Assembly: GCA_030614915.1 (NCBI GenBank)
Contig: JAUXAG010000017.1
Coordinates: 1 to 45,391 of the forward strand
DNA length: 45,391 nt
Direction of reading: 5' to 3'
Source: Actinomycetes bacterium
GTDB lineage: Bacteria > Planctomycetota > Phycisphaerae > JAACET01
Under the pieces are notes generated by a model. It ran no database searches. It was not told the DNA's origin and saw only the letters and a list, made by a program, of their open reading frames with translations. The translations under genes were made by a program, and so were the position numbers. Below are positions 1 through 45,391 of the stretch, piece after piece; the first letter of the stretch is position 1; every line of letters begins with the position of its first letter.

Positions 1-285
1 GGCTGTAGAGGCACGGACGACATCTTCTACCTGGACGAGTTCAAGGCACTGCAAGCCAAGCACCCCAACTTCCATCTGTTCTATGCTCTTTCGGATATGA
101 AGCGCGGCCAAGAATGGGACGGCGAGAAAGGTTTTATCCACCTGGCTGTGGATAAGTACTTGCAGCCCGGTCCCAAACGCCAGGCTTTCCTGTGCGGCCC
201 ACCCTTGATGATCGAGGCGGTAACTGCTATTCTGCACGAGAAGGGCCTGAGCAACGCAGAGATTTTCTACGATAAATTCGATTAA
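1..285 (+). CDS. nqrF: NQR subunit F, C-terminal end (partial)
   Basis: The frame is open from base 1 and ends at TAA 283-285, giving about 94 residues of a C-terminus; the start lies outside the window. It carries the NAD(P)H-binding end of a ferredoxin-reductase fold: GCRGTDD near the start, then DIFYLDEF, FHLFYALSD, GFIH and the terminal FLCGPPLMIEAV and DKFD. This order matches NqrF, the subunit of Na+-translocating NADH:quinone reductase that oxidises NADH and passes electrons through FAD and a 2Fe-2S centre. The GFIH plus CGPP plus DxFD ending is typical of NqrF, but a related NADH-oxidoreductase flavoprotein cannot be excluded from this piece. Its stop overlaps by 4 bases the stop of the converging cytochrome gene. 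Confidence 0.85.
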   Translation, partial: GCRGTDDIFYLDEFKALQAKHPNFHLFYALSDMKRGQEWDGEKGFIHLAVDKYLQPGPKRQAFLCGPPLMIEAVTAILHEKGLSNAEIFYDKFD

Positions 286-776
286 TCCGATCGGCTGGCG
301 GCAGCGGCCCGCAGTTTTGCCACCCTTGCTTTCTGATTGACGTGGGGGTTGTGGCACTTGACGCAAGTGTTCAGGGGGACTTTGTTTATTTTCTTCTCCC
401 ATGGTGTGGCTTCGTCAGCGGTCTTGGCGACCTTGATGTGTTCGCTGCCCGAACCGTGGCAGCCTTCGCAGCCGGTACCTTTCAGGCCGGGCGTAGTTTC
501 AACACTGACGAAACCACCCGGCAGATCGTAGCCGGTAGTATGACACGCCAGACAGTCGGGGTTTTTGACTTCATCGCCCTTGAGGACATCGAAACTCGTC
601 GCGTGCTTGGTGGCTTTCCAGGTCTTGTGCTCTTTGAGATGGCACAGGCGGCACTTGTTGGTGCCGACGTACTTGGCTTCGGCGGGAATCCCGGCGGCGT
701 ATGCAACCAGGGTGCCGATCAGGGCAAAACCCGTCAACGAAGCGACTACAACTACAACTGCCTTGCTAGAGTTCAT
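282..776 (-). CDS. Periplasmic tetraheme cytochrome c (c554-like)
   Basis: A 164-residue protein with an N-terminal signal peptide (hydrophobic residues about 6-27, ending near AYAAG). It has four CxxCH heme motifs: CRLCH, CLACH, CEGCH and CVKCH. The segment YVGTNKC..CH..EHKTWKATKHA resembles the first heme region of the cytochrome c554 type family. It should be a soluble periplasmic electron carrier. The gene lies 47 bases downstream of the 12-heme NapC-type gene on the same strand, so it is probably co-transcribed from the sigma-54-type promoter near 2620 and could accept electrons from that quinol-linked cytochrome. The redox partner is inferred from gene order. Confidence 0.88.
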   Translation of the reverse strand: MNSSKAVVVVVASLTGFALIGTLVAYAAGIPAEAKYVGTNKCRLCHLKEHKTWKATKHATSFDVLKGDEVKNPDCLACHTTGYDLPGGFVSVETTPGLKGTGCEGCHGSGSEHIKVAKTADEATPWEKKINKVPLNTCVKCHNPHVNQKARVAKLRAAAASRSD

Positions 777-823
777 CTCATGTCCTCCAAAAACAAATAA
801 ACGTGACTACTTCCTATAGCGGG

Positions 824-2281
824 CTAAGGCGATGATGGCTTAGCTTCACCGGCGATACTGATTACTTCAGCAGCATTTTCCGAGGCCTTGTCCAGCAGGT
901 CCATGGCATATTCGAGGTGATGGACTCCGCGGGCCTTGGCCACGAATTCGCAATTGTGCCTGGCCACCTCGAGCAGTTTCTTAGCTTTTGCCTTTTGGGG
1001 ATGTTCTTCAGCTAGGCCAGCGTAGGCTTTCTGGGCTCGGGCCAGTTCAGCCTGAGCTTCACCAAGTGTTTCACTGAGGACTTCGATCCACTGGTCCAAG
1101 GTACCTTTCATGGCGGATCCGTGGCAGTCCAGACAGGCCTTTTCAGTGGCTCGATACGTAGCCATGTCCGTGGGATGCTTTGGGCCCTCGAAGCTGGGGG
1201 CCTGGTGGCAGGCCAGGCAATCGACGTTGGTCTGGTGCATCAGGCTGGGCTGAGCCTGGACGCCTTTTCCGCCGCGACCGGCATACATATCCTCGTGGGC
1301 GCTATGCCCCGCCGAATGGCAGAGCCCGCAGGAAGCCTCTTTCTGGTAGGGTTCGGGGTGCAGGCCGTGGCGGATTTCGCTGTGGCACTGGAAGCACTCT
1401 ACCTTGCGCTTGCTGACGTGCCAGTCGTGCATGAACTTGGAGTCGGAGAATCTTTCCATTTTTTCGGGTTCGCCGTGGCAGTTCCGGCAGACCTGTTTGG
1501 CGACCTCGCCGGCGCCTTGGATGGCGTCAAAGTGGCATTTCCAGCAATCGACGTTGCGGGCCAGATAAGGCTTATGGTCGAAGGTTATTCCGCTGGCGAG
1601 TTTGATTGGTTCGCTGGGGTACTGGTGGCAGGAGGTGCAGCCGGCGATGGGGTCTTCCTCCCGCCCGTGTATGCGGCTCTTGAAGTGGCAGAGGAAGCAG
1701 ACGCTTTCGGTGACGGTGATATGCGAGCCCTGGACCATCTGAGAATGGCAGGAGGTGCAGCGGAGTTTCTTGCCCCTGCGCAGCTCGGTGAGGTGGGGTG
1801 TGTGATCGAATTTGTATTTACCCTTGAAGGTAGTCTCGCCTTTGAGCAGCCGGGTCTCATGACAGCCCGGCCTGAGGCAGGAAGCATCCTCTATTTCAGC
1901 GTGCGGTTTAGAACCATGGGTTCTGGTAAGAGTCTTAATCGGTTCGGTGGTGGCGGCAATTTTGCCTCGCAAAACGTTCTTCCAGCCGGGGGGGAAATGG
2001 CACTTTTTGCAAGCGACGGAGCTATGACTGGAACTTCTCCAGCTCTCAACATAGGGTTTCATGAAATGGCAGGAATCACAGAACTTGGGGGAATTGCTGT
2101 AGTAGAAGAAAAACCAACCAAACGCAGCCACAAGCCCAAGGATCAGCAGCAATATGATAACGCGGAAGCGGCGGGTTAAGAGCATCCATTGGCCCGGCTC
2201 CTGCGGATAACGAATGCCAAAAATTCCAAAAAATCTTTTGAACAATCCCAGCTTACGTCTAGCCTTTTCCTGCTGCTCCAT
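824..2281 (-). CDS. Membrane-anchored NapC/NirT-type multiheme cytochrome c (12 heme sites)
   Basis: A 485-residue protein with one transmembrane segment (about residues 38-62) followed at once by FCDSCHFMKP, the NapC/NirT-type first heme. I count eleven CxxCH motifs (CDSCH, CKKCH, CTSCH twice, CFLCH, CWKCH, CRNCH, CFQCH, CGLCH, CLACH, CLDCH) plus one CX4CH (CLRPGCH) between the second and third. The last 100 residues are helical and heme-free (from GTLDQWIEVL on). By family knowledge such proteins oxidise menaquinol at the inner membrane and feed periplasmic cytochromes. It sits between a small Cys/Trp protein upstream and a tetraheme cytochrome downstream. The exact electron acceptor is not readable. 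The start ATG has only a weak ribosome binding site. Confidence 0.9.
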   Translation of the reverse strand: MEQQEKARRKLGLFKRFFGIFGIRYPQEPGQWMLLTRRFRVIILLLILGLVAAFGWFFFYYSNSPKFCDSCHFMKPYVESWRSSSHSSVACKKCHFPPGWKNVLRGKIAATTEPIKTLTRTHGSKPHAEIEDASCLRPGCHETRLLKGETTFKGKYKFDHTPHLTELRRGKKLRCTSCHSQMVQGSHITVTESVCFLCHFKSRIHGREEDPIAGCTSCHQYPSEPIKLASGITFDHKPYLARNVDCWKCHFDAIQGAGEVAKQVCRNCHGEPEKMERFSDSKFMHDWHVSKRKVECFQCHSEIRHGLHPEPYQKEASCGLCHSAGHSAHEDMYAGRGGKGVQAQPSLMHQTNVDCLACHQAPSFEGPKHPTDMATYRATEKACLDCHGSAMKGTLDQWIEVLSETLGEAQAELARAQKAYAGLAEEHPQKAKAKKLLEVARHNCEFVAKARGVHHLEYAMDLLDKASENAAEVISIAGEAKPSSP

Positions 2282-2341
2282 AGTGTGGTCGCTATTCCCC
2301 GTATTTTTCTAACTGACCAAGAGGGTTATTATGTCAATGGC

Positions 2342-2563
2342 TTACTGCCGAGGCCCGTATTTCTTGAATACCTTGCAGGCAAAACAAGTATCTATCTCGA
2401 ACAATTCCTTGCACAGAGATTCCTGGTGTTCCCAGCAAGGCCGCGATTGTTCATGGTAGGCCCGACACTGCTGACGGGCCTGGGGAATGCAACCTCGGAT
2501 AACCCAGCAAGGCGTTTTGTCTGCCCAAAAGCTGTTCTTTGAAAGTATTTCACTCTGTTGCAC
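2342..2563 (-). CDS. Small Cys/Trp-rich protein (two-CW-like)
   Basis: A reading frame open from 2614, but the in-frame ATG at 2614 directly abuts the -12 part of a sigma-54-like promoter and cannot be the start if that promoter is real. I choose GTG at 2563, preceded by GAGGA at 2572-2576 with 8-base spacing, giving about 73 residues. The body has PCWVIRGC, CRAYHEQSRPCWEH, SLCKELFEIDTCFACK: repeated CW plus paired cysteines, which I recognise as the style of small 'two-CW' cysteine-rich proteins found in environmental bacteria. The function is unknown; metal or cluster binding is a guess. It is the first gene of the unit ahead of the NapC-type cytochrome, 60 bases upstream. Confidence 0.6.
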   Translation of the reverse strand: MQQSEILSKNSFWADKTPCWVIRGCIPQARQQCRAYHEQSRPCWEHQESLCKELFEIDTCFACKVFKKYGPRQ

Positions 2564-2614
2564 TGCCGGAGTCCTCACGTTAGAGCCGGCACGTACGGGC
2601 CAGCTAAGAAACAT

Positions 2615-2629
2615 GCAAAACGAGTACCA
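2615..2629 (-). promoter_or_regulatory. Sigma-54-type promoter of the NapC-type cytochrome unit
   Basis: Read on the minus strand the bases are TGGTAC-TCGTT-TTGC, followed by AT. This fits the -24/-12 consensus TGGCAC-N5-TTGC with one mismatch and the correct spacing of the GG and GC pairs. It lies about 50 bases upstream of the chosen GTG of the small protein at 2563. Transcription would start near 2604. Confidence 0.65.
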
Positions 2630-2649
2630 TCCAACCTCGGGTTATGTTA

Positions 2650-2680
2650 GCAGATATGGCCCATAAACGCCATATTCTGC
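2650..2680. promoter_or_regulatory. Inverted repeat upstream of sigma-54-type promoter, possible activator site
   Basis: The arms GCAGATATGGC and GCCATATTCTGC pair along 11 positions with a single one-base bulge, around a spacer of about 8 bases. It lies 20-50 bases upstream of the -24 element at 2624-2629 and after the end of the response-regulator gene. No T-tract follows on the minus strand, so a terminator is less likely than a binding site. I did not find the same motif at the other sigma-54-type promoters, so its use by the neighbouring regulator is unproven. Confidence 0.4.
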
Positions 2681-2796
2681 ACCAATAGACTGGGTTTTCG
2701 GCGTTGGGGCCAAGACAATTCTCAGTATCGAGAAAGTACTTCTCACTAGCGGCTAAACCATCATGGAGCAAGAATAGCCAAGTTCTTGCGAGAAGA

Positions 2797-4191
2797 CTAC
2801 TGGCCAGTCTGTGCGTCCGCCGCATTATCGCTCGATTCTTCCGCTTTACTGATGCCCAGTTCGTCGATTTTCCGATAGAGGCTGCTCAGGCCGATATTCA
2901 TGGCTTGGGCCGCTGCGTTCTTATCAAAATCATGCTGGCGGAGCACCTGAAGGATGTGCTGCTTTTCGTAGGCCCTTATGGCCGACTTAAGGTCGTCCCG
3001 AGGCGCTGACACGGTCGGAGCTGATTTACTGACAAAAGCAAGATCTTGCGGTTCTATCGGCGAGTCGTCCACGAAAAGGACGGCTCGCTCGATGACGTTC
3101 TCCAGTTCCCGAATGTTACCCGGCCAGGAATAAGCCATCATCGCCTGCAGAGCCCGCTCCGATATCTGGGGGCAGGGCTTGTTGAGCTCGCGGGAGTACT
3201 TGGCTACGAAGTAATCGACCAGTTGAGGAATGTCCTGGCATCGTTCCCGCAGGGCGGGCAGATGTATCTCGACGACATTAAGTCGATAATAGAGATCCTC
3301 ACGAAAACGACCTGCTTCGACCTCCTGGGCCAAATCGTGATTGGTGGCGCAGAGAATTCGGGCATTGACCTCAACGGGTTCAGTCTCCCCAACGGGGAGG
3401 ATGCGTTTTTCTTCAATGGCCCGCAGGAGTTTGGCCTGTATGGTCAGGGGCGTGGCGGAAATTTCGTCGAGGAAGATGGTTCCCTTTTCGGCCATCTTGA
3501 ATAGACCGACCTTATCGTGGGTGGCGTTGGTGAAAGCCCCGCGCTTGTGTCCGAACAATTCGCTTTCCACGAGGGTTTCGGGCAGAGCGGCGCAGTTTAT
3601 AGCCACGAACCTGCCGTGTTCGGTAATGCCGTTGTAGTGAATGGCCCGGGCGACGAGTTCCTTGCCCGTGCCCGTTTCGCCGGTGATCAAGGCGCTGGTG
3701 TTTGTCTGTGCGAGTTTGCGGGCCAGCTCCAACACCTCTCGTAGGGCCTGGCTGGTCCCGACGACACCCTCAAAGCGGTAGCGGTCCTCCAATTCGGTTA
3801 GCAGGAAACGGTTTTCATTGGCCAACTGACGCATATCCAGCAGGCGTTCAATTTTGATGAGGATATCGTCAAAAACGACGGGCTTGGTAACGTAGTCGCT
3901 GGCCCCGAGCTTGATGGCTTCGACAGCGTTTTCGACCGTGCCAAAGGCGGTGATAATGATGATCTGCGTATCGGGGGCGATTTTCTGTGCCTTGGCCAAG
4001 ACCTCCAGGCCGTCCAGGCCCGGCATGCGAATGTCCACCAGAGCTACATCAATATCCGAAGCGGTTAATTCCTCGACTGCCCGCAGGCCGTCCTCGGCTG
4101 TGATTACCTTGTATCCGCCATCCGTAAAGAACTCACTGAGCGTTTCTCGAATGGTCTTTTCGTCATCAGCGACTAATATCTTTTTAGCCAT
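2797..4191 (-). CDS. NtrC-family sigma-54-dependent response regulator
   Basis: 464 residues in three domains. The receiver (1-120) has the acidic pair D9/D10, phospho-acceptor D53 in VDIRMPG, T81 and K103. The AAA+ domain (about 145-375) has Walker A GETGTGKE at 171-178, Walker B GTIFLDEI at 237-244 and a sigma-54-contact loop reading GAFTNA at 218-223 in place of the usual GAFTGA. The C-terminal Fis-type helix-turn-helix includes NAAAQAMNIGLSSLYRKI. It is 12 bases downstream of the sensor kinase gene and surely its partner. The window holds five sigma-54-type promoters in front of cytochrome and cytochrome-maturation genes, which are the obvious targets; that link is inference. The G-to-N change in the loop is a natural variant worth noting, and it need not abolish function. 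Confidence 0.95.
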   Translation of the reverse strand: MAKKILVADDEKTIRETLSEFFTDGGYKVITAEDGLRAVEELTASDIDVALVDIRMPGLDGLEVLAKAQKIAPDTQIIIITAFGTVENAVEAIKLGASDYVTKPVVFDDILIKIERLLDMRQLANENRFLLTELEDRYRFEGVVGTSQALREVLELARKLAQTNTSALITGETGTGKELVARAIHYNGITEHGRFVAINCAALPETLVESELFGHKRGAFTNATHDKVGLFKMAEKGTIFLDEISATPLTIQAKLLRAIEEKRILPVGETEPVEVNARILCATNHDLAQEVEAGRFREDLYYRLNVVEIHLPALRERCQDIPQLVDYFVAKYSRELNKPCPQISERALQAMMAYSWPGNIRELENVIERAVLFVDDSPIEPQDLAFVSKSAPTVSAPRDDLKSAIRAYEKQHILQVLRQHDFDKNAAAQAMNIGLSSLYRKIDELGISKAEESSDNAADAQTGQ

Positions 4192-4203
4192 CGGTAATCT
4201 CTC

Positions 4204-6033
4204 CTATGCAGTAGTATCTTGGCTGGGAGCATTGGCCGAACCAGGCTTGTCGGCATCTCGGCCGGGCGCTGGAAACGAAACGGTAACGACCGTGCCGCGG
4301 CCGGGGGCGCTGTCAATGTGAATACGGCCCTGGTGGTACTCGATAAACCTGTAGCAGACGGCCAATCCCAGGCCGGTACCTTTGCCGGGGGACTTGGTAG
4401 TATAGAAGGGCTCGAGGGCTTGTCGAATCTGCTCCTTTGTCATGCCGCAGCCGCCGTCCTTGACCATGACCTTCACCCAGCTATCTTCGGCAAGGCGTTC
4501 GACGCGAATAACCTGCTCGCCCTCCAGATCTTCCACGGCATCAAGGGCATTGAGCAAGAGGTTGACCAGAATCTGCTGAAACTGCTGCGGAATGATCCGC
4601 ACTTTGGGCAGGTTTTTGTTGCGGATGCTCTCTATCCGTGCCTGGCGTACGCGGAGGCTGTAGCGCAGCATCTTCAGAGTCTGTTCGATCAGATCATCCA
4701 GGTCTGCAATGACCCATTCACTGGGAGCCGGTTTGGCAAAATCCACCAATTGCTTAACGATTTTGGCAATTCTGTCGATCTGCTCGTGCAAGGTGTGCAG
4801 ATGCCGGTGATCCTCGGCACAGCGCTGGCGGCGGTTGAGCAACTGCACGACCGCCGAGAGGCAGGCCAAGGGGTTTCCTATCTCATGAGCTATTCCGGCA
4901 GCCATCGTTCCTATAGCCACCATCTTTTCGCCTTGGGCCATTTCACGCTGATTCCTTCGCAGTGTTTCGGACATGGCCAGGACTTCGCGGTTTCGGGCCC
5001 GCAGGTTCTGCTCGAGTTGTCGCTGCTCGGTTATATCCTCAGCCACTACCACGTAGCCCAGATGTTGTTTGCTCTCGTCGAAGACGCCGGAAGTACTGGT
5101 CTGGAACTGTCGCGGCTGGCCCGAAGTGCTGGGCACCTGGACGGCAAAGCTCTCAGGAGGAAGAACCGACGAGGCTCCCCTGAGCCGCTCGATATAGGCT
5201 TGTATGGCCTTGGGTAGCTCGACCCCGCCGGCGGACGCAGGGTCTTGTTCAGTTGAATCACGGAAAAACCAGCGGGCGGCCGCAGGATTCCACAACTGCA
5301 GTTCGCCTTCGGGAGAGAGGAAAATGACCACTTCAGACATACTGGTGATAATGGAATTCAGGAGATTGCGAGCATGAATAATCTGCCGCTCGGTAGCCTG
5401 GAGGCGCCTGCTGATGGCTGTAGTAGCGTAGACCGCCACATGCATGGCTGCGCCGAAAGCCAAGACCTCCAGGCCGACGAAGGTCCAGTTGTGGTAGTAC
5501 TGCCCGGCAAAGCCCAGGGCTAGCGGATGGTATAAATTGGGCACGGCTGCCTGCAATGCCCCCACCAATCCAAGCAGCACCGTGGCCAGGCTAGCGACTA
5601 GGTAGCTAAGGCGACGGGGAAGGAGGATGCCAGCACAAACCACATGAAAGACATAAAAGATGATCGCCGGGCTCTCAACGCCACCGCAAAAGTATATGAT
5701 AGCGGTCAGCGAGCTCACGTCAGCCACTATTTGCACAAGCCAGAGTCTTTGGGCTCGCTCGAAGGTCAGCCGGGCTCCGCCCGAGCCCATGGCGATGCTT
5801 ATCAAGGTGTTGTATCCCAGAACTGCCAGGCCGATGACGACAAGAACGGCCAACTGGTCGGTTCTAATCACACCAGTAAGTTGCGCCAGAAGAGCACCGA
5901 CAATGATAGCGGTACCACCAATCCAGCGGAGCCTGACCGTCCAGAGAGCGTTACGGACCAGCTCGCCCTTGAAAGGCTGCAAGTCGTAAACCGGGTCAAA
6001 TGCAGTTGGCTTAGTAAGCAAGTTGATTCCCAT
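4204..6033 (-). CDS. Membrane sensor histidine kinase with PAS domain
   Basis: 609 residues. The N-terminal 200 residues contain about six hydrophobic segments (from about 37 to 205). A PAS-like domain follows (about 220-340, NSIITSMSEVVIFLSPEG), then a HisKA domain with AGIAHEIGNPL (phospho-histidine 383), and a HATPase_c domain with N box around N495, G1 DGGCGM, F box FYTTKSPG and G2 GTGLGLAV. It phosphorylates the downstream response regulator. The signal is unknown; the membrane domain could sense a quinone- or envelope-related cue, but no ligand residues are recognised. It is transcribed divergently from resB, with a sigma-70-type promoter at 6069-6097. Confidence 0.94.
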   Translation of the reverse strand: MGINLLTKPTAFDPVYDLQPFKGELVRNALWTVRLRWIGGTAIIVGALLAQLTGVIRTDQLAVLVVIGLAVLGYNTLISIAMGSGGARLTFERAQRLWLVQIVADVSSLTAIIYFCGGVESPAIIFYVFHVVCAGILLPRRLSYLVASLATVLLGLVGALQAAVPNLYHPLALGFAGQYYHNWTFVGLEVLAFGAAMHVAVYATTAISRRLQATERQIIHARNLLNSIITSMSEVVIFLSPEGELQLWNPAAARWFFRDSTEQDPASAGGVELPKAIQAYIERLRGASSVLPPESFAVQVPSTSGQPRQFQTSTSGVFDESKQHLGYVVVAEDITEQRQLEQNLRARNREVLAMSETLRRNQREMAQGEKMVAIGTMAAGIAHEIGNPLACLSAVVQLLNRRQRCAEDHRHLHTLHEQIDRIAKIVKQLVDFAKPAPSEWVIADLDDLIEQTLKMLRYSLRVRQARIESIRNKNLPKVRIIPQQFQQILVNLLLNALDAVEDLEGEQVIRVERLAEDSWVKVMVKDGGCGMTKEQIRQALEPFYTTKSPGKGTGLGLAVCYRFIEYHQGRIHIDSAPGRGTVVTVSFPAPGRDADKPGSANAPSQDTTA

Positions 6034-6068
6034 GACAAAATACTAGAGAATTCTTCCCACTAACGGGA

Positions 6069-6097
6069 ATTATATCACGCGGCTTTCCAAATTACAA
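6069..6097 (-). promoter_or_regulatory. Sigma-70-type promoter of kinase-regulator operon
   Basis: On the minus strand TTGTAA (6097-6092) and TATAAT (6074-6069) are separated by exactly 17 bases. The expected start near 6062 leaves a leader of about 29 bases to the kinase ATG at 6033. The regulator pair thus seems to be housekeeping-transcribed, unlike its putative targets. Confidence 0.6.
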
Positions 6098-6167
6098 GAA
6101 AATTATGTAGATTAAATTGCTTAATGGCCGATTATGGGAATTAAACGGCAAAAAAACGGGGGTACAT

Positions 6168-6182
6168 AGGCACACGGTTTGC
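6168..6182 (+). promoter_or_regulatory. Sigma-54-type promoter of resB-ccsA
   Basis: AGGCAC-ACGGT-TTGC followed by AT: five of six -24 bases, a full TTGC and correct spacing. It lies 96 bases upstream of the resB GTG start, giving a leader of about 85 bases. It shares the 6034-6277 gap with the divergent sigma-70-type promoter of the kinase gene. Confidence 0.65.
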
Positions 6183-6277
6183 ATTATGCTATTGGAAGTA
6201 TTTTTTCCGGCTGGGCGGGGCAGCGGCCGCAGGGCTATGGGTCTGGGTGATTTGCCAGTCACATTCGAGGTAGAGAA

Positions 6278-7696
6278 GTGAAGCAACTGCGTCAAGTACT
6301 GCTCTGGGCGGTTTTGGGCGGAGTCACCCTGCTTTTGGTCCTGTCGATTATTGGGGCCTTTCTTGGCGATGAGCGGGCTAGGGTCCTGTTCAATTCGCTG
6401 CCCCTGGCAGTCTTTTGGATTCTCTTGCTGGGTTTGCTGCTCGCGGGGCTGCTGTACTTCAAGAGGCTGATTCGCTCACCGGGCTTGCTTGGGGTCCATC
6501 TGGGATCCTTGCTGATCCTCGCTGGGGCCATGTACGGCTCCGACGCCGGCCATGCGTTGGCGGCAAAGCTTTTCGATAGTAAAAAGATTCCCTCCGCCGA
6601 CATGCAGATATTCGAAAGCCAGACGGAGAACCACGTTATGGCTACCGGCGAAACGCATTTTTCAAGGCTCCCCTTCAGTGTGGGTCTGAAAGACTTCTGG
6701 ATCGAGTATTATCAGCCTTGGCCGCTCATTGCCAGGACTTTGACGGATGACCAAGATGGGCGGAAGAAATGGGAGCGAAATATCATCCACTGGACCAAGG
6801 GCCAAGAGGTAGCGATTCCTAACACTAAGATCCGGCTGCGGGTCTTAGAATATCTTGAGACTGCCCGCCCCATATATGCGGAGGGTTTTGGTCGGGTATT
6901 GGAGATAACCCAGCCAGACGGCAAAAAGACCACCATACCCGCCCAAGTCGGCCAAGAACTGGTTTTGGAAGAGCCCCAGCTGCACGTGCGGATAGCCCGG
7001 GTTTTTTCCAATCTTAAAGTCCAGACCTCTGGTGAAGAACACCAGGTGGTTAATGTACCTGGGCCACCGACGAATCCGGCACTAAAGATTCACATCGATC
7101 TGGGGGATGGCCAGAAAACGCACCGGTACGTTTATCCCTTTAGACAGATGCACGATCAAGAGGAAGATAAATTCAAATTCCGCTACCTGTTCCTCGAGCC
7201 CGAAGGAGCCGAGCACGATCCTGACAGTCACCAGCCGGCCATGGAGATACTACTAAAATATAAAGACAAAGAGCATCGGCACTGGCTGATTGTTGATGAA
7301 GGCCAGCATTTTGCGAACTTATGTTTGGATGAGCTTTTGGACACAGAAGTAGATGAGCATGAGCAGCACCCATACCTGCGCTTGAATGAGCCGGGACAGG
7401 GGGAAATACGCGAGTTCAAGAGTGATCTGGTCGTTCTGGAAGAGGGACAGGTAGTCAAGAGCAAGATTATCGAGATGAATGATCCGCTACACTACGGCGG
7501 ATACCACTTTTATCAATATAAGTACGACGGGAGGGCCGGCCGCCTGAGCCCTTACACCATCTTGTCGGTAACGTCGGATTCGGGTCTGACCATGGTCTGG
7601 CTCGGGTTTATTCTGCTGACTGGGGGTGTGTTCTGGCTGTTCTGGGTCAAACCGATCTGGGGTTATCTGAGAACGCGGAGGTCCGATGCATCTTAA
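6278..7696 (+). CDS. resB: ResB-like cytochrome c biogenesis protein
   Basis: 472 residues from GTG at 6278, with GAGG at 6267-6270 as ribosome binding site. Three N-terminal membrane segments (about 7-27, 39-62 and 70-90, the last with HLGSLLILAGAMYG) are followed by a large periplasmic domain. A last membrane segment near residues 430-455 (GLTMVWLGFILLTGGVFWLFWV) is preceded by the LSVTSDSG stretch usual before the ResB terminal helix. ResB partners CcsA/ResC in System II heme attachment to apocytochromes c. The next gene is CcsA, overlapping by 11 bases. Such a system is needed for the many CxxCH proteins here. Confidence 0.88.
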   Translation: MKQLRQVLLWAVLGGVTLLLVLSIIGAFLGDERARVLFNSLPLAVFWILLLGLLLAGLLYFKRLIRSPGLLGVHLGSLLILAGAMYGSDAGHALAAKLFDSKKIPSADMQIFESQTENHVMATGETHFSRLPFSVGLKDFWIEYYQPWPLIARTLTDDQDGRKKWERNIIHWTKGQEVAIPNTKIRLRVLEYLETARPIYAEGFGRVLEITQPDGKKTTIPAQVGQELVLEEPQLHVRIARVFSNLKVQTSGEEHQVVNVPGPPTNPALKIHIDLGDGQKTHRYVYPFRQMHDQEEDKFKFRYLFLEPEGAEHDPDSHQPAMEILLKYKDKEHRHWLIVDEGQHFANLCLDELLDTEVDEHEQHPYLRLNEPGQGEIREFKSDLVVLEEGQVVKSKIIEMNDPLHYGGYHFYQYKYDGRAGRLSPYTILSVTSDSGLTMVWLGFILLTGGVFWLFWVKPIWGYLRTRRSDAS

Positions 7697-8474
7697 ATTT
7701 GACACCATCCAAGGCTGGCTGATTTATGCGGCTATGCTGGGCTATCTCCTGGCCTTTATCAGCTCGCTGGCGAGGTACAAGAAGCTTAGAACGGTGTTCT
7801 ACGTGGCGGGGTTTGGCCTGGCAACAGCAGGCTTTGTCTACCGCTGGTACGACGCGGGGCATGTGCCTCTGCAAAACCTCTTTGAGGTTTTCCTTTGCCT
7901 GGGAATGCTTATGTATCCGCTGACCGTTTTTTGCCGACGGTTTCTGGGCATAAAAGGGGAAACCGTAGATGCCTTGATAGGCTTTATCATCCTGTTTCCG
8001 GCCGGCTTTGTTTTCAATGCTGAGCCTCAACGGCTTCCGCCGGTGTTGCAAAGCTGGCTCTTTGCCCCGCATGTAGCGGCCTATATGTTCGCCTACGTGA
8101 TCATGGCCAAGGCCAGTGTCCAGGCTGTAGGGCAACTACTCTGCCGGGGGCGGGAGGAAGCCGGGGCCTATGAGCTGGGAACGTATCGGATGGTTTGTAT
8201 GGGGTTTCCTCTGCTGAGTTTGGGGCTTATTCTGGGGGCCTGGTGGGGTAAGATCGCCTGGGGTGACTACTGGAACTGGGACCCGAAGGAGCTGTGGTCG
8301 TTAGTATCCTGGCTGGTATATCTGGGATATTTACATTTTCGATACATGTTCGGCAGAAAACACCCGCGCATCAATTCTGCCATTGCCGTCTGCGGGTTCT
8401 TGGCCATCATCATTACTTTGCTGTGGGTTAATTTAGCCAAGATTTTTGCCGGTCTGCATAGTTATGCAAGTTAA
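7686..8474 (+). CDS. ccsA: CcsA/ResC-like heme handling and cytochrome c synthase protein
   Basis: 262 residues with about seven to eight membrane segments. The tryptophan-rich WWD-type signature WGDYWNWDPKELWSL is clear. Histidines in FAPHVAAYMF and near the C-terminus (AGLHSYAS) fit the external heme-ligand positions of CcsA. It presents heme at the outer face of the inner membrane for ligation to CxxCH. The ATG lies inside the end of resB, with GGAGG 4 bases upstream, so the two are translationally coupled. Both should be transcribed from the sigma-54-type promoter at 6168. Confidence 0.92.
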   Translation: MHLKFDTIQGWLIYAAMLGYLLAFISSLARYKKLRTVFYVAGFGLATAGFVYRWYDAGHVPLQNLFEVFLCLGMLMYPLTVFCRRFLGIKGETVDALIGFIILFPAGFVFNAEPQRLPPVLQSWLFAPHVAAYMFAYVIMAKASVQAVGQLLCRGREEAGAYELGTYRMVCMGFPLLSLGLILGAWWGKIAWGDYWNWDPKELWSLVSWLVYLGYLHFRYMFGRKHPRINSAIAVCGFLAIIITLLWVNLAKIFAGLHSYAS

Positions 8475-8500
8475 GCTCGAGTTATTATAAGGTAAAACAG

Positions 8501-9028
8501 ATGAAAAAAAGAAAAAGAGACCTATTAGCCTTGACGTTTGTAATCGCCCTCGTGGCCGGATGGGCCTTGTGCTCCGCAACGTACGGAGAAAAGCCTGACT
8601 CCCGGGCCAAGCTGCGTATCGGAACATACAAATCTTATATCCTAGCCATCGCTTATTACAGATCCGAAGTGTTCCAGAAGCAGACGGCCGATCTCAACGC
8701 CCAAACTGAGCAGGCCAAGGCTGACGGCAAGGCCGAGCTTGTCGAGCAGCTAAAGGCCAGGACCAAAGCCTTGCAGCAACAAGCCCATAGGCAAGTCTTC
8801 GGTGGCGAGCCAATCGACAGCATCCTCGCCCATATGAAGAATGCCCTGCCTGAAATCGCTCAGACCAACGGCGTGGAGGTTATCTCTGGGAAAGTGGCCT
8901 ACCACAGCCCGGCTGTGGAGCTTCTCGACATTACCGACGCCATGGTTCAGCAGTTTAATCCCAGCGAGGAGACCCTCAAAATAATCAAGACCATGATGAA
9001 GCACCACCCACCCGTTCAGGCAAAATAA
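8501..9028 (+). CDS. Secreted coiled-coil protein (OmpH/Skp-like)
   Basis: 175 residues with an N-terminal signal (basic KKRKR, then a hydrophobic stretch to about residue 28). After cleavage it begins KLRIGTYKSYILAIAYYRS, resembling the first strand of OmpH-like periplasmic proteins. Residues 55-95 are rich in Ala, Gln, Lys and Glu and likely form a helical arm. It might be a periplasmic chaperone or a lineage-specific unknown. It follows ccsA by 26 bases with AAGG before the ATG and ends before a hairpin terminator, so it is the third gene of the resB unit. Confidence 0.6.
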   Translation: MKKRKRDLLALTFVIALVAGWALCSATYGEKPDSRAKLRIGTYKSYILAIAYYRSEVFQKQTADLNAQTEQAKADGKAELVEQLKARTKALQQQAHRQVFGGEPIDSILAHMKNALPEIAQTNGVEVISGKVAYHSPAVELLDITDAMVQQFNPSEETLKIIKTMMKHHPPVQAK

Positions 9029-9081
9029 AGCGGATGGGCCCGCGTTAGAGCAGGCGTCGGCTGGCCTGGGGACATAGAAAT

Positions 9082-9115
9082 AGCACCCCCCACAACAGCG
9101 AGGGGTGCTGTTTTT
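9082..9115 (+). terminator. Rho-independent terminator of the resB unit
   Basis: Arms AGCACCCC (9082-9089) and GGGGTGCT (9102-9109) form an 8-bp stem with a 12-base loop, followed by GTTTTT on the plus strand. It lies 54 bases after the stop of the OmpH-like gene. On the minus strand the tail is ATTTCTAT, so weaker use by the converging cytochrome gene is possible. Confidence 0.8.
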
Positions 9116-9147
9116 GTATCAACTGTAACTCTACCGATGGCCAGTGC

Positions 9148-9762
9148 TTACTGCTCGTGGCAGACGCGGCACATGACGTTGTCGGTGTGTGTCTCAGTAT
9201 CGTACTCCCAGCGGAGGGCGTGCTCGCCGATACCGCTGCTGTGCACGTCGTGACAGCTCGAGCACTGCATCTTGTGCTGATCGTCCAGGAGAACAGCGTC
9301 GATTGTGCCTTCTCCCGTTTGCGAGCCGGCCGTTGTGGGGTTTTCCAAGTGCTCATCCTCTAAAGCCAAAGCGGCATCGTAAACGAACGAGATAGGATGG
9401 CTGTAGGCCAGATCGCTATGGGTGCCTGGTTCAAATTTGGCCGTCGAATCTGAGGCAAAAGGCAGCTGGAAGAAACTGTAGGTGCCGTCATGGCAACCTA
9501 GGCAGAGCTTGCTGGGCCCGTCCGGCTGCTCGACATCTGCATCCAAGGTCTTGCTGTCGTAGAGTTCGAAAGTCGGGATCCCGTCAGAATTCTGGGCCGT
9601 GCTCCACAGCGGCACACCGTGGGCATCTGGATCGGCGGGGTCGCCGGATCTGTGCACGACATGGCAATCGTGGCAGCCATAGTCACTGTGGACCGCCAGC
9701 AAAACTGAATTGCCGCCCAACAACACAAGAATGCCTACCAAAACTAGAAGTTTTCCTTTCAT
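9148..9762 (-). CDS. Secreted tetraheme cytochrome c
   Basis: I choose ATG at 9762, with GGAGGA 7 bases upstream. A longer frame to 9783 would translate the ribosome binding site. The 204-residue product starts MKGKLLVLVGILVLLGG, a signal peptide, and has four CxxCH motifs: CHDCH, CLGCH, CSSCH and CRVCH. SHPISFVYD and CHDGT are shared with the 12-heme protein encoded at 10305-12023 (HPISFVYDSTLA, SCHDGT), so the two are homologous; this one looks like a short version of its N-terminal part. It is a monocistronic gene with its own sigma-54-type promoter at 10007-10021 and a leader of about 240 bases. Confidence 0.88.
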   Translation of the reverse strand: MKGKLLVLVGILVLLGGNSVLLAVHSDYGCHDCHVVHRSGDPADPDAHGVPLWSTAQNSDGIPTFELYDSKTLDADVEQPDGPSKLCLGCHDGTYSFFQLPFASDSTAKFEPGTHSDLAYSHPISFVYDAALALEDEHLENPTTAGSQTGEGTIDAVLLDDQHKMQCSSCHDVHSSGIGEHALRWEYDTETHTDNVMCRVCHEQ

Positions 9763-10002
9763 ACTACATTCCTCCATTAGCACTGATCCTGGCCATCCAT
9801 AACTAATAAGAAGATGGCCTCAACTTAGACACTTCAACACTACTTCTTTCGATCTTGTCTGTTATGGCGATTGTTCCGATTTCGGTGGCTTTGGCTCCCC
9901 GTTCGAAGCAATCACCTTTACCTAGAGCACCTTCTCCCTCATGACGGCGGTGTGTCTGTTCTGGAGGCTCAACTCTGCCGTCCTGTGGAGTCATCTATCA
10001 AT
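9763..10002 (-). other. Long 5' leader of the tetraheme gene
   Basis: About 230 bases lie between the predicted start of transcription and the ATG. On the minus strand GTGATTG and CAATCGC (around 9875-9915) can pair over 7 positions, enclosing a loop with GGGGAGCCAAAGCC. A 63-codon frame (9803-9994) also exists but has no ribosome binding site and is not recognised. I see no convincing match to a known riboswitch. Confidence 0.3.
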
Positions 10003-10006
10003 AAAT

Positions 10007-10021
10007 GCAAAAACAGTGCCA
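10007..10021 (-). promoter_or_regulatory. Sigma-54-type promoter of the tetraheme gene (perfect core)
   Basis: On the minus strand TGGCAC-TGTTT-TTGC followed by AT: all six -24 bases, the full TTGC and correct spacing, flanked by a further upstream T. It is the best sigma-54 match in the window and lies in a 540-base stretch without other genes, 245 bases from the cytochrome ATG. Confidence 0.8.
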
Positions 10022-10095
10022 AGAAATCCTCCCCGGCGGCGGACTGAGCACGTAATTCAGAACCTCTTTTCATATAAAGGGTTACGTAGTCACTC

Positions 10096-10186
10096 TTGTG
10101 GAGGTGTTTCTTCGGCGGCTGTTTGTGGAAGCGGCGGTTTTCCCAGGATCGGGAATGGGGGGTTCTCGGGCCTCTCGATTGTGGAA
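10096..10186. promoter_or_regulatory. Three TTGTGGA repeats upstream of the sigma-54-type promoter
   Basis: TTGTGGAGG at 10096-10104, TTGTGGAA at 10123-10130 and TTGTGGAA at 10179-10186 lie about 75-165 bases upstream of the -24 element. That is the usual distance range for activator sites of sigma-54 promoters. The repeats are short and not clearly found at the other four promoters, so this is a candidate only. The rest of 10025-10304 is G-rich on the plus strand with no gene recognised. Confidence 0.3.
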
Positions 10187-10304
10187 ATGGGGGAAAGTCG
10201 GCCTCTCCCCCCTAGGAGCCATGTGGACCCGGGGGATGGCCTGATCAGACGACAACTAAAGGGTGTGCCCCGGTACTAGCAAGAGGCTCTGGCGGGCAGC
10301 TAGC

Positions 10305-12023
10305 TTACGGGTAATCCTCGTCGTCATGGTTTTCGTTGTGGCATTTCAGAGTGCACGAGCCTTTTCTAAAGCCTCTATCTTCGAAAAAGGGACCGTCGCC
10401 GGAATCGGCCGGCCCTACCACGTCACCGTCGAAGTTTATCAGATGAGCGCCGCTTCTCGAACCGATCTGGGTGGCACTTATGCCGTGAGGGTCGTGACAC
10501 ACCGAGCAGGGAGTATTTTTATCCAGAATGTGTTTCCTATGCTCATCGAAGGGATTATTATTTTCGGCCAGGATTTGGTTGCGGTTGTGGCAGCGATAGC
10601 ACAGGGCGTAGGCGGTGGGGCTTTCGGGAGTATGGTCGATGGTGGTGTAATTACGCACTAGCAGAGGCTGATTAGCCGAGCCGTGCGGCCCGCGAACGCC
10701 CTCGGCCGTGGAGTCCGAACCGTGGCAGTCGGTGCAGTAAATGATCGAGGTGGGATTGAGCGGTTGAAGTAGACTCGGCACGTCCATATTTTTGCCCTGG
10801 GCCTCGACGGGATGATAGCTGGGGTTGGAGGGTGAGAACTCGTCAGCCACATTGTTGTTGCGGATGACCCGGTCAATAATGGGCGAGCGAACAGGATTGT
10901 TCCAGGCGTGGCACTTGTAGCAGACCTCGTATTCGTAGGTGGCCTGGGGGGTAACCGCGCCGGAGCTGCTAACCCCGGAGACCCCTTTCATAACGGGCTT
11001 TATGAGAGGCGCACGTACAGCGGATGAGGCGGAGGCCTGATGGGGATTGTGGCAATCGGCGCATTCGACGTGGTCAGCCATGGTCAGGGGGGCCTCGGTG
11101 GGGTCGTGGACCCCGGTAGTGCGGCGAACCGGATGGGCGGAGGTTTTGAAGAACTCGGAGGAAAGATTTCCCCTCGCCACGGAACCGTCGTGACAGGCAA
11201 AGCAGTTTTCCTCTTCGGCCTCCTGGCGGAGCAGTCGTTGTCGGCCGCCGGCACTATGAGGCCGGTGGCAGCTTTCGCAGCCGGCTTGGCGAACGGAGTT
11301 GGCCCTTAAATTGTCCCACTCATCCCCTTGGGCGACGGACAAAGACGCCGAGGAGGTGGCATGGGAGGAAGAAAACCAACCGTCAAGGTCGTGGCAGCTG
11401 GTGCACATCTGGGATTCCAGATTGTCCATGCGCAGGAAATAGCCGAAGCTGTCGTCGTGGGGGTCGTGGCAGGTCGTGCACTGGAGCTGATGCTGGTGGT
11501 CGAGCGGCAGCTCCGGGGGGAGTGTTGCCGGGTCACGGAGCCCCCGTTTGCGCGTGGCCAGCGTCGAGTCGTAGACGAAGGAGATGGGATGGTCGTCGGT
11601 GAGATCAGTTCCGATGTAGCCGGCATCGCCAGGTGAGATAAAGATAGTCTGTCCCTTGATGGCGTTTCGCGAGTTGTAGGTTTCGGTCAAAGCGATGGTA
11701 CCGTCATGGCAGCTCAGGCAGAGGCGCGAAGTGCCCGTGGGCTGGCCCACGGCAGCTTTGAGGGTGGTGCTTTCGTACGTCTCGTAGTAGGCGCCGGAGT
11801 CATTTCTGTTCCATAGCGGGGCGATGGGATTGGAGGCGTGAGGAGTATGGCAGAATATGCAGACCTCGCTGGCACCGGCAACCTTGATGGGACCTGGGCC
11901 GCTGGCCGTAAGATTGTGCTTGCTGTTGACTACACTGGAACTCTCCTGAGCGCTGCTGCCTGCCGGCAGAAGCATGCAGAGGCAGAGGAAAACTGTGCTA
12001 GCGATTAGAAGACGCTTGTTCAT
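10305..12023 (-). CDS. Secreted multiheme cytochrome c (12 heme sites)
   Basis: 572 residues with a signal peptide (KRLLIASTVFLCLCMLLPAG, cleavage near SSAQE). There are eleven CxxCH motifs (CIFCH, CLSCH, CTTCH, CTSCH, CESCH, CFACH, CADCH, CYKCH, CTDCH, CYRCH, CSVCH) and a CX3CH (CTLKCH) close to the C-terminus. The first segment, ASEVCIFCHTPH, and the recurring CHDPH/CHNPH forms are typical of large outer-surface or periplasmic cytochromes of metal-reducing bacteria. AGGA lies 7 bases before the ATG. The gene overlaps the NHL lipoprotein gene by 26 bases and is last in the conduit operon. A surface-exposed terminal reductase or wire component is a reasonable inference. Confidence 0.9.
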   Translation of the reverse strand: MNKRLLIASTVFLCLCMLLPAGSSAQESSSVVNSKHNLTASGPGPIKVAGASEVCIFCHTPHASNPIAPLWNRNDSGAYYETYESTTLKAAVGQPTGTSRLCLSCHDGTIALTETYNSRNAIKGQTIFISPGDAGYIGTDLTDDHPISFVYDSTLATRKRGLRDPATLPPELPLDHQHQLQCTTCHDPHDDSFGYFLRMDNLESQMCTSCHDLDGWFSSSHATSSASLSVAQGDEWDNLRANSVRQAGCESCHRPHSAGGRQRLLRQEAEEENCFACHDGSVARGNLSSEFFKTSAHPVRRTTGVHDPTEAPLTMADHVECADCHNPHQASASSAVRAPLIKPVMKGVSGVSSSGAVTPQATYEYEVCYKCHAWNNPVRSPIIDRVIRNNNVADEFSPSNPSYHPVEAQGKNMDVPSLLQPLNPTSIIYCTDCHGSDSTAEGVRGPHGSANQPLLVRNYTTIDHTPESPTAYALCYRCHNRNQILAENNNPFDEHRKHILDKNTPCSVCHDPHGISATQIGSRSGAHLINFDGDVVGPADSGDGPFFEDRGFRKGSCTLKCHNENHDDEDYP

Positions 12024-13053
12024 CGTCTGTTCCTATATACTGAAAGATTTGAACGCGACTGTTGTAGCTATCGCAGACAAAGATTCTGTTGCTCGCATCG
12101 ACGGTTAGGCCGGAGGGCACCTGAAAGGCGCCGGCTTTCTCGCCCGGACCGCCGAAGGCCAGCAGGAAGCGGCCCTGCTGGTCGTAGACCTGAACTACGG
12201 AAAAGCGTGAATCAACTACGTAGATGTTTCCGAAGCTGTCGACGCCGACGCCTTTGGGCACGGCCAGGTACCCGGACGCGTCCCCGAGTTCGCCGATGTC
12301 GAAGAGGAATCGTCCTTGCCGATCGAAGACCTGCACGCGGAAGTTGAGAGAATCGGTGACGTATACCCGCCCGGTGTTATCCACAAAGACGTAGGTGGGA
12401 TAGTTGAATTGGCCGGGTTCTCTTCCCGGAGAACCGAAGCGGCGGAGGAGACGACCGGACAGCTCGAAAACGCAGACCTCGTTGGCCAGAGTATCGACGA
12501 CGTAGATGAGTTTTGCTTGGGGATCGAAGGCCAGGCCCGTCGGGCGTTCGAAGCCCCCGGGCTTTTCCAGAGTGTTTTCCAGTTTTCCATCGGGCTTGAG
12601 CAGAAATACCTTTTTCAGGGCGCTGTCAGCGACGGCGATTCTGTCATCACAGACAGCTACGGCCACCGGTGAGACGAAGAAGACTTTGCCCGCACGGTCG
12701 ATGAAAGAGCTTTTCGAGGAATGAAAATTGAACAGGTGGACGCCCTGCAGTTCCAGGTCGGTTACGTAGAGACATTGGTCGTCATGGACGGCCACGCCCT
12801 GCGGCCGCAAAAGATTGTGCCTTCTCGGCCCTAGGATGACTTCGCCCAGGCGTTCCATGAAGCTTGGATGTTGATCGAAATCGGCCGAACCGGATACGGT
12901 TCGCAGAAGGGCGATTCGCGGCGGGGCAGGCGGGGGAGGCCAAAACGCCAGGGGCTGTTGCGGGGGCTGCTTGGGGCTGCAGCCGAAGGTGAATACAGCC
13001 ATCAGAAATGCAGCGAGCAGTCCCGGAATATGCCGGCCTAATTGAGCTGACAT
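11998..13053 (-). CDS. NHL-repeat six-bladed propeller lipoprotein
   Basis: 351 residues. The N-terminus has a hydrophobic stretch and lipobox FTFGC (Cys 25), then the short proline-rich motif FWPPPPAPPRIALL. The rest is a series of NHL repeats (LLRPQGVAV, RPTGLAFD, YPTYVFVD, VPKGVGVD, VPSGLTVD, each followed by a YV-TD or YVVDS strand). Such propellers often bind proteins or ligands; in multiheme cytochrome operons they are frequent accessory lipoproteins of unknown role. A homolog is encoded at 18532-19638. GAGGG lies 7 bases before the ATG. The gene sits between the barrel and the 12-heme cytochrome genes, which suggests a role in assembling the conduit. Confidence 0.88.
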   Translation of the reverse strand: MSAQLGRHIPGLLAAFLMAVFTFGCSPKQPPQQPLAFWPPPPAPPRIALLRTVSGSADFDQHPSFMERLGEVILGPRRHNLLRPQGVAVHDDQCLYVTDLELQGVHLFNFHSSKSSFIDRAGKVFFVSPVAVAVCDDRIAVADSALKKVFLLKPDGKLENTLEKPGGFERPTGLAFDPQAKLIYVVDTLANEVCVFELSGRLLRRFGSPGREPGQFNYPTYVFVDNTGRVYVTDSLNFRVQVFDRQGRFLFDIGELGDASGYLAVPKGVGVDSFGNIYVVDSRFSVVQVYDQQGRFLLAFGGPGEKAGAFQVPSGLTVDASNRIFVCDSYNSRVQIFQYIGTDDEQASSNR

Positions 13054-13063
13054 GAGCGTGCCC

Positions 13064-15073
13064 TCAAAAGCGACGTATCAGATAAAAACCCACAGAGTCT
13101 GTGCTGCCTTCACTGGATTGCTGCGTAAAGATATCGTGCCGAGCCTGCAGGGAAAAAGCAAGGTTACGGTATTTCCATTCCAGCTGGAATCCCAGTCGCA
13201 CAAGCTTATCATTTTCGCGTCCCTGAGTGCGGATGTAGTCGCCCGTAAAGCGAATAAGGGTGTTGGCCCGGATTTTGGCGGTCAGAGCGCCGTAGGCCCG
13301 GTTGGTATCGAGGAAATCCCGTTGGGGGTCAAGGCCGAACTCGACGGCCCTGTCGTAGCCGAGTCTTTGGATCTCGCCTCCCAGCGAGAGATTGAGATTG
13401 CGACCTAATCGCCGGTGGAAGCTGGCCCGCAACCGGGTGCTATCCGAGGGCGGAGAGAGTTCCTGGTCGCGTATTTCGTGTTCGGCGGTGACCTTTAGGC
13501 CCTTATACTCCGTCTCCACGCCAAAGACTCTGACTGCCAAGGTATCGAGGTTCCCGGGATCATCACCCGAACGAAGAATTTCGTCGCGGAGGCGGTAGTC
13601 GAAGTAAAGCCAGAGGGGAAGGTCCAGGAATTTGAGACGATTGGTCCAGTTGAGATGGTTGGTGGTAAACTCCGCCTCCCGGGCTGCCTGAATAGTATAG
13701 TCGATCAGGACGTTCTCCGGGTCGACGATACCGCCGCCGGCCAGCCGGGCTATTTCGGTAAAGGCGCCGACGGTGTTGACGGTATAATCGGTGCCCTGGA
13801 CATAGACGGTGGTCTCCGCTGAATTCGTCACTGTCAGCGAGCCCAGCACGTTCGGCTCACTCAGCTGCGAGAAGGCTAGGCCCGTAAGAGTGACCGACTC
13901 GTTGCGAATAGAGCGCAGGCCGCCGCTTGATTCTTCCTTCTCGTACTCTTTTCCCAGCAGCAGTGAAGACGTGTATTGGCCCAGGGGAGTCTTCTTTCGA
14001 TAGTCCATATCCAGAAAACCACCGACGATGTCCTCGGATCCGTCCTCAAAACGCCGGTCGGTAAAGAGCAGCCGGCCGATTATGTCCAGGCTCTCGTAGA
14101 TGCTTTTGCTGAATCCCACCTCGCTGCTGACGGTCTGGTCTTGTTCCAGGTCTGTCTTGTCCAGGCCGTAGAAAAGCCCGTAGAAGCTGGACAAGGTGTC
14201 GGAGTGGACCAGGTCAAGTCGCTGGTCGGCGGTGAAGACCTGGTTTTCGAAGAATCCACGCCTATCCATGGCACGGAGGGATCCTCTATAGCGGTGTCTT
14301 TTTTCCCCGGAGCCGAAACGCCGCAGGTAGGCAATATCCAACTCGTGGCGGCGGTCGGGCAGGTCGCTGATGACGTCCGGGCCGCCGCCGGAGGGGTGGA
14401 AGATCGCGGTCTTATCAGTATTTTCGTACTCATAAATGAGCTTGGCCTGCCGGTCCCAGCTACGCTGGTCGCTGATGGTAAAACGGAGTTGTCTTGTGTG
14501 CTGCTCTTCCTCCCGGAGGTCGCTTTCCTCGCGGAGCTTGATATTCTCCAGCAGCAGGGACATGGGAAAGCGTCCCTTGGTGAGAATTTCCAGACCTTGG
14601 TGTTCTCTTTCCACCTCCAGGCGGCGGGCAAAGTCCCGATCGAGAAAATCCTGGGTCTGGGAGGCAAAGGCTTGCAGGGTAATGGGCTTCTCTTTCAAGA
14701 AGATTGCCGAGAGATTGTAGCCGACAATATTTCCGTCGGAGTCAAAATCCTCATTGTTTATGTCGATCCACTGCTGTTGCAGGCCCAGTCGAACGCTTGC
14801 GTCCCACTCGATCAGATTGGGGTGGTAAAAATATCCGTGGCTGTACAAGTCGAGACCTTCTTCAAAAAAGATATCTGTCTCCCTGGTTTCGAAACCCGAG
14901 GGGGTGCTTTCCTCGTCTTCCAACTGGAATTCGCCACGAAGGAAGAGCTCCCCTTTTATGGGGACCATTGCGAAGGGGCGAATGGGATAGCGCTGCTGGC
15001 CTTGGGCGTTTAGCGGCACGGCTGCGGCGATAAGCAGGCAAAGGAGAAAACTCTTGGCTGGGGAAACGGACAT
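13064..15073 (-). CDS. Large outer-membrane beta-barrel of a porin-cytochrome conduit
   Basis: 669 residues with a signal peptide (FLLCLLIAAAVPLNAQG). The mature part has alternating polar/hydrophobic strands throughout, no long hydrophobic helix, many short Asp/Gly turns, and ends in FYLIRRF with a terminal Phe, the outer-membrane insertion signal. The length would allow roughly 22-28 strands. It has no CxxCH. Neighbours on the same strand are a 10-heme lipoprotein and a 15-heme cytochrome upstream and an NHL lipoprotein and 12-heme cytochrome downstream. By analogy with Pcc and Mtr systems it would form the pore through which a cytochrome crosses the outer membrane. AGGAGG lies 8 bases before the ATG. 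Confidence 0.85.
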   Translation of the reverse strand: MSVSPAKSFLLCLLIAAAVPLNAQGQQRYPIRPFAMVPIKGELFLRGEFQLEDEESTPSGFETRETDIFFEEGLDLYSHGYFYHPNLIEWDASVRLGLQQQWIDINNEDFDSDGNIVGYNLSAIFLKEKPITLQAFASQTQDFLDRDFARRLEVEREHQGLEILTKGRFPMSLLLENIKLREESDLREEEQHTRQLRFTISDQRSWDRQAKLIYEYENTDKTAIFHPSGGGPDVISDLPDRRHELDIAYLRRFGSGEKRHRYRGSLRAMDRRGFFENQVFTADQRLDLVHSDTLSSFYGLFYGLDKTDLEQDQTVSSEVGFSKSIYESLDIIGRLLFTDRRFEDGSEDIVGGFLDMDYRKKTPLGQYTSSLLLGKEYEKEESSGGLRSIRNESVTLTGLAFSQLSEPNVLGSLTVTNSAETTVYVQGTDYTVNTVGAFTEIARLAGGGIVDPENVLIDYTIQAAREAEFTTNHLNWTNRLKFLDLPLWLYFDYRLRDEILRSGDDPGNLDTLAVRVFGVETEYKGLKVTAEHEIRDQELSPPSDSTRLRASFHRRLGRNLNLSLGGEIQRLGYDRAVEFGLDPQRDFLDTNRAYGALTAKIRANTLIRFTGDYIRTQGRENDKLVRLGFQLEWKYRNLAFSLQARHDIFTQQSSEGSTDSVGFYLIRRF

Positions 15074-15158
15074 TAGCCCATCCTCCTGCCGAGGCTCTGG
15101 GCCTGGGGTCTTTGGTCCATACGACTGATTATGCTTGTTATGGACATCACCCAGGCCC

Positions 15159-16169
15159 CTACCGGTTGACCGGAATACCCGGTTTCAAAAGATGCTCCCG
15201 CTCGGAGCGATGGCCTGCATGACAGAACAGACAGTCCGCACGCTGGACCGGGGGATGACTGCTGGTGCGGATCTCCTCGGGTTCATGGCAGTTATAGCAG
15301 ATCTGTTCCCCGGATGGCCTTATCAGGTGCGGGCGGGATGATCTGTGCGGGGTATGGCACAACGTGCACTGCCCCTGGCGAACCGGAGCATGAATTTCTT
15401 GGCCGGGGCCCGCCTCGAGCACCTTTTCGTGACAGGAAAGACAGACCGGGTCAACATCGTCTACTAGCTGATTGGATTTCTCTACAATGTGGCACTTGGC
15501 ACAATCGGCCTTTGCCCACTGTGTATGGGCAGGAATCTGTTTGGTTCGTCTTCTTCGCCGGTAGGTTCTTGAATCGGCCAGTAACAGACGATTTCCGGCC
15601 AAGTGGGGGTCGTGGCATCTCGAGCAGGCTCCTTCCTCTGCAGCCTTGTGATAGGGCTGTTGCAGAACGTCCGAGGCCTGGTGGCACCTCAAGCACAGAT
15701 CAGTCTCAGAAGCTGTCAGCAGGTTCCGGTGCTCCGACTTGTGCGCTTCGTGACAGAAAGAGCACTGGCCCAGGGCCACTGGGCCGTGGACCCAGTCGGA
15801 CTTCTCGTAGCGAAAATAGGCCCCGTGACATTTCCGGCAGAGTTCGGAGCCGTCTGCTGAAACCTGATAAGAGGTCCGAACGTCATGGCACTCAGAACAT
15901 TGCCCTTGCTGCCAGGGAGCATGATAAAAGAAAACCTCCGGCTTCCTCGGCTCTGACGCTTGGTCTGGTTCTCCCTCCGCTCTCCCTGGGCCGACAACTT
16001 CCTTAGGTTCCATGCCCTCCGGCGGAGGCACGCCATCGAAAAAGAAAGACAGAACGTGATACTTGGTAACCTTGCTGCAGCCGGCGTACAGGGTGCACAC
16101 GCCCAGCATCAGAGCAATGGGAATTACTATGCGCTTTAGGGCGAAGTTGAGGCTCATTTTCGGCAACAT
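15159..16169 (-). CDS. Decaheme cytochrome c lipoprotein
   Basis: 336 residues. A signal with lipobox TLYAGC is followed by a segment of about 60 residues containing YHVLSFFFDGVPPP. Then come ten CxxCH motifs: CSECH, CRKCH, CSFCH, CLRCH, CSRCH, CAKCH, CLSCH, CTLCH, CYNCH and CLFCH, in paired blocks of the HGPVALGQCSFCHEAHKS type. The FFFDGVP motif occurs N-terminal to hemes in other lipoprotein cytochromes associated with outer-membrane conduits. The lipid anchor suggests it sits on the outer membrane. Its ATG follows the stop of the 15-heme gene by 2 bases. An 85-base gap with no clear terminator separates it from the barrel gene. Confidence 0.9.
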   Translation of the reverse strand: MLPKMSLNFALKRIVIPIALMLGVCTLYAGCSKVTKYHVLSFFFDGVPPPEGMEPKEVVGPGRAEGEPDQASEPRKPEVFFYHAPWQQGQCSECHDVRTSYQVSADGSELCRKCHGAYFRYEKSDWVHGPVALGQCSFCHEAHKSEHRNLLTASETDLCLRCHQASDVLQQPYHKAAEEGACSRCHDPHLAGNRLLLADSRTYRRRRRTKQIPAHTQWAKADCAKCHIVEKSNQLVDDVDPVCLSCHEKVLEAGPGQEIHAPVRQGQCTLCHTPHRSSRPHLIRPSGEQICYNCHEPEEIRTSSHPPVQRADCLFCHAGHRSEREHLLKPGIPVNR

Positions 16170-16171
16170 TC

Positions 16172-17629
16172 CTATTCGGCCCAGTCGTTTTGCCCACCAG
16201 GGGTAGAACTCCCCGGTAAAGGCTGCAAGTCCGAGGGCACATTCGAGGGCCCATCATCAGAAACAGTATTCACCCGGTCGTAGGCTTTGCTCTGATGACA
16301 GCCGGGACTGCACGTGCCACCGTTGTCAGTGGCTGTAAAGTTTATTGGTACCCGCCATTGGCCAAACGGCACCGACTCGCGGAGCAATTGAGGGTTTTTG
16401 CTTACGTGCCGGGCATGACAGGTGCGGCAGGTGCGTCCTTTTCTCTTTTTGTTTACGTGGAGATAGTGCAAGTTGGTCTGCCCGTTTCTAAACTCGGTGG
16501 CCTCATCGGTCTTAACTGCCGTAGCCAGGGACTCGTCGTGGCAAGTAAAGCACAGACTGTAGGCTTGGGGGCTGTAGGGGCTGTAGAATGTCTGCGGGTA
16601 TTGGCCGCGGAAGAAACGGTATTGCTTATTGGCATGCGGTTCGTGGCATGCCGCACAGTCCAGCGATTTGCCGGGACCGTGGCGGTGTAGGTCCTCGGCC
16701 AATACTTCCTTGAGGCTGGCGATAACACGGCCATCGGCCGACTTGACGTCTTCAGCGTGGCAGGTAAGACACAGACTCTGCGAATCGCCAAGCAGCAGGT
16801 ACTCCAACTTGGCGGCGTGAGGATCGTGACAACGGGCGCACTTCTTGCCTTCCAGCAGCAAGTGGTGGCGGCTCGACATCTGGGCAACCGTGGGTTTGAA
16901 ATCGTCGTGGCAATCGACGCACAAGTCCGGGGTGGTCTTTGCCAGGCCTTTTCCCGCCAGTTCTCGATGGGCATCGTGGCAGCTCGAGCAGCCCAAGCCA
17001 ACCGGGCCGTGGACCATGGCGGCTTGAGTGATAGTGTCCTTGAGATCGTTGTGGCAGGAATAGCAGAGGTCGGGGGATTTGGCTCGCAGGTATGAGGCAG
17101 TGTCGGATGAGTGCGGCTGGTGACAAGAGGTGCATGCTTCGATCTTCTCGGCATCGTGGTACATACCGCCTTGGGCTACTTTGTTGTGACAGCTTAAACA
17201 TAAGTCGTTGGTGGTCTTAAAATTCAGCAGTTGTTTGCTAAGGCTGCTATGGGGATTGTGGCAGATGGTGCAGGGCGCCTCTTTGTCTTTGAGGGGAGCA
17301 TGGACGAGTTTCTTTTCGGTGACGCTTTCGTGGCAACTGTAACACAGCTCGGTGCCGGTTGCTGGATAAGAGAAGGCGTGGCGGTTTCCGTCAGCTTCAT
17401 GACATAGCTGGCAGGCATCGTCGCCCTCGGCCAGAGGCCCGTGGACCACGGGGCGGGTCCGTAGGCTTGCGTGGCATTGTTCGGCCAGGCAGGAGCTTCC
17501 CGCTTCGATGGTCTGCGGCGCTTGGCGCTGCTGGGCGAGCAAGACTGAGATCTGAAAGCAGAGCACGCCTGAAACCACGGCCAGCGTAAGCATTCTTCGA
17601 ACTGTTGGGGTGATCACCTGGTTTGGCAA
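16172..17629 (-). CDS. Periplasmic multiheme cytochrome c (up to 15 heme sites)
   Basis: The frame is open from 17803, but the signal peptide (RRMLTLAVVSGVLCFQISVLLAQQ) lies far inside. I choose TTG at 17629, with GAGGA 5 bases upstream, giving about 485 residues. There are thirteen CxxCH motifs (CQLCH, CYSCH, CTICH, CLSCH, CTSCH, CYSCH, CSSCH, CVDCH, CARCH, CLTCH, CAACH, CFTCH, CRTCH) plus CX4CH near the N-terminus (CLAEQCH) and CX3CH near the end (CSPGCH). Repeats of the form VHGP..G.CxxCH.AH resemble the 10-heme lipoprotein. It is first in the conduit operon and is probably its periplasmic cytochrome. The long frame starting at 17803 remains an alternative. Confidence 0.87.
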   Translation of the reverse strand: MPNQVITPTVRRMLTLAVVSGVLCFQISVLLAQQRQAPQTIEAGSSCLAEQCHASLRTRPVVHGPLAEGDDACQLCHEADGNRHAFSYPATGTELCYSCHESVTEKKLVHAPLKDKEAPCTICHNPHSSLSKQLLNFKTTNDLCLSCHNKVAQGGMYHDAEKIEACTSCHQPHSSDTASYLRAKSPDLCYSCHNDLKDTITQAAMVHGPVGLGCSSCHDAHRELAGKGLAKTTPDLCVDCHDDFKPTVAQMSSRHHLLLEGKKCARCHDPHAAKLEYLLLGDSQSLCLTCHAEDVKSADGRVIASLKEVLAEDLHRHGPGKSLDCAACHEPHANKQYRFFRGQYPQTFYSPYSPQAYSLCFTCHDESLATAVKTDEATEFRNGQTNLHYLHVNKKRKGRTCRTCHARHVSKNPQLLRESVPFGQWRVPINFTATDNGGTCSPGCHQSKAYDRVNTVSDDGPSNVPSDLQPLPGSSTPGGQNDWAE

Positions 17630-17851
17630 TGTAGTCCTCGATGTCAATAGTGTCTCGGCGGGCAAACCTGGCTCTGCCGGGTAGGTCTCTGGGCATAGAC
17701 AGAGTCTGATTGGCCGGGCCGCCCGGCAAGGCAGTATCAGTTCCAGGTCTGTTTCCGACGACTTCTTTGTCAATTCACCAAGGGCAGCAGACTCGGGAAG
17801 CATCGGCGGTTAAGTCTGCCGCTGTAAAGCCTTTTTGTAATGCAAGCTACG

Positions 17852-17866
17852 GCAAAAACTGTCCCG
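17852..17866 (-). promoter_or_regulatory. Sigma-54-type promoter of the conduit operon
   Basis: On the minus strand CGGGAC-AGTTT-TTGC: the essential GG and GC pairs are correctly spaced, the -24 element matches four of six bases and TTGC is complete. The AGTTTTTGC tail closely resembles the perfect promoter at 10007-10021. It lies about 220 bases upstream of the chosen TTG start at 17629. It is the weakest of the five. Confidence 0.5.
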
Positions 17867-18283
17867 CGCTCAGTTCCGGCGGCCTAAAGGTGTAACCCAG
17901 ACATACACAAGACCTTGTGAATGATCTAGGCCCTCTTAGCGGAAAGACGCTCTGGCTGCACTAGTTAGAGGGTCGCAAATCTCATACCTAGCGACACGGA
18001 AAGAGCCCGACGGCGTCAATGCTGTATCTATTTATAATATAAGGCATTACGCTATTGTGGGTTAATGTCGCCAGCCCCGGGAGCCTCGCTATTCTCATTA
18101 TCGGAAAAAAGGGCAACCCCCGAGAACTTGGAGTGCCGGAAAACTTCAAGAAATAAGGCCCTGTATGGAAATGGTGGTTCTGTCAGTAAAATCGGGATAG
18201 GAGCGATTCGGCGAGCTAACGTTACCCTGCCAGGCGCGAAGAAAATTGTCGTGGCGGTGTTTTCCTGGTGTCCGCCGAGCAGA

Positions 18284-18298
18284 TGGCATAATCTTTGC
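18284..18298 (+). promoter_or_regulatory. Sigma-54-type promoter of the NHL lipoprotein gene
   Basis: TGGCAT-AATCT-TTGC followed by TA: five of six -24 bases and a full TTGC with correct spacing. It lies about 235 bases upstream of the NHL gene start and faces away from the conduit operon promoter. Confidence 0.65.
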
Positions 18299-18531
18299 TA
18301 TGGTTTCTTGTGCGTGGATTTGAACATTTTTGCCTTGTATTGCCGATATACATCCGGAGTTGGTGAAAGCTGTCCGGGCCGGTTATCCGAACCTCGGTCT
18401 CCTGTCGGAGAAGCTCGATGGAATTCAAGCCCGCATGGCTGCGGCATTGCCGGGGCGTTGGTTGCAAAAGCAGTTACCGTCCGCTGAAGGAATTTCTCAT
18501 CTTTGGGAATACCCCTGAGGCTACCTAATGT

Positions 18532-19638
18532 ATGGGAAAGCTTATGATCAAAGAACATCGGCTAAGTGAATTTGTCTGGGTCGTCGCGGTTCTGGTGGTG
18601 GCACAGCTCTGTGGCTGTATCAGCACCCACAAACCGCCGGCAAGCTCAGAGAAGTATGTTTTCTATCCTCCCGGTCCTGATCCTCCGCGACTGCAGTTTC
18701 TAGTCAGCTTCAATGACGCGGAAACCTGGCTCAAAAAGCGTTCGTCGTTTGCGGATTTCATAGTGGGCGAGAAGAAAGAGACCCGCGGAGTGCTAAAGAG
18801 TCCCTTCGGAATTGCCGCCCGGGACGGCAAGCTCTATATCTGCGACTTGGGTAAGGACCTTATTCACATTATCGACCTGGGGCAGAAAAGCTACAGCGTG
18901 CTGGGCACGCCTGATCAGATACAGAATCCGACGAGCATCACTATCGATACTGACGGGACCAAGTACGTCTGCGACACCAAGAGGCGCATGGTACTGGTTT
19001 ACGATGCTGACGATAATTTCGTGGGGGAGTTGGGCGATCCCCAGCGCTGCGCCCCGCTCGACCTGGCTATCTGGGGAGACGAACTTTTTGTGTCGGACAT
19101 AGACCGCGAGCATGGCGGAGAAATAGAAGTGTGGTCCAAGGAGGGTAAGCTCCTTAGAACAATCAGTAGTAGAGGGAAAGGTCCGGATCAATTAAGTTGG
19201 CCGATGTTTTTGGAGATCGGGCCTGATGGTCATCTTTTCGTGGTGGACAGGGATGTAGCTATGGTTAAGGAATTTGACCTAAAGGGCAACTTTATCAAGA
19301 CAATCGGAGAACGAGGAGATATCGCAGGATATTTTCAGACGCCAAAGGGAATCGCCATCGACCCGAAGGGGCGATTGTACGTGGCCGATTCGGTTTGGTC
19401 AAATGTACAGATTTTTTCGTCGGACGGACAAATTCTTCTGGTTGTCGGCGAACCGGGCACAGCTCCGGAGGGCATGGGAGTTCTGGCGGGTCTGGCGATC
19501 GACAAAACCAGTCTGGATGTTTTTGGCCGATTTCTCAGCAAAGACTTTGAAGCGGAATACCTTCTTTTCGTGGTAACTCAGTTTGGCCCCTACAAAATGG
19601 GCAAGATAGGGGTTTACGCGTTCGGGCACAAAAAATAG
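18532..19638 (+). CDS. NHL-repeat propeller lipoprotein, homolog of 11998-13053
   Basis: 368 residues. A hydrophobic segment ends in lipobox AQLCGC, followed by FYPPGPDPPRLQFL, the same proline-rich junction seen in the other NHL lipoprotein. Repeats include KSPFGIAA, NPTSITID, WPMFLEIG, TPKGIAID and ADSVWSNVQIF. The protein ends with a GVYAFG strand. GAGG at 18517-18520 precedes ATG 18532 by 11 bases; ATG 18544 is an alternative. It has its own sigma-54-type promoter and is divergent from the conduit operon, so it is likely made with the cytochromes. The role is unknown; scaffold or ligand-sensing functions are guesses. Confidence 0.85.
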   Translation: MGKLMIKEHRLSEFVWVVAVLVVAQLCGCISTHKPPASSEKYVFYPPGPDPPRLQFLVSFNDAETWLKKRSSFADFIVGEKKETRGVLKSPFGIAARDGKLYICDLGKDLIHIIDLGQKSYSVLGTPDQIQNPTSITIDTDGTKYVCDTKRRMVLVYDADDNFVGELGDPQRCAPLDLAIWGDELFVSDIDREHGGEIEVWSKEGKLLRTISSRGKGPDQLSWPMFLEIGPDGHLFVVDRDVAMVKEFDLKGNFIKTIGERGDIAGYFQTPKGIAIDPKGRLYVADSVWSNVQIFSSDGQILLVVGEPGTAPEGMGVLAGLAIDKTSLDVFGRFLSKDFEAEYLLFVVTQFGPYKMGKIGVYAFGHKK

Positions 19639-19695
19639 GCCAAAGAATAGCGCCCTGCGGGGGGCTCATCAACTCTCGGAAAACTCAATGCCGGG

Positions 19696-21213
19696 CTAGC
19701 TTCGCTTTTCAATCTGTTTTATTAAATTCTCGAAGATAATGTTGTGGAAGGGCAGGAATATATACCAGTATATTCGCCCGAAAAAGCTTGTGGTGTGGTA
19801 ATAGGCTGTCGTCGATAAGACGTTACTGGTGCCTTGTGGTTTTATGGTGAACTCCAGCCAGGCCTTGCCGGGCAATTTCATCTCTGCTCGCAAGAGAAGC
19901 TTTCTATCGGGCTGGAGGTCTTCAACCCGCCAGAAATCTATTACGTCGTTGATTGCCAAACTTGAAAGGCTCCTTCTGCCGCGGGCAGCCCCCACGCCCA
20001 GAAGAATGCGGTCGATCTTGCCCCTCAGGCGCCACATCCAGTTGTTGTGAAACCACCCTTCCTTGCCTCCAACCATGCAGATGGAACGGAACAGGGCCGG
20101 GGCCTGTTTTCTGGTCAGCAGAGAAGAGCTGGCGGTGTACTCGGCGGCACCTTCCATTTCATGCAGCTTCAAAGCCAACTCGTGAGCCGGGGGATAGGCG
20201 TCGGACCATCTGGTGTGGACCCGGTCCTGCTCTTCGCGAGACATGGCCTTGACTATGGCCTGTTTGTAAGTTAGCGGCTCAAAAGGCAAGAGGCGTTTGA
20301 TGGTCTGGTCTTGGCAGACGACCTCATTGGCCAGCCCTTCCATCAGGCACAGAGTTATCGCTGCCGGCACCGGGGTGAGCAGGCTTCCGACGTAGGCAAA
20401 GAACCTGATGTTCATGGTCGGAACGTGCAGGAAAAATCTATTCTTCTGGAGCAACTCGGCCACTATCCGCATCATCTGCTCGTAGGTCAGGATATCGGCC
20501 CCGCCGATGTCAAAATGCTTTCCTTCCGTGGCCGGGGTTTCCAGAACACCTACCAGATACTTGATCACGTCACGGATGGCGACGGGCTGACACTTATTTC
20601 GGGCCCAATAGGGGATGAGAATCAGGCACAGTTTCTTGACCAGGTCCTGAATAATCTCATAGGACGCGCTGCCCGAGCCGATGATGATGGCTGCTCGCAG
20701 AACGGTAACTGGCACGCTTCCTCGGGCAAGCTCCTCGGCAACTCTTATGCGGCTCCGGAGGTGTTCTGACAGGGCGGCTTGAATATCTCCTAGCCCGCCG
20801 AGATAAATGATCCGCTTGACGCCTGCCTGCTCGGCGGCTTCTCGAAAGTTAATTGCCGCCTGAATATCCGCAGCGGAAAATTCTTCTGGACCTAAAAGCA
20901 GAGAGTGAATCAGGTAATAGGCTGTGTGGACACCTTTCAGGGCCCGCTTAAGGTCGGCCGGTTCCAGGGCGTCGGCAACCACGATTTCCGCCCGGGGCCA
21001 GCGAGCTTCATGTTCAGGCGAGGCAGCCCGGACCATGGCCCGGACTTGATACCCACGGGCCAACAGCTCCGGAACCAAACGTCCGCCGACATAACCCGAG
21101 GCCCCCGTTACCAGAATCTTGCCCATCTTCGGCTGAGGTCTGGATGGCAAATCGGCACAAAAGAGATCTTCGTATTCTTGGCGCGGGCCGCTCTGGCTGG
21201 AAACGACGGGCAT
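19696..21213 (-). CDS. NAD(P)-dependent SDR/NmrA-type protein with DUF2867 C-terminus
   Basis: About 505 residues. After a 30-residue N-terminal extension comes the Rossmann motif VTGASGYVGGRLV, then AMVRA, VVADALEP and YLIHS, typical of atypical SDR epimerase/NmrA-like proteins. The C-terminal 150 residues (from GWFHNNWMWRLRGK) match the DUF2867 part with DVIDFWRV, KAWLEF and a hydrophobic YWYIFLPFHNIIF end. Substrate unknown; such proteins are often annotated as NAD(P)H-binding oxidoreductases. GGGAG lies 6 bases before the second of two adjacent ATGs, so I start at 21213; a start at MGKILV (21126) lacks a ribosome binding site. Confidence 0.82.
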   Translation of the reverse strand: MPVVSSQSGPRQEYEDLFCADLPSRPQPKMGKILVTGASGYVGGRLVPELLARGYQVRAMVRAASPEHEARWPRAEIVVADALEPADLKRALKGVHTAYYLIHSLLLGPEEFSAADIQAAINFREAAEQAGVKRIIYLGGLGDIQAALSEHLRSRIRVAEELARGSVPVTVLRAAIIIGSGSASYEIIQDLVKKLCLILIPYWARNKCQPVAIRDVIKYLVGVLETPATEGKHFDIGGADILTYEQMMRIVAELLQKNRFFLHVPTMNIRFFAYVGSLLTPVPAAITLCLMEGLANEVVCQDQTIKRLLPFEPLTYKQAIVKAMSREEQDRVHTRWSDAYPPAHELALKLHEMEGAAEYTASSSLLTRKQAPALFRSICMVGGKEGWFHNNWMWRLRGKIDRILLGVGAARGRRSLSSLAINDVIDFWRVEDLQPDRKLLLRAEMKLPGKAWLEFTIKPQGTSNVLSTTAYYHTTSFFGRIYWYIFLPFHNIIFENLIKQIEKRS

Positions 21214-21301
21214 CATATTCTCCCGGCTTGACGAGCAGAAGAACGGTCAACACGACTCGCCGGCTAAATATACCTTCGACCCCTTGCAAAGTGAACGAGC
21301 A

Positions 21302-21345
21302 AATCCAAAGAAGCACCGTTGGCCAATAATCTCGTTCTTTGGATT
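21302..21345. repeat. Perfect 11-bp inverted repeat
   Basis: AATCCAAAGAA (21302-21312) and TTCTTTGGATT (21335-21345) are exact complements with a 22-base spacer. It lies in the gap between the SDR gene and the interrupted propeller gene, at the end of the decayed cNMP-binding segment. No T-tract follows on the minus strand, while ATTTC follows on the plus strand. It could be a transcript end, a binding site or the scar of a small insertion. Confidence 0.5.
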
Positions 21346-21515
21346 ATTTCAGCGCCTCCCTCCTGCGGGAGGACCTCGACCCGGCCGGCTTGAACTACGT
21401 ACATGCAATCGCCGATCTCGCCCTCGTAAAGGTACAGATCGAATCTCTGTAATTCAGGTCAAACACGTCTTCCAGGAGGATCTCCCTCACTCGCCGGGTC
21501 GGTTCTCGTCTCTCC
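21322..21515 (-). pseudogene. Remnant of a cyclic-nucleotide-binding domain gene
   Basis: Minus-strand translation around 21456-21340 reads YLYEGEIGDCMYVVQAGRVE, then VLPQEGGAEII, the core of a cNMP-binding domain (EGD.GDxMYVV..GxVEV). The frame has a TGA just upstream and loses similarity after AEII. A plausible N-terminal piece (REILLEDVFDLNYR) is in another frame immediately before it. The pieces begin 30 bases after the preceding gene, have no start or ribosome binding site, and together cover less than half of a normal domain. I read this as a frameshifted, truncated relic. Sequence error could mimic one frameshift but not the missing C-terminal half. Confidence 0.55.
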
Positions 21516-21517
21516 GA

Positions 21518-21811
21518 TCACTTTTCTGGTGTACTCAAACGTCTCCGAGGTCCTTTGGCTTTTTTCACCACCCAAGTGCCCTTATCTGTACATTCGCAGA
21601 CCAACGAACTGTAACCATCAAGTTTGTCCCTCAAGGCCTCTTTGCCGTCAATGTTGAGCACCAGGGGCTTGTCTGTCTCAATCTCCGAAAGGGGCACAAA
21701 TATCACCAGGCGTGAAATGTTACTTGTACTCACATCGATAGTGTTCCCGGCCTTTAGCTCGCATGAAAATTTCGCGAGTTGTCCCCAATTTTTCCATCCG
21801 GTGATCTTTGC
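21518..21811 (-). pseudogene. In-frame continuation of the propeller gene after TGA
   Basis: Directly after the TGA at 21812-21814 the same frame stays open for 98 codons. It begins AKITGWKNWGQLAKFSCELK and continues AGNTIDVSTS, LVIFVPLSEIETDKPLVLNI and GYSSLVCECTDKGTWVVKK. This looks like a folded beta-rich C-terminal domain, not random sequence. An internal GTG (21733) has no ribosome binding site. The simplest view is a nonsense change separating the last domain of the upstream protein; readthrough or a sequencing error are the alternatives. Confidence 0.6.
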
Positions 21812-23113
21812 TCAGTACCATTTGCCATCCCTTGGCAGTTCCGCAGCTCCGTATATCTTATGCGGCTGGCGACCTTCTGCCTGTGATGGGTCGGAGATCT
21901 TTTCCATATGCGTCGACCGGAAAATGTTACCGTCCGCCATCCCTATGTAGAAGGATTCCCTATAGTATTCGAGTGACTTTGGCTTGCCGATGGCCTCTGG
22001 TAACAAATAGTAGGTCCATTTTTTGAGGTCGGGACTTTCGGCGATGAAGTATCTTCCGCTCTTTCGTAACAAGAGGAACAGAACATCATCTTTTGGGAGC
22101 ACGTCCCGTATAAGGTCATACTCAAGAGAGATCTGCTTAGCGATCTCTCCATCGAATGCGTAGAGGGCGATTCTCACATGTCCGGGGATGCCTTCCCTTA
22201 GGCTCAAATAGTCCACGTACTTCCCAAACAATGCAGAGATAACCAGCTGATCGCGAAAGACAAAGGCCCGTACCTGGCTAAGCTCAGGCTCCCGGATCAG
22301 ATCTACGGTTTGCCATCCATGGCCATCATAGACCGTTGCTTCTTGCCCTCCAAAGACATCTTCCACCAAGATCAGTTGGACACCCCCATAGGCCTCGCCC
22401 AAGTACTGCCTGTATTCTTCGGGCACGTCCTGCTTTTTCATAGACCTGTATGCATAGCTGAAAGCATACAGTTTCTCTCTATACGGAACTAGGGAGTCGA
22501 CTCTGAAGGTATCTTTATCATCGGATGGCGTAGCATACACGAGCTTCCAGGTTTTGCCTTCATCGTCAGAACACAGGATGCCTCCGAACGCAGACATCTG
22601 ATTCTTGCCAGATTCAAGGTAGCTACCAGTGCTCACAAACCATTTGCCATGGAAGGAAGCAACCTGGTTAACATGAATTGCGTGCGGCACTGTCCTGTGT
22701 TTAACCCACCCCGCGCCGGTAAGGACGTAGACATTGCCGAGATTCCATCCCTCCGTAGCGTCTGGTCCTGGGATTACCAATTTTCCGTCGACAACCTGAT
22801 ATCTATGTATAGCCTCGTCATCAATGGTGAACTCGCTGATGAACTCATCCGTCGCAAGGTCGTAGTAGATAATATCCGTCGGCCCCGTATTAACGGTCGC
22901 GTCACCGTGGCCTAGATAGAGCCTTCCTTCGAATATCTTAAGCTCGTTTATCTTCCGTGCGTCCTTTTGCTTCTCAGCGGTTGGAAAACCGATTGAGGAT
23001 AGTGTGAGGTAATACATTGGGGGATCTTCGTTTCCAAATGCCGAGCCGGATAATAACAGTGCCAAAGCCAGAACTAGACGGAGTATCGAGTAAAGGTAAA
23101 CTCCTGTCCTCAT
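21812..23113 (-). CDS. Secreted beta-propeller protein, C-terminally cut by TGA
   Basis: I start at ATG 23113, preceded by GGAG at 7 bases; the frame is open to 23182. The N-terminus (YLYSILRLVLALALLLSGSAFG) is a signal peptide. The mature part has repeated strands of sialidase/Kelch-like type: YLGHGDATVN, NVYVLTG, ILCSDDEGKTWKL (an Asp-box-like SxDxGxTW form), YDGHGWQTV, SPDLKKWTYYLLP. It resembles exo-sialidase-fold or 'glycosyl hydrolase' propellers, with no catalytic set that I can recognise. The frame ends KWY-TGA and then continues (see 21518-21811). No operon partner is evident. The upstream gap (23114-23345) contains a TATAAT at 23283-23278 on this strand but no good -35. Confidence 0.65.
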   Translation of the reverse strand: MRTGVYLYSILRLVLALALLLSGSAFGNEDPPMYYLTLSSIGFPTAEKQKDARKINELKIFEGRLYLGHGDATVNTGPTDIIYYDLATDEFISEFTIDDEAIHRYQVVDGKLVIPGPDATEGWNLGNVYVLTGAGWVKHRTVPHAIHVNQVASFHGKWFVSTGSYLESGKNQMSAFGGILCSDDEGKTWKLVYATPSDDKDTFRVDSLVPYREKLYAFSYAYRSMKKQDVPEEYRQYLGEAYGGVQLILVEDVFGGQEATVYDGHGWQTVDLIREPELSQVRAFVFRDQLVISALFGKYVDYLSLREGIPGHVRIALYAFDGEIAKQISLEYDLIRDVLPKDDVLFLLLRKSGRYFIAESPDLKKWTYYLLPEAIGKPKSLEYYRESFYIGMADGNIFRSTHMEKISDPSQAEGRQPHKIYGAAELPRDGKWY

Positions 23114-23345
23114 GTTGTTTCTCCAAGTATCTTGTTTAATCCAGGTCATAGCCTCTAGCCCGTATTGTCTCGCGGCCTTCACAAGGGAATGTCGCGCTGT
23201 GCCACAACAGCCTCCTTACCTGCTGCTATCATACTACAGCCATACCATCTTATTCCCTGGTCCGAAAAACCGGCAGTATTATAGCCAGTCAACAAAACGG
23301 CCTAACGCCACAGTCTTGCTAGCAACCAGCCAGAGAAGGGTTTGT

Positions 23346-24380
23346 TCAAGAGTTCCTCTCGACTACAAACTGAGCTATCTTCTCCAGGGCCTGCCTCTGG
23401 AGCCCACTCGGCAATATGCCCAGCTTGTCCATGGCCTCGTCGGCATATTCCCGGGCCGTCTCGAACACCGAGGCCAATGCTCCGCACTCAGCCATCAATT
23501 CGCCTATTCGATTCACATTCTCTGCCCGCCCCTGCTGCAGCAAGTGCATGAACTCTTCCCGAGCTGCTCCAGCTAGCATGTCTCGCGTCCTGATTGAGGG
23601 CAGCGTCAGTTTTCCCTGTAAAATATCCCGCCTCAGGGGCTTGCCCACCATAGCTTCAGTGCCCGTCAAATCCAGCAAGTCGTCGGTGATTTGAAAAGCC
23701 ATGCCGAGATTATACCCATACTCATCCAAGTTCCGGGCCAAATCCGCCGGACCTTCCGAGCACTCAACGCCCAGTCGGCACGAGGCTCCGCACAGGCTGG
23801 CCGTCTTGCAAGAAATAATCTTAAAATATTCCTGCTCCGTTAGTTCCCAATCCCGCGCATGGGCCAACTGTATAATCTCCCCCTCGCAAACCATGGTGGC
23901 CGTCTCGGCAATTATGGATGACAAGCGTTGGTCCGCCAGCTGAGTGCACAGCCTGAAAACATGACTTAGCAGAAAATCCCCAGTCAAAATGGCCGTCTCA
24001 TTCCCGTAAAGCGCGTTCAGCGTCGCCCCTCGCCGGCGAATCTGCGATTGATCCAGCACATCATCGTGAATCAGCGCCGCCATGTGCAGCATTTCCACCA
24101 CCGTGGCCACAGTGTGGTGTTTCCATCCAATCGGCCCGCAAGACCGTCCGCATAACAGAACCAGCCGAGGCCGCAGCATCTTCCCCCGAAACTTCCCCAG
24201 CTGTTCAATCCGCTCGTTAACCAGTGGCAGATCGCTCCTCAGCTCTCGCACGAACATCTCCTGCACCGTTTCCATATCTGCCGCCAGTGCGTGGTACATT
24301 TCCAGAGCTACTGGAGTGGGGGAGACCAATTTATTATCCGATTGCTTTTTCATATTGCGAGAGAATATCGCCCAGCCCAC
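23346..24380 (-). CDS. ispB: Polyprenyl diphosphate synthase
   Basis: 344 residues of the trans-prenyltransferase family. The first Asp-rich motif is HDDVLDQ within AALIHDDVLD (small Ala at the fifth position before DD, as in long-chain enzymes), and the second is FQITDDLLDLTG. KLTLPSI and the GNETAILTGDFLL segment are also typical. It condenses isopentenyl diphosphate units to a long-chain allylic diphosphate, probably for a quinone side chain, which would serve the quinol-dependent respiration coded nearby. It follows the sulfite reductase gene by 36 bases. Two ATGs (24380 and 24353) are possible, neither with a good ribosome binding site. Confidence 0.88.
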   Translation of the reverse strand: MGWAIFSRNMKKQSDNKLVSPTPVALEMYHALAADMETVQEMFVRELRSDLPLVNERIEQLGKFRGKMLRPRLVLLCGRSCGPIGWKHHTVATVVEMLHMAALIHDDVLDQSQIRRRGATLNALYGNETAILTGDFLLSHVFRLCTQLADQRLSSIIAETATMVCEGEIIQLAHARDWELTEQEYFKIISCKTASLCGASCRLGVECSEGPADLARNLDEYGYNLGMAFQITDDLLDLTGTEAMVGKPLRRDILQGKLTLPSIRTRDMLAGAAREEFMHLLQQGRAENVNRIGELMAECGALASVFETAREYADEAMDKLGILPSGLQRQALEKIAQFVVERNS

Positions 24381-24416
24381 GCGAGCGGGCCGGACTCTTG
24401 CCCTTGGCGTTTGGGC

Positions 24417-26774
24417 TCAATCCACCCTTCGCACCTTCACGCGGAAGCATTCGCCACATTGGCTGACTTCCAAAAGTTCCTGCCCCTGTTCAGTAAAGCT
24501 GGCCGGGACATTCGCCACCGGTTCGCCACCATCGAGCAAGAGTTCCAACACCTGGCCTACTGCTATCTTCTCCAACTCCAGCTTGGCTTTGACGAAATTC
24601 AGCGGACAAGCCACGCCTCTAAGGTCGATCACGTGTTCAGCGTCTCTGGGGGGCTTTTCTTTAGGTGACTGCTTGGAAACCGGCTCAACTCGAAAATTAA
24701 GATTGGCATCGAGTGAGCGGAAGAGTTCTTCCACTCTTACCAGCATTCGACCTACAGGCTCTTCCAAATGGCCTATGTCGTCCGTATCACCCAGGCGGTA
24801 ATCAAGGGCCTGGTCTAGAAGCTCTTTTGTTTCCTTAGCCACCCAGCCGGGCTCGATGAGGTGTTCGCTGAAGGCTGCGAATATTTGCCTGTCTTTGCTG
24901 GGCTCAAGGCCACGGGTAATAAGCAGGGCCCTGGCTGCGGCAACGATTGAGCCATACAAGGCATTAGATTTGCCCTTGGCGTCGCTGCTGGCCTTGGCGT
25001 TGTTAAGGGCTTCTTTGGCCTGATCGATATCCAGCCGGATAACATCCATAACACCTGCACCGCATTCGCCAGGCCCGCGACCGGCGAGTGAGAACTCCAC
25101 TGTGGCGCCAAAATCACGATACATTTCCGGCTGCTCATCTATCGAGGGAATATGGCTGTATCCTGCCGTGAGTTTTTTTATCTCTTCTTTGGCGTCGGCA
25201 ACTGCGGATTCCAGGCTTTGCTGTTCTTTTCTTCGCCCTACTAGAAGCTTCAGCACCGCCGAGATTAGAGCTGGGACATTCTTGGCCGGTACGACCCCAA
25301 CCTGCTCTGCCAGGCGTGCCTGGGCTTCCTTAGCCAACCCCCGGTTCAAAACCACATAGCACGGCACAAGCTTGCCGCCCACCCGCTTAGCTCGACCCTG
25401 AAGACCGATGGCGCTGATATAGTGCTGACCGCAGGAATTCGGACAGCCGCTTATCCTTATAGCTTCGCTGCTCAGCTGGATTGGCCAATCCTTTTTTCTC
25501 AACTCTGTGGAAATGGCCTTGGCTAAATCTCGTGACCTGCACAGTCCCAGCCGACACGTCGAAGCCCCCGCGCAAGCCACCAGCTTGGGACCGGCTGTGT
25601 TCACCACCTCTGTCTTCAGAGCCCCTAATCGCTCAAAAACAAACGGCAAATCTTCTTCCCGCACTCGACACAGCAGAAGGTCCTGCGTTTGTGTGGTCCT
25701 GGCAAATCCCTCTCCAGTAGTCTGGGCCAGCGAGCCAATCGCTTCCAGGTCCTCAGCCGGTATGTCCCCCAAGTCGAGCCGTAGCCTGACGGTAAACTCG
25801 CCCGGTTCTTTCTCCGCTAACACATTATTTTTCCGCCAATCCTCGTATCCATTTGCCGGCTGAGGCCTAGCCGTCGATGATGCGCCACCGTTGCTCGTCG
25901 AGCTTATCTGGCGTATCGCCGGCGTCTGCAACTGTTCCTGGCGTAGCTTCTCCAGTTGCGTTTTGTAAAGTTTGACAAACTCACCCTCGCCTACACGGTC
26001 CAGTACATAGCGAAGCCGAGCCTGGTGCTTGTTAGCCCTATCGCCGTGGGCATCGAACACTCGCTTCATGGCCTCGGCCACCTGGAATACTTCATCTACC
26101 TCCACGAAGTCTTCAATCTTCACGCCCACCCGCGGATTCGAGCCCAAGCCACCGCCTGCATAAACGGCAAAACCGTTGCTCCCGTCATTTTCGTGGGCAA
26201 AGAAGCCCAGGTCCGTTACTGAGGCAAGGGTACAATCTTGGCTGCATCCTGAAAAGGCTACCTTGAATTTCCGCGGCAGATTAAATGAACTCTCGAAATC
26301 CAGCAGGTATTCCGACAAGGCAATAGCATATGGTCTTACGTCAAAGGCTTCATCGGGGCACCCCCCGGCTCTGGGACATGCGGTTATATTCCGCACGGTG
26401 TTGCCACCGCCACCCCTGGGGGACAGGCCAACTTCTAACAGACTTTCCAGAACGTCGGGGGTTTCTTCTATTTTCAGCTCGTGGATCTGGATGTCCTGCC
26501 TGGTCGTAACATGAAGAACTCCGTTGCCATAAGTCCGGCTAAGATCTGCCAGGCGCTTCATTTGTCCGGGGAACACCATTCCAGCTGGAATCCGCACTCG
26601 CACCATGAACTCACCGGCCTGTCGCTGCTCGTATATTCCGCGGGGAACACGACAGGCTCGAAACGCTGTTGCAGTGGTCTGACCATCCAGAAATACCTTG
26701 AGCTTCTGACGATAGGCCAAGGTATCTTTCCTTATGCTCTGGGGAAGTTGAAAAGCAGTATTAATTTGAGCCAT
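24417..26774 (-). CDS. sir: Siroheme sulfite reductase fused to HEPN-like and TusA domains
   Basis: About 785 residues. The first 510 form a duplicated ferredoxin-type nitrite/sulfite reductase. Each half carries a C-X5-C and C-X3-C set: CPRAGGC (about 134-140) with CSQDC (178-182), and CAGASTC (about 402-408) with CPNSC (445-449). These ligate the 4Fe-4S/siroheme centre; both sets are complete. Residues about 590-690 are helical (ALLITRG..PSKDRQIFAAF) and HEPN-like. The last 75 residues are a TusA/SirA domain with DLRGVACPLNFVKAKLE. Assimilation to sulfide is inferred from the cysH-metY-HcyS neighbours; nitrite reduction is less likely here. The TusA end could hand sulfur onward. ATG 26774 has GAGG 6 bases upstream and overlaps the JAMM gene by 14 bases. 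Confidence 0.9.
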   Translation of the reverse strand: MAQINTAFQLPQSIRKDTLAYRQKLKVFLDGQTTATAFRACRVPRGIYEQRQAGEFMVRVRIPAGMVFPGQMKRLADLSRTYGNGVLHVTTRQDIQIHELKIEETPDVLESLLEVGLSPRGGGGNTVRNITACPRAGGCPDEAFDVRPYAIALSEYLLDFESSFNLPRKFKVAFSGCSQDCTLASVTDLGFFAHENDGSNGFAVYAGGGLGSNPRVGVKIEDFVEVDEVFQVAEAMKRVFDAHGDRANKHQARLRYVLDRVGEGEFVKLYKTQLEKLRQEQLQTPAIRQISSTSNGGASSTARPQPANGYEDWRKNNVLAEKEPGEFTVRLRLDLGDIPAEDLEAIGSLAQTTGEGFARTTQTQDLLLCRVREEDLPFVFERLGALKTEVVNTAGPKLVACAGASTCRLGLCRSRDLAKAISTELRKKDWPIQLSSEAIRISGCPNSCGQHYISAIGLQGRAKRVGGKLVPCYVVLNRGLAKEAQARLAEQVGVVPAKNVPALISAVLKLLVGRRKEQQSLESAVADAKEEIKKLTAGYSHIPSIDEQPEMYRDFGATVEFSLAGRGPGECGAGVMDVIRLDIDQAKEALNNAKASSDAKGKSNALYGSIVAAARALLITRGLEPSKDRQIFAAFSEHLIEPGWVAKETKELLDQALDYRLGDTDDIGHLEEPVGRMLVRVEELFRSLDANLNFRVEPVSKQSPKEKPPRDAEHVIDLRGVACPLNFVKAKLELEKIAVGQVLELLLDGGEPVANVPASFTEQGQELLEVSQCGECFRVKVRRVD

Positions 26775-27186
26775 CACCTACCTCGACAATTTCGAGTTCC
26801 GACTCGGATACAACTCCATCATCAATATTGAATGCTCTCACTTCGGGGTCTGAAGGCTCCTGGAGTGAGAGAACTACATATAAAACCCCGTCGGTAAGCG
26901 CCAGGTGAACATCTTCGGGTGACGGTCGGGCCGGGCCGGCTGGATGGCTGTGATAAATAGCCAACATTTCTAAGCCTTTTGTTCGGATATCCTTTAGCAC
27001 AGCGAATTGTTCCTCCGGGGCCATCATAAAATGCTCGCTGCTTTGATCCGTATTGGCCATCTTATAGAATCGCTGGACACGACGGTCGGTGCCAGCCAAG
27101 ATACCGCAGGCCTCCACAGGGGCCTCTGCACGCGCCTGGGCCAGCATCTGGGAAAATATATGCGTAGGTATTTCTAATGTATCCAT
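26761..27186 (-). CDS. hcyD: JAMM/Mov34 metalloprotease (HcyD-like)
   Basis: 141 residues. The zinc protease signature is complete: Glu in PVEACGILAG and H-x-H-x7-S-x2-D in HSHPAGPARPSPED. In the Wolinella homocysteine pathway the JAMM enzyme HcyD trims the C-terminal residue of the carrier HcyS and later cuts the carrier-homocysteine bond; Mec does a similar job with CysO in mycobacteria. Here it lies directly after the E1-like gene (TAATG overlap) and before sulfite reductase. The carrier in this cluster has residues past Gly-Gly, so a trimming protease is required by logic. Confidence 0.88.
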   Translation of the reverse strand: MDTLEIPTHIFSQMLAQARAEAPVEACGILAGTDRRVQRFYKMANTDQSSEHFMMAPEEQFAVLKDIRTKGLEMLAIYHSHPAGPARPSPEDVHLALTDGVLYVVLSLQEPSDPEVRAFNIDDGVVSESELEIVEVGDGSN

Positions 27187-27998
27187 TACTGACTCGCTTT
27201 TAGATCACACACCGCTTGCTCTTCATCCGCGAGTTCCGTGATTGAAGGTTTTTGGCCGCATATTCGGCAGTCCGGATTGCGGCTGACTTTCACTTCGCGG
27301 AACTGCAATCCGAGAGCATCGAATACTAACAGCCTGTTTGTTAGAAGCTCGCCGACACCAAGAAGGTATTTCAGTACTTCCGTGGCCTGCAGACATCCAA
27401 TTACTCCAGCTAATGGACCGAGTACTCCAGCCTCCGAGCATGAAGGTACAAGCCCAGCAGGCGGAGGTTTATCGAACACACAGCGATAGCAAGCTGTCCG
27501 GCCCGGTAATACCGTGATCATTTGCCCGTCAAAACGTAAGATTCCAGCGTGAGAAAATGGAACCTTTTCGAAGTAGCAGGCGTCGTTAATCAAAAACTTA
27601 GCTGGGAAGTTGTCTGTGCCATCTAATACAAAGTCATATTCTTTGATAATCCCTCGGATATTGGTCGCCGTGGCCCTTTCCAGGTAGGTTTCGACGGCTG
27701 TATCGGGATTCACTGCTTTTATCTTCTCGGCAGCGGAGGCCACTTTTTCCTTTCCAATGTCGTCGCTGAAATGGATTATCTGTCTTTGCAGATTTGTCAA
27801 ATCGACTCTGTCGGCATCGATGATACCGATAGTCCCCAGCCCCGCAGCGGCGAGGTATAAAGCGGCCGGGGACCCCAGACCGCCAGCCCCGACAATCAAG
27901 ACCTTCGAGGCCAGAAGCTTCTCCTGGCCCGGGCCACCGACTTCCTTGAGGATTATCTGTCGGCTATAGCGCTCGATTTGCTGCTCAGTTAGCCCCAC
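27186..27998 (-). CDS. hcyF: E1-like carrier-adenylating enzyme (MoeB/ThiF/HcyF family)
   Basis: I choose GTG 27998, with GGAGG 5 bases upstream; the frame opens at 28037. The product is about 270 residues. It has the ATP-binding GAGGLGSPAALYLA, the Asp/Arg stretch DADRVDLTNLQRQI, D-GTDNFP, and zinc pairs CYRC and CRIC. PSCSEAGV carries the cysteine of the MoeB/ThiF family. It adenylates the C-terminal Gly of the small carrier. The gene overlaps the carrier gene by 14 bases. In this context (MetY, JAMM, sulfite reductase) homocysteine synthesis is more likely than thiamine or molybdopterin synthesis, but a dual role cannot be excluded. Confidence 0.88.
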   Translation of the reverse strand: MGLTEQQIERYSRQIILKEVGGPGQEKLLASKVLIVGAGGLGSPAALYLAAAGLGTIGIIDADRVDLTNLQRQIIHFSDDIGKEKVASAAEKIKAVNPDTAVETYLERATATNIRGIIKEYDFVLDGTDNFPAKFLINDACYFEKVPFSHAGILRFDGQMITVLPGRTACYRCVFDKPPPAGLVPSCSEAGVLGPLAGVIGCLQATEVLKYLLGVGELLTNRLLVFDALGLQFREVKVSRNPDCRICGQKPSITELADEEQAVCDLKASQ

Positions 27999-28200
27999 GG
28001 CCGCCTCCCATGAAATACAAGAATTCCACTTTGTCACCCTCGCCCAGTGTTGTGGACGAAAAACTATCTCTCTTTATGATCTGGCCATTCAATTCCACGG
28101 AAACCATGTCCGGCCATTTGACTTTTTGTTCTTTGAGCAGTTCCGTAACGCTTTGAGAACCGCTAGTTTCTACATCTTTACCGTTAATTACTAATTTCAT
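27985..28200 (-). CDS. hcyS: ThiS/MoaD-like sulfur carrier with C-terminal extension (HcyS-like)
   Basis: ATG 28200 is preceded by GGAAGGGA. 71 residues of beta-grasp type start MKLVINGKDVET, with VSVELNGQIIKRDSF in the middle and GEGDKVEFLYFMGGGRGAN at the end. Ordinary ThiS or MoaD ends at Gly-Gly; here four or five residues (RGAN or GRGAN) follow. The Wolinella carrier HcyS ends Gly-Gly-Ala and needs HcyD to expose Gly-Gly. The same logic fits this protein with the neighbouring JAMM protease. As a thiocarboxylate it would donate sulfur to O-acetylhomoserine through MetY. It begins 16 bases after metY. Confidence 0.85.
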   Translation of the reverse strand: MKLVINGKDVETSGSQSVTELLKEQKVKWPDMVSVELNGQIIKRDSFSSTTLGEGDKVEFLYFMGGGRGAN

Positions 28201-28216
28201 ATTGTGGTCCCTTCCG

Positions 28217-29452
28217 TTAAGTCTGTTCCAGGGCCTGGGCAAAATCATCTCTTATGTCATCGAAGTCCTCTATGCCGACAGATACGCGAACCATATCCTC
28301 GGTCACACCCATGGCTTTTTGCTCATCCAGCGGAAACTCGTGAAAAATAGTTGATGACGGATGAATCACCAGCGTTTTGGCATCGCCCAGGTTCGCTAGG
28401 TTCTGAGCAAGTTTGGTTGCGTTTATGAACTTAAGGGCCGTCTCTCGGCTGGCCGGTCCAAAAGTCAACAGCCCGCCGCCGCGACCGCCAAAGAGTTTCT
28501 GCACTCGGCCATGGAACTGGCTGGAGGACAAACCCGGATAATTAACCCAACGGACCTTCGGGTGTTTCCCAAGATACTCGGCCAACAGCGCGGCATTAGC
28601 GCAGTGCCTTTCCATCCGACCGGGAAGTGTCTCCAGACTCGTCAGCGTAAGAAAAGAGTTAAAGGGAGACGGGCAGCAGCCCAGGTCTCTGTAGATCAGA
28701 TTGCGAAGGTGTCCAAGGAAGGCTAATTCACCGGCCTTTTCAGCCAAAGTCCTGATATCCTCGAATGGCCCCTCTTCCCAGGAGAACTTCCCGGTGTCGA
28801 TTATGACTCCGCCGATCGAATTGCCGTGACCGTTAATGAACTTCGTTGTCGAGTGTACAACTATGTCTGCTCCCCAATCCTTTGGCCGGATCAGAACGGG
28901 CGTGGTCAGCGTGCTGTCCACCACCAACGGAATTCCCGCCCGGTGAGCCAAATCCGCAATTACCGGAATATCAGGGACGTCCATCCGCGGATTGCCGATG
29001 GTCTCGATGAAAATCAGCCGAGTATTCTTCCTGATATTCTTGGCGAACTGCTCGGTATCGCCGGCATCGACAAGCGTGGTCTCAACGCCGAAGCGACCGA
29101 AGGTGTTTTTGAACAGCGAGACCGTGCCGCCGAATATCCCGGCCGCCGAGAGTATGTGGTCGCCCGCATGTAGAAGACCGGCGAGGATGCAGGTAATGGC
29201 CGCCATTCCCGAAGAGCAAACCAGACTGCCTATCCCTCCCTCGAGCTGAGTTAGACGGCGCTCCAGAGCATAAGTTGTCGGGTTGGCAATTCGGGTATAT
29301 ATGTAGCCCGGGGCGGTTCCCTCAAATACCTCGGCCAACTCCTCGGCACTACGATAGGCATAGGAAATAGTCTGAAAGATTGGCGTTGCCGTGGCGCCTG
29401 TTTGCTCTTCCGGGTCATAACCACCGTGTACAGCCAAGGTATGCGTTCTCAT
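28217..29452 (-). CDS. metY: O-acetylhomoserine sulfhydrylase (MetY)
   Basis: ATG 29452 has AGGAG 6 bases upstream, giving about 411 residues. It is a PLP enzyme of the Cys/Met metabolism family. Seen are YTRIANPTTYALERRL, SSGMAA, DSTLTTPVL, and the PLP lysine motif HSTTKFINGHG. It forms homocysteine from O-acetylhomoserine; in this cluster the sulfur donor is probably the HcyS thiocarboxylate and not free sulfide. The next gene downstream is the carrier. MetY, carrier, E1, JAMM and sulfite reductase are consecutive on one strand. Confidence 0.93.
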   Translation of the reverse strand: MRTHTLAVHGGYDPEEQTGATATPIFQTISYAYRSAEELAEVFEGTAPGYIYTRIANPTTYALERRLTQLEGGIGSLVCSSGMAAITCILAGLLHAGDHILSAAGIFGGTVSLFKNTFGRFGVETTLVDAGDTEQFAKNIRKNTRLIFIETIGNPRMDVPDIPVIADLAHRAGIPLVVDSTLTTPVLIRPKDWGADIVVHSTTKFINGHGNSIGGVIIDTGKFSWEEGPFEDIRTLAEKAGELAFLGHLRNLIYRDLGCCPSPFNSFLTLTSLETLPGRMERHCANAALLAEYLGKHPKVRWVNYPGLSSSQFHGRVQKLFGGRGGGLLTFGPASRETALKFINATKLAQNLANLGDAKTLVIHPSSTIFHEFPLDEQKAMGVTEDMVRVSVGIEDFDDIRDDFAQALEQT

Positions 29453-29472
29453 CGCCAGCTCCTTCCCAGGCC

Positions 29473-29694
29473 TCAAATCTGATACTCAGGAGCCTTGGCC
29501 CTGCCGAAGCGAACCTTCAGCCAGCACCGCTCATGGGCGTAATAGACTCCCAGCTTTATCAGCGTATCTGCCAGACCGATAGAAGCCGCCAGCTCGACCT
29601 TCCTTGTTATCGACCAGGCCACGCCCATCGTTATAAACAGGGCCGCAACCCGCCAAGTCAGGGCCTTGGCTATACTTCGAGCCCGCGTCTCCAA
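29473..29694 (-). CDS. Small membrane protein, DUF2061
   Basis: 73 residues from TTG 29694, with GAGGA 7 bases upstream. It has two hydrophobic segments (ALTWRVAALFITMGVAW and IGLADTLIKLGVYYAHERCW) and matches DUF2061 (KALTWR..A....T..AW..T.....A..I...D...K...YY.HER.W). Proteins of this family often occur next to APS/PAPS reductase and other sulfur-assimilation genes, as here between cysH and metY. No biochemical role is known to me. Confidence 0.85.
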   Translation of the reverse strand: METRARSIAKALTWRVAALFITMGVAWSITRKVELAASIGLADTLIKLGVYYAHERCWLKVRFGRAKAPEYQI

Positions 29695-29720
29695 AATTGC
29701 ATCCTCTCAAGGATATTGTT

Positions 29721-30446
29721 CTAGATGCCTGCACCTTCAACCAGCTTCAATGGCCGCGTGTGGATCCCGCACTCGCCGCCGACCTTGCTGGTCCCAACCC
29801 ATCGCCCGGCTCTTTCATCGACACTGGTGCTGATCTTAGTGCAAGGCCCGCAACCTAGAGAACGATAGCCCTGGGCATAAAGCGGGTTCACATCCACCTT
29901 GTGCAACGCCAGGTACTCCCACACCTCACGCTCGTACCAGATCAATATCGGATTCAGTTTAAGCAGACCCTCGTCACGCTGCTCGATCTCCTGGAACTCC
30001 ACCCGCGTGTGCCCTTCGGTGCAGCGCAGGCCCGTCACCCAGCACTTGACCTTCATTTGTTCGATGGCCCGGCGGATCGGCTTGACCTTCAGTATATCGC
30101 AGCAGCGGTTGGGGTCCGTCTCGTAAAGCCGCTCCGGTATCTCGACATCGTTGCTGTAGACCTTGAGCTCCGGATATCTGGCCACCTCTTCGGCCATGAA
30201 CCGTTTGGTCTCGGGAGGCTTGAACCGCGTGGTTACAATAAAACCTCGTATGTTCGGGCTCACTCGTTTGGCCAGGTGCCATACAGCCACAGAGTCCTTG
30301 CCCAGACTGTTGGCCACGACCAGGGCATCGGCGTACACCTTGTAGGCCTGCTCGATAAGGCTCAGCGATCGTTCGACCTTCTCCTTGAAGTTCAAGCCTT
30401 CCACCAAGGCCCTAACATCTTCTTGTGTCGCTTGAAGCATCTTCAT
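29721..30446 (-). CDS. cysH: APS/PAPS reductase (4Fe-4S type)
   Basis: About 242 residues; ATG 30446 or 30440, with GGGAG just upstream. The N-terminal half has the PP-loop-like ALVVANSLGKDSVAVWHLA. Cluster cysteines are CC in NRCCDILKVKP and CxxC in LGCGPCTK. This complete CC...CxxC set marks the iron-sulfur assimilatory APS reductase group. It reduces activated sulfate to sulfite, which the downstream sulfite reductase takes to sulfide. No sulfate adenylyltransferase or APS kinase is in the window. It follows the Rrf2 gene by about 60 bases on the same strand. Confidence 0.92.
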   Translation of the reverse strand: MKMLQATQEDVRALVEGLNFKEKVERSLSLIEQAYKVYADALVVANSLGKDSVAVWHLAKRVSPNIRGFIVTTRFKPPETKRFMAEEVARYPELKVYSNDVEIPERLYETDPNRCCDILKVKPIRRAIEQMKVKCWVTGLRCTEGHTRVEFQEIEQRDEGLLKLNPILIWYEREVWEYLALHKVDVNPLYAQGYRSLGCGPCTKISTSVDERAGRWVGTSKVGGECGIHTRPLKLVEGAGI

Positions 30447-30507
30447 TTCTCCCTGCCGATTTAACTGGCGCAAGAATCCGCCCGTACGCTACTGGCCCCG
30501 GACCGGA

Positions 30508-30957
30508 CTAGATACAGTAACTGGCCACGTATCTTTCCGCCGCGGCCGCCTCTTCCTCGATTAGGTCCTGGAAACTCGTCTGATCGTAAACCTCGGCCAC
30601 GGCATCGCGTGCCCGAGACCACATGCTCATAAAGGCACAGTTGCCCCGAAGTGGGCAATCACTCTCTTTGTTCGCAACTACGCAGCGCACCGGTGCGACC
30701 GGGCCGTCGATAAACTGGATAATTTGGCCCACATACAACCTGGCCGGATCCATTGTCAGCAAATACCCCCCATGCACACCCCGTCGCGATTCCACGAACC
30801 CACCTTGCCGAAGCTGCCCGAGGATCAACTCCAGAAAACGCGGAGGGATTGCCTGAACCTCGGCGATCTGGCTCACGCTCGTTGGGCCACTGCCCCGACG
30901 CTTAGCCAGCTCCAAGACCGCTCTCAAACCATATTGGCATTTCTGGGAGACACTCAT
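30508..30957 (-). CDS. Rrf2-family regulator of sulfur assimilation
   Basis: 149 residues. Winged-helix N-terminus: QKCQYGLRAVLELAKR, VSQIAEVQAIPPRFLELILGQL and SRRGVHGGYLL, as in Rrf2/IscR/CymR. Three cysteines in the form C-X8-C-X5-C (CVVANKESDCPLRGNC) lie where IscR binds its Fe-S cluster, so cluster sensing is possible. Another option is CymR-like control through CysK. It is the first gene of the cysH-metY operon and divergent from cysK. The palindrome between them overlaps both -10 boxes, so repression of both units is the natural reading. Confidence 0.88.
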   Translation of the reverse strand: MSVSQKCQYGLRAVLELAKRRGSGPTSVSQIAEVQAIPPRFLELILGQLRQGGFVESRRGVHGGYLLTMDPARLYVGQIIQFIDGPVAPVRCVVANKESDCPLRGNCAFMSMWSRARDAVAEVYDQTSFQDLIEEEAAAAERYVASYCI

Positions 30958-30983
30958 TTACAAAAAAAATCTCCAATACCCTA

Positions 30984-31026
30984 TTGACTTCATCGGAATA
31001 ATAGGCTATTATTCTGCATCTGTCAA
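30984..31026. promoter_or_regulatory. Face-to-face overlapping promoters sharing a palindromic operator
   Basis: Plus strand: TTGACT (30984-30989), 17 bases, TATTAT (31007-31012), reading toward cysK. Minus strand: TTGACA (31026-31021), 17 bases, TATTAT (31003-30998), reading toward the Rrf2 operon. The two -10 boxes form the halves of a perfect palindrome GAATAATA-GGC-TATTATTC at 30996-31014. One bound repressor dimer would cover both start regions. Leaders would be about 34 bases (Rrf2) and 140 bases (cysK). Confidence 0.8.
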
Positions 31027-31162
31027 GGAACTTTTCGCACTTTGTGGGAAAAAATCGGTGTACCCTAGCCCTGAATGGCTATAACATCTTAGATACCAGG
31101 ATATTAGAACGATTCTTCTCTGAGGCGAAATTTTTCAGCTTTTTTTCACAAAGGAGATGTCA

Positions 31163-32116
31163 ATGGCTCGGATCTACGAAGACATCACCCAGACAATTGG
31201 CAATACACCTCTGGTCAAAATCCGCAAAATAATCACTTCCCAGGCCACCGTCTTGGCCAAGCTGGAAGGCTTCAATCCCATGTCCTCGGTCAAGGACCGC
31301 ATCGGGCTCTCGATGATCGATGCGGCTGAGCACGACGGCAAAATCACCCCTGGCACCACCATTATCGAACCCACCAGTGGAAACACCGGCATTGCTCTTG
31401 CCCTTGTCTGTGCCGCCCGCGGCTACAAATGCATCCTGACCATGCCTGAGTCCATGAGTATCGAACGCCGAAAGGTTCTGCGGGCCATGGGCGCCGAAGT
31501 CGTACTGACCGCCCCGGACGAGGGTATGACCGGAGCCATCGAAAAAGCACAGGAGCTCCTGGAGAAGACGCCGGGCAGTTTTATGCCCCAGCAATTTGAC
31601 AATCCTGCCAACCCGGAGATCCACCGACGCACCACTGCCGAGGAAATCTGGAACGATACTGACGGCCAAGTGGATATTGTCATCGCTGGTGTCGGAACCG
31701 GAGGAACAATTACCGGCATAGCTCAAGTAATCAAAAAGCGCAAGCCCAGCTTCCAGGCTATCGCCGTCGAGCCAGTCCAGAGCCCCGTCCTGAGCCAGGC
31801 CCGCGCCAAAAAAGAGCTCGCTCCCGGCCCGCATAAGATTCAGGGCATCGGGGCTGGCTTCGTACCCCAGGTGCTGAATCTGGAACTTGTCGACGAGATC
31901 GTAGAGGTCGATGAGCAGCAGGCTATTGATTGGGCCAACCGGGCTGCCAAAGAAGAAGGTCTTTTTGTAGGGATTTCTTCCGGCGCCGCCCTGAAGGCCG
32001 CCGATGTTGTCGCCGCCCGTTCGGAAAACGCCGGGAAAACCATCGTTGTGATACTGCCCGACTTCGGCGAGCGCTACCTCTCATCACCGCTATTCGATTA
32101 TCTCAGCGAACAGTAA
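31163..32116 (+). CDS. cysK: Cysteine synthase (O-acetylserine sulfhydrylase)
   Basis: ATG 31163 has AAGGAG 6 bases upstream; an ATG at 31157 touches that site and is unlikely. 317 residues. PLP lysine in [31 protein letters not shown] and EPVQSPVLS mark CysK. It makes cysteine from O-acetylserine and sulfide. It is divergent from the Rrf2-led operon and shares its operator. In CymR-type systems CysK itself forms a complex with the regulator, so a second, regulatory role is possible but not shown. Confidence 0.95.
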
Positions 32117-32145
32117 GACCGCTGACCTGCCGGGGAGAGGGGAAG

Positions 32146-32238
32146 ATGGCTTTCTACTGGACAGCAGTTGCGCCGGTGGCTAAGCTCCTAGAGGAAGAGT
32201 TAGGGGCGAATTTGCCGGCAAGCGAGGGTAAAAAATGA
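32146..32238 (+). CDS. 30-residue coupled small protein
   Basis: A strong purine-rich ribosome binding site (GGGGAGAGGGGAAG, 32132-32145) stands directly before ATG 32146, and the stop TGA overlaps the next ATG (ATGA at 32235). The product is 30 residues, starting MAFYWTAVAPVAKLLEEELG and then charged. It is not recognised. It might be a functional peptide or only a device that loads ribosomes onto the next gene. It follows cysK by 29 bases and heads a three-gene cassette. Confidence 0.5.
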   Translation: MAFYWTAVAPVAKLLEEELGANLPASEGKK

Positions 32239-32636
32239 AGGTAAGTACGGTGTTGATTATCTTGGTTGCAGCGGCGGCTGTCGGGCTCGGCTGGTATGTG
32301 TGGGTGCAGAAGTCAGACGAGCCGATCGAGTCCGAGCTGCCGAGCACCGATGGGGTACTGACGGTCAAGCAGGTCTCCGAGCATCCGGGGAAGTTCACGG
32401 GGCAAATCAGAATTCTCGGGATAGTCAGTCAAGTTGAGAAAGAGCAAGCTCTGTTCGGCTTGGTTGATAAGGCCGAAGGGTTTAGTTGTCTGCCGGATCA
32501 ATGCTCGGATTGTCTGGTACCGGTTTCCTGGGACGGCCCGATGCCAGAAATCGGCCAGATTACGATTGTTACCGGCCGGGTTGAAACCTCTCCGCAGGGG
32601 CTTGTTGTTACGGCCAGCAAGGTGGATAGACAGTGA
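32235..32636 (+). CDS. Exported OB-fold-like protein, function unknown
   Basis: 133 residues with one N-terminal membrane segment (VLIILVAAAAVGLGWYVWV). The exported part has VLTVKQVSEHPGKFTGQIRI and LGIVSQVEKEQALFGLVD, then a cysteine cluster SCLPDQCSDCLVPV and ends in ITIVTGRVETSPQGLVVTAS. The strand pattern is that of small OB-fold periplasmic proteins such as CcmE-like or nucleic-acid-like folds, but the CcmE heme-binding histidine motif is absent. The three cysteines suggest metal binding or redox activity. It is coupled upstream to the 30-residue protein and downstream (GTGA overlap) to a membrane protein. Confidence 0.72.
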   Translation: MKVSTVLIILVAAAAVGLGWYVWVQKSDEPIESELPSTDGVLTVKQVSEHPGKFTGQIRILGIVSQVEKEQALFGLVDKAEGFSCLPDQCSDCLVPVSWDGPMPEIGQITIVTGRVETSPQGLVVTASKVDRQ

Positions 32637-33097
32637 AGATATCCCAGCTTTTACTGGTGGGCGTGAGCTTCGCAGCGGTGTTTCTGGCCCACATACTGTG
32701 GGACATGTGTGGGCAAAGCTCAAGTCCGTGGCGAACCTTGCCCTCTGAGCAGACTCCGTGGTCTCAGTATCTGGCCAGCGGGAAGATTTGGCTGGGCCTT
32801 TCCTACGGGCTGGCAGCAGCGTTTGCAGTTTATTGCCTGACTCGGCTGTATCAATATCGCAAGCGGGCGGTCGCGGGGGCGGTCGGCGGTTTGACGCTGG
32901 TGGGCTTTCTGTACGCAGCGGGGTGTTTTCTGCTGGGTTGTTGCGGCTCACCGATGTTGGCGGTGTATGCAGGACTCTTCGGGTCTCGGTTTGCCGGCTT
33001 TGCCAAGCCGTTGGTTTTCGTGATCACGGCTGTTTCGGTAGGCATCGGTTACGTTTTGGTTACGCGCAAGATGGCCAAGGCCGGGACATGTTGCTAG
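32633..33097 (+). CDS. Cys-rich four-helix membrane protein
   Basis: 154 residues from GTG 32633, overlapping the previous stop by 4 bases; AAGG lies 10 bases upstream. Four hydrophobic segments: LLLVGVSFAAVFLAHILWDMC, IWLGLSYGLAAAFAVY, VAGAVGGLTLVGFLYAAGCFLLGCCG and LVFVITAVSVGIGYVLV. Cysteines stand in CGQ, GCFLLGCCGSP and at the very end (GTCC). The pattern suggests a metal- or thiol-handling membrane protein that works with the OB-like neighbour. I do not recognise the family. Confidence 0.7.
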   Translation: MKISQLLLVGVSFAAVFLAHILWDMCGQSSSPWRTLPSEQTPWSQYLASGKIWLGLSYGLAAAFAVYCLTRLYQYRKRAVAGAVGGLTLVGFLYAAGCFLLGCCGSPMLAVYAGLFGSRFAGFAKPLVFVITAVSVGIGYVLVTRKMAKAGTCC

Positions 33098-33168
33098 TCG
33101 TGACCAAACAATGTTCACATCTTAGCGATAATTTACGGTTTGACAGGTACACAATCCAGGTCGGTGCT

Positions 33169-33984
33169 ATGAAACCTATCCCGCAGAATCTGGGTGTCAT
33201 CTGCCTCTACGACGGAGCAGGTGTCGAGAACTTTGATACTCGCCAAATCGGCGAATATCTGGGGCAGTGGTTCGGGCCAGACTGTGTACAGATTAGATCT
33301 GAATTTGTCCGACACCATCTTCGCTCCCACGGACGGATGGATGAACAGACGCTTGAGTCCAGGGCTAGGGATATTTGCAAGGCCCGCATCGAAGACCCGG
33401 CAAACCCATTAGAAAAGCGTGAGCCCAATCCAGAGCAGCTGGTTCAAGAGCGCAAGTGGCTGCTGCAAGGTGTTGTGAACAGAGAAGTTTTCTATGATGG
33501 ATTGGCCTTGCAGCGAACCTATCTTGAGTTGCTTGTCGGCGAGGAAACCTCGCTGGAATTTGTGCACATTGTCTTTACCAATCGCCTGATAGGCACCTGG
33601 GATCAGAGCGATCGGCGGTATCATGCTCGGGTGAGTGTATATGGCTGGCCGAGTGTCATCAGCACTACCGGGGTCGTAGAAGCTCCTGCCAGACCGCGAG
33701 AGTATTATTTTGGATTCATGGCTGGTTTGGACGAGAGGCAGCTTCGGGAAGAATTAGCCGGACGCTTTATAGATTACGGTGATCCTCGCTTGACGGATCT
33801 GCTGAAGGGCTATACTATGCAGGCGGTTTTTTATCATCTGTTGGGTGATCCATTCTGCGATAATCCGGATTGTCGACTGTTCAATGCCCACTGGCAGGAA
33901 CAGATGATCCGAGCTCAACTTGGACCAGGAGGGGAGTTTTGCTCCAAGCATCAGAAACTTCTGAAAGAATTGGCGGATAAGTGA
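33169..33984 (+). CDS. Uncharacterised protein, DUF6775 / putative metallopeptidase-like
   Basis: The frame is open far upstream inside the previous gene, but protein-like sequence begins at ATG 33169 (MKPIPQNLGVICLYDG). 271 residues. Seen are FDTRQIGEYLGQWFG, ARDICKARIEDP, FTNRLIGTWDQSDRRYHARV, and a C-terminal zinc-site-like set FCDNPDCRLFNAHWQEQMI with EFCSKHQK. I associate this layout with the DUF6775 group, annotated as putative metallopeptidases, with moderate certainty. It is not overlapped by the membrane-protein gene and may be separately transcribed. Confidence 0.68.
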   Translation: MKPIPQNLGVICLYDGAGVENFDTRQIGEYLGQWFGPDCVQIRSEFVRHHLRSHGRMDEQTLESRARDICKARIEDPANPLEKREPNPEQLVQERKWLLQGVVNREVFYDGLALQRTYLELLVGEETSLEFVHIVFTNRLIGTWDQSDRRYHARVSVYGWPSVISTTGVVEAPARPREYYFGFMAGLDERQLREELAGRFIDYGDPRLTDLLKGYTMQAVFYHLLGDPFCDNPDCRLFNAHWQEQMIRAQLGPGGEFCSKHQKLLKELADK

Positions 33985-34090
33985 CCCCATTCCCCGACAA
34001 GTTCTATCCCAAATGGTGGTCCCGTCTTGGTGAACAAATCCTAAGGTTGCGAACCGCTGCCAAGCTCGTTGGGGCGATAACTTAATGGCA

Positions 34091-34978
34091 TTAGGATATC
34101 CGTTTGCGAAGGAGCTCGAGGAAATATTGTGCTGGCTGGCTCAAAATTCTCCCCTTTCGGACTATTATTCCAGTAGGCCTTACAAATTTTTCATTTGAGA
34201 AAGGAATGGCCCTTAACGTGCCGTTGGTAACTTCCTGGCCTATTGCGGTCTGCGGCAATATACTTACTCCAGCATCTATTTCTACTGCTCGCTTGACAGT
34301 TTCAATGTTATCAAACTCCATCACTTTCTGAACTCGGACATTATAAAGACTGAGTATCGTATCTATCAATGTTCTGGTTGGAATGCCTTCTTCGAAACCA
34401 ATAAACTTTTGGAGCTGCAATTGGTGTATAGCGATTTTCGATTTTTTTGCCAAAGGATGTTCCGGACTGCAAACGAGAACCAACGGCTCATCTGCGAAGT
34501 GATATATTTGTAAGTACCTATTCTTTGAGGGCACGGCTATCAAGCCGATGTCTATAGTTTCGCGTAGGACCAACTCGTAGATCTCGCGAGAGCTTAGATA
34601 TTCTACGTGAACGTTTGTATCCGGATACTTGGCCATGAATGTTTTTATATAAGGTGGCAGACTGTGCATTCCAATACTGTAAATTGCAGCTACGTTTATT
34701 CTGCTGGTGGCTGCCTTTCGCAGAGAATCCAAGTCGTTGTCAAACTTCTCAAGTGTTTCAAGAATATCCTTAGCAGCATTATAAAAAAGCTCGCCAGCAG
34801 TGGTCAGCCTGAACGGCTTTCTTTTTCTGTCTAGCAGCTGGCATTTGTATGCCAACTCCAGTTGTGCAAGTTGTTGCGAGACCGCTGATTGGCTTAACAA
34901 GTTTTTCTCGCCAGCTTTTACGAAGCTGTTCCACTCAACTATGTCGCAAAATATCTTTAGGGTTTCTGTATGCATCAT
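34091..34978 (-). CDS. LysR-family transcriptional regulator
   Basis: 295 residues. The N-terminal helix-turn-helix has FCDIVEWNSFVKAGEKNLLSQSAVSQQLAQLE, the canonical LysR form, then a linker helix and a periplasmic-binding-protein-like effector domain (RINVAAIYSIG, DIGLIAVPSK, VEIDAGVSILPQ). It is divergent from gdhA across a 260-base gap and probably controls it and its own gene. The effector is unknown. The gene is A+T-richer than its neighbours, as is the gap. Confidence 0.93.
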   Translation of the reverse strand: MMHTETLKIFCDIVEWNSFVKAGEKNLLSQSAVSQQLAQLELAYKCQLLDRKRKPFRLTTAGELFYNAAKDILETLEKFDNDLDSLRKAATSRINVAAIYSIGMHSLPPYIKTFMAKYPDTNVHVEYLSSREIYELVLRETIDIGLIAVPSKNRYLQIYHFADEPLVLVCSPEHPLAKKSKIAIHQLQLQKFIGFEEGIPTRTLIDTILSLYNVRVQKVMEFDNIETVKRAVEIDAGVSILPQTAIGQEVTNGTLRAIPFSNEKFVRPTGIIVRKGRILSQPAQYFLELLRKRIS

Positions 34979-35012
34979 TAGCTTTTCTAATAGGTGCTAT
35001 TAGCATTTTATA

Positions 35013-35085
35013 TTTGCTTATCGCTCTAAACCCGGTATTTTAACCAATCGTGGGTATAATATAAGAAATTGTGGGTTTTGCTTAT
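35013..35085. promoter_or_regulatory. LysR-gdhA control region with repeated TTTGCTTAT
   Basis: TTTGCTTAT occurs at 35013-35021 and again at 35077-35085, 64 bases apart (about six helical turns). ATAAG at 35061-35065 and CTTAT at 35081-35085 form an inverted pair. A TATAAT at 35055-35060 reads toward gdhA without a good -35, as expected for an activated promoter. The rest of 34979-35239 is A+T-rich with no gene. Confidence 0.45.
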
Positions 35086-35179
35086 TAGCTTATTTTATCA
35101 GGATGTGCTGGAAAAACCATAAAAAAAGTATTATGAAACGAAAAAACAAGCTGACTTTACAAACACCTAACAGTTCTGA

Positions 35180-36586
<1,407 letters not shown>

Positions 36587-36666
36587 AAGGGCGCTACGCT
36601 GACAGCAAATTCTAAGAGGACAGTTGTCCTTAACGGGTGTGTTTTTCTGTTGAGATTGGAGACAAC

Positions 36667-37209
36667 ATGCAGAAAGAAAAATGCTCACACTCCTGGGAAA
36701 TGATTGATGTTACCAGTGGTCTAATTGTAATGAAAAAATGTTTTCATTGCAGTAAGGTATCCACCTGCTTTATCTCTCATAAAGAACCGCCTTTGGACCC
36801 ATGTCATGAGGGGGGCCATTTCTGGAATTTCATGGAAAGCGATGAGTCCTTTCATTTTAACCTCAAGTGCAGCAAGTGCGGCACTTTGGTAAAGCTTGAT
36901 GAACTGGTGGGTCTGATGATGTGTACGGGATGTGATGAAACGTGTGAAGTGGATATTCTAAGGCGAAAACTTGAACTGGAGCACACGCGGGTTTGTATAG
37001 CTCTGGGATGCCGGCCCATTGAGGAGAGGAAACGACTTCCCCCGGAGAAATTTGCTGTCCTCCAGGACTTTTTCAATCAGCGATGTAATTCCCCAAAATC
37101 TTGCATTAAGCTTGTCCCCCATGAAATGCTGCAAGAAATCGCCGACTGTTACGCCGAGGTAATCAAAGACGAGGATATGCTTCTGGCAATAGCTGCCGGC
37201 GATAAGTAA
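36667..37209 (+). CDS. Cys-rich zinc-ribbon-like protein, unknown
   Basis: ATG 36667 has GGAG 5 bases upstream; 180 residues. Cysteine pairs CFHC, CSKC and CTGC, with additional C and H residues (CSHSWEMI, DPCHEGGHFW), suggest two zinc ribbons in the first 110 residues. The rest is helical (EERKRLPPEKFAVLQDFFNQ). No signal peptide. It follows gdhA by 80 bases with a small AGGAC/GTCCT hairpin between. I do not recognise the family; a regulatory or accessory role to nearby metabolism is only possible. Confidence 0.65.
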   Translation: MQKEKCSHSWEMIDVTSGLIVMKKCFHCSKVSTCFISHKEPPLDPCHEGGHFWNFMESDESFHFNLKCSKCGTLVKLDELVGLMMCTGCDETCEVDILRRKLELEHTRVCIALGCRPIEERKRLPPEKFAVLQDFFNQRCNSPKSCIKLVPHEMLQEIADCYAEVIKDEDMLLAIAAGDK

Positions 37210-37244
37210 GCGCTTCTTCGCTCATCCGACCGCCGTGGAATCGC

Positions 37245-37570
37245 ATGGGCAAGCAGCACCCCTGCAGATTTGCCACCGATAAGTCCCGTACCTATCATAC
37301 GCTTGCGTATATTGAGGATATCTGTAAGAGTAAAATGCTCTTCCAGAAGTCTGACAACTCGCTCGTCTTGCGACATCATCATCCGCAGAAGCTGGGCGAA
37401 AAGATCATTTGCTTTCCTTTTTTCTGGCTTGCTTTGCTCAAGGTCTGCGTGAACCTCCTCCGCCTGGGCAAAGATTTTGTCCCAAAACCTTGGGGTACAG
37501 CTTGACGAATCCAACAATCTCTTTTCCATCGCCACATCTACTCCAAAATCAATGGCCCGGCTTGTTTACT
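37245..37570 (-). pseudogene. N-terminal remnant of a PEP/pyruvate-binding (PPDK-like) protein
   Basis: Minus-strand translation contains FWDKIFAQAEEVHADLEQ, KANDLFAQLLRMMMSQDERV, EEHFTLTDILNIRKRMIGTG and LIGGKSAGVLLAHAI. This is the region that leads into the nucleotide-binding domain of PEP/pyruvate-binding-domain proteins (R.R.IGTGLIGGK..G...A.AI). Similarity stops at AHAIP near 37245, where a several-hundred-residue domain should continue. The frame then runs into the end of the opposite gene. Upstream the frame opens at a TAA near 37571. I read this as a truncated relic of a larger gene. Confidence 0.6.
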
Positions 37571-37590
37571 CTCATCAATGACCTGCTACC

Positions 37591-37621
37591 ACAGATGGTA
37601 CCACTTGCTGAGTTAGGATTC
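37591..37621 (-). repeat. 31-bp direct repeat, copy 1
   Basis: This 31-base segment matches 38510-38540 at 26 positions, in the same orientation. On the minus strand both share GAATCCTAACT, GCAAGTG and ATCTGT. This copy lies 20-50 bases upstream of the PEP/pyruvate-binding remnant, where its promoter would be; it has TACCAT where copy 2 has TATAAT. Confidence 0.5.
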
Positions 37622-37807
37622 TATGCCCACCATCTCTCCCCACCATCATACCCCCAACCCGCAGGCAGATTTTATCACAGCTGCTCCGCTCGGCGTTGAC
37701 TCACGGTGGGGATGGTCCGGATAGCAGGCCCTTACTATTGGATTGATACGAGCGCGTCTGGGACCCTGGAGGTGTATGTGCCTATAGATAATAGGGGTGA
37801 TGGCTAG

Positions 37808-38464
37808 TTATTTCGCCGGCCTGATACTCGGGCTTGACGGTGCTGCCTGCTCACTCATCATTTGCATCATGGGGCACATCATCATTGGGCCGCCTTTACC
37901 AGCCATCTTGTGCATCATAGGCGCCATTCTTGCACACATCTGTTGGCACATTTGCGTCATAACCAACGGCTTGTCAGGGATGTCACCCATTTTCTTACGC
38001 TGCTCGGACGTCAGCACGGCAACGGCCTTCTTGCGGGCTTCGTTTTCGATCTCGATGAGCTTTTTCTTCTGTTTTTCGGAAAGCCCCAAGCCTGCAGCCT
38101 GACTGTGGATAGCGTAGGGGCTATCCAGGAAGATCGGCGTTTGCATCAGGGTCCGCATGTGTTTCATCATTGCCGGTCCCGGGCCCGTCTTCTGCGTCAT
38201 GGCCATCCCGCACATCGGACAACCGCCCGCCGTGTTGCTCCGCACAGCAGGATGCATGGGACAGGTGTACACAGCCGCTGCTGGACGAATGTCTCCTGCT
38301 CGCCTGCCCATCATGCATCCGGGGCAGCAACCCATCACGCGTGCGCGATTCCCGGCAGATGTTGGGGGCGCCTTAGCGTCTGAGGGTGACCCCGGTTGCT
38401 GAGCCACTGCAAAAACGACCAGTAATAATGCAGTTGTACCTGCTAGTATAATTATAGCTTTCAT
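37808..38464 (-). CDS. Periplasmic Met/Cys/His-rich metal-binding protein (heavy-metal-binding domain)
   Basis: 218 residues with a signal peptide (IIILAGTTALLLVVFAVAQ). The middle holds YTCPMHPAVRSNTAGGCPMC followed by GMAM, the heavy-metal-binding domain found on copper ATPases and efflux proteins. Then comes a Spy/CpxP-like helix pair (GLSEKQKKKLIEIENEARKK, LTSEQRKKMGDIP) and a Met/Cys-rich tail (MMKHM, MCQQMCARMAPMM, MMMCPMMQMM). It likely binds copper or a similar metal in the periplasm. AGGAG lies 8 bases before the ATG, and copy 2 of the 31-bp repeat covers its putative -10 region. Confidence 0.78.
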   Translation of the reverse strand: MKAIIILAGTTALLLVVFAVAQQPGSPSDAKAPPTSAGNRARVMGCCPGCMMGRRAGDIRPAAAVYTCPMHPAVRSNTAGGCPMCGMAMTQKTGPGPAMMKHMRTLMQTPIFLDSPYAIHSQAAGLGLSEKQKKKLIEIENEARKKAVAVLTSEQRKKMGDIPDKPLVMTQMCQQMCARMAPMMHKMAGKGGPMMMCPMMQMMSEQAAPSSPSIRPAK

Positions 38465-38509
38465 TGCCTGGACTCCTTAAAGTCACCCGTTTTGTATTGC
38501 CCTCACCGC

Positions 38510-38540
38510 ACAGATTATAGCACTTGCCAAGTTAGGATTC
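38510..38540 (-). repeat. 31-bp direct repeat, copy 2, over a putative promoter
   Basis: The partner of 37591-37621 (26 of 31 identical). On the minus strand it contains TATAAT at 38519-38514, about 50 bases upstream of the metal-binding protein ATG, and ACTTGGCAAGT, a short palindrome, just before it. A shared promoter/operator element for the two minus-strand genes is one explanation. Confidence 0.5.
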
Positions 38541-39152
38541 CACCCCTCCGATCTCCGGGTTATGAGAGTGACGAGCTCGATTTTGGCAAGTTTCGAAATG
38601 CTCGTAACTTACGAAAAACCCAGAACCTAGCAGGTTTCAAAAGAAATCGTCATGGTGACCATGGTGACCATGATGAGCAAGAATTGGCTACATTTTGGCT
38701 ACAGTGAGCCTTCAGATGCAAGCATAAACTTCGGCCTTCGAAGGTCCTTTCTGGCCATGGGCTAGCTTTTGCTGCGGATGCTCGTTGCCATTGGTCCTCC
38801 CGACCTACCATTCTCAGGCAGACGGATAAAGCCTGATTCCAAGGCCTTTCATCAGGGGCTACAAGTTCCATCCGTTCCTCATACAGCGGCCCTATCATAG
38901 CTCTTGAGCAGCCCCCGAGCCGTTCTCGGAGGGATATCGGACCTTGGCCGTGGGGCAGTACCGTGGACTTGATTCGTCTGGACCAATTCCTTTGTACAGG
39001 CATGTTCGACGGACGCAACGGTTGCAGTATTTTATACCTCCGAGAAGACTATCTACCAGATATCAAAGGCAAAGATGATAACCTATTTCTTGGCAAATAG
39101 TTAGGAAATAACTCATCAACCATAAAGATCGGTGGACCACCACAGTCTGGCT
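38541..39152. other. Gap without recognised gene
   Basis: About 610 bases. A 122-codon minus-strand frame (38650-39018) has no ribosome binding site, no domain that I recognise and an odd composition (Trp- and Arg-rich), so I do not call it. ATGGTGACC is repeated in tandem around 38651-38671. No tRNA, terminator or insertion-sequence end is evident. Confidence 0.4.
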
Positions 39153-40166
39153 CTAAGAATCATTCCCGGAGTCAACTCCCAGGAATTCGGGCGCAGCGGA
39201 GACTTCACGGTCGATCCGTTCCCACTCAGTGCATGATATTCTGAGGAACGCACGAACTGCCTCTGTATCGAAGTGCTTACCAGTATCTTCTTGGATTACT
39301 TTCCGTGCTTCGTCACAAGAAACCCTTTTACGATAAGGTCTATCAGAGGTTAAAGCATCAAAAGCATCTGCAACGGCAAACACTCGGGCCTCGAATGGAA
39401 TCTGCTCACCTAAAAGGGCCCTGGGGTATCCTGTTCCGTCGTAATGTTCGTGATGGGAATAGACGATCTCCGCGCTGTCCTTCAGAAAAGAAACCAAAAG
39501 CAGAATGCGCCTACCTACCTCAGGGTGGCGATGCATTGTTTGCCATTCTTCGTTAGTGAGGGGGCCGGGTTTGAGCAGGATAGGGTCCGGTGTCCCGATT
39601 TTACCAATATCATGGAGAAGAGATGCTTGTCCGAGAACACGCATCTGCTTCGAGGTCATTGCGAGTTCGGCCCCGATCCTCAGGGCGTAGGCCCGCACCC
39701 GCAAGGAGTGGAGTTCTGTCTCGTGCTCACGAGCATCGAGGGCCGCCACCAAAGCAATAACGGAACCTTCATGGGTTCGGACTATCTCCCGCAGAGCCGT
39801 CTTTTCGGTCCTGACAAAAAAGCCTGATAAAAGGGCAACGATCCATGCCGTAGCGACTTCCCCCAATTGATTGACATTTTCAGTGAGATTTCCCGACCAT
39901 TGCAAGAACACATGGGGTAGATAAACTATGGTAACAAACGCAGCGGCGATGATCGCCCCCCTAAATTCAAACCAGATGGCTGACAGGACGATAGGAAGGA
40001 TAAACAATTTCCGTAAAAACACGTGGACAACATGAAATGGATCACCAGCAATGGGAGTAATCCAGTGAGATAGCCCCACAACGGCTATGAGTGAGCCAAC
40101 AATGATGAGGCGCAACCGCTGCCTGCGAACGTGCCAGCCATTCATTATCATAAGCCCTTGTTTCAT
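39153..40166 (-). CDS. Membrane HD-GYP domain protein
   Basis: 337 residues. Three or four hydrophobic segments occupy the first 110 residues. The HD-GYP domain has LHDIGKIGTPD, LTNEEWQTMHRHPEVG, YSHHEHYDGTGYPRALLGEQ (HD and GYP motifs complete) and VFAVADAFDALTSDRPYRK. Such proteins hydrolyse cyclic di-GMP or related cyclic dinucleotides. AGG lies 6 bases before the ATG. It is divergent from the RsbU-type phosphatase gene across 190 bases; both are signalling proteins. The signal is unknown. Confidence 0.92.
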   Translation of the reverse strand: MKQGLMIMNGWHVRRQRLRLIIVGSLIAVVGLSHWITPIAGDPFHVVHVFLRKLFILPIVLSAIWFEFRGAIIAAAFVTIVYLPHVFLQWSGNLTENVNQLGEVATAWIVALLSGFFVRTEKTALREIVRTHEGSVIALVAALDAREHETELHSLRVRAYALRIGAELAMTSKQMRVLGQASLLHDIGKIGTPDPILLKPGPLTNEEWQTMHRHPEVGRRILLLVSFLKDSAEIVYSHHEHYDGTGYPRALLGEQIPFEARVFAVADAFDALTSDRPYRKRVSCDEARKVIQEDTGKHFDTEAVRAFLRISCTEWERIDREVSAAPEFLGVDSGNDS

Positions 40167-40358
40167 GTGATGCCTTTCGGCAAAGGACTATGCGTGAGGA
40201 TGAGCAAGCCCGACTGTAAGCGTATCTTAGCGGTTCTCAGTGGTCCTTGCAAGAACGGTCCCCCTTCTGTAGGATGGCCCATGGACACCGTCAGAGAAGA
40301 AAACATCGCGAGCCTCCACATCTATGGAACTATTCCGCTAGCGATGCGCATTTAAAGG

Positions 40359-41864
40359 ATGGAGTTTGTGTGCCCTCAAGATGGTACAAATATGGACGAT
40401 AGGCAAACAAAACCCGCAAAGACAGGGATATATGGCTCGCTGCGTTTTAGGCTTGCGCTATCGGTTGTGCTTACGGTGTTGGTGATAATTGGTCTAGCTA
40501 TAGCGGTGGACTACCGACGGGAACACCATGTCCATACCAAAGAGCTATTCGCTTCTTTGGAGGAGCAGGCCTTAGTTCTACAAATAGCCCGTCGACAGAT
40601 AACGGAGAAAGCCGAATTCGCTAAATTCGTTGACGAGTTCTGTGCGAAGATGAATGAGTATATATCCCCTGGCCATCACATACTCGTACTGGATAAAACT
40701 GGGAATGTGATTGTTCGAGCTCGTTACCATAGTGGCCAGCAAGTTGAGCAGGCACTGTTGTCCTCTCCAGCGGATGTCAAGGTCATTTCAGCAAACGGGC
40801 ATAGGTTGGCACAAGTTCGAATCAAGGATGACGATGGGGCCTCTATCGTCGTTGCCCAGTATCTGGACCATATGGAAAGTATCCTCCGAAAACAATTGGT
40901 AAGCCGAGGACTTTCAGCAGGTGCAACGTCCATCGCAATCATCGCCCTGATGTTTCTCTCGGTAAACCAGTGGGTCCTCAAACCTCTGTCTAGACTTGGG
41001 GCGGCTGCAAAGGCCTGGGCCCAGAGGAAGTTTTCCACACGCTGCCCCCAGACAGGTCCGGATGATCTCGATGTACTGATACAGGAGTTCAACTCTATGG
41101 CAGGAGAGTTGGAAAGACACGAAAGGAAACGGCTGGCGGAACTCAAAAGAGCCCGGGAAATTCAGGAGCATTTACTGCCGAATTCGGTTCCGTCCGTGCC
41201 GGGTATGTCGGTAGTTGCTGATAATAGGCCGGTTGAACACGTAGCCGGAGATCTTTACGACATTTTCGATTTACCAAGCGGCAAGACAGCCATCGCCATT
41301 ATGGATGTTGTTGGACACGGTATTGGTGCCGCTTTATTGACCGGCGTTGTCAAAATGTCCCTGCACTGGAGACTTATGGAGGAACAAGGCCTGGTGAAAG
41401 CTATTGGCCTGGTCAATCAAGACATCATAAATTGCGTTTGTGATGAGGAGTTTGTTACCGCCTGTGTGGGAATCTGGGATCCCAAAGAACACACTTGGAC
41501 CTTCTGCGCTGCCGGTCATCCCGGCGGCTTGGTACTAGTCGGCACAGATGTCCGCGAGCTAGCTACCACCGGTCCACTGCTCGGCGTGCTTTCGGATGCC
41601 CAATGGTCTAGCAAGACGATTAAACTGCATCCGAGTGACAGAATATTTCTATATACCGATGGCATTGTAGACGCCGGCGCACCCGATGATACCCTTGGAC
41701 TGGTAGGGCTAGAGCAGATTCTCCAGCAGTCCTGTGCTGCATCCCTTGCAGATCAGGTCGGGCTGGTAATGAGCGATGTCACCGATCGTAATGCCGGCAA
41801 ACTGGGTGATGATACTACTCTCGTCGGCTTCGAGGTTTTGCCGGATCAAGAGGGGGAAATCTAA
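40359..41864 (+). CDS. RsbU/SpoIIE-type PP2C phosphatase with HAMP domain
   Basis: 501 residues (a start at residue 12 is possible). There is one membrane segment near 30-52 (LALSVVLTVLVIIGLAIAV), a periplasmic sensor region (55-180), a second segment (ATSIAIIALMFLSVNQWVL), a HAMP domain (LGAAAKAWAQRKF...LIQEFNSMAGEL) and a PP2C domain with DLYDIFDL, AIMDVVGHGIGAALLTG, RIFLYTDGIVDAG and GDDTTLVGFEV. It dephosphorylates a Ser on an anti-sigma-antagonist-type protein in partner switching. No antagonist or anti-sigma gene is adjacent. The ferric-reductase-like gene follows in the same direction. Confidence 0.92.
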   Translation: MEFVCPQDGTNMDDRQTKPAKTGIYGSLRFRLALSVVLTVLVIIGLAIAVDYRREHHVHTKELFASLEEQALVLQIARRQITEKAEFAKFVDEFCAKMNEYISPGHHILVLDKTGNVIVRARYHSGQQVEQALLSSPADVKVISANGHRLAQVRIKDDDGASIVVAQYLDHMESILRKQLVSRGLSAGATSIAIIALMFLSVNQWVLKPLSRLGAAAKAWAQRKFSTRCPQTGPDDLDVLIQEFNSMAGELERHERKRLAELKRAREIQEHLLPNSVPSVPGMSVVADNRPVEHVAGDLYDIFDLPSGKTAIAIMDVVGHGIGAALLTGVVKMSLHWRLMEEQGLVKAIGLVNQDIINCVCDEEFVTACVGIWDPKEHTWTFCAAGHPGGLVLVGTDVRELATTGPLLGVLSDAQWSSKTIKLHPSDRIFLYTDGIVDAGAPDDTLGLVGLEQILQQSCAASLADQVGLVMSDVTDRNAGKLGDDTTLVGFEVLPDQEGEI

Positions 41865-41914
41865 CTCATTCGGTGGATAGAAGTAAGCGATTTGGACAAC
41901 GTAAGAAGGAGCAA

Positions 41915-43261
41915 ATGGAGTCACCAGAATCCAACAGGTCTGCTGTTTTACCAAGGGCACGCTGGCAGGACGGTACCACTTGGGGACTGAGCTTGATTGC
42001 TGGGTATTTGTTGCTGGCAACTCTGCCCGTAGTACTAGCTTTTGCTTTGAGACCTTCTTCGCAAGAGCCCGTCCTTGAGGAACTGGGCAAAGCCTGTGGT
42101 CTTATGGGTTTCGCCCTGCTTACGTTGCAGGTCGTTCTGGCCGCACGTTTCAGAGTCATTCAAAGGCCCTTTGGTTTGGATGTGGTAATGCAGTTTCATA
42201 AGGCCATGGGGATTATGGCCGGTATACTGCTTCTATGTCATCCATCATTCATGGTGCTGGCGGAAGGAAATTTCTGGCTGTTTTCCTTCGAAACACCTTG
42301 GCAGATCAATCTAGGTAAGATCGCTGTAATCATACTGATGGTTAGTATTGTGTTTGCGATTGCTTTCAGGAAGCTGCGGGTCAACTACCAGATATGGCGT
42401 TTCCTGCATAAAGGGATTATCGCGGCTGTTGTACTGGGTTTTGTGCACGGAATGCTTATAGGGCCGGACCTGCGTCCGCTCGGCATGCGCATATACTGGT
42501 GGATGCTTTTTGTCATGGCGATCAGCATTGTTCTCTACCGTAATGTTTTTGTTCCGCTTTGGGGTCGCTGGCGTTTCCGTGTTGCCTCCGTGCGGTCCGA
42601 AACGCACAACACGTTCACCTTGACTCTAGAACCAGAGGACGAGCGCCAGGTGCCTTACTACCCGGGCCAATTCATGTTCCTCAAGCTCCGGCGACCAGGC
42701 CGGGCCTCGGAGGAGCACCCTTTCACGATCTCCTCCTCGCCGACCCAGCGGGGAGCAATAATGGCAACGATCAAGCAATCCGGCGATTTTACCAATACAA
42801 TTGACCAGACGATACCGGGCGATATGGCACTCCTTGAAGCTCCCTATGGTCGGTTTAGCTTCATGCATCACAATGCTCCAAGCCTTTTGTTTATTGCAGG
42901 GGGCGTGGGTATCACACCTATCATGAGCATGGTCAGATACTTGCGGGACATCGAGGATCGGCGCCCAATAAGGCTGATTTACGGCAACCGCACTGAGCGT
43001 GATATAGTCTTCCGGAAGGAACTGTCCGGTCTTCCAGACAATGTTAGTGTCACCCACGTACTTTCCGAGCCTGAGGAAAATTGGCAAGGGCTGCGTGGCT
43101 ACGTCACTGCAGATATTATAAAGGAACACGCCGGGCCGATTCTTGAAAATGCACACGTATACTTGTGCGGACCTCCAACCATGATGGACAAGATTATCGA
43201 TGAGCTTAGGTCTCTCGACGTGAAAGATAGACGAATTCACTATGAGCGTTTCGCTATCTAG
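41915..43261 (+). CDS. Ferric-reductase-like membrane flavoprotein
   Basis: ATG 41915 has AAGGAG 3 bases upstream; a GTG at 41873 is possible. About 448 residues. The N-terminal 210 residues have six membrane segments with four histidines in paired positions (MQFHKAMG, LLLCHPSF, RFLHKGII, GFVHGML), the bis-heme pattern of ferric reductase/NOX-like domains. The C-terminal ferredoxin-reductase part has EHPFTISSSP (FAD), FIAGGVGITPIMSM (NAD(P)H) and YLCGPPTMMDKI. It moves electrons from NAD(P)H through FAD and heme across the membrane. Adjacent small metal-linked proteins suggest metal reduction, but this is inference. Confidence 0.88.
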   Translation: MESPESNRSAVLPRARWQDGTTWGLSLIAGYLLLATLPVVLAFALRPSSQEPVLEELGKACGLMGFALLTLQVVLAARFRVIQRPFGLDVVMQFHKAMGIMAGILLLCHPSFMVLAEGNFWLFSFETPWQINLGKIAVIILMVSIVFAIAFRKLRVNYQIWRFLHKGIIAAVVLGFVHGMLIGPDLRPLGMRIYWWMLFVMAISIVLYRNVFVPLWGRWRFRVASVRSETHNTFTLTLEPEDERQVPYYPGQFMFLKLRRPGRASEEHPFTISSSPTQRGAIMATIKQSGDFTNTIDQTIPGDMALLEAPYGRFSFMHHNAPSLLFIAGGVGITPIMSMVRYLRDIEDRRPIRLIYGNRTERDIVFRKELSGLPDNVSVTHVLSEPEENWQGLRGYVTADIIKEHAGPILENAHVYLCGPPTMMDKIIDELRSLDVKDRRIHYERFAI

Positions 43262-43274
43262 AAGAGGACAAACT

Positions 43275-43430
43275 GTGCGACAGAAGAAAGCTAATTGGGT
43301 TATCGGCCTTGCAGTTGCTGTCATGGTCGCGGTCTTGATCCTGTTCAGCATTGTCAGGACTCAGCTATCGGACGACCGTACTACCGAGTCTCACGGACAG
43401 GAACACCATGACCACTCTATGCCCCATTAA
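43275..43430 (+). CDS. Small membrane protein with His-rich tail
   Basis: GTG 43275 has AGAGGA 7 bases upstream; 51 residues. One membrane segment (WVIGLAVAVMVAVLILFSIV) and a tail with SHGQEHHDHSMPH, a likely metal-binding end. It follows the ferric-reductase-like gene by 13 bases and precedes the YHS lipoprotein, whose end is also His-rich (DHSSHAH). The shared tail type suggests common handling of a metal such as copper, zinc or nickel. Not recognised as a family. Confidence 0.6.
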   Translation: MRQKKANWVIGLAVAVMVAVLILFSIVRTQLSDDRTTESHGQEHHDHSMPH

Positions 43431-43571
43431 AGTGAAACACATTATTATTGGGTTTGTCTATGCTGCTCCCACAAGATAACGCAAGGGTCACGGATTATGG
43501 TGACGTCAGCACAGAGCTGAGGTCTTATTACTTGATTGGCGGCTGGAACCCCAACCGCAGAAAGGAGGTCG

Positions 43572-43877
43572 ATGATGAGGAAGACGCTTTTTATGGGAAG
43601 TGTTTGTTTAGCCCTGGTGCTGTCGCTTGTTCTTGTGGGCTGTGGCGGAGGCGACGAAGGCAGCGCCAAAGCCGGTCCCCAGACAGTTTGCCCAGTGATG
43701 GGTAGAAGAATCGACAAGAAATATTATGTTGATTACGAAGGCAAACGCGTTTACTTCTGCTGTGACAGCTGTCCGAAGACCTTCGAGGCCGATCCTGAGA
43801 AATACATGAAAAAACTGGCAGATGCCGGCGTCATTCCTGAGGATGTCTCGGAGGATCATTCATCACATGCTCACTGA
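43572..43877 (+). CDS. YHS-domain lipoprotein
   Basis: ATG 43572 (or 43575) follows GGAGG. About 101 residues. Signal with lipobox LVLVGCGG, then the YHS domain: TVCPVMGRRIDKKYYVDYEG, KRVYFCCDSCPKTFEADPEK, with three cysteines (CP, CCDSC). YHS domains are associated with metal, often copper or mercury, binding. The His-rich end SSHAH repeats the feature of the preceding protein. It probably stands on the periplasmic face as a metal-binding lipoprotein. Confidence 0.85.
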   Translation: MMRKTLFMGSVCLALVLSLVLVGCGGGDEGSAKAGPQTVCPVMGRRIDKKYYVDYEGKRVYFCCDSCPKTFEADPEKYMKKLADAGVIPEDVSEDHSSHAH

Positions 43878-43931
43878 CCGGTCTGGCGATATTGGTCCTC
43901 TTGGCTTAGAACGTGCCGAAGCGACAAAAAT

Positions 43932-43959
43932 TTGTACATAGTTAGACCGGCGCTATAAT
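43932..43959 (+). promoter_or_regulatory. Sigma-70-type promoter of the MBL-rhodanese gene
   Basis: TTGTAC (43932-43937), 16 bases, TATAAT (43954-43959), followed by a leader of about 50 bases to ATG 44015. Confidence 0.5.
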
Positions 43960-44014
43960 CATTGTTAGGCAGCAGGAATCGAGAAAATGATAGTGCCCTT
44001 GGGAGGGTATAGCC

Positions 44015-45391
44015 ATGATATCCCCAGCAGATCGCAAAATCCGAAATATCAATTCTCTCCAAGTCGTTCCTTTCGCCCATCCTCAGGGCTGTCGCGGCTA
44101 CCTTCTGGCCGATCAATCGAGCAGGGAGGCCCTGGCTCTGGACGCCCACCTCGATCTGGTTGACGATATGGTCCAACGTATCAACAGCGAAGGTTGGAAG
44201 CTTCGCTGTGTAGTCGACACCCATACCCATGCCGACCACCCCTCCGGCGCCGGCGAAATCGCCGCCCGGTTCGACGACTGTAAACGCATGGCCCACGAAA
44301 AAGCCAATCACACCGGAGTTAGTGTTAAAGCCAAAGACGGCCAACAGATTGATCTGGGCAAATCACGAATTACCGCCCGGCACACACCCGGACACACACC
44401 TGACCACATGGTACTTATCGCCAACGGTGCGGTTTTTTCTGGCGACTCCCTCTTTATCGGTGGCGTGGCCCGCACGGACTTTCTCGGTGGCGACGCCGGA
44501 CAACTCTTCGACTCGATCCAGGCGATCTTGACCGAGCTACCCGAAAAGACCCTTCTATTCCCCGGACACGATTACCAAGGCCGGATAAGCAGCACCCTAG
44601 CTGAAGAAAAAACGTCTAACCCCTGGCTGCAAATAGGCAAGCGGGAGGATTTCGTGCGGAATCTAATTGCTAATCCCCCACCCAGACCGGCCAATATGGA
44701 CGATCTTCTACGTCTGAACCGCCAGGGTGTACATATTCCGGCAAACATTTCGGCAGCCGAAGCTGTGCGTTTCGTCACCGCCGGTGGTGTCGGAAGCCTG
44801 GTCGACGTCCGCACCGGCGGAGAGTTCGATAGTGAACACATTCCCGGGGCGACTCTGATTCCGCTCGACCAAATCGAAACTCGCGCTGATGAAGTGCGTG
44901 CCAGACCCGCCCCGCGATTGCTGCTTTGCCGCAGCGGCCAGCGGGCAGCCGCGGCCCAAAGGGCCCTGCAAAAGCATCATCTGGCAGGGTTGAGCGTTAT
45001 CGAAGGAGGGCTGGAGGCCTACATCGCCGCAGGTGGTGAAACTGTAAAGGGCAAAGCCCACATGTCGCTGGAAAGGCAAGTGCGCATCACCGCGGGAAGC
45101 TTAGTCCTATTGGGGGTGCTGATGAGTGTTTTCGTCCACCCGGCCTTTCTGATTCTTTCTGGCTTTATCGGTGCCGGTTTAATCTTTGCCGGAGTTAGCC
45201 ATTATTGCGGCATGGGTATTCTGTTGGGCAAGATGCCGTGGAACCGGTCCCTCCGACCTTCTATGAGGTCAGACGGTCTGTCAACAACAAATTCTCTGCA
45301 AGATATCGGCTCCTTTTTGACGTCTTGCGGTTCATCCTTCTATAGCGGGTCAAAGCCCGAAAATGGTTTGGGAAGCACGGTGTGTATTCTC
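44015..45391 (+). CDS. MBL-fold hydrolase fused to rhodanese and DUF2892 (partial, runs off the end)
   Basis: ATG 44015 has GGGAGG 8 bases upstream. The frame is open to the window end (459 codons). Residues about 1-230 are a metallo-beta-lactamase fold with DTHTHADHPSGAG (HxHxDH), HTPGHTPDHM, SGDSLFIGG and FPGHD, as in persulfide dioxygenase/glyoxalase II-like enzymes. Residues about 250-345 are a rhodanese domain with active cysteine in LLLCRSGQRA. Residues about 350-400 carry two membrane segments of the DUF2892 type ending YCGMGILLGKMPWN. Most DUF2892-type ends stop at MPWN; here the frame goes on at least 48 codons. It likely handles persulfide or polysulfide sulfur at the membrane. Confidence 0.88.
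   Translation, partial: MISPADRKIRNINSLQVVPFAHPQGCRGYLLADQSSREALALDAHLDLVDDMVQRINSEGWKLRCVVDTHTHADHPSGAGEIAARFDDCKRMAHEKANHTGVSVKAKDGQQIDLGKSRITARHTPGHTPDHMVLIANGAVFSGDSLFIGGVARTDFLGGDAGQLFDSIQAILTELPEKTLLFPGHDYQGRISSTLAEEKTSNPWLQIGKREDFVRNLIANPPPRPANMDDLLRLNRQGVHIPANISAAEAVRFVTAGGVGSLVDVRTGGEFDSEHIPGATLIPLDQIETRADEVRARPAPRLLLCRSGQRAAAAQRALQKHHLAGLSVIEGGLEAYIAAGGETVKGKAHMSLERQVRITAGSLVLLGVLMSVFVHPAFLILSGFIGAGLIFAGVSHYCGMGILLGKMPWNRSLRPSMRSDGLSTTNSLQDIGSFLTSCGSSFYSGSKPENGLGSTVCIL

Follow-up and report, generated by a model that had tools for sequence, protein, structure and literature searches.

A gene island in an uncultured bacterium of the class Phycisphaerae (phylum Planctomycetota) probably encodes an outer-membrane electron conduit that is like the undecaheme electron transfer (Uet) system, features a cytochrome with 12 heme sites, and conducts electrons outward from quinol to the cell surface. 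The island is located in a 45,391-nucleotide stretch of DNA, called "the window" here, and all coordinates refer to it unless a related locus is named. The original prediction was of a porin-cytochrome conduit. That assignment is well supported by the model of the barrel, which is large and empty, and by the co-occurrence of the barrel with the 12-heme cytochrome.

Gene content and heme sites of the island

Five tightly spaced genes are found on the minus strand in the order that had been predicted, i.e. CytA, CytB, barrel, NHL and CytC; neighbors are separated by 2, 85, and 10 bp, and one pair overlaps by 26 bp. CytA (16172..17803) is an MtrA/DmsE-like multiheme cytochrome with 15 sites (13 CXXCH, one CX4CH, and one CX3CH). 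CytB (15159..16169) is a decaheme protein (10 CXXCH) and a probable lipoprotein. The barrel gene (13064..15073), in a UetC-like position, codes for 669 residues that were modelled as an outer-membrane barrel. NHL (11998..13053) is a six-bladed propeller and likewise a probable lipoprotein; the lipoproteins had been predicted, although the lipoboxes of both proteins are not fully canonical. CytC (10305..12023) is UetJ-like, with 12 sites (11 CXXCH and one CX3CH) and an N-terminal OmcE-type tetraheme domain. The span originally given, 10305-17629, ends close to the methionine of the CytA signal peptide at 17596, near which the mature start probably lies. However, the longest CytA ORF begins at 17803, and the system also takes in 9148-9783, 18532-19638, and 282-8474.

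The three cytochromes together contain 34 canonical and 3 non-canonical sites, and the predicted maximum of 37 was thus confirmed (13+2, 10, and 11+1 motifs). When the residues of CytB were shuffled 2000 times, the mean number of CXXCH motifs was 0.08 and the maximum was 3; its heme motifs are therefore not due to chance. Exactly 11+1 motifs were present in 104 of 108 CytC homologs, and 13+2 motifs in most CytA homologs. Thus, the non-canonical sites are conserved, which suggests that a twelfth heme site is a conserved feature of the central cytochrome known in the literature as undecaheme.

Several neighboring genes could serve the same system. A NapC/NirT-type inner-membrane cytochrome (824..2281, minus strand; 11 CXXCH and one CX4CH) is the probable quinol oxidant, in a role like that of ImcH or CymA, and a c554-type tetraheme cytochrome (282..776, minus strand) is a possible periplasmic carrier. 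ResB and CcsB, for System II cytochrome c maturation, are encoded on the plus strand (6278..8474). A sigma-54 response regulator (2797..4191) and a histidine kinase (4204..6033), both on the minus strand, are possible regulators. The gene cytS (9148..9783, minus strand), in a UetA-like position, codes for a divergent OmcE-like tetraheme cytochrome (4 CXXCH). On the other side of the conduit, a second NHL lipoprotein, NHL2 (18532..19638, plus strand), is divergently transcribed; its gene is paired with an OmcE-like tetraheme gene in relatives. Two other features were noted in the window: a 175-residue ORF (8501-9028) that lies between the conduit and the maturation genes and matched no family, and a two-domain sulfite/nitrite reductase (NIR_SIR; 24417-26777) that carries a TusA domain at its C terminus and is located near a ThiF gene.

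The barrel and its adjoining cytochromes

The AF2 model of the barrel had a mean pLDDT of 93.4 and approximately 28 transmembrane strands by our own count, and it was open and free of a plug. A conserved inserted domain (residues ca. 386-462) is placed on the extracellular side by strand parity. A conserved insert in barrels of the family (residues 398-473 in the barrel of the window) resembles a phage tail-tube domain (NF052337, below the cut-off) and is a possible docking site. Among the 50 PDB hits listed, the top TM-score was that of MtrB (6r2q_B; 0.43/0.44, a weak value below 0.5), and TonB receptors, LptD, and ushers had scores of 0.40 or less. The barrel and the relatives tested had no family match in Pfam and nothing above threshold in NCBIfam, MtrB included, and the barrel profile found no MtrB among the sequences in the PDB. 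A scan of the genome contigs with the barrel alone as the query found nothing. The modelled fold favors an open, conduit-type barrel, without proving kinship to MtrB; an unrelated transporter, the outcome named beforehand as contrary to a conduit, was not obtained.

The original prediction also held that the proteins had no obvious similarity to Mtr. This was accurate for the barrel sequence but not for the cytochromes: CytA matched MtrA (PDB 6r2q_A) with an E of 7.5e-18, and both CytA and CytC were above the cut-off for the Pfam MtrC/MtrF domain. These matches, along with the rank of MtrB by TM-score among the listed barrels, are what would be expected of an ordinary Mtr conduit in which CytA, the barrel, and CytC were MtrA, MtrB, and MtrC, respectively. 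We consider this very improbable. Besides the missing MtrB matches of the barrel and its relatives, CytA scored 144 bits (and CytB 93 bits) against the MtrA/DmsE decaheme family, for which the cut-off is 192; CytA is absent from half of the related loci; the N-terminal domain of CytC is of the OmcE type; and MtrC was absent from the PDB matches of CytC. Membership in Mtr therefore fails on the unmatched barrel sequence and the sub-threshold score of CytA. The likeness to MtrCAB of Shewanella lies in the combination of a large, plug-free barrel with an MtrA-like cytochrome and a surface cytochrome. In contrast to that complex, the window has a barrel of ca. 28 rather than 26 strands, NHL proteins, and the OmcE-type domain in CytC.

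CytA is probably a periplasmic relay. Among relatives of CytB, five hemes were counted in 66 of 84 and ten in 7 of 84, the latter including the clade of the window; a protein with 18-19 hemes occupies the CytB position in two Verrucomicrobia loci (L081 and L150). CytB was absent from 18 of 85 loci, most clearly gammaproteobacterial ones, and CytA from 44 of 85; hence, either protein may be optional. In a genome of the same genus (L031), CytA does not adjoin CytB.

NHL propellers, the OmcE-type domain, and their distribution

Related loci were collected by similarity of the barrel or CytC to those of the window, and the resulting figures thus describe this family rather than all conduits. At least 551 relatives were found in an alignment scan with CytC. 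The best 80 of these were from Planctomycetota, Nitrospirota, Verrucomicrobiota, Bacteroidota, Calditrichota, Zixibacteria, KSB1, Proteobacteria, Desulfobacterota, Myxococcota, and others. The core of barrel, NHL, and CytC is shared by about 108 distinct loci, which represent roughly ten phyla. For the CytC loci with at least 5 kb of upstream sequence (n = 85), a barrel was present in 83, NHL2 in 80, an OmcE-like tetraheme cytochrome in 77, a CytB-like protein in 67, and a CytA-like protein in 41. Orthologs lacking multiheme cytochromes, which had been named as a contrary outcome, were not obtained; the barrel almost always accompanied the 12-heme cytochrome. Of 298 Phycisphaerae genomes, 73 contained relatives of the barrel, and the barrel-NHL-CytC order was retained in most of the barrel loci of that class. 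The system is patchy, since only 12 of the 294 genomes that were sampled throughout Planctomycetota contained CytC (E<=1e-60). In Bacteroidota and Calditrichota, the genes are rearranged, with NHL-CytC followed by tetraheme-NHL2-CytB-barrel-CytA.

Because the NHL profile included one NHL-multiheme fusion (L040), the adjacency of NHL genes was judged by ORF size and position, not by profile score alone. NHL was directly upstream of CytC in 98 of 102 cases (from the 108 distinct CytC loci), and NHL2 adjoined the tetraheme gene in 77 of 94. Co-variation was measured from the alignment distances between homologs across loci, and the correlated pairs line up as a chain that runs from the barrel through NHL and CytC to NHL2 and the tetraheme cytochrome. 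The partial r values were 0.49 for barrel-NHL, 0.25 for NHL-CytC, 0.28 for CytC-NHL2, 0.31 for CytC-tetraheme, and 0.39 for NHL2-tetraheme; in the same set of loci, the barrel-tetraheme and NHL-tetraheme distances were not correlated. Bootstrap intervals back the NHL-barrel and NHL2-tetraheme pairings. Kinship can inflate such correlations, but it does not easily generate the contrast between pairs. NHL propellers fused to multiheme segments (7 to 20 CXXCH, read in part) were present in six related loci (L040:4968-8255, L049:11925-13964, L064:15306-18773, L054:18041-19900, L136:1-2295, and L047:1-2079). The NHL propellers may thus be connectors in the electron chain. Both NHL proteins of the window (11998-13053 and 18532-19638) had a sub-cut-off match to ScyF, the NHL protein of the scytonemin cluster (NF035926). 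The omcQ region of Geobacter (GSU0592-0594) was considered as a counterpart for the NHL genes and was rejected, as GSU0593-0594 are cbcBA.

Residues 12-211 of CytC matched chain A of PDB 7tfs (7tfs_A; E 9e-23), which we take to be the OmcE nanowire subunit of Geobacter. The eight heme-ligand histidines of OmcE were found in every sampled CytC N-terminal domain (100%) and in most of the stand-alone tetraheme cytochromes, 86 of 94 of which matched OmcE at E<1e-5. Both kinds of protein thus share motifs and heme ligands with OmcE. They differ from it in that CytC bears eight more hemes, and in that the N-terminal ligand segment (KHDL) is missing from the cytS product of this genome. A sister species has both kinds of tetraheme cytochrome; its locus contains a canonical OmcE-like tetraheme gene (L031:5258-5881) and an extra NHL gene, neither of which is present in the window. 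Given the divergence of cytS and its missing KHDL segment, a nanowire in this particular organism is uncertain. The structural model of CytC (pLDDT 46.8) was not used for any reading. CytC is proposed to be the extracellular exit and adaptor. More tentatively, it may couple OmcE-type extracellular nanowires to the trans-outer-membrane conduit, its OmcE-type domain taking the place of a filament subunit and the NHL propellers aligning the barrel, CytC, and the filament.

The pairing of NHL genes with those of OmcE-type cytochromes (i.e. NHL with CytC and NHL2 with the tetraheme cytochromes) would also be consistent with a barrel that is mainly an export or assembly channel for CytC and the OmcE-like subunits, with the propellers as assembly factors and no wired pore. 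When the fold matches of the barrel are ranked by E-value, the usher FimD is near the top, and some loci have no CytB, as such a channel would allow. However, the modelled barrel has neither a plug nor the periplasmic domains of an usher, a cytochrome with 5-10 hemes adjoins the barrel in most loci, and mature cytochromes could exit by other routes. An export function of this sort is accordingly judged improbable, and the wired conduit is preferred.

Relation to known conduits and direction of electron flow

As described in two publications, Uet is a conduit of Ca. Tenderia electrophaga, Gallionella, and Leptothrix comprising the undecaheme cytochrome UetJ (11 and 12 motifs have been published), the tetraheme cytochrome UetA, the porin UetC, the NHL proteins UetHI, the triheme C7 cytochromes UetDEG, and the PPIase UetB (PMC10734462, PMC13386937). 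UetJ itself has been reported in Leptothrix too, undecaheme conduits have been noted in ghost-rock genomes, and porin-cytochrome complexes have already been reported in Planctomycetota. Four parts of the window correspond to this description: CytC (11 CXXCH and one CX3CH) to UetJ, by motif count rather than by UetJ sequence; the cytS product (4 CXXCH, divergent OmcE-like) to UetA; the ca. 28-strand AF2 barrel to UetC, by gene content rather than by UetC sequence; and the two NHL genes to UetHI. On the other hand, the window contains no triheme ORF that would correspond to UetDEG, no PPIase was present among the island genes scanned (a homolog was found in only 4 related loci), and the decaheme CytB, the 15-site CytA, and a planctomycetal host in which no oxidases were found are all unlike Uet. 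Because the triheme cytochromes and the PPIase are missing while four parts match, we class the window, compared with Uet by description only, as a functionally Uet-like variant rather than a strict member. The suggestion of a distinct conduit family is not upheld, as a conduit of this kind, down to its two NHL genes, was already known.

Two other systems are comparable by description. OetABI, of Geobacter and the sulfate-reducing partners of ANME, likewise combines a porin with cytochromes of the periplasm and the cell surface, with nanowire-type cytochromes nearby, but the reported partners are of the OmcS/OmcX type, not the OmcE type (PMC10553843). The Desulfovibrio ferrophilus clusters DFE_0448-0451 and DFE_0461-0465 are similar in joining an NHL protein to multiheme cytochromes; they differ in that no porin was reported there (PMC9769857).

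In the proposed route, quinol electrons would enter through the NapC/NirT-type cytochrome (824-2281) and pass via periplasmic hemes, i.e. those of CytA and possibly the c554-type protein, to CytB. CytB would lie inside the wide, empty barrel or against it, and its hemes would thereby span the outer membrane to CytC at the surface; this threading and the compartments are our inference. The NHL propeller would dock between the barrel and CytC. From the OmcE-type domain of CytC, electrons would reach the acceptor either directly or through OmcE-like tetraheme subunits that NHL2 may hold.

The genome (2.56 Mb, approximately 96% complete) contains pieces of complex I. No heme-copper or bd oxidase was found in it, and no molybdopterin enzyme besides one formate dehydrogenase, which was assigned by reading its sequence. 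All paired-CXXCH matches in the genome lie within the island. These absences are provisional given the completeness of the genome, and the conduit may be the sole respiratory exit found in it. With no oxidase and no other paired-CXXCH cytochrome detected, outward respiration is the best reading. The same conduit could instead conduct electrons inward, from Fe(II), another metal, or a partner, as has been proposed for the Uet systems of Tenderiales and Gallionella. The carriers of Uet that have been published are cathode or iron oxidizers, and conduits of this sort may be reversible. However, an internal acceptor is not apparent in this genome, in which neither kind of oxidase was found and, as a molybdopterin enzyme, only the formate dehydrogenase; inward flow is therefore thought unlikely, and outward flow is retained.

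The finding extends an under-described type of conduit to a phylum that is rarely linked with extracellular respiration, and it provides a lead on the pairing partners of the NHL propellers. The connection between cytochrome nanowires and the cell is poorly understood in Geobacter (PMC10553843). The OmcE-type domain in CytC makes that connection directly testable. If the tentative coupling of CytC to nanowires is true, it would reveal how nanowire and cell are connected, and it would represent a general nanowire-to-conduit machine distributed over about ten phyla, Planctomycetota among them.
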